From positions 1 to 24,986 of the forward strand of contig PMKB01000039.1 of NCBI GenBank assembly GCA_003157595.1: a DNA stretch of 24,986 nt, in the 5' to 3' direction. The translations under genes and the position numbers were made by a program. This DNA comes from Solirubrobacterales bacterium. Its GTDB lineage: Bacteria; Actinomycetota; Thermoleophilia; Solirubrobacterales; Solirubrobacteraceae. Position 1 is the stretch's first letter. Each line of letters starts with the position of its first letter. Positions 1 through 24,986 of this stretch are shown piece by piece. The notes below the pieces were generated by a model. It was not told the origin of the DNA and did no database searches. It saw nothing but the letters and a program-made list of their open reading frames with translations.

Positions 1-189
1 GTTGTCGTCGATGTTGAGCTTGACGATCCTCAGGTCGTCGTGCTCGGCGGCGATCTCCTCGAGAATCGGCGCGACGACCCGGCACGGGCCGCACCACGGC
101 GCCCAGAAGTCGACGAGCACCGGCGTCTGTGACTCGATGACCTCAGCCTGGAAGTTGTTGTCCGTGACGTCCGTCAGCGTGCCGGCCAT
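1..189 (-). CDS. trxA: Thioredoxin, 5' part (cut by window edge)
   Basis: Protein disulfide reductase of the cytosolic thioredoxin system. The 63 visible codons contain the active site WCGPC at residues 32-36, preceded by the family's VLVDFWAP strand, and run to the window edge near LNIDD, roughly 60% of a usual 105-110 aa thioredoxin. The ATG at 189 is preceded by AGGAG with a 6-nt gap, a good Shine-Dalgarno. Upstream on this strand a TATAGT box leaves a leader of about 33 nt, so this gene looks conventionally led, unlike several neighbours. The family call is very secure; whether this is the main TrxA or a paralogue cannot be told. Confidence 0.95.
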
Positions 190-229
190 GATGCGCTCCT
201 AAGATCGTTTGATTCGTCTCCGGCCCAAT

Positions 230-235
230 ACTATA
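230..235 (-). promoter_or_regulatory. Putative -10 box (TATAGT) for thioredoxin
   Basis: TATAGT on the minus strand, in an AT-rich island that is unusual for this GC-rich window. It would place the transcription start about 33 nt before the thioredoxin ATG. I see no good -35 hexamer at 16-18 bp. Confidence 0.45.
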
Positions 236-279
236 CAGAATGAAGTGGCGGTCCGGCCGCGATCATGGACGCGCCGCAT

Positions 280-1002
280 TCAGATCAGCAGGGACAGCAC
301 GTGCGGCGAGACGTAGACCTCGATCAGTGCCGCGAGGACCAGCATCGGCAGCGCTACCGCAACCGTCACCAGGGTCGCCGCGAGCAGCTGGTGCCACTCG
401 CCGCGGCGGCTGGCGATGATCCAGGCCGCGAGCGGCAGGAACAGGGCGGTCAGCTCGATCAGGGCGTGGGGCAACAGGACGACCAGCAGGATCGCGGGCG
501 AGGTGTGCAGCGCGGCGGCGACCGATGCCGTCTCGCCGCCAAGCACAACCGCCTGCGCGGAGAGCGAAAAGGTCGTGGCGGCGACCACGAAGACGATCGC
601 GAAACGCCCGCCGTGCTCGTGCAGAGCCCGCTTCAAGCCGGTGTGCCCCCGCGCCTGCAGCGGCAGTGAAGAGCCGGCGATGAAGCCGGCGACGCAGGCC
701 ATCGCGTGCAGCGCCAACACCAGCAGGTTCTTGGTCAGGATCTGCTCGACCGAGCTCCAGTTACCGACCCTGAACGGGGGAGAGATGGTCTGCACGACGA
801 AGCCGCCCGAGCCCGAGACGCCGGCGATCAGCCAGGTCGCGGCGAGCAGCGTGACCGCTGCCGCCAAGCTGCCGGCGAACCAGCGGCGCAGCGCCGGCCA
901 CGGATCGTCCTGCCACCGCCCGAGCGTGGCACGGGTGCGGCGGACGCCGTAGACGAGGGCGGAACCTGTCGCGATCGGCTCGTGTGCGATTGGCTCACCC
1001 AT
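280..1002 (-). CDS. SpoIIM-like (stage II sporulation protein M family) integral membrane protein
   Basis: Multi-pass membrane protein of about 240 aa from the ATG at 1002. After a soluble, charged N-terminus there are about five or six hydrophobic segments (beginning WFAGSLAAAVTLLAATWLIAG). The segment LLPHALIELTALFLPLAAW matches the conserved Pro-His/Glu helix of the SpoIIM/DUF95 family. The family occurs widely in non-sporulating actinobacteria, with no settled biochemical role, so no sporulation function is implied. An in-frame GTG at 1059 would add 19 Arg-rich residues encoded by a 31-bp tandem repeat; I prefer the ATG because those residues look non-native. The gene lies about 100 bp downstream of the mannosyltransferase on the same strand and may share its transcript. 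Confidence 0.75.
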   Translation of the reverse strand: MGEPIAHEPIATGSALVYGVRRTRATLGRWQDDPWPALRRWFAGSLAAAVTLLAATWLIAGVSGSGGFVVQTISPPFRVGNWSSVEQILTKNLLVLALHAMACVAGFIAGSSLPLQARGHTGLKRALHEHGGRFAIVFVVAATTFSLSAQAVVLGGETASVAAALHTSPAILLVVLLPHALIELTALFLPLAAWIIASRRGEWHQLLAATLVTVAVALPMLVLAALIEVYVSPHVLSLLI

Positions 1003-1021
1003 CCAGAACCCATCGGCGGAC

Positions 1022-1088
1022 CGGGCGCGCCGCGTGAATCGCGTCCGACGCTCGGGCACGCCGCGTGAATCGCGCCCGACGCTCGGGC
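1022..1088. repeat. 31-bp tandem repeat, about 2.2 copies
   Basis: Period-31 direct repeat containing CGCGTGAATCGCG and CGACGCTCGGGC in each unit. Mismatches are at 1027/1058/1089 and 1044/1075 only. It lies between the mannosyltransferase stop and the SpoIIM-like ATG. Since 31 is not a multiple of three, the copies do not encode a repeated peptide. Confidence 0.9.
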
Positions 1089-1109
1089 GCCCGTCGGCGG
1101 AGCACTCGA

Positions 1110-1841
1110 TCAGCGGCGGTGGCGCTGCCAGCGCAGCTGCGGCAGCACGAGGAACGCCTCGATCGCGATACGCGGCGACATCTTGCTGTCTCCGCGCCGG
1201 CGATCGCGAAACACGATCGGCACCTCCCGGACGCTGAAGCCCGCCTTCAGCGCGCGCTGCGTCATCTCGATCTGGAAGCAGTAGCCGTGCGAGCGCACCG
1301 TCTCCAGCTCGATCGCCTCGAGCACCTCACGGCGAAAGCACTTGAAGCCCCCGGTGAGGTCGCGCACGGCCAGGCCGAGTACGGCGCGGGCGTAGATGCA
1401 GCCCGCGCGGCTGACGATCTGCCGCAGCACGCCCCAATCCGCCACCCCGCCGCCGGGGACGTAGCGGGAGCCGAGCGCGACGTCGGACCCGTCCACCACC
1501 GCCGCGAGCAGCCGCCCGAGGTCGGCGGGATCGTGCGAGAAGTCGGCGTCCATCTCGAAGACGTAGCTTGCGCCGCCGTCGAGCGCCCGGCGAAAGCCGG
1601 CGAGATAGGCGGGGCCGAGGCCCTCCCGCGCCGCGCGGTGGAGCACCTCGATCGCGGGGTTCGCCGCCGCCAGGCGGTCCGCCAGCTCGCCGGTCCCGTC
1701 GGGCGAGGAGTCATCGACGATCAGCAGGCGGTGCTCGCCCGGAATGCAGACCTCGAGCGCCGCCAACACGGCAGCGACGACCCCCTCGATGTTCTCGGCC
1801 TCGTTGAAGGTCGGCATCACGACCCATGCGGCGGGCGACAT
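1110..1841 (-). CDS. GT2 polyprenol-phosphate mannosyltransferase (dolichol-phosphate mannose synthase-like)
   Basis: Predicted to transfer mannose from GDP-mannose to polyprenol phosphate at the membrane, supplying a lipid-linked donor for periplasmic mannosylation. The 243-aa protein is a single GT2 domain: VVMPTFNEAENI near residues 7-18, IVDDSSPDGTG at 41-51, the metal-binding DAD in EMDADFSHDP, then LGSRYVPGG and LTGGFKCFRR, the usual order in Ppm1/DPMS enzymes. No C-terminal membrane helices follow, so it resembles the soluble catalytic type. The start lies 8 nt after a TAGGGT box and lacks a clear Shine-Dalgarno. It is divergent from polX with only 19 bp between start codons. Substrate specificity is inferred from family resemblance. 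Confidence 0.85.
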   Translation of the reverse strand: MSPAAWVVMPTFNEAENIEGVVAAVLAALEVCIPGEHRLLIVDDSSPDGTGELADRLAAANPAIEVLHRAAREGLGPAYLAGFRRALDGGASYVFEMDADFSHDPADLGRLLAAVVDGSDVALGSRYVPGGGVADWGVLRQIVSRAGCIYARAVLGLAVRDLTGGFKCFRREVLEAIELETVRSHGYCFQIEMTQRALKAGFSVREVPIVFRDRRRGDSKMSPRIAIEAFLVLPQLRWQRHRR

Positions 1842-1848
1842 GGGCGCC

Positions 1849-1855
1849 TACCCTA
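1849..1855. promoter_or_regulatory. Overlapping divergent -10 boxes (bidirectional leaderless promoter)
   Basis: The plus strand has TACCCT at 1849-1854, then 6 nt, then the polX ATG. The minus strand has TAGGGT at 1855-1850, then 8 nt, then the mannosyltransferase ATG. The boxes share five base pairs inside a 19-bp intergenic gap. Transcripts starting 6-8 nt past each box would begin at the start codons. Inferred from position and consensus only. Confidence 0.55.
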
Positions 1856-1860
1856 ATGGA

Positions 1861-3588
1861 ATGACGAGCCCCTCCAACGGTGCGATCGCCGACGCGCTCG
1901 ATGAGCTCGGAGACCTCTACGAGCTCGACGGCGCGGTGATCCATCGCGTGCTCGCCTACCGCAACGCCGCGAAGGCGGTGCGCGACGCTGCGACCTCGGT
2001 CGCGGCGCTCACGCTCGAGGGGCGCGTGACCGAGCTCGCCGGCATCGGCGTGACCCTCGCGGAGAAGATCCGCGCCCTGATCGAGACCGGCGAGATCCCC
2101 GCCGCGGTCAAGCTGCGCGAGCGCTTTCCCCCCGGCCTGCTGGCGATCACCGGCCTGCCCGGCCTTGGACCCAAGCGCGCGCGGCGGCTGTTTGACGAGC
2201 TGGCGATCGACTCGCCGCAGGCGCTGCGCGAGGCCGCGGAGGCCCATCGCCTGCGGACACTGCGGGGCTTCGGCGCAAAGTTCGAGGAGTCGGTGCTGGC
2301 GGCGCTCGACGCCGGCGCCGCCGAGCGCCCCGCCCACCGCGTGGTGCTCGACCGCGCGCTCGCGGTCGGCGAGCTGCTCTGCGACGCGCTGCGCGCGCTC
2401 GATCCATCCGCCCGCGTCGAGCTCGCCGGCTCCGCGCGGCGCCGGGCCGAGAGCGTCAAGGATCTCGACATCGTGCTCGACAGTCCGGCGCTGCTCGATC
2501 GGCTCTCGGCGCTCGAGCTGATCGAAAGCGCGGCGCGCACGAGCGAAAGCGCCGCCCGGGCGCGCACGCACAGCGGCATGCTCGTCGAACTGCGCGCGCT
2601 CGCGCCCGAGCAGTTCGGCAACCTGCTCCAGCACATGACCGGCTCGGCCGCGCACAACGCGGCGCTGCGCGAGCGCGCCGTTCGCGCCGGCCTGCACATC
2701 TCCGAATACGGACTGCTCGACGACGCGACCCAGACCACGCGCGTCTGCGCACAGGAGTCGGAGCTCTACGAGCTGCTCGGCCTCCCCTACATCGAGCCGG
2801 AGCTGCGCGAGAACCGCGGCGAGCTGGAGGCGGCGCTCGCCGGGACGCTGCCGGTGCTCGTGGCGCCGGGCGACATCCGCGGCGACCTGCACTGCCACAC
2901 GACGGCGTCGGATGGCCGCGCGAGCATCGAGGAGATGGCACAGGCGGCGCGCGACCGCGGCTACGAATACCTGGCGATCACCGACCACTCGGCGACGCAC
3001 GGCTTCGGCGACGACGTCTCGCCCGAGCAGCTGCGCCGCCAGATCGCGCTGGTCCGCGCGGCCGAGGCGCAGATCGGGGGGATCCGCCTGCTGGCCGGCA
3101 GCGAGGTCAACGTCCTGCCGGACGGCTCGCTTGACTACGACGACGAGCTGCTCGGGCAGCTCGACTGGGTGATCGCCAGCGTCCACACCTCCTTCGGCCT
3201 GGACTCGGACGCGATGACCGAGCGCGTGATCGCCGCCGCCCGCCATCCCCACGTGGACGCGCTCGGGCATCTGAGCGGCCGGCTGATCGAGCGCCGTGCG
3301 CCTTACGCGATCGACACCGACGCCGTGTTCACAGCCTGCGCGCAGGCCGGCACGCTGATCGAGATCAACGCAAGCCCGGACCGGCGCGATCTCAGCGAGG
3401 TGCACGCGCGTGCCGCGGCGGCCGCGGGGGTCGGGATCGTGATCAACTCCGACGCGCACTCGCCCGGCGGGTTCGACGTCCTGCGCTACGGGGTCTGGAC
3501 CGCGCGGCGCGCCTGGCTGCGCGCCGCCGACGTCGCAAACACGCTGCCCTGGCCGGCCCTTCAGGCCAAGCTCAAGCGGAGCCGCTGA
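1861..3588 (+). CDS. polX: DNA polymerase/3'-5' exonuclease PolX (family X polymerase + PHP domain)
   Basis: Repair polymerase of 575 aa acting in gap filling and base excision repair. Order of parts: N-terminal 8-kDa-type region with helix-hairpin-helix segments (GIGVTLAEKI at 61-70, GLPGLGPKRA at 98-107); polymerase palm with AGSARRRAESVKDLDIVL and catalytic D201 and D203; TGSAAHN at 260-266; then a PHP phosphoesterase domain with GDLHCHTTASDG at 341-352, AITDHS, SEVNVL, ASVHTSF, INASPDRRDL and NSDAHSPGG, all expected metal ligands. The position where I expect a third palm Asp reads Glu (E243 in VELRAL). The ATG at 1861 is chosen over upstream in-frame codons because those overlap the divergent gene. 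Its 3' end overlaps the convergent GT4 gene by 17 bp. Confidence 0.93.
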   Translation: MTSPSNGAIADALDELGDLYELDGAVIHRVLAYRNAAKAVRDAATSVAALTLEGRVTELAGIGVTLAEKIRALIETGEIPAAVKLRERFPPGLLAITGLPGLGPKRARRLFDELAIDSPQALREAAEAHRLRTLRGFGAKFEESVLAALDAGAAERPAHRVVLDRALAVGELLCDALRALDPSARVELAGSARRRAESVKDLDIVLDSPALLDRLSALELIESAARTSESAARARTHSGMLVELRALAPEQFGNLLQHMTGSAAHNAALRERAVRAGLHISEYGLLDDATQTTRVCAQESELYELLGLPYIEPELRENRGELEAALAGTLPVLVAPGDIRGDLHCHTTASDGRASIEEMAQAARDRGYEYLAITDHSATHGFGDDVSPEQLRRQIALVRAAEAQIGGIRLLAGSEVNVLPDGSLDYDDELLGQLDWVIASVHTSFGLDSDAMTERVIAAARHPHVDALGHLSGRLIERRAPYAIDTDAVFTACAQAGTLIEINASPDRRDLSEVHARAAAAAGVGIVINSDAHSPGGFDVLRYGVWTARRAWLRAADVANTLPWPALQAKLKRSR

Positions 3589-4549
3589 GCGCCGGCAGCA
3601 CCTGCTCGGCGACGATGCGATCGACGCTCGCGGCCGCGAAGCGCCCGAGCAGCGGTGCCGCGGCCGCCGCGTAGCCGGCGCGCGGATCGTCGAGCGCAAC
3701 GCGAATCGCGCCGGCTAGGTCGGGCCCAACCAGCCGACGATCGAGCTCCCGCGCGATGTCGAGTGCAGGGTACGAGAGCGCCGTCTCGGTGCTCACGAGC
3801 ATCGCGCCGTCGGCGAGCGCCTCGAGCTGGGCGATCCCGTACTCCTCGCGCCGCGACGCGGCGATGTAGAGGCGCGCGCGCCGCAGCAGCGCCCGGTAGG
3901 CGTCGCGCTCCAGCGTGCCGAGCAGGCGCACGCCCTCGGCCGGCGGCAACGTGCTGATCCCGGCGATCAGCAGCTCCTCGCCGTCGCGCCGCGCGGCGGA
4001 CCAGGCTTTGAGCACGACGTCGAGACCCTTCTTGACCGGATTGGTGGCGTAGGTGATCGCGGCGATGTCGCGCTCGCGCCCCTCGAGCGGCGGCCCCGAA
4101 CGCTCGACGGCGATCGGCACGACGATGACGCGGCCGATGCCGGCCGGGGCGCCGGCGAGCGCGCCGTCGCTGACCGGCAGGAGCAACGGCGCGCGCCCCA
4201 GCACCCGCCGCTCGCGCGGGCGCTGCCAGACTCCGTGGCGCCCGGGGCGATTCTCGACGCTGAGCGCGTCCAGGCGGATCGCGCCCCGCGCCGGCGCCAG
4301 CAGCGCGGCGGTGATCGTTGAGTAGATGACCGCGTCGGGCCGCGCGCGCGAGATCGCTCCCGCCGCCGCCACGCGAGCGGCGCGGGCCCAGACCAGATCG
4401 GTCAGCGCGAGCGTGCGCACCGAGCGCGGAGGCAATGCCGCAGCGATCGTGACGGCCGCCCCCGCGCGCTCGAGGCTCGCCGCCAGCTCCGCGTCGGAGG
4501 AGCGCAGTCCGGCGGTCGAGCCGAGCGAGACGAGCAGCACCGCCGTCAT
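3572..4549 (-). CDS. GT4-like (GT-B fold) glycosyltransferase
   Basis: Retaining sugar transferase of 325 aa. The C-terminal half has typical GT-B features: TYATNPVKKGLDVVLKAW, a sugar-nucleotide binding turn, and the E-x7-E signature in EEYGIAQLEALADG. The N-terminal half (MTAVLLVSLGS onward) is the divergent acceptor domain. Its ATG overlaps the stop of the preceding membrane protein in an ATGA arrangement, so it is the third gene of the otsB-like operon and probably translationally coupled. Donor and acceptor are unknown. The operon suggests a phosphorylated or trehalose-like glycoside, which is inference only. Confidence 0.8.
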   Translation of the reverse strand: MTAVLLVSLGSTAGLRSSDAELAASLERAGAAVTIAAALPPRSVRTLALTDLVWARAARVAAAGAISRARPDAVIYSTITAALLAPARGAIRLDALSVENRPGRHGVWQRPRERRVLGRAPLLLPVSDGALAGAPAGIGRVIVVPIAVERSGPPLEGRERDIAAITYATNPVKKGLDVVLKAWSAARRDGEELLIAGISTLPPAEGVRLLGTLERDAYRALLRRARLYIAASRREEYGIAQLEALADGAMLVSTETALSYPALDIARELDRRLVGPDLAGAIRVALDDPRAGYAAAAAPLLGRFAAASVDRIVAEQVLPALSGSA

Positions 4550-5073
4550 GCCGGGCTGCGCCGCTCGGTCGGCAGATAGGCCTTGAAGCCCGGCGTCCGG
4601 CTCAGCGTGATCGGGCGCAGCGGCGAGGTCTCATCGACGTGGAAGCGGACGCCGTCGCGGCGCTCGATCGCGACGATCGCTCCGTGCTGCTGGCGCCAGG
4701 CCAGTGCCCAGATCAGCGCGAAGCCGGTCGCGATCGCCGGGATCTGCGGCCACAGCAGGGCCAGGCCGCCGGCGACCAGCGTCGAGAGCAGCAGCGGCCA
4801 CAGGCGGGCGAGCAGGATCCTCCCGGGACGCTGCGGCGGCAGCGCGCGGACGACCTTGGCTCCGCCCAAGAGCCGCGCGATCGGCGGCGACGTCGCAGCG
4901 CGCCGCCCCATCGCGACGCCGATCAGGCAAGCGACGGCCCACCAGCCGATCGCGATCGTCGCGGTGCCCGGCTCGCCGGCGGCGCGAGCGCTCAGCAGCG
5001 TGACCGCCGCCAGCGTCGTGGCCGCCGCGGCGGACAGCAGCACGGTCGTCTTGACGAAGTCGGCGAACGGCAC
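4546..5073 (-). CDS. Four-helix membrane protein of unknown function
   Basis: A 175-aa protein with four hydrophobic helices (VLLSAAAATTLAAVTLL, ATIAIGWWAVACLIGVAM, LWPLLLSTLVAGGLALLW, IATGFALIWALAW) and an Arg-rich loop between the second and third. The C-terminal tail is charged and probably cytosolic. I choose GTG at 5073, which overlaps the TAG stop of the phosphatase by one base (TAGTG); upstream codons in this frame overlap the phosphatase. It then overlaps the next gene by ATGA. I recognise no family. Its position between a phosphatase and a glycosyltransferase suggests it anchors or exports the product, as inference. Confidence 0.75.
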   Translation of the reverse strand: MPFADFVKTTVLLSAAAATTLAAVTLLSARAAGEPGTATIAIGWWAVACLIGVAMGRRAATSPPIARLLGGAKVVRALPPQRPGRILLARLWPLLLSTLVAGGLALLWPQIPAIATGFALIWALAWRQQHGAIVAIERRDGVRFHVDETSPLRPITLSRTPGFKAYLPTERRSPA

Positions 5074-5864
5074 TAGCTCGCCAGCAGCTCGAGCAGCTCG
5101 CGGACTCCGCGTGGGCCGTCGACCATCGCGTCGGCCGCCGCCTCGAGCTCCGCCGGCGTCTCCTCGGAGCGCACGCCGACGCACACCGCGCCCTCGCCCA
5201 CCACCTCGCGCAGACCGGTGAAGGCGTCCACGTCGGTGTCGTCGTCGCCGACGTAGAGGGCGGCTGGCGGCGGGCGCTCGGCCAGCAGCCAGCGCACGCC
5301 CCGCCCTTTGTCCAGCGGCACCGGCGGCCGGATCTCCAGCACCTTGCGACCGCGATGGGTCCCCAGGCCGGCGTCCAGCGCGGCCAGCTCGAGCGCGGCG
5401 ACGGCCACCAGTGCCGCGCTCTCGTCCGGAGCGCCGCGCCAGTGGAAGGCGACGATCGCCCCCTTGTCCTCGCTGCGGATCCGCAGCTGCGCCAGCGCCG
5501 GGGTGTCCGCGCGCACGGCGAACTCGTGCACGCGCGCGGCCCACCGGGCAACCACCGGATCGACGGTCGCTACGCGCGAGCCCGGCGCCAGCAGCTCGCT
5601 GCCGTGGTTGCCGATGTAGGCGATCGAGCCGATCGCGACCATCTGGCGCGCGACCGCCGCCGAGCGGCCGCTGACGCAGGCGACGGTGCCGTAGCGCCGC
5701 GCCAGCTCGATCAGCAGCATCCGCGTCTGCTCGGGCACCGTCGCGTCAGAGGCGTGGCGCACGATCGGCGCGAGCGTCCCGTCGATGTCGAGCAGAACCG
5801 CGGCGGCGGCCGGATCGGCGCGCAGCGGTTCGAGGAGCTCGGGGATCGCCGGCTGGGCGCGCAT
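5073..5864 (-). CDS. otsB: Trehalose-6-phosphate phosphatase-like HAD hydrolase
   Basis: HAD-superfamily sugar phosphatase of 263 aa. Motif I is DIDGTLAP at 26-33 (D26 nucleophile, D28 acid/base). SGRSAAVARQM and GNHGSEL follow, then KVLEIRPP, DKGRGVRWLL and the acidic motif GDDDTD, the combination typical of OtsB. No trehalose-phosphate synthase (OtsA) is in the window; instead a membrane protein and a GT4 transferase are coupled downstream, so the substrate may be trehalose-6-phosphate or another sugar phosphate. The ATG at 5864 has GGAGG only 1 nt upstream, which is too close for an ideal ribosome site; an in-frame GTG further upstream cannot be excluded. Confidence 0.85.
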   Translation of the reverse strand: MRAQPAIPELLEPLRADPAAAAVLLDIDGTLAPIVRHASDATVPEQTRMLLIELARRYGTVACVSGRSAAVARQMVAIGSIAYIGNHGSELLAPGSRVATVDPVVARWAARVHEFAVRADTPALAQLRIRSEDKGAIVAFHWRGAPDESAALVAVAALELAALDAGLGTHRGRKVLEIRPPVPLDKGRGVRWLLAERPPPAALYVGDDDTDVDAFTGLREVVGEGAVCVGVRSEETPAELEAAADAMVDGPRGVRELLELLAS

Positions 5865-5951
5865 GCCTCCAAGTATCGCGCGCTCACCGCGTGGGCCTGC
5901 TCGGAGCCGCGACGCCACGATGCTGATGCCGTGGCCGCCCTCGGCCTGCGC

Positions 5952-5957
5952 TATCGT
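5952..5957 (+). promoter_or_regulatory. -10 box (TATCGT) for tatA
   Basis: TATCGT followed by 6 nt and the tatA ATG, with no Shine-Dalgarno between them. This arrangement predicts a leaderless transcript. No convincing -35 box is visible. Confidence 0.5.
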
Positions 5958-5963
5958 ACGCGC

Positions 5964-6281
5964 ATGGGCCTTGAGAATCCTCTCCACATCCTTCTGCTGC
6001 TCGTGGTCATCCTGCTGGTCTTTGGCGCCAAGCGCCTGCCGGAGATCGGGCGCTCGCTCGGCGAAGGCATGCGCGGCTTCAAGGACTCGCTGAGCGGCGA
6101 CTCGAACCAGTCACTGACGTCGGCTCCGCCCGCTGCTCCGCCCGCTGCACCGCCCGTCGCGAATGCGATGAGCGTCGCCCCGGTCACCGCGCCGGCGCCG
6201 GCAGCGCCCGCCGGCGCCCCTCCCACCGCACCTCCCGTGCCGGCTGGGGTCGCGACGCACGAGGACGCCTCGGCGTCCTAG
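5964..6281 (+). CDS. tatA: Sec-independent protein translocase TatA
   Basis: Pore-forming subunit of the twin-arginine translocase. The 105-aa protein has the family layout: short N-terminus, one helix (ILLLLVVILLVFGAKRLPEIGRS at about 9-31, including the FGxxRLPE hinge), an amphipathic helix (LGEGMRGFKDSL), then a long Pro/Ala tail with repeated APPAAPP units and an acidic end. No tatB or tatC lies beside it, which is common for actinobacterial tatA. It is divergent from otsB and convergent with rmuC. Confidence 0.93.
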   Translation: MGLENPLHILLLLVVILLVFGAKRLPEIGRSLGEGMRGFKDSLSGDSNQSLTSAPPAAPPAAPPVANAMSVAPVTAPAPAAPAGAPPTAPPVPAGVATHEDASAS

Positions 6282-6307
6282 CGGCAGCGAGCGACTGACG
6301 CGAGTAG

Positions 6308-7591
6308 CTAAGCGGCGCGGACCCGGTCCGCGCCGTCGTCTGCGGCGGCCAGCTCGGCCAGCGGCGCGGGCTCACCGAGCGTCGCCGTGACCGTCCGCGG
6401 GGTCTCCTCGATCCCGGCCAGCTCGGCTGAGCGCCCGGACGTCGCGCCGGCCTCCTCGATCCGCCGCAGCTGCGGCACTACGCGCGACTCGAACGAGCCG
6501 ACCGCCTCGTTGTAGGCGGTGACCGCCGAGCCGAGCTGGCGCCCGACCCGCGCCAGCGGCTCGACGAAGCGCGCGATGCGCTTGTGCAGCTCGCGGCCGG
6601 TCTCGGCGATCTCGCGCGCCGAGGCGGCGATCAGCTCCTGCTTCCAGCCGTAGTGCACCGCACGCAGCAGGCCGATCAGCGTCGTCGGCGTCGCCAGCAG
6701 GACCTGCTGGTCGACGCCGTACTCGATTAGCGCCGGGTCCTCACTCAGCGCCGCGTGGTAGATGCCGTCGGAGGGCACGAACATCACGACCAGCTCGGGG
6801 CTCGAATCGAGCTGCGACTGGTAGGCCTTCGAGGCCAGCTTGGTGATGTGGTCGCGCGTCTGGCGCGCGTGGCGCGCGAGGTGCAGGCCACGCTCCTCGT
6901 CGGTCGTGGCCTCCATCGCGGACAGGTAGGCGTCCAGCGGCACCTTCGAGTCGACGACGATCAGCTTGCCGCCGGGCAGGCGGACCAGCACGTCGGGGCG
7001 CAGCCGGCCGGCGTCGCTCTCGATCGTCGTCTGCTCGGTGAAGTCGCAGTGCTCGACCATGCCGGCCATCTCGATCACGTTGCGCAGCTGGATCTCGCCC
7101 CAGGAGCCCCGCGTCGTCGGCCGCCGCAGCGCGCCGACCAGGCTGCCGGTCTCCGAGCGCAGCCCCGAAATGCCCTCGTTGAGCTGCTTGAACATCTCGC
7201 CAAGCTGCCCCTGCGCCTCGCGGCGCTCGCGCTCGAGCAATTCGATCTGGCTCTCCACCTTCCCCAGCTTGTCCTTCATCGGCTCGACCAGGCCGCGCAG
7301 CTCGGCCGCGCGCTTGCCCATCTCACCGGCCGCGCGCTCGTTCTCGAGCCGGTGCTGTGCGCTCAGCTCGCGGGTCAGCGACTCGGCCGTCTTCTCCAGC
7401 ACCGCGGCCGAGATGCCGGCCATCTCGTCGCGCAGCTGTACCCGGCTGGCCTCGAGCAGCTCGCGCTGGCTGGCCCCGGAAGCCTGGGCGGCCGCGCGCA
7501 GCTCGCGCTCGGTTCGCACGCGCCCGAGCAGCAGTGCGCTGGCGAGAGCGCCGCCAAGGATCGCTCCGGTGATCAGCATGACGATCGACAT
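6308..7591 (-). CDS. rmuC: RmuC-family DNA recombination protein
   Basis: Predicted to limit recombination at inverted repeats; the family is related to PD-(D/E)XK nucleases. The 427-aa protein has an N-terminal membrane helix (IVMLITGAILGGALASALLLG at 3-23), a long Glu/Arg/Ala coiled coil to about residue 140, then the RmuC core: RGSWGEIQLRNVIEMAGM, RPDVLVRLPGGKLIVVDSKVPLDAY and VMFVPSDGIYHAAL, all family signatures. The C-terminal 50 residues are low-complexity. The start at 7591 is supported by the helix following directly. It is divergent from the TetR gene with 67 bp between starts. Confidence 0.92.
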   Translation of the reverse strand: MSIVMLITGAILGGALASALLLGRVRTERELRAAAQASGASQRELLEASRVQLRDEMAGISAAVLEKTAESLTRELSAQHRLENERAAGEMGKRAAELRGLVEPMKDKLGKVESQIELLERERREAQGQLGEMFKQLNEGISGLRSETGSLVGALRRPTTRGSWGEIQLRNVIEMAGMVEHCDFTEQTTIESDAGRLRPDVLVRLPGGKLIVVDSKVPLDAYLSAMEATTDEERGLHLARHARQTRDHITKLASKAYQSQLDSSPELVVMFVPSDGIYHAALSEDPALIEYGVDQQVLLATPTTLIGLLRAVHYGWKQELIAASAREIAETGRELHKRIARFVEPLARVGRQLGSAVTAYNEAVGSFESRVVPQLRRIEEAGATSGRSAELAGIEETPRTVTATLGEPAPLAELAAADDGADRVRAA

Positions 7592-7620
7592 AGGACCGTT
7601 GAGCTTCCATCACGCGTCGG

Positions 7621-7630
7621 ACGCTACGGT
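7621..7630. promoter_or_regulatory. Divergent -10 boxes sharing a TA step (rmuC / tetR)
   Basis: ACGCTACGGT reads TACGGT on the plus strand (7625-7630) and TAGCGT on the minus strand (7626-7621), sharing the central TA. Starts about 7 nt beyond each box would leave symmetric leaders of about 22 nt for the TetR gene and rmuC. If this is the shared promoter, the TetR protein could control itself and rmuC here, but I see no clear operator palindrome. Confidence 0.4.
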
Positions 7631-7658
7631 GTCGCCCAGCGCCGCCCGACCACCGAAG

Positions 7659-8345
7659 ATGAACGAGACCACCACCCAGAGCGCCCCCAGGCGCAGCACG
7701 ACGAGCGCTCCGCGCCGCCGCCGCGGACGCCCGGCGAAGCTGTCGCGCGACTCGATCATCCTCGCCGCCCTCGCGCTGCTTGACCGCGAGGGCGCCGACG
7801 CGCTGACGATGCGAGCGCTCGGGCGCGAGCTGGGGGTCGAGGCGATGTCGCTGTACCGCCACGTCGCCGACCGCGCCGCGCTGCTCGAGGGCCTCGCCGA
7901 CCGACTGACGGCGGAGATCGAGCCGCGCGGGCGCGACGAGGACTGGGCCGACGCCCTGCGCGGGCTGGCCGGCGACGTGCGGGCGGTCGCGCGCCGCCAT
8001 CCAGCGGCCTTCGCGCTGCTCGCCTCGCGCGTGCTGAGCACGCCGAACGTGCTGGCGCCGATCGAGGACGTGCTCGCCGGCCTGCGCCGCGGCGGCTTCA
8101 CGCCGGCGCGGGCGATCTTCGCCTACCGCCTCGTCCTCACCTACGCCCGTGGCTACGCGCTCGCCGAGCTGGCGGGCTTCGCGATCGAGGTCGGCCCGGA
8201 GCAGCCGCTGCCGACGATCCGCTCGCTGAGCCGGCGGCTCGCGAGCGAGCCGGCCGAGGCGAACTTCCGCAACGGACTCGAGACGATCCTCGCCGGCCTG
8301 CGCGCGGAGCGCGAGGCGCTCACCGCAAAGGAGGCAGCACAATGA
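7659..8345 (+). CDS. TetR/AcrR-family transcriptional regulator (TetR_C_1 type)
   Basis: One-component repressor of 228 aa. After a basic, low-complexity N-terminus (RRRRGRPAKLSR) comes the TetR helix-turn-helix, with ALALLDREGADALTMRALGRELGVEAMSLYRHVADRAALLEGLAD matching the consensus through the recognition helix MSLYRHV. The remaining 140 residues are all-helical, resembling the tetracycline-repressor type ligand domain. The stop TGA overlaps the ATG of a 21-codon ORF, which then overlaps the PhzF-family gene, so the three are likely one operon. The ligand is unknown. An in-frame GTG upstream could extend it by about 10 residues. Confidence 0.88.
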   Translation: MNETTTQSAPRRSTTSAPRRRRGRPAKLSRDSIILAALALLDREGADALTMRALGRELGVEAMSLYRHVADRAALLEGLADRLTAEIEPRGRDEDWADALRGLAGDVRAVARRHPAAFALLASRVLSTPNVLAPIEDVLAGLRRGGFTPARAIFAYRLVLTYARGYALAELAGFAIEVGPEQPLPTIRSLSRRLASEPAEANFRNGLETILAGLRAEREALTAKEAAQ

Positions 8346-8407
8346 CACCGCGGCGATCTCGCCATCCTCCGGCGCTCGCCGGCCCCACGCGCGGAGTACC
8401 GGGATGA
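8342..8407 (+). CDS. 21-codon mini-ORF coupling TetR and PhzF genes
   Basis: Short ORF encoding MTPRRSRHPPALAGPTRGVPG. Its ATG overlaps the TetR stop (ATGA) and its own TGA overlaps the PhzF ATG (ATGA). It is preceded by AAAGGAGG with a 7-nt gap, the closest match to an ideal Shine-Dalgarno that I found in this window. The PhzF gene also has its own GGAG at 8393-8396. Translation is therefore likely. The peptide is basic and Pro-rich with no recognised domain; it could be a coupling or leader peptide. The ribosome site could instead be a chance product of the TetR C-terminal codons. Confidence 0.5.
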   Translation: MTPRRSRHPPALAGPTRGVPG

Positions 8408-9249
8408 CTTCCCGTCCCCACCCGTATGTGATCGCCGACGTCTTCACCGACACGCCGCTCCAGGGCAACGGCCTCGCCGTCTTCACCGACGGGACCGCCT
8501 TCGACGAGCGCATGATGGCGCGGCTCGCGCGCGAGCTGAACCTGTCGGAGACCGTTTTCGTCCTGCCCGCGCGCCAGGGCGGCGACGCCTGGATCCGGAT
8601 CTTCACGCCCGGGATCGAGCTGCCGTTCGCCGGCCACCCCGTGCTCGGGTCGGCGTTCGTGCTCGCCGGTGAGCGCGAGACGGTCCGCCTCGAGACCGCC
8701 CGCGGCATCGTGGCTGTCGCATTGCGGCGCGACCCTCACGGCGCCGCCGTGTTCGGCCGCATGCAGCAGCCGATCCCCACGCTCGAGCCATTCGAACCGC
8801 AGGCGCAGCTGCTGCACGCGCTCGGCGTCACCCGCTCCGAGCTGCCGATCGAGGCCTACGTCAACGGCCCGCACAACGTCTACGTGATGCTCGCGGACGA
8901 GGCCGCGGTGGCTGCACTCGCACCCGACCACCAGGCGCTCGCCGCGCTCGGCCCCTTCAACGTCAGCTGCTTCGCCGGCGCCGGCCGCCAGTTCAAGACG
9001 CGGATGTTCGCGCCCGCGATCGGCATCAACGAGGATCCGGCGAGCGGCTCGGCCGCGGGCCCGCTCGCGCTGCACCTCGCCCGCCATGGTCTCGTCGCGT
9101 TCGGCGAGGAGATCGAGATCGCCCAGGGAGCCGAGATCGGGCGCCCGTCGAAGCTGCACGCGCGCGTGAGCGGCTCGCGCGCGCGGATCGAGCGGATCGA
9201 GGTCGGCGGCGCCGCGGTGATCGTCGCGCGCGGCGAGTTCAGCCTGTAG
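8404..9249 (+). CDS. PhzF-family isomerase/epimerase-like protein
   Basis: Member of the PhzF / diaminopimelate-epimerase-fold family, 281 aa. Family marks: DVFTDTPLQGNGLAVF near the N-terminus, NLSETVFV carrying the conserved Glu (E49) used as acid/base in PhzF, PFAGHPVLGSAF at 74-85, NVSCFAGAG and the second-domain signature EDPASGSAAGPLALHL. No phenazine genes are present, so the substrate is unknown; most such genes act outside phenazine synthesis. GGAG sits 7 nt before the ATG. Placement after a TetR gene suggests that regulator controls it. Convergent with the YhaM-like gene. Confidence 0.88.
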   Translation: MTSRPHPYVIADVFTDTPLQGNGLAVFTDGTAFDERMMARLARELNLSETVFVLPARQGGDAWIRIFTPGIELPFAGHPVLGSAFVLAGERETVRLETARGIVAVALRRDPHGAAVFGRMQQPIPTLEPFEPQAQLLHALGVTRSELPIEAYVNGPHNVYVMLADEAAVAALAPDHQALAALGPFNVSCFAGAGRQFKTRMFAPAIGINEDPASGSAAGPLALHLARHGLVAFGEEIEIAQGAEIGRPSKLHARVSGSRARIERIEVGGAAVIVARGEFSL

Positions 9250-9267
9250 CGCAAGCCGTCTGGACCG

Positions 9268-10179
9268 CTAGCGCGAGCCGCGCGCGTCGAGCCCGTGCTC
9301 GAGCGCGCCCTTGACGGCGCCATCGAGCGCGTTCAGCCGGCACAGCGCGAGCGCCTCGACGCTCCCGAACCGCCCGCCGGGCGCGGCGTCGGCGCCGTGG
9401 TGGCACAGCACGCAGTGCTCGAGCGCGAGCAGTCGCGTCTCGTCGAGCCGCCCGCCGGCGCGCTCGCGCAGCAGCCGCAGCCCGATTTGGACGTGGCCGA
9501 GCAGCCGCCCCTCGTCGCTTGACGCGATCGTCGCCCCGTAGGTGAACTCGCGCGTCTTGCCGATGTCGTGCACGATCGCGGCGCACATCAGCAGGTCGCT
9601 GTTCAGGCGCGGGTGCCCGAGCGCCAGCTCCTGCGCCAGCGTCGCGACGGCGACGGTGTGCTCGAGCAGGCCGCCCAGGTAGGCATGGTGGCCCGCGCGC
9701 GTGCAGGCCGCCAGGCGGAACTGCGCGCGAAACGCCGCGTCGGCGAGCAGCTCGTCCAGCAGCGCCCGGTAGCCGAGGTCCGCGACCTCGCGCGCAAGAT
9801 GCTCGAGAAAGCCGTCCAGCTCATCGAGATCGCGGTAGGCGACCGGCAGAAACGCGGTCGGGTCGATCTCGCCCTCGCCGGCGCGCTCGATCCGCGAAAG
9901 CTCGATCTGCGTCTGCTCGCGGAAGCGCACGACCCGGCCCGAGACCCGCACGAGCTCGCCGGCCTCGAAGCGACCGCCCTGCAGGTCGGCGTCGCGGAAC
10001 AGGCGGGCCGGCAGCTTGCCGGTGGCGTCGCGCAGCTCGAGCGCCAGGTAGGGGGCGCCGGTGCGGGCCGCCAGGCGCTCCTTGCGCGTGCAGGCAAACA
10101 CGCCGTCGAGCGCGTCGCCGGGGCGCAGCGTGGCGAGCGTTGCGGCGGTGGGCACTGCGGCGAGGGTGGCGGGCACCAT
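9268..10179 (-). CDS. YhaM-like 3'-5' exoribonuclease (OB fold + HD domain)
   Basis: Nuclease of 303 aa predicted to trim RNA (and possibly DNA) from the 3' end. Residues 20-97 form an OB-fold (LRPGDALDGVFACTRKE, LARLFRDADLQ-like strands, ELVRVSGRVVRF). The HD domain carries H174 (GGLLEHTVAV), H204-D205 (AIVHDIGKTREF), H229 (LGHVQIG) and HH at 260-261 (CVLCHHG), the expected metal ligands. Length and domain order match YhaM/CbfI of Firmicutes. The start MVPATL is chosen because it clears the divergent PAC2 promoter; an upstream extension would run into that gene. Confidence 0.85.
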   Translation of the reverse strand: MVPATLAAVPTAATLATLRPGDALDGVFACTRKERLAARTGAPYLALELRDATGKLPARLFRDADLQGGRFEAGELVRVSGRVVRFREQTQIELSRIERAGEGEIDPTAFLPVAYRDLDELDGFLEHLAREVADLGYRALLDELLADAAFRAQFRLAACTRAGHHAYLGGLLEHTVAVATLAQELALGHPRLNSDLLMCAAIVHDIGKTREFTYGATIASSDEGRLLGHVQIGLRLLRERAGGRLDETRLLALEHCVLCHHGADAAPGGRFGSVEALALCRLNALDGAVKGALEHGLDARGSR

Positions 10180-10187
10180 CGCCCCAT

Positions 10188-10197
10188 CATGTACGGT
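10188..10197. promoter_or_regulatory. Divergent -10 boxes, yhaM-like / PAC2
   Basis: Plus strand: TACGGT at 10192-10197, then 7 nt to the PAC2 ATG. Minus strand: TACATG at 10193-10188, then 8 nt to the YhaM-like ATG; this box lacks the final T, so it is weaker. The two share a TA step. No Shine-Dalgarno is seen for PAC2. Confidence 0.4.
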
Positions 10198-10204
10198 GAA
10201 GCGG

Positions 10205-11080
10205 ATGCAGCCGTTGATTTGGGAGCATCGTCCCGACAACCTGAGGGCTCCGGCCCTGGTCTGCGCCTTCACCGGCTGGAACGACGCCGGCGACGCCGCC
10301 TCCTCGGCGCTGTCGTTTCTCGGCAGCTCGCTCGGCGCCACGCGCTTTGCCCAGATCGACCCGGAGGAGTTCTACGACTTCCAGACGGTGCGCCCGAAGG
10401 TCTCGCTGATCGACGGTGAGACGCGCGAGATCGTCTGGCCGTCGGTCGAGGTCTTCGCCGCCCGCGTGCCCCGCGCGCCGCGCGATTTGGTGCTGCTCGG
10501 CGGGCCTGAGCCGTCGATGCGCTGGCGCAGCTTCACGACGCTGATCACCGACCTCGTGGAGGCGCTCGGCGTGCAGCTGGTCGTCTCGCTCGGCGCGCTG
10601 CTGGCCGACGTCCCGCACAGCCTGCCGGTCCAGATCAGCGGCTCGGCGTCCGACCAGGCCCTGACCGAGCGCCTCGGCCTGCACGGGACCGGCTACGAGG
10701 GGCCGACCGGGATCGTCGGCGTGCTGCATGCCAGCTGCGCTGCGCGCGGCATCCCGTCGGCAAGCCTGTGGGCGAGCGTCCCCCACTACGTCGCCGCCGC
10801 TCCGAACCCGAAGGCCGCGCTGGCGCTGGTGCGCAAGCTCGAGGGGCTGGTCGGCGTCGCGGTGGACGGCAGCGAGCTGGAGGTGGCGGCCGCGGACTAC
10901 GAGCGCCAGGTGGGACTCGCGGTCCAGAGCGACCCCGACGTGCAGGCCTTCGTCGAACGCCTCGAGCAGCTCGCCCAGGACGAGCGCGCGGACGAGCCCG
11001 AGGAGATCCCCTCGGGCGACCGTCTCGCGCGCGAGTTTCAGCGCTTCCTGCGCCAGCGCGGCAGCGACGACGATTCGTAG
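10205..11080 (+). CDS. PAC2-family protein (proteasome-assembly-chaperone-like)
   Basis: Protein of 291 aa with the PAC2 signature: PALVCAFTGWNDAGDAASSAL near the N-terminus, FYDFQTVRPKV, LVLLGGPEPSMRWRSF, VSLGALLADVPH and GPTGIVGVLHASC, then SLWASVPHYVAAAPNPKAALALV. Actinobacterial PAC2 proteins belong to the family of eukaryotic proteasome assembly chaperones; their bacterial role is unsettled. The C-terminal 60 residues are acidic and helical. No proteasome gene lies in the window. The start is leaderless-type, 7 nt after TACGGT. Confidence 0.88.
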   Translation: MQPLIWEHRPDNLRAPALVCAFTGWNDAGDAASSALSFLGSSLGATRFAQIDPEEFYDFQTVRPKVSLIDGETREIVWPSVEVFAARVPRAPRDLVLLGGPEPSMRWRSFTTLITDLVEALGVQLVVSLGALLADVPHSLPVQISGSASDQALTERLGLHGTGYEGPTGIVGVLHASCAARGIPSASLWASVPHYVAAAPNPKAALALVRKLEGLVGVAVDGSELEVAAADYERQVGLAVQSDPDVQAFVERLEQLAQDERADEPEEIPSGDRLAREFQRFLRQRGSDDDS

Positions 11081-11082
11081 TT

Positions 11083-11154
11083 CCGATCGGCGCATGCGCC
11101 GATCGGCGGGACGGCGCATGCGCCGTCCCGCGGTCTGGTGCATGCACCAGACCG
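11083..11154. repeat. Array of three abutting perfect palindromes, 24-bp centre spacing
   Basis: Perfect palindromes at 11083-11106 (24 bp), 11106-11131 (26 bp) and 11131-11154 (24 bp). Centres lie at 11094.5, 11118.5 and 11142.5, exactly 24 bp apart. All share the core GGYGCATGCRCC but have different outer arms, each still fully complementary (CCGATC/GATCGG, CGGGAC/GTCCCG, CGGTCT/AGACCG). They fill the gap between convergent PAC2 and the helicase gene, beginning 3 nt after the PAC2 stop. They could act as stacked terminators, protein sites or cruciforms. There is no U-tract, so a standard intrinsic terminator is not shown. Confidence 0.9.
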
Positions 11155-11194
11155 AACAGCTCCACCCCTTGAGCTTCGGCACCGAGCGGGCGCG

Positions 11195-14100
11195 TCACTT
11201 CTCGGCGGCCGGGCAGGCGATCCGGTACTCGCACATCGAGCAGACCGCGTAGGAGGGGGTGGGCTCGAACGACTGCGCCATGATGGCGCCCGCGACCTCC
11301 TCGACCGTCTCCTCGATCCAGCGTGGCGCGCCATCCTCGACGCCCAGGCGCACGCGCTCGTCGTCGAGCACGTAGTAGTAGGTGCGCTCGGTCGCCTCGA
11401 TCTGCCAGGCCTCGCGCGCCGCGACCGCGTAGAGCGCCAGCTGAACATCGTCTCGCAACTGCTCGGCGCGCCGGGGCACGCCGGTCTTGTAGTCGATCAG
11501 CTCGTAGCCGCCGCCGGCGAGCGCGTCGATGCGGTCGACGCGGCCGCGGATGTGGTTGCGCCCGAGCGGGAAGTTGAACGAGCGCTCGAACCAGCGCGGC
11601 TCGCCGCCCGGCTCGCCCAGGCGCTCGTGGTAGCGGGTCAGCGCGACGCGCGCCTTCTCGCGCAGCTGGCGCTCCTCGTCGGAGTCGGCGAAGCCGCCGC
11701 GGCGCCAGGCCACATCCAGTAGGCGCATCATCTCCTCGCCCGAGCCGCCGGCGGTGCCGTGGAAGCGCTCGAGCACCTGGTGCACGAGGATGCCGAAGCG
11801 CTGGTTGAGCGTCGGCTCGCGCGGGATCCGCAGCACGCGCGCGAACTTGTAGCGCAGCGGGCAGGTCAGGTAGGACTCGACGTCGGAGGCCGACAGCACC
11901 AGGCCGTCGCCGCGGCGCGGCAGGAAGGCCTCGAGCGTGGGCTCCTCGCGGGCTGCCATCGCCGCCGCCCGCGCGCGAGTGTCGGTCGCGGTGCCGAGCA
12001 GCAGCTCGTCCAGCGGCGAGCTGGAGAGGACCTCGCGCTGCAGCGGCGTGAGCGCCGCCCCCAGGCGCGCGTTGATGTCCGTCAGCGAGTCCGAGACCGG
12101 CTCGTTGTCGCGCCGCTGCAGAAGCGACGCCAGCTTGACCAGCTCGACGAACCGAACCACGCCGTGGGCGACGTCGAGCTCGGTGTCCAGACGCAGCTCG
12201 CCCAGGCGCGTGCCAAGGCGCGCAACCGTCGCGAGCAGCTCGTCGCGGCGCTCGCTGAAGATCGAGTGCAGCGCCTCGGCGGGGCCGAACAGCTCCTCGT
12301 CGCGCGACTCCCACTCGCCGCCGAGCGCGGCGCGCGCCTGTTCGGCAAGCGGCGAGGGCGAGCGGTCGGCGCGGCGCTGGGAGCTTGCCGCGTAGGCCAG
12401 CACGAGCGTGGAGCGGGCGCGCGTCATCGCCACGTAGAGCAGCCGCCGCGCGCGCTCCTCTGCACTCGCCGTCTGGAGGTCCTCCGGGGCGAGCGCGTCG
12501 GGGATTGCGTCGCCGGGGGCGAAGCGGCCGCCCAGCGCGCCGCCGCCGGCCCGCGTCGCGTGCAGCCCGAGCACGAAGACGTGGTCGAAGCTCTCGCCGG
12601 CCGCCGACTCGATCGACATCACCGCGACCGCCCGCGCGCGCCCGGCCGGTGCGGCCTCCTGCTCGCCCAGCCCGGCGTCGGCCAGCACGCCGAGGTAGCG
12701 GGCGAACTCGCGCGCGCTCGCGCCGGGCACGCGGCGCTCGTAGGCGCCGGCGAGGTCGCCGAGCCTGGCCAGGTTGAGCAGCCGCTCGACAACGTCGGCC
12801 TGGGCTGTGAAGAGCTGCTGGCGGCGCAGGCCGAGGCGGTCGATCAGACGGTGCACGAAGAGGTCGGCGCGCGTGTTCTCGAGCGCTCCGGCGGCGGCGC
12901 GCTGGACCGCAAGGAAGTGGCCGATCCGCTCGCGCGCCTCGGGCGCCAGCTGGGGTGATTCGGTCGCCGCGACCGCCGCTGCGACCATGTCGATGCCGCG
13001 GCGGCGCGCGATCTGCACGCAGCGCGCTATGTCGGCGGCCGGCAGCTCGATCGGCGGGCGCGCCAGGGCCCTGACGGCCGCGGGAGCGTCGCGCGGGTCG
13101 ATCAACAGGCGCAGCCAGGCCAACACGTCACGAACCTCGGCGCGGTCGAAGAAGGCGTCGGCGCCGACGATCCGACAGGCCACGGCACGCTCGGCGAGCG
13201 CCACCGCGACGGCCTGCCCCTCCTGCGCGACCGAGCGCACCAGCACCGCACAGCGCTCCGGCGCCACGCCTTCGCGGGTGGTCAGCCGATCGAGCTCTGC
13301 GGCGACGCGCTGCGCTTGCGCCCGCTCGTTCGCCGCCCGCCAGAAGTGCACTTCGCCGCCGACGCCGCCGCGCAGGTCCTTGCCGATTCGCGGCTCGACG
13401 CCCGCCACGACCGCGTGCGCCGCGTCGAGCACGCGCTGGGGACAGCGGAAGCTCTGCGACAGCGACACGACCGACGCGCCGTGGCGGCGCTCCCCGAAGC
13501 GCAGCAGGTTGGCGGCGCCGGCGCTGCGCCCGCGCCCGACCGCCTGGTCGTCGTCACCGGCCGCGCTGAGCGCGCTGCCGCCCAGCTCGAGGGCGCCGAC
13601 CAGCTCGCGCTCCCCGTAGGAGAGCTCCTGCCAGTCGTCGACCAGCAGCGCCGGGTAGCGGCCGGCGATCCGCTCGCGCAGCTCGCGCTCGCCCCGCAGC
13701 AGGGCGACGCAGGCGGCCAGCACGCCGCCGTCGTCAAACACGCCGAGCTGCTCGAGCATCCGGTCGTGCGCCGCCATCACGGCGGCGAACTCGCGTCCGC
13801 GCGCTCCCGCATCCCCCTCGATCGTGGCCGCCCAGGCGCCGTAGCGCTCGGCATCGATCAGCTCCGCCTTGTACTGGTCGATCCGGCGCACGAAGCCGGC
13901 GAACAGCGCCAGCGGGCGTCCGCGAAAGTCGTGGTGGTGCAGCTCGAGCTCGCCGGCGCGATCGAGCAGCATGGCGAGGCGGTCGCCGGGGCCGAGCACC
14001 TCGACGAACGGGTCGATGCCGGCGTGGCGCGCCTGCGAGGAGAGCAGCGAGACGCAGAACTCCGCCACCGAGTAGACGGCCAGCTCCTCGTGCGCTCGCG

Positions 14101-14368
14101 CCAGCGCGAGCTCGATCCGCTCGCGCAGGCCCTGGCGGGCGCTCAGCACGAGCGCGGTGTGGGGTTCCAGGCCGCCGTCGGCGAGCCAGACCAGACGGCG
14201 CACGAGGACCTCGGTCTTGCCGGTGCCGGGGCCGCCGATCACCAGCAGCGGCGAGCCGCGATGGGTGACCGCGTCGCGCTGGGCGTCGGTCAGGCCGTCG
14301 AGCGCGGAGCCGCGATACGGGGCCGCGTCGCGCTGGGCGTCGGTCCGGCCGTCGAGCGCACTCGCCAT
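11195..14368 (-). CDS. UvrD/Rep-type helicase fused to Fe-S RecB-like (PD-(D/E)XK) nuclease
   Basis: A 1057-aa protein predicted to unwind and cut DNA ends, like single subunits of AdnAB or AddB. Visible: duplicated Q motif (TDAQRDA at 9-15 and 27-33), Walker A GGPGTGKT at 45-52, motif II as VDDWQE at 243-248, GDDDQAVGRGR at 271-281, SQSFRCPQRVLDAA, motif VI RRLLYVAMTRAR. The nuclease domain follows: SDVESYLTCPLRYKF, GILVHQVLERFH, GRVDRID, ELIDYKTG, QLALYAV, then CSMCEYRIAC. The last three Cys (1043, 1046, 1052) plus the Cys of TCPLRYKF form a likely 4Fe-4S site. Motif V is odd (SIESAAGESFD for H-x-AKGLE). Start ATG at 14368 lies 6 nt after TATCCT; in-frame upstream codons overlap the divergent gene. 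No partner subunit is adjacent. Confidence 0.9.
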   Translation of the reverse strand: MASALDGRTDAQRDAAPYRGSALDGLTDAQRDAVTHRGSPLLVIGGPGTGKTEVLVRRLVWLADGGLEPHTALVLSARQGLRERIELALARAHEELAVYSVAEFCVSLLSSQARHAGIDPFVEVLGPGDRLAMLLDRAGELELHHHDFRGRPLALFAGFVRRIDQYKAELIDAERYGAWAATIEGDAGARGREFAAVMAAHDRMLEQLGVFDDGGVLAACVALLRGERELRERIAGRYPALLVDDWQELSYGERELVGALELGGSALSAAGDDDQAVGRGRSAGAANLLRFGERRHGASVVSLSQSFRCPQRVLDAAHAVVAGVEPRIGKDLRGGVGGEVHFWRAANERAQAQRVAAELDRLTTREGVAPERCAVLVRSVAQEGQAVAVALAERAVACRIVGADAFFDRAEVRDVLAWLRLLIDPRDAPAAVRALARPPIELPAADIARCVQIARRRGIDMVAAAVAATESPQLAPEARERIGHFLAVQRAAAGALENTRADLFVHRLIDRLGLRRQQLFTAQADVVERLLNLARLGDLAGAYERRVPGASAREFARYLGVLADAGLGEQEAAPAGRARAVAVMSIESAAGESFDHVFVLGLHATRAGGGALGGRFAPGDAIPDALAPEDLQTASAEERARRLLYVAMTRARSTLVLAYAASSQRRADRSPSPLAEQARAALGGEWESRDEELFGPAEALHSIFSERRDELLATVARLGTRLGELRLDTELDVAHGVVRFVELVKLASLLQRRDNEPVSDSLTDINARLGAALTPLQREVLSSSPLDELLLGTATDTRARAAAMAAREEPTLEAFLPRRGDGLVLSASDVESYLTCPLRYKFARVLRIPREPTLNQRFGILVHQVLERFHGTAGGSGEEMMRLLDVAWRRGGFADSDEERQLREKARVALTRYHERLGEPGGEPRWFERSFNFPLGRNHIRGRVDRIDALAGGGYELIDYKTGVPRRAEQLRDDVQLALYAVAAREAWQIEATERTYYYVLDDERVRLGVEDGAPRWIEETVEEVAGAIMAQSFEPTPSYAVCSMCEYRIACPAAEK
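14252..14359 (-). repeat. 54-bp tandem duplication in helicase N-terminus (18-aa repeat)
   Basis: Two in-frame 54-bp copies (14306-14359, then 14252-14305), about 89% identical. They encode 18-residue units sharing ALDG-TDAQRDA and RGS, so the helicase carries two Q-motif-like segments before Walker A. The inner copy (LTDAQRDAV) is nearest the family consensus. Confidence 0.9.
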
Positions 14369-14373
14369 GCACC

Positions 14374-14380
14374 TAGGATA
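14374..14380. promoter_or_regulatory. Overlapping divergent -10 boxes (bidirectional leaderless promoter)
   Basis: Plus strand: TAGGAT at 14374-14379, then 8 nt, then the phosphatase ATG at 14388. Minus strand: TATCCT at 14380-14375, then 6 nt, then the helicase ATG at 14368. The start codons are 19 bp apart and the boxes share five base pairs, the mirror image of the 1849-1855 arrangement. Confidence 0.55.
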
Positions 14381-14387
14381 TGGCGGC

Positions 14388-15233
14388 ATGATGGCCACCG
14401 CGCAGGAGCCTGACTGGCTCGCGGTGTGCGAGCGGATCGCGGTTGGGTTGCGCGCGATGCTGGCGGCGCACCCGGGCACCTCCGAGCGCGCCGTCGTCGT
14501 CGGGCGCGGCGAGGGGGGCGACCGCACGCTGGTGATCGACCAGGCCGCCGAGGAGCTGATCTTCGCCGAGCTGGCCGCTGTCCACGCCGCCGGCACCGAC
14601 TTCACCGCGATCTCCGAGGAGCGCGGCGAGGTGGACTTCGGCGGCGGCCCGCTGCGTGTCGTGATCGACCCGATCGACGGCTCGATGAACGCCAAGCGAG
14701 GGCTCTCGCCGCACGCCGTGTCGATCGCCGTCGCCGACGGTGAGACGATGGCCGACGTCTGCTTCGGCTACGTCTGCGACCTGAGTGGCGACGAGGTCTG
14801 GACGGCGTGGCGCGGGGGCGGCGCGTTTCTCGGCGGCGTGGCGCTGGCGGTCGAGGGCGGCGAGCGGCGCACTCGCGCGGGACGCCTCGAGCTGGTCGCG
14901 ATCGAGGCGGCCCACCCCGACCGGATCGCCGCCGCCGTGGAGGCGCTTGAGCCGATCGCCCACCGCGTGCGCGTGTTCGGCTCAATGGCCTTCTCGCTGT
15001 GCCAGGTCGCGGCCGGGCGCGTGGACGGGATGGCGACGCTTGGGCGCTGCCGCTCCGTCGACGTCGCGGCGGCTCAGCTGATCGTGCGCGAGAGCGGCGG
15101 ACTGGTGGCGTTCACGGCCTGCGCGGAGCCGCTCGGAGCGCCGCTCGATCTCGTCTCGCACTCGCCGGTCGTGGCGGCGCGCAGCGCCGCCGGGCTCGCC
15201 GAGCTTGCAACGCTGCCATCATCAGTGTCGTGA
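14388..15233 (+). CDS. Inositol-monophosphatase-family enzyme
   Basis: Mg-dependent, Li-sensitive-type phosphatase fold, 281 aa. Motifs: ISEERGEVDF for the GEE-type metal site, VIDPIDGSMN matching the DPIDGTxN signature, and a C-terminal SVDVAAAQLIVRESGG in place of the usual WDxAAG. The substrate may be an inositol phosphate, fructose-1,6-bisphosphate, histidinol phosphate or an adenosine phosphate; the sequence does not decide. Two adjacent in-frame ATGs (14388, 14391) are possible. The first is 8 nt after TAGGAT, fitting a leaderless start. The stop overlaps the metalloprotease GTG by four bases (GTGA), so the two are probably cotranslated. Confidence 0.85.
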   Translation: MMATAQEPDWLAVCERIAVGLRAMLAAHPGTSERAVVVGRGEGGDRTLVIDQAAEELIFAELAAVHAAGTDFTAISEERGEVDFGGGPLRVVIDPIDGSMNAKRGLSPHAVSIAVADGETMADVCFGYVCDLSGDEVWTAWRGGGAFLGGVALAVEGGERRTRAGRLELVAIEAAHPDRIAAAVEALEPIAHRVRVFGSMAFSLCQVAAGRVDGMATLGRCRSVDVAAAQLIVRESGGLVAFTACAEPLGAPLDLVSHSPVVAARSAAGLAELATLPSSVS

Positions 15234-16273
15234 TCGACTGGAATCTCGTCCGGCGCATCGCCGAGACGATCGGCGGCCAGGGCGGCAGCGCGGCCTCGCC
15301 CAGCGGCGACCTGGCGGCGATCGCGTCGGACTCCCGCCAGCGCGTGCTGGCCTACACCCGGCTTGAGCCGATGTCCGAGCTGCCGGTTCCGGAGATGGTC
15401 TCGCGCCAGCAGTGGATCGAGGCGAACATGCGGTCGATGCGGCCGGTGCTCGACCGCGTCGGCTCCCGCGTCGGCGGCGGCATGGGCGTGCTCGGGCGCC
15501 CGACGCGAGCCCTGACGCGCGCCCTGTTCTCCGCCCAGGTCGGCGGCCTGACGGGCTTTCTCGCCCAGCGCGTGCTGGGCCAGTACGACATGCCCCTGCT
15601 CGATTCGACCGGCGCGCCGCGCCTGCTGCTGGTCGGCCCGAACCTCGGCTCCGCCGCCGCACGGCTGGAGGTCGACGGCGAGCAGCTGCTGCACTGGGTC
15701 ACGCTGCACGAGATGACCCACGCGGTCCAGTTCGGCTCGGTGCCGTGGCTGCGGCTGCACCTGGCGTCGCTGGTGCGCGAGGTGGTGGACACGCTCGAGG
15801 TGCGGATCGATCCCGTTTCGGGGCTGCGGCTGCCGAGCACCGACGATCTGCGCGGATTGATCGAGTCGCTGCGCCGCGGCGAGCTGGTGACGCTCGTGAT
15901 CGGGCGCGAGCGGCGCGTCCTGGTCGATCGCATCCAGGCCACGATGGCGGTGATCGAAGGCCACGCCGAGCACGTGATGGATGCCGTCGGGGCCGAGGTG
16001 ATCCCGTCGCAGGCACAGTTGCGCGCGGCGCTCGAACGTCGCCGTGTGGACCGCTCGGGGCCGATGCGCCTGCTTGAGCGGGTGCTCGGGTTCGAGCTGA
16101 AGCTGCGTCAGTATCGCGACGGCAAGCGGTTCTGTGACGCCGTCGTGGAGCGCGCCGGCATCGAGGGGCTCAATCGCGTCTGGAGCGCCCCCCACGCGCT
16201 GCCGTCGCTGGCCGAACTGGTCGATCCAGACGCCTGGATCGCCCGCACGGCTGTCCCGTTTGTCACAAAGTAA
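15230..16273 (+). CDS. Zinc-dependent metalloprotease, F420-biosynthesis-associated family (DUF2342)
   Basis: A 347-aa protein with HEMTH at 160-164 inside LHWVTLHEMTHAVQFG, a zincin-type HExxH motif. FIAQRVLGQYDxPLL-like (here FLAQRVLGQYDMPLL), VIEGHAEHVMDAVG and MRLLERVLGFELKLRQY are shared with the actinobacterial family named for its co-occurrence with coenzyme F420 genes. The role in F420 metabolism is a genomic association, not a demonstrated activity, and no F420 gene is in the window. The GTG start overlaps the upstream stop. VIEGHAEH may supply a further zinc-ligand Glu, by analogy with other zincins. Confidence 0.85.
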   Translation: MIDWNLVRRIAETIGGQGGSAASPSGDLAAIASDSRQRVLAYTRLEPMSELPVPEMVSRQQWIEANMRSMRPVLDRVGSRVGGGMGVLGRPTRALTRALFSAQVGGLTGFLAQRVLGQYDMPLLDSTGAPRLLLVGPNLGSAAARLEVDGEQLLHWVTLHEMTHAVQFGSVPWLRLHLASLVREVVDTLEVRIDPVSGLRLPSTDDLRGLIESLRRGELVTLVIGRERRVLVDRIQATMAVIEGHAEHVMDAVGAEVIPSQAQLRAALERRRVDRSGPMRLLERVLGFELKLRQYRDGKRFCDAVVERAGIEGLNRVWSAPHALPSLAELVDPDAWIARTAVPFVTK

Positions 16274-16340
16274 CGTCGGCCGGAAGCCCTAAGACACGGC
16301 GTTTCCGCGGTTTCACCGGCGCGAATGTTACAATCTTGCA

Positions 16341-16375
16341 AGCGGCCTGGACAAGCAGACGTTGGCCGCTATACT
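16341..16375 (+). promoter_or_regulatory. SigA-like promoter with 7-bp inverted repeat around the -35
   Basis: -35 TGGACA (16348-16353), 16-bp spacer, -10 TATACT (16370-16375), the best match to the vegetative consensus I found in this window. AGCGGCC (16341-16347) and GGCCGCT (16364-16370) form an inverted repeat with centres 23 bp apart, framing the -35 box like an operator. Another -10-like box (TACAAT) lies at 16329-16334 without a matching -35. Confidence 0.6.
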
Positions 16376-16378
16376 TTG

Positions 16379-16408
16379 TTGAGTTGGCATTGAGTTGATG
16401 TTGAGTTG
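16379..16408 (+). repeat. Three TTGAGTTG direct repeats at 11-bp period
   Basis: Exact TTGAGTTG copies at 16379-16386, 16390-16397 and 16401-16408, covering the expected transcription start. An 11-bp period is typical of OmpR/PhoB-type response-regulator sites. Alternatively the repeats act in RNA: the third copy can pair with CAACTC at 16423-16428 (inner helix GCGT/ACGC, loop AAC), and the other two copies could compete for it. Confidence 0.8.
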
Positions 16409-16803
16409 GGCGTAACACGCTGCAACTCCTGGAGCGAAGAGGCTTGAGATGAGGTCCGAAGGCACGATCAGAGGCAGCGTTGCCCGCACCCGGCGGATCG
16501 CCGAGTGCGCGGTCGCCTCGACGCGCGAGCAGCGCGTCGAGCGAGTTCGTCAAGCGACGCAGCATCTGACGTCGAGCCGTCCGAGCGTCGCCTCGAGACT
16601 CCGGCCCCAGGTTTCGATGGTTCGGTCCTCAAGGATTCGTCCAAAGGTGCCGAAACCGTCTTAAAGCTTCCTCCAAGTTTCCCCCGCCCGGTTGGAGAGA
16701 CCGGATCCGGGTAGGTCTGCCGGCCTCATAACCCGTCGGCAGGTAGGACCCTCTCCTCCCTCGACTTCCGGGGCGTCTCGCAAGAGGCGTCCCGGAGGTC
16801 TTT
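16382..16803 (+). ncRNA. Candidate structured non-coding RNA, family not recognised
   Basis: The 708-bp stretch 16274-16981 has no convincing protein gene. From the promoter at 16348-16375 a transcript of about 420 nt would contain many helices: GAGTTG/CAACTC (16403-16428); GGCA/TGCC near 16474-16485; a perfect 10-bp stem CTCGACGCGC/GCGCGTCGAG with 5-nt loop (16517-16541); GGTTTCG/CGAAACC (16610-16657); an 8-bp stem with 10-nt loop (16717-16742) enclosed by GGAGAG/CTCTCC (16694-16756); and a terminal 17-bp stem. I looked for RNase P (GAGGAAAGTCC, ACAGAA), tmRNA (tRNA-like ends, tag), SRP and tRNA signatures and found none. A 71-codon ORF at 16449-16664 has a possible ribosome site but drifts out of normal codon use, so a leader or dual-function RNA remains possible. 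Confidence 0.45.
16763..16803 (+). terminator. 17-bp stem with GCAA tetraloop, terminator-like
   Basis: 16763-16779 pairs with 16784-16800 over 17 positions with three G-U wobbles and no mismatches, capped by the GNRA tetraloop GCAA. It is followed by TTT and then AAAA, a short U-tract. It ends the candidate RNA. The wobbles make it stronger in the plus-strand RNA. Confidence 0.6.
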
Positions 16804-16969
16804 AAAAGGGCTCTGAGGCCGAAAGCCTGCGGGCTTCGCCCTCACCCCCGCCGGCATTGGTGGCGTTAGGCGCCGCGCGGCCGCTGCCAGCCTCGTCGTG
16901 GGGAAGCAGCAGAGCGAGCACACCAGCCGAGCGTCGCCTCGATCTGGCCGGGCCGCCACCGGCGAGCGC

Positions 16970-16975
16970 TATGCT
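16970..16975 (+). promoter_or_regulatory. -10 box (TATGCT), leaderless type
   Basis: TATGCT followed by 6 nt and the GTG start of the small membrane protein. No Shine-Dalgarno is present. Confidence 0.5.
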
Positions 16976-16981
16976 CGAAGC

Positions 16982-17197
16982 GTGGCCGATCTGCAGAAGC
17001 GCGGCAACTACACCCCGCGCCGGGTTCGCGAGCAACGCGCCTACCGGCTCGCCGTCGGCGGCGGCGTCGCCGGCGTGGTCGGCGTCGTCGGGCTCGTGCT
17101 CGCCGCCGTCGGCGTGATCGGCGCGACAGTGCCGATTCTGGTGCTCATCGTGGCGGCGATCTGCGTGTTTCTGTTCCGCCGCGTCGTCGCGGGCTGA
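16982..17197 (+). CDS. Small two-helix membrane protein, unknown
   Basis: A 71-aa protein from GTG at 16982. A basic N-terminus (LQKRGNYTPRRVREQRAYR) is followed by two hydrophobic helices (GGGVAGVVGVVGLVLAAVGVIGA and VPILVLIVAAICVFLF) joined by a short turn, and a short basic end. Codon use is normal for the window. The GTG sits 6 nt after TATGCT, and upstream codons in frame run through the non-coding stretch. I recognise no named family. Confidence 0.65.
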   Translation: MADLQKRGNYTPRRVREQRAYRLAVGGGVAGVVGVVGLVLAAVGVIGATVPILVLIVAAICVFLFRRVVAG

Positions 17198-17257
17198 CAG
17201 ACCCCCGACGTCGGCCTGGCGCTACCATCGCGGCGGTCAACCGGAGGAGGCTAGGCG

Positions 17258-17557
17258 ATGCACGCGCGAGTGGCGACGTTCGAAGGCGGAGACCCCGACC
17301 AGGTGCGGGCGATGGTGGAGGAGATCGGCAGGCAGTCGGCGGCCGGGGGGCCGCCCGAGGGTGTGCCGGCGGTCGGCCTGCTGCTGCTTCACCGGCCCGA
17401 GGACGGCAAGGTGCTGGCCATCACCCTGTTCGACACCGAGGAAGACCTGCGCCAGGGCGACGCGACGCTGAGCGCGATGGACCCGCCGAACCCGGGCGGG
17501 ATGGGCCGGCGCGCCTCGGTCGAGATCTTCGAGGTCCCCACCAAGCTCGACCTCTGA
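17258..17557 (+). CDS. Small dimeric alpha/beta-barrel-like protein
   Basis: A 99-aa protein: ARVATFEGGDPDQVRAMVEEI at the start, VPAVGLLLLHRPEDGKVLAITLFDTEEDL in the middle and an EIFEVPTK end strand. This is the strand-helix-strand-strand layout of ABM/Dabb-type ferredoxin-like folds. No catalytic motif is evident; many such proteins are uncharacterised. GGAGGAGG at 17243-17250 lies 7 nt before the ATG, a strong ribosome site. It is followed after 40 bp by another small gene with the same kind of site, so the two are probably one operon. Confidence 0.7.
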   Translation: MHARVATFEGGDPDQVRAMVEEIGRQSAAGGPPEGVPAVGLLLLHRPEDGKVLAITLFDTEEDLRQGDATLSAMDPPNPGGMGRRASVEIFEVPTKLDL

Positions 17558-17597
17558 TCGAGCGCGTGTTCCCGTCAGCCGAACACAGGAGGCGAGC

Positions 17598-18014
17598 ATG
17601 ACCACCGCCACGGGCACCGGCACGCGTGAAGATCCGTGGGTCCTGCGCACACCGCCCGGCACGTCGGAGTACCAGATGTATCGCGACGAGGGAGCCGACC
17701 CGCCGGCTCTGGTCTGCGTGGTCGGGAAGACGACGCTCGCCTACCGGCTGCGCGCGATCGAGGATCTTCAAGCCATGCTCCTGGCGCACGGAGACTGGAT
17801 CTCGCTCGGCAGCGCCGACGAGCAGAAGCCGGCGCCGGAGGGCACGGTGGAAGCATGGGCCCGCTCTGAGAGCAATCCGCTCGGCGGGTTCTACGGCCTG
17901 AAGAAGGGGCTGCGCGGGCGCTTTGGCATGTACATGCCGCCGCTGCTCGAGGCGCTCGGCCTCGCCGAGCTCGAGCACAACCCGCGCAACAACCGCATGC
18001 GCGCGATCCCCTAA
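17598..18014 (+). CDS. Conserved hypothetical protein (small actinobacterial family)
   Basis: A 138-aa soluble protein. The stretches REDPWVLRTPPGTSEYQMY, CVVGKTTLAYRLRAIEDL, HGDWISLGSADEQKP, VEAWARSESNPLGGFYGLKKG and ALGLAELEHNPRNNRMRA look strongly conserved and I recall similar hypothetical proteins in actinobacteria, but no function. No membrane helix or known catalytic motif. AGGAGG lies 6 nt before the ATG. The last base of its stop codon is the first base of the 164-nt inverted repeat. Confidence 0.75.
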   Translation: MTTATGTGTREDPWVLRTPPGTSEYQMYRDEGADPPALVCVVGKTTLAYRLRAIEDLQAMLLAHGDWISLGSADEQKPAPEGTVEAWARSESNPLGGFYGLKKGLRGRFGMYMPPLLEALGLAELEHNPRNNRMRAIP

Positions 18015-18177
18015 GAACGTCTTTCACAATGAGGGTGGGCCCGGGGCGGTCCGGGGGCAAGTTGGGCGGCGCACGGTGCCGAAGCAGGTACCGGCGGTAC
18101 CTGCAAGGTGCCGGGTGACGATCCAACGCCGCAATCCGGGCCGAATCCGGGTGGGCCCTCATTGTGAAAGCCGTTCT
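18014..18177. repeat. 164-nt imperfect palindrome (MITE-like or long RNA hairpin)
   Basis: Arms 18014-18035 and 18156-18177 pair over 22 bp with a single mismatch (18020/18171): AGAACG, then CTTTCACAATGAGGG. Going inward on the same axis: 18040-18044 with 18147-18151; 18047-18055 with 18135-18143 (two G-U); 18074-18080 with 18107-18113 (two G-U); and a central perfect 9-bp stem GCAGGTACC/GGTACCTGC with loop GGC (18084-18104). The whole unit is one nested hairpin. It fills half of the 337-bp gap 18015-18351. No transposase is present and no clear target duplication is visible. Confidence 0.85.
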
Positions 18178-18299
18178 AAAGCGCTCCGGCCACGGCGCTC
18201 GGGCGGACCCCCGGCGCGCGGCCGGAACCGCGGCGCCCGGGCGCTGGCACCCTTCGCGCAGGACGACGCGCTGAGACCATCCGGCGCCTCGACGGCTGC

Positions 18300-18329
18300 C
18301 GCGGCGGCGTTGCGCAACGCTCCGCCGCG
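18300..18329 (+). promoter_or_regulatory. GC-rich hairpin just upstream of mrp
   Basis: CGCGGCGG (18300-18307) pairs with CCGCCGCG (18322-18329), and the inner CGTTGCGCAACG is a 12-bp perfect palindrome with a 2-nt bulge (CT) on the right. It ends 22 nt before the mrp ATG and could affect mrp translation or bind a protein. The rest of 18178-18299 shows nothing I can assign. Confidence 0.4.
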
Positions 18330-18351
18330 CGCGTTTGCGAGAATAGGTGCG

Positions 18352-19467
18352 ATGCCCACCGTCGAGGAGATCCGCAAGGCGCTCGAGGTCGTGATCGACC
18401 CCGAGCTGCACCGCTCGATCGTCGAGCTCGACATGATCCGGCGGATCGAGCTGGGCGCCGACGGCGAGGTGTCGGTGACGGTCTCGCTGACCACCGCCGG
18501 GTGCCCGATTCGCGGGCACTTCCAGAGCAGCGTGCGCGACGCCGTGATGGGCCTCGATGGGGTCCGCTCGGTCAACGTCGACTTCGATGTGCTCAGCGAC
18601 GAGCAGAAGTCGGCGCTGCAGCGGACGCTCGGACGCAACGACCTGCCCGCGGGCGCGCTCGCGCTCGTCGAGAACGTCGTCTGCGTCGGATCGGGCAAAG
18701 GCGGCGTCGGCAAGTCGACGCTGACCGCCAACCTCGCCGCCGCGCTGGCCGGCGAGGGACGCCGCGTGGGCGTGCTCGACGCCGACGTCTGGGGCTACTC
18801 GATCCCGCGAATGCTCGGCCTCGCCGCCGAGCGCCCGGCGGTCTCGGCCGAGCGCAAGATCATCCCGCTGGATGCGAACGGCATCGCCGTGATGTCGATC
18901 GGCTTCTTCGTGCCGGAGGACTCCGCCGTCGTCTGGCGCGGGCCGATGCTGCACAAGGCGCTCAAGCAGTTCCTCGAGGATGTCGAGTGGGGCGCGCTGG
19001 ACTTCCTGCTGATCGACCTTCCGCCGGGCACCGGCGATGTCTCGATGACCCTCGCACAGCTGCTGCCGCAGGCCTCCTTCGTGATCGTCACGACACCCCA
19101 GCCGGCCGCCCAGCGCGTCGCGCGTCGCGCCGCGGAGATGGCCCACAAGGTCTCGCTCGAGATCTCCGGCGTGATCGAGAACATGGCCGGCTTCGTCACA
19201 CCGGACGGGGAGCGCTACGCGATCTTCGGCGAGGGTGGCGGACAGGCGCTCGCCGACGAGCTGGACGTGCCGCTGCTCGGTCGCGTGCCGCTGACGATGC
19301 CGCTGCGCGCGGCGTCCGACGCGGGCGTGCCGCTGGTCGTCGAGAACCCGGACGACCCTGCCTCGCAGGCGATCCGTCACGCGGCCCGCGGACTGATCGC
19401 GCTCGCCCCGCCACCCAGGCCGAGCGCTCCGGCGCCGGTCGGGATGGCGCTGCCAATGGCGGGGTAG
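18352..19467 (+). CDS. mrp: Mrp/NBP35-family ATP-binding protein (Fe-S cluster carrier)
   Basis: Cytosolic P-loop ATPase that carries and delivers Fe-S clusters, 371 aa. An N-terminal MIP18/DUF59 domain (residues 1-85, VIDPELHRSIVELDMI, TTAGCPIRG) is followed by the deviant Walker A GSGKGGVGKS at 113-122, LDADVWGYSIPRMLG, IDLPPGTGDVSMTL and GVIENMAGFVTPDG. The last segment lacks the CxxC pair found in many Mrp/Nbp35 proteins, which I believe is usual in actinobacteria. The ATG at 18352 is chosen because the DUF59 domain begins there and AGG sits just upstream. Its last residues are Pro-rich. Confidence 0.92.
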   Translation: MPTVEEIRKALEVVIDPELHRSIVELDMIRRIELGADGEVSVTVSLTTAGCPIRGHFQSSVRDAVMGLDGVRSVNVDFDVLSDEQKSALQRTLGRNDLPAGALALVENVVCVGSGKGGVGKSTLTANLAAALAGEGRRVGVLDADVWGYSIPRMLGLAAERPAVSAERKIIPLDANGIAVMSIGFFVPEDSAVVWRGPMLHKALKQFLEDVEWGALDFLLIDLPPGTGDVSMTLAQLLPQASFVIVTTPQPAAQRVARRAAEMAHKVSLEISGVIENMAGFVTPDGERYAIFGEGGGQALADELDVPLLGRVPLTMPLRAASDAGVPLVVENPDDPASQAIRHAARGLIALAPPPRPSAPAPVGMALPMAG

Positions 19468-19504
19468 CCTGCGTGATCCGAGCGCGCGGCCGGGAACACC
19501 GAGC

Positions 19505-20956
19505 GTGACGCGCCGCCGGCGGGGGCGTCGGAGCGTGACCGCCCGCGTCGCATGCGGCACGCTCGGCGGCGTGCTGGCCGGCCTGACGGTTCCGGCCGCC
19601 GCGGCGGCGCACGGCATCCAGCTCGTCACCGACCTGCCGATCCCGGAATGGCTGTTCGCCTGGGCCACGGCGATCGTGCTGGTCGTGTCGTTCGTCGCCC
19701 TGGCGACGCTCTGGCCCCTGCCGCGGCTCGATCAGCGCCACGATCGCGCCTGGCTGCGCTACCCGCGCTGGCTTGACCCGGCGTGCGGCGCGATCGGCGT
19801 CGCACTGTTCGTGCTGATCGTCTACGCCGGCATCGCCGGCGCGCAGCTCGTCACCGCGAACATCGCCCCGACCTTGATCTACGTGGTCTTCTGGGTCGGC
19901 CTGGCGCTCGCCTCGGTCCTGTTCGGCGACGCCTTCCGGCCGTTCAACCCGTGGCGCGCGGTCGCCCGCGCGAGTGCCTGGGGCGCGCAGCGGTTGCGGC
20001 GCGGGGCGCCCGCAGCGGAGCCGCTGCCCTACCCGGCCTGGCTCGGTCGCTGGCCGGCCGCGTTCGGCATCCTCTGCTTCGCCTGGCTCGAGCTGGTCGA
20101 CAACCCGGCGCAGCGCGTCGAGCCGCGCCTGCTGGCGTTCCTCGCGCTCGGCTACGCGGCGGTCCAGCTGGTCGCGATGAGCCTCTACGGGATCGAGACG
20201 TGGACGGCGCGCGGCGACGCCTTCGCGGTCTATTTCGGCCTGTTCGGGCTGATGGCGCCGCTGCGGTGGGCGGACGGCCGGGTCTGGCGGCGCGCACCGT
20301 TCGTCGGCGCTGTCGCGCTCGAGCTGATGCCCGGGACGATCGCCCTGATCGCGGTGATGATCGGCTCGACGAGCTTTGACGGCCTCTCGAACGGAACGGT
20401 GTGGATCAGCCTCTTCCCCCACCTCTACAGCCTGTTCACGAGCCTCGGCGTGTCGAGCGCGAATGCAGCGACGGAGTACTCCTACACGCTCGGCCTGATC
20501 GCGATGGTGGCGATCGTCGGCGGCCTCTACCGTCTCGGCACACTCGGCATGCGCTCGATCGGCGCCGGCTACCAGGCGAGCGACCTCGCGCGGCGCTTCG
20601 CCCACACGCTGCTGCCGATCTCGATCGCCTACGTCATCGCGCACTACTTTTCGCTGCTGGCCTTCTCCGGCCAGTCGATGATCTACCTGGTGTCGGACCC
20701 GCTCGGGACCGGCGCGAACATCTTCGGCACCGCGAACTTCCAGCCGAATCTGGCGATCGTCACCGGGAACGTCGTCTGGTACGTGCAGGTCGGAGCGCTG
20801 ATCGCCGGCCACGTCGGCGGCCTCACGCTCGCCCACGACCGGGCGCTGACGCTCTACCACCGCGCCCGCGACGCGACCCGCTCGCAGTACTGGATGCTGA
20901 CCGTCATGGTCGCATTCACGAGCCTCGGCCTGTGGATTCTCTCATCGACCCAGTAG
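19505..20956 (+). CDS. Multi-pass membrane protein, function unknown
   Basis: A 483-aa protein with an Arg-rich N-terminus and signal-like segment ending AAAAAHG, then about ten to twelve transmembrane helices. Conserved-looking polar spots include ELVDNPAQRVEPR, FGDAFRPFNPWRA, GSTSFDGLSNG and IAHYFSLLAFSGQS; the two His of IAHYF and AGHVGG lie in or near helices. Similar actinobacterial proteins are sometimes labelled fenitrothion-hydrolase-like, but I see no hydrolase motif and do not adopt that. GTG at 19505 is the most upstream usable start; another GTG at 19535 would still keep the signal region. It starts 38 bp after mrp. Confidence 0.75.
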   Translation: MTRRRRGRRSVTARVACGTLGGVLAGLTVPAAAAAHGIQLVTDLPIPEWLFAWATAIVLVVSFVALATLWPLPRLDQRHDRAWLRYPRWLDPACGAIGVALFVLIVYAGIAGAQLVTANIAPTLIYVVFWVGLALASVLFGDAFRPFNPWRAVARASAWGAQRLRRGAPAAEPLPYPAWLGRWPAAFGILCFAWLELVDNPAQRVEPRLLAFLALGYAAVQLVAMSLYGIETWTARGDAFAVYFGLFGLMAPLRWADGRVWRRAPFVGAVALELMPGTIALIAVMIGSTSFDGLSNGTVWISLFPHLYSLFTSLGVSSANAATEYSYTLGLIAMVAIVGGLYRLGTLGMRSIGAGYQASDLARRFAHTLLPISIAYVIAHYFSLLAFSGQSMIYLVSDPLGTGANIFGTANFQPNLAIVTGNVVWYVQVGALIAGHVGGLTLAHDRALTLYHRARDATRSQYWMLTVMVAFTSLGLWILSSTQ

Positions 20957-20991
20957 AGACGAAGAAATTCCCCCGTCCTCAGGCGAGGGGA

Positions 20992-20997
20992 TAGGCT
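20992..20997 (+). promoter_or_regulatory. -10 box (TAGGCT) for mscL, leaderless type
   Basis: TAGGCT followed by 6 nt and the mscL ATG, without a Shine-Dalgarno. The same hexamer and spacing recur before the epimerase-like gene at 21992. Confidence 0.5.
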
Positions 20998-21003
20998 GCG
21001 GCC

Positions 21004-21450
21004 ATGCGTGGACTGCTGAAGGATTTCAAGACCTTCCTGTTCCAGGGAAACGTGATCGACTTGGCGGTGGCGATCGTGCTCGGAATCGCCTTCGGCACGG
21101 TCGTGAAGGCGCTCGTGACCGACCTGCTGACTCCGATCATCGCGCTGATCTTCGGCAAGCCGGACTTCGGCGCGCTGTCGTTCACGCTCAACAGCAGCAG
21201 GTTCCTCTACGGCGACTTCATCAACGCGCTGATCGCCTTCGTCTCCGTCGCCGCGGCGATCTTCTTCTTCGTGGTCAAGCCTGTGAACGCGATGGCGGCG
21301 CGCCGCGCCGCCGGTCAGCCGGACCCCGGGTCCGACACGCGGGCGTGCCCCGAGTGCCTCTCGGAGATCCCCAAGGCGGCCCGGCGCTGCGCCTTCTGCA
21401 CCGCGGTTCAGACCCCGGTCGGCGAGCAGGCGGCGCCGGCCTCGCTCTGA
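21004..21450 (+). CDS. mscL: Large-conductance mechanosensitive channel MscL with C-terminal zinc ribbon
   Basis: Pentameric membrane channel that opens on hypo-osmotic shock. MRGLLKDFKTFLFQGNVIDLAVA is the classic N-terminal amphipathic helix and TM1 (about 16-40). The periplasmic loop is 51-72 and TM2 about 73-92. The usual cytoplasmic charged bundle is replaced by a tail with C115, C118, C129 and C132 (CPECLSEIPKAARRCAFC), a zinc-ribbon-like CxxC-x10-CxxC. Total 148 aa. The tail is in frame with no sign of a recent joint. Zinc binding is inferred from spacing only. Confidence 0.92.
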   Translation: MRGLLKDFKTFLFQGNVIDLAVAIVLGIAFGTVVKALVTDLLTPIIALIFGKPDFGALSFTLNSSRFLYGDFINALIAFVSVAAAIFFFVVKPVNAMAARRAAGQPDPGSDTRACPECLSEIPKAARRCAFCTAVQTPVGEQAAPASL

Positions 21451-21458
21451 GCGGCGGG

Positions 21459-21509
21459 GCGCCGTCGCGGGAGCCGCCGCGGGTCGCGCCGTCGCGGGAG
21501 CCGCCGCGG
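21459..21509. repeat. 27-bp tandem repeat, two copies, 3' of mscL
   Basis: GCGCCGTCGCGGGAGCCGCC plus CGCGG occurs at 21459-21482 and again at 21486-21509. It lies in the 209-bp gap between convergent mscL and ferredoxin. The rest of the gap holds a run of eight G, a short CA run and a weak hairpin (CAGGCG/CGCCTG) that might terminate mscL. Confidence 0.85.
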
Positions 21510-21659
21510 CTCGCCCGAGGGGGGGGCCGGCCCGCACACACACGCGTTGGCCGCAGGCGGGCCCGCACACGGTCAGGCGGCCATCCGCCGGGAACGCCTG
21601 CGCGCAGCGGCCGTCGATCTTGTTCTCACGGCGACGCGAGGATCGCGCCGGCGCCGATC

Positions 21660-21923
21660 TCAGCCGTTCTTGTAGTACGCGGCGTTGATCTCGATGTACT
21701 TGGTCCACTCGTCCGGCAGCTGGTCCTCCGCGAAGCAGGCGTCCACGGGGCAGGCTTCGACACATGCGTCGCAGTCGATGCACTCGTCCGGATCTATGTA
21801 GAGCATCTCGACCTCGGCGTAGCCGGTCTCCTCGGGCGTCGGGTGGATGCAGTCGACCGGGCAGACCTCGACACACGAGTTGTCCTTAGTCCCGATGCAC
21901 GGCTCGGCGATCACATAGGCCAT
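21660..21923 (-). CDS. fdxA: Seven-iron-type ferredoxin (FdxA-like)
   Basis: Small electron carrier of 87 aa with two Fe-S cluster motifs. The first half has C9, C17, C21 and C25 (C-x7-C-x3-C-x3-C, the spacing of 3Fe/7Fe ferredoxins); the second has C48-x2-C51-x2-C54-x3-C58-P for a 4Fe-4S cluster. An additional Cys lies at 63. MAYVIAEPC and the CVEVCPVDCIHP block closely resemble actinobacterial FdxA. The start has AGGAA about 13 nt upstream. Likely partners are oxidoreductases or cytochromes encoded elsewhere. Confidence 0.93.
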   Translation of the reverse strand: MAYVIAEPCIGTKDNSCVEVCPVDCIHPTPEETGYAEVEMLYIDPDECIDCDACVEACPVDACFAEDQLPDEWTKYIEINAAYYKNG

Positions 21924-21960
21924 CTGTTTCTGATTCCTGTCTTCGAGGGCGGGGGAGCGA

Positions 21961-21966
21961 ATATTA
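21961..21966 (-). promoter_or_regulatory. -10 box (TAATAT) for the ferredoxin
   Basis: Near-consensus TAATAT on the minus strand, placing a start about 30 nt before the ferredoxin ATG, with AGGAA in the leader. No clear -35. Confidence 0.45.
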
Positions 21967-21991
21967 CGGGCCTGATCGCCGCGCGGCTGGG

Positions 21992-21997
21992 TAGGCT
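21992..21997 (+). promoter_or_regulatory. -10 box (TAGGCT), leaderless type
   Basis: TAGGCT followed by 6 nt and the ATG of the epimerase-like gene; no Shine-Dalgarno. Confidence 0.5.
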
Positions 21998-22003
21998 GGG
22001 TGC

Positions 22004-22882
22004 ATGCTGCTGCTCACCGGCGCCAGCGGCTTGGTCGGCAGCGCCCTGCGTAGGCGCCTGATCGCAGCCGGCGTCCCGCTTCGCTGTCTGGTGCGCGACC
22101 CGCGCCGGCTAGGCGAGGACCGCGTCCGCGTCCAGATCGCGCTCGGGGACCTCGCCGACCCGCCTTCGTTCCGCAACGCCCTGCGCGGCGTCGACACCGT
22201 GATCCACCTGGCCGCGACGATCCGCGACCAGCCGCAGGGCTCGATCGAGGAGCTCTCGGGGATCGCCACGTGGCGTCTCGTCGACGCCGCGAGCCGCGCC
22301 GGCGCCGAGCGCTTCGTGTTCTTCAGCGCGCTCGGGGCGGGCACCCAGAGCCGCGCCCGACTGCTGCGGGCGAAGGCGCTGGCCGAGGAGGCGGTGAGCG
22401 CCAGCGAGATCCCCTCGATCATCCTTGCGCCGTCGATCATCTACGCGCCGGGCGAGGCCTACCTGACGCTGCTGGGGCGGCTCGCGCTGATCCCCGCCGT
22501 GATGCCGTTCTCCGGTCGCGGCCGCGCGCAGTTCGCGCCGATCTGGGTCTCGGACGTCGCCGACTGCGTGATGAGCGCGCTCGCGCAGCCGGCGGGCAAC
22601 GCCCGCTACGAGCTCGCGGGCCCCGACGTCCTGACGCACGAGCAGATCGTCCGCCTCGCCCTGCGCTCGCTCGGCAAGCGGCGCGCCCTGCTGCACGTTC
22701 CGATCCCGGTCGTTTCCGCCACGCTGGCGCTGACCGAGCGACTGATGGGGCAGCGCGCGTTCGCGACCTGGGACGAGGCCGAGCTGATGGAGGTCTCGAT
22801 GCTTTCCGCCGGCGGCACCCAGGACGCGCAGCGGCTCGGCGTGCGCCCGCGCGCGATGGCCTCGGTGCTCGGCGTCAGCTGA
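22004..22882 (+). CDS. NAD(P)-binding epimerase/NDUFA9-like atypical SDR
   Basis: Rossmann-fold protein of 292 aa. LLLTGASGLVGSALRRRL at the N-terminus gives the dinucleotide-binding TGxxGxxG (5-12). DTVIHLAATIRDQ and FVFFSALGAG follow, with SIILAPSIIYAPGE in place of a typical YxxxK active site, and FAPIWVSDVADCVMSAL and YELAGPDVLTHEQIV near the C-terminus. This pattern resembles complex-I NDUFA9-like and atypical SDR proteins that bind NAD(P) and may lack catalysis. The gene begins with a leaderless-type start. Its 3' end is inside a 57-bp tandem duplication. Confidence 0.85.
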   Translation: MLLLTGASGLVGSALRRRLIAAGVPLRCLVRDPRRLGEDRVRVQIALGDLADPPSFRNALRGVDTVIHLAATIRDQPQGSIEELSGIATWRLVDAASRAGAERFVFFSALGAGTQSRARLLRAKALAEEAVSASEIPSIILAPSIIYAPGEAYLTLLGRLALIPAVMPFSGRGRAQFAPIWVSDVADCVMSALAQPAGNARYELAGPDVLTHEQIVRLALRSLGKRRALLHVPIPVVSATLALTERLMGQRAFATWDEAELMEVSMLSAGGTQDAQRLGVRPRAMASVLGVS

Positions 22883-22969
22883 CCAGCGGCCGGCGCGGAA
22901 TCGGCGGCGCCGATGGCCTCGGTGCTCGGCGTCAGCTGACCAGCGGCCGGCGCGGAATCGGCGGCGCCG
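22854..22969. repeat. Perfect 57-bp tandem duplication spanning two convergent gene ends
   Basis: Two exact copies, 22855-22911 and 22912-22968, with 2 bp of further identity. Each copy contains TCAGCTGA, a palindrome carrying a TGA stop on both strands. The epimerase-like gene stops in the first copy (22880-22882) and the amidase in the second (22934-22932). Confidence 0.97.
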
Positions 22970-24359
22970 CCTGCTCCAGCGCCGCCGCCAGCGCCAGCAG
23001 CGGGCCCTCGCCGGCCGGACGCCCGACCAGCTGCACGCCCAGCGGAAGGCCATCGTCGCCTTCGAACAGCGGCAGCGCGATCGCCGGTTGCCCGCTCGTG
23101 TTGAAGACCGGCGTGAACGGCGTGAAGTACCCGGAGCGCCTGAAGGTCTCGAGCGGGTCCGCCGCAGCCGTGTCGAGGGACCCAAGCTCGAGCGGGCGCT
23201 GGGCGAGCGCTGGCGTGAGCAGCGCGTCGTAGGGGTCAAGGAACGCGATGAGCACCCGCATGCGGGCCTGAAGCTGGGTCTGTAGCAGCTGGAAGCGGAC
23301 GGCGTCGATGCCCCGGCAGCGCTCCCACAGCGCCCAGCTCATCGGCTCCATGTCCTGCGCGGCCGGCTCCGCGCGGCCGGCGTTCATCGCCGAGAAGCGG
23401 ATCCCCAGCGCGACCTGCGCCGCGAAGTAGTCGCCGAACAGATCGGCGAGGTCGTCGCTCTGCCAGGGCGGGCTCACCTCCTCGACGACGTGGCCGAGCT
23501 GCTCGGCCAGCGCCGCGGCGCGATCGACGGCGGCGGCGCACACCGGATCGACGGGGGCGTCTGGAATCGGCGGCAGTTTCGTGAAGGCGATCCGCAGACC
23601 GCGCGGGGCGCGCGCGGCGCTCACCGCGAACGGCTCCGGCGGCGCGGGGATCCACGCCGCGTCGCCGGTCTCATAGCCGGCGATCAGGTCCAGCAGCGCG
23701 GCGGTGTCGGCAACCGTGCGTGTGAGCACGCCGTCGAGCACCAGCGGGGAGGCACCGAGGTCCGGTGCGGCCGAGACGCGGTGGCGCTGCGCCTTCAGAC
23801 CGACCAGGCCGCAGCAGGCCGCCGGAATCCGCAGCGAGCCGCCGCCGTCGTTGCCGTGGGCGATCGGCACCATGCCCGCGGCGAGCGCGGCCGCCGACCC
23901 GCCCGAGGAGCCGCCCGGGGTGCGCGAGGGGTCCCACGGGTTGCGCGCGACGCCGTGCACGCGCGGCTCGGTGACGGGCAGGATGCCGTACTCGGGCAGC
24001 TTCGTCGTGCCGACGATCACGAAGCCCGCCGCCCGCAGCCGGCGCACGACGCTGTGGTCGTAGGCCGCTACGAAGTCGCGCATCAGCGCGCAGCCCTGGG
24101 TCAGCCGCAGACCGGACACCGCCCGGTTGTTCTTGATCGCGATCGGCACGCCGGCAAACGGACGCTGATCGCCGGGCGCAATCTCGGCCGCCGCGCGCAG
24201 CGCACCCTCGTGGTCCACCTGCACGAAGGCGCCAAGGCGCGGGTCCAGAGCGTCGATCCGCGCCAGTGATTCGCCGACCAGCTCGCCGGCCGACAGCTCG
24301 CCGGCGCGCACCAGCGCGGCCAGCTCGCCCGGGGCACGAAACATCAACTCGTCGCTCAT
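22932..24359 (-). CDS. Amidase-signature-family hydrolase
   Basis: Amide-bond hydrolase of 475 aa. The Ser-cisSer-Lys triad can be placed: K76 in GVPIAIKNN, cis-Ser S151 in TPGGSSGGSAAALAAG, and nucleophile S175 in GNDGGGSLRIPAACCGLVGLK. These spacings (24 and 99 residues) equal those recalled for GatA. It continues with DLIAGYETGD and a C-terminal FNTSGQPAIALP, typical of general amidases rather than GatA itself; no gatB or gatC is near. Substrate unknown. The ATG at 24359 (MSDELMF) is preferred to one 12 codons upstream, because TAGGCT at 24375-24370 would put the transcript start close to it. Confidence 0.9.
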   Translation of the reverse strand: MSDELMFRAPGELAALVRAGELSAGELVGESLARIDALDPRLGAFVQVDHEGALRAAAEIAPGDQRPFAGVPIAIKNNRAVSGLRLTQGCALMRDFVAAYDHSVVRRLRAAGFVIVGTTKLPEYGILPVTEPRVHGVARNPWDPSRTPGGSSGGSAAALAAGMVPIAHGNDGGGSLRIPAACCGLVGLKAQRHRVSAAPDLGASPLVLDGVLTRTVADTAALLDLIAGYETGDAAWIPAPPEPFAVSAARAPRGLRIAFTKLPPIPDAPVDPVCAAAVDRAAALAEQLGHVVEEVSPPWQSDDLADLFGDYFAAQVALGIRFSAMNAGRAEPAAQDMEPMSWALWERCRGIDAVRFQLLQTQLQARMRVLIAFLDPYDALLTPALAQRPLELGSLDTAAADPLETFRRSGYFTPFTPVFNTSGQPAIALPLFEGDDGLPLGVQLVGRPAGEGPLLALAAALEQAAPPIPRRPLVS

Positions 24360-24369
24360 CGCCGCCAGG

Positions 24370-24375
24370 AGCCTA
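24370..24375 (-). promoter_or_regulatory. -10 box (TAGGCT) for the amidase
   Basis: TAGGCT on the minus strand, 10 nt before the preferred ATG, giving at most a 3-4 nt leader. Confidence 0.4.
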
Positions 24376-24387
24376 CCGGCGGCGGAT

Positions 24388-24415
24388 TTGCGCAAGGCTT
24401 ACGACCGGTTAGCGT
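24388..24415 (+). promoter_or_regulatory. Promoter for citrate synthase (TTGCGC-16-TAGCGT)
   Basis: -35 TTGCGC at 24388-24393 and -10 TAGCGT at 24410-24415. The leader of about 37 nt holds a small CGTCC/GGACG hairpin and only a weak ribosome site. Confidence 0.4.
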
Positions 24416-24458
24416 TGATCACGTCCGTCCCGGACGCCGTCGGCAGAAAGTGGGTCAG

Positions 24459-24986
24459 ATGAGCGAAGTCCAGTCGGGTCTCGAAGGGGTTGTCGCATTC
24501 GCCACGCAGATCGCCGAGCCCGACCGCGACGGCGGCGCGCTCCGCTATCGCGGCGTCGACATCGAGGAGCTCGTCGGCGCAGTCCCCTACGAACAGGTCT
24601 GGGGCCTGCTGGTGGACGACAGCTTCGAGCCGGGCCTTGGCCGGGCGGCGTCGTCGGATGTGCGCAACGTTCGCAGCGGCGACGTGCGCGTGGACGTGCA
24701 GGCCGGGCTGGCGATGCTCGCCACGCAATGGGGGCTCGGCCAGCTGATCGACATCGACGAGGCGCAGGCCCGCCAGGATCTCGCCCGCCTCTCGTCCGCC
24801 ACGCTCTCGTTCGTCGCCCAGTCGGCACGCGACGCCGGCGCGCCGGCCGCCACGCAGTCGCAGATCGACGGCGCGCAATCGATCGCCGAGAGCTTCCTGC
24901 TGAACTGGCGAGGCGAGGCCGACCCGGGCGCGGCCAAGGCGATCGACGCCTACTGGGTGTCGGCGGCCGAGCACGGCATGAACGCC
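24459..24986 (+). CDS. gltA: Citrate synthase family, 5' part (cut by window edge)
   Basis: Condenses acetyl-CoA with oxaloacetate at the entry of the TCA cycle. The 176 visible codons are open to the window end. GLEGVVAFATQIAEPDRDGG-type opening followed by ALRYRGVDIEELVG is characteristic of short-form actinobacterial citrate/methylcitrate synthases. The visible end AEHGMNA is the substrate-binding His region (normally DHGMNAST). The region between is more divergent than the ends. Citrate versus 2-methylcitrate synthase cannot be told from this part. The ATG at 24459 is chosen because the family begins close to this point. Confidence 0.88.
   Translation, partial: MSEVQSGLEGVVAFATQIAEPDRDGGALRYRGVDIEELVGAVPYEQVWGLLVDDSFEPGLGRAASSDVRNVRSGDVRVDVQAGLAMLATQWGLGQLIDIDEAQARQDLARLSSATLSFVAQSARDAGAPAATQSQIDGAQSIAESFLLNWRGEADPGAAKAIDAYWVSAAEHGMNA

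Follow-up and report, generated by a model that had tools for sequence, protein, structure and literature searches.

The question raised by this locus is whether the DNA between a metalloprotease gene and a gene for a small membrane protein encodes a structured RNA, how far such an RNA extends, and what it might do. The original prediction, made from the letters alone, had placed there an RNA of about 420 nt with its own promoter. The window (the whole stretch of DNA analysed, 24,986 nt of contig PMKB01000039.1 from a Solirubrobacterales bacterium) does hold a small structured RNA, which is real and consists of a conserved core and a terminator, together about 130 nt. The features referred to below are as follows, the carrier gene being the coiled-coil protein gene that lies directly upstream of most copies of the RNA.

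16341 to 16347 and 16364 to 16370, no strand assigned: arms of a 7-bp inverted repeat, AGCGGCC/GGCCGCT, around the -35 box (from the sequence).
16348 to 16375, forward strand: sigma-70-type promoter-like site TGGACA-16-TATACT (10 of 12 matched), with the start of the composite transcript expected near 16382.
16379 to 16408, forward strand: three copies of TTGAGTTG, 11 nt apart (from the sequence).
16449 to 16664, forward strand: 71-aa ORF with weak similarity to the coiled-coil carrier gene.
16677 to 16762, forward strand: conserved RNA core, in the 101-row alignment; matched by model R3 in its own genome with 82.5 bits and E 4.4e-16, the window itself sitting in the alignment of R3.
16683 to 16686 with 16708 to 16711, forward strand: P1 (helix 1; 92.5% of cells paired), also present in the fold of the window.
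16688 to 16704, forward strand: P2 hairpin, CCGGT and ACCGG enclosing TGGAGAG, with GGAGAG (16694 to 16699) in the loop.
16717 to 16742, forward strand: P3 hairpin (helix 4; 98.9% of cells paired), CTGCCGGC and GTCGGCAG enclosing CTCATAACCC.
16751 to 16762, forward strand: near-invariant strand CUCUCCUCCCUC, of which 16751 to 16756 can pair with the P2 loop.
16763 to 16807, forward strand: terminator from the fold, a 17-bp stem with a GCAA loop (16763 to 16800) followed by the tail TTTAAAA; recurs in relatives.

Along the window, the peptidase gene is followed by the 71-aa ORF, the RNA, three short ORFs and the gene for the iron-sulphur P-loop protein Mrp (18352 to 19467), in whose product FeS_assembly_P and ParA domains were found. 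The short ORFs between the RNA and Mrp (16898 to 18014) comprise a membrane-protein-like ORF, one without a Pfam match and one for a DUF6855 protein.

The extent of the RNA was read from its relatives. BLAST of positions 16100 to 16900 against 61 genomes, the window's own included, returned two separate matched stretches, the first being the 3' end of the Zincin_2 peptidase gene and the second 16679 to 16805, which is 85% identical in the closest relative; all else that matched was short and weak. When 20 additional loci (two of them the same place) were aligned, a common anatomy emerged, and this recurs across 109 distinct cores, obtained from 123 fetched instances and representing part of all copies found. 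It opens at the 5' side with CUUMCCC and P1. P2 follows, with purines in its loop; a linker rich in purines then precedes P3, and a second linker, resembling GYAGYACC, leads to CUCUCCUCCCUC and the terminator. An optional extra hairpin was seen between P2 and the 3' strand of P1, and another between P3 and the downstream strand (L109, L054, L052; L044, L169, L170).

Of the predicted 420 nt, the last 130 or so are thus what relatives keep, and a conserved RNA of the full length was dropped. The 5' part of about 300 nt is not conserved as RNA and contains a probable remnant ORF. Positions 16382 to 16676 fold well (z -3.22), and relatives match it only in short weak stretches. Inside this non-conserved part lies a perfect 10-bp inverted repeat, at 16517 to 16541. 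The claim that the region contains no convincing protein gene was partly right, as the 71-aa ORF gives a weak alignment to the C-terminal end of the gene that a relative has there (E 2e-4 for that single comparison), its own C-terminus SSRIRPKVPKPS being set against TSRIRPHLPKHS. The ORF is unmatched by a profile of the carrier gene and by Pfam and NCBIfam; by its sequence it is probably a shrunken relative of the carrier gene.

The upstream elements were found as predicted. TGGACA-16-TATACT is the sole sigma-70-type match in 7000 to 24986 (0.4 expected), and the 7-bp inverted repeat framing its -35 box, the three direct repeats spaced by 11 bp and the 17-bp terminator-like stem with a GNRA tetraloop are all in place. 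That the RNA has its own promoter stands in part: the promoter-like site is present, but it stands ahead of the 71-aa ORF, and no -10-like box was found 9 to 34 nt upstream of the RNA itself in the window.

Folding energies gave a mixed account. Positions 16660 to 16815 fold with z -3.39; without the terminator, the window's own core reaches z 0.23, no better than shuffles, and the mean over the 109 copies is -1.90. The weight of the structural case rests on covariation counts and on a swap test. Covariation was counted in an alignment of 101 rows (A6), made up of 100 of the 109 copies and L080 3248-3320 (E 0.057), which is probably a false row; L160 to L162, L172, L193, L195 and L197 to L199 are outside it. 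As A6 was fitted to the structure, its counts lean toward pairing: of its 1704 cells, 93.8% are paired (74.0% in shuffles), and two-sided changes occur at all 17 tested pairs, in 313 cells against 98.5 in shuffled alignments, with none of 500 shuffles reaching that number. The signal collapses when the partner is slid by 1 to 3 columns. A lack of covariation in relatives had been named beforehand as part of what would refute the prediction; covariation was found. Two-sided changes were found at 5/5 pairs of P1 and 8/8 of P3; in P2, helix 3 is paired in 93.0% of cells and the weak outer pair (helix 2) in 61.1%. The swap test, performed outside A6, yielded z 12.1 for P2 and z 13.6 for P1; mispaired controls reached 5.6 and 3.1, so that relatedness explains part of the signal. 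A test for any hairpin at P2 with a score of at least 8 was weak (real 90.8%, shuffled 61.2%): P2 beats all 10 of its own shuffles in only 31 of the 109 copies, with still imperfect segmentation picks, and a hairpin of this type easily arises in shuffled G+C-rich sequence.

The terminator covaries as well. Its stem reaches 11 pairs or more in 102 of the 107 copies, compared with 5.6% of shuffles, and its arms are 97% paired in their own combination and 59% when swapped. The five copies below 11 pairs are L031, L160, L168, L181 and L193, of which L031, by eye, shows a stem with a longer loop. A terminator scan of the window did not list the stem at 16763 to 16800, the tail TTTAAAA being below the demand of 5 T in 8. 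In the copies beside a GntR-type regulator (L160 to L162), the terminators are doubtful: the stems in L160 and L161 are offset from the core by 13 and 7 nt, respectively, and have no T-tract, and L162 holds N bases.

Two segments stand out from the variable stems. Between the closing bases of P2, GGAG or GAGAG is found in 107 of 109 copies; downstream, CUCUCCUCCCUC is exact in 89/109 and CUCUCCUCC present in 104/109. In 100/109 copies the P2 loop could form at least 6 contiguous pairs with the downstream strand, and thereby a pseudoknot. Covariation in these pairs is scarce (91.9% paired against 91.4% in shuffles; 7 two-sided cells against 3.7) because the downstream strand is nearly invariant, and own partners pair over 6.70 nt compared with 6.55 for swapped ones. 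Three copies depart from this in a way that favours the pseudoknot: L031 has GGAGAA/UUCUCC, and L174 (GAGAGGUUG/CAACCUCUC) and L178 (GAGAGAGUG/UACUCUCUC) could form shifted or longer pairings; the base beside GGAGAG compared with that beside CUCUCC gave a mixed picture. We regard the pseudoknot as likely rather than proven, and infer its presence in the cell. The conserved strand also includes UCCCUC, which the pseudoknot does not need.

The RNA appears to be a feature of one order. A gapped DNA pattern run against a species-genome collection found 62 stretches, of which, with taxa taken from record titles, 54 were titled Solirubrobacterales, Solirubrobacteraceae, Solirubrobacter, Thermoleophilaceae, Thermoleophilia or Conexibacter, and 8 just Actinobacteria, Actinomycetes or Actinomycetota. 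Covariance model R1 matched all 62 and, overall, 83 of 85 sources, the unmatched ones being L048 and L049. With R3, the RNA was detected in 122 of the 232 genomes of the order Solirubrobacterales, in 63 of the 112 of good quality, and in 35 of 54 genera. A sample of the class gave 53 matched genomes out of 299 and a sample of the phylum, searched with the cruder R1, 4 out of 396; all were from the window's order and none from outside it. Searches over 40 genomes were run with strict filters, by which diverged copies are lost and absences overcounted. With filters off, 12 Mrp loci from genomes without a hit yielded two diverged copies, L211 (30.7 bits) and L207 (20.3 bits, E 0.006); among the other ten, L203 has too little upstream DNA and L200 no carrier gene. 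The RNA is present in the complete chromosomes of Conexibacter sp. S30A1 and DBS9H8, and all four genomes of the window's genus carry a second copy. In the window's own genome this is L031 (G000:C312:311-398), preceded by another gene that ends in a hairpin of its own by eye, with no -10-like box at 9 to 34 nt.

Neighbouring genes were counted upstream for the 101 copies with at least 600 nt of DNA on that side, and downstream for the 92 with at least 1200 nt. The carrier gene lies directly upstream of 90 of the 101 (median gap 6 nt, range 0 to 64). It encodes an Ala/Lys/Arg-rich coiled-coil protein, conserved and uncharacterised (AERAVLxPVGAAL ... FERRGxTARNR), and the members scanned had no Pfam or NCBIfam match at cut-off, for which reason an identity as phasin was dropped; as an impression only, it may be a granule or envelope coat protein. 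In 58 of the 92 loci the Mrp frame starts fewer than 400 nt downstream, in 12 it lies further away and in 22 it is absent from the DNA examined; it was not found beside stand-alone copies.

The RNA and the carrier gene are separable in both directions. By profile, the RNA stands without the gene at the same locus in L043, L072, L074, L085 and L110. Conversely, L205, L206 and L208 to L210 have the carrier gene and Mrp as direct neighbours and no RNA with filters off, L049 has the two genes about 0.6 kb apart and no RNA, and L048 likewise keeps the gene without a detectable RNA. In the five loci that have lost the gene, a TAnnnT -10-like box was found 12 to 17 nt upstream of the RNA in each, compared with 5 of 90 loci with the carrier gene at 9 to 22 nt (3 of these at 12 to 17 nt), a comparison framed after the five sequences had been seen and in which their -35 boxes are weak by eye. 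Stand-alone copies have a -10-like box in 3 of 6. In L160 to L162, the second copy adjoins a divergent regulator, with TGTATACTTACATACA in front of the RNA; the regulator is GntR plus FCD by Pfam in L160 and L161 and by resemblance in L162. The TGTATACTTACATACA palindrome overlaps the -10-like box ahead of these copies, in which the RNA starts at oriented coordinates 2425 (L160), 2501 (L161) and 2865 (L162).

What the RNA does was judged from these patterns. The 3' end of 16S rRNA holds CCUCC, as does the CUCUCCUCCCUC strand, and CCUCC-like strands fit many Shine-Dalgarno sequences. By analogy, variable stems joined to an invariant C/U-rich strand beside the terminator are the pattern of anti-Shine-Dalgarno small RNAs. 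Of the marks of such RNAs, the conserved strand is present and promoter-like boxes stand at the RNA in some loci only. We give an even chance to a small structured RNA that acts in trans through an anti-Shine-Dalgarno-like strand gated by the pseudoknot; transcription, pairing with mRNAs and the direction of regulation are what we infer. An RNA of about 130 nt including its terminator would be made either as the 3'-terminal portion of the carrier mRNA or from a promoter immediately before the RNA, and P1, P2 and P3 would form a compact body. The GGAGAG of the P2 loop would pair with the downstream CUCUCC and mask half of CUCUCCUCCCUC; once the pseudoknot opened, the strand would be fully free to pair with the Shine-Dalgarno regions of target mRNAs and block their translation. 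As Hfq was matched in none of the 61 genomes, this pairing would be Hfq-independent. The location of 90 of 101 copies directly behind one carrier gene counts against a trans role, since it fits a role in cis as well, and against transcription of its own speaks the missing -10-like box directly ahead of the RNA in the window and in three of the six stand-alone copies. The trans-acting reading is nevertheless favoured because some loci have no Mrp, no clear anti-terminator was found, and the RNA occurs in genomes that lack a CsrA match.

A more specific form of this reading is tentative, and we hold it as a minority view. The GGAGAG loop would mimic a Shine-Dalgarno sequence and hold the RNA's own anti-Shine-Dalgarno strand, like a latch, until a signal, a protein or a competing Shine-Dalgarno sequence opened it; the family would be an autonomous gene that sits behind the carrier mRNA in most genomes, has outlived it in some and has been copied beside other regulators such as GntR.

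Unlikely, in our estimate, is a scaffold or sponge for an RNA-binding protein, for which CsrA would be the obvious candidate given the GGA in an apical loop. In 99 of the 109 copies the closing bases of P2 enclose GGA while the stem varies, and CsrA was matched in 56 of the 61 genomes, among them that of the window. The five unmatched genomes (G011, G026, G049, G057 and G059; drafts, 78 to 93% complete) nevertheless all carry the RNA, and CsrA as a necessary partner was dropped on that account. CsrA sponges have several GGA loops, whereas there is one conserved GGA loop per RNA here, and the reading leaves CUCUCCUCCCUC unexplained.

We rate as quite unlikely a cis attenuator or riboswitch ahead of Mrp, which would sense something and control read-through of the terminator. 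A pseudoknotted fold, a terminator and a gene follow one another in typical riboswitches, and the layout here is the same, with Mrp close behind the terminator in the 58 loci counted above and the two domains of the window's Mrp to go with it. The 3' arm of P3 also pairs with the 5' arm of the terminator better in own than in swapped combinations (z 4.2). Against this stand the loci in which Mrp is distant or absent, the stand-alone copies, and the anti-terminator comparison, which disclosed no clear conserved candidate: on a scale where true terminator arms reach z 28.3, the P3 hairpin gave z 2.1, P1/P2 z 0.2 and the tail z -2.6. With an inconstant downstream gene and no clear anti-terminator, the riboswitch was dropped as a general role. 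The least probable reading, in which the RNA would be a structured 3' UTR acting in cis to stabilise or regulate the mRNA of the carrier gene, draws on the carrier gene directly upstream at a median gap of 6 nt, and is contradicted by the RNA retained in five loci after loss of the gene, by the stand-alone copies and by the seven loci in which the gene is kept without detectable RNA.

The trans-acting small RNA was finally set against known families. As predicted, the structured RNA lies outside Rfam: a search of Rfam 15 reached gathering score neither in the window nor in 14 other loci (one being the second copy of the same genome), and ARAGORN found no tRNA or tmRNA. A candidate published elsewhere and absent from Rfam is possible. 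A literature search on Solirubrobacterales and small RNA returned one paper, on soil communities, the broader small-RNA and structured-RNA-survey literature held nothing on this RNA among the matches listed, and a survey of 104 candidates does not mention Solirubrobacter or Conexibacter in its main text (PMC2864571). The covariation of this RNA family outside Rfam is strong. Which partner the conserved strand pairs with, whether the latch idea holds and what the carrier protein does are testable points, for instance in Conexibacter sp. S30A1 and DBS9H8, which can presumably be grown.

Among known systems, terminator-coupled riboswitches as a kind share the compact fold followed by a terminator and differ by a constant downstream gene and a clear anti-terminator. 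The best sub-threshold Rfam match in 16250 to 16990 was suhB/MmgR (RF00519, alpha-r8; 19.8 bits, E 0.16, gathering score 41), which likewise has a CUCCCU-GACUU strand ahead of a G+C-rich hairpin; the match comprises only the strand and the terminator hairpin (model positions 22 to 62 of 77), not P1 to P3. According to PMC8401924, suhB/MmgR is 77 nt long and Hfq-dependent. Similar in design are the alpha-r14 small RNAs of rhizobia (NfeR1), which have three hairpins and carry the anti-Shine-Dalgarno motif CCUCCUCCC in unpaired regions of each, while the RNA described here comes from another phylum, in which the 61 genomes had no Hfq match, and has one strand outside its hairpins and a possible pseudoknot. 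In both, variable stems are combined with a highly conserved anti-Shine-Dalgarno strand, described for the alpha-r14 RNAs as ultraconserved (PMC10746234).
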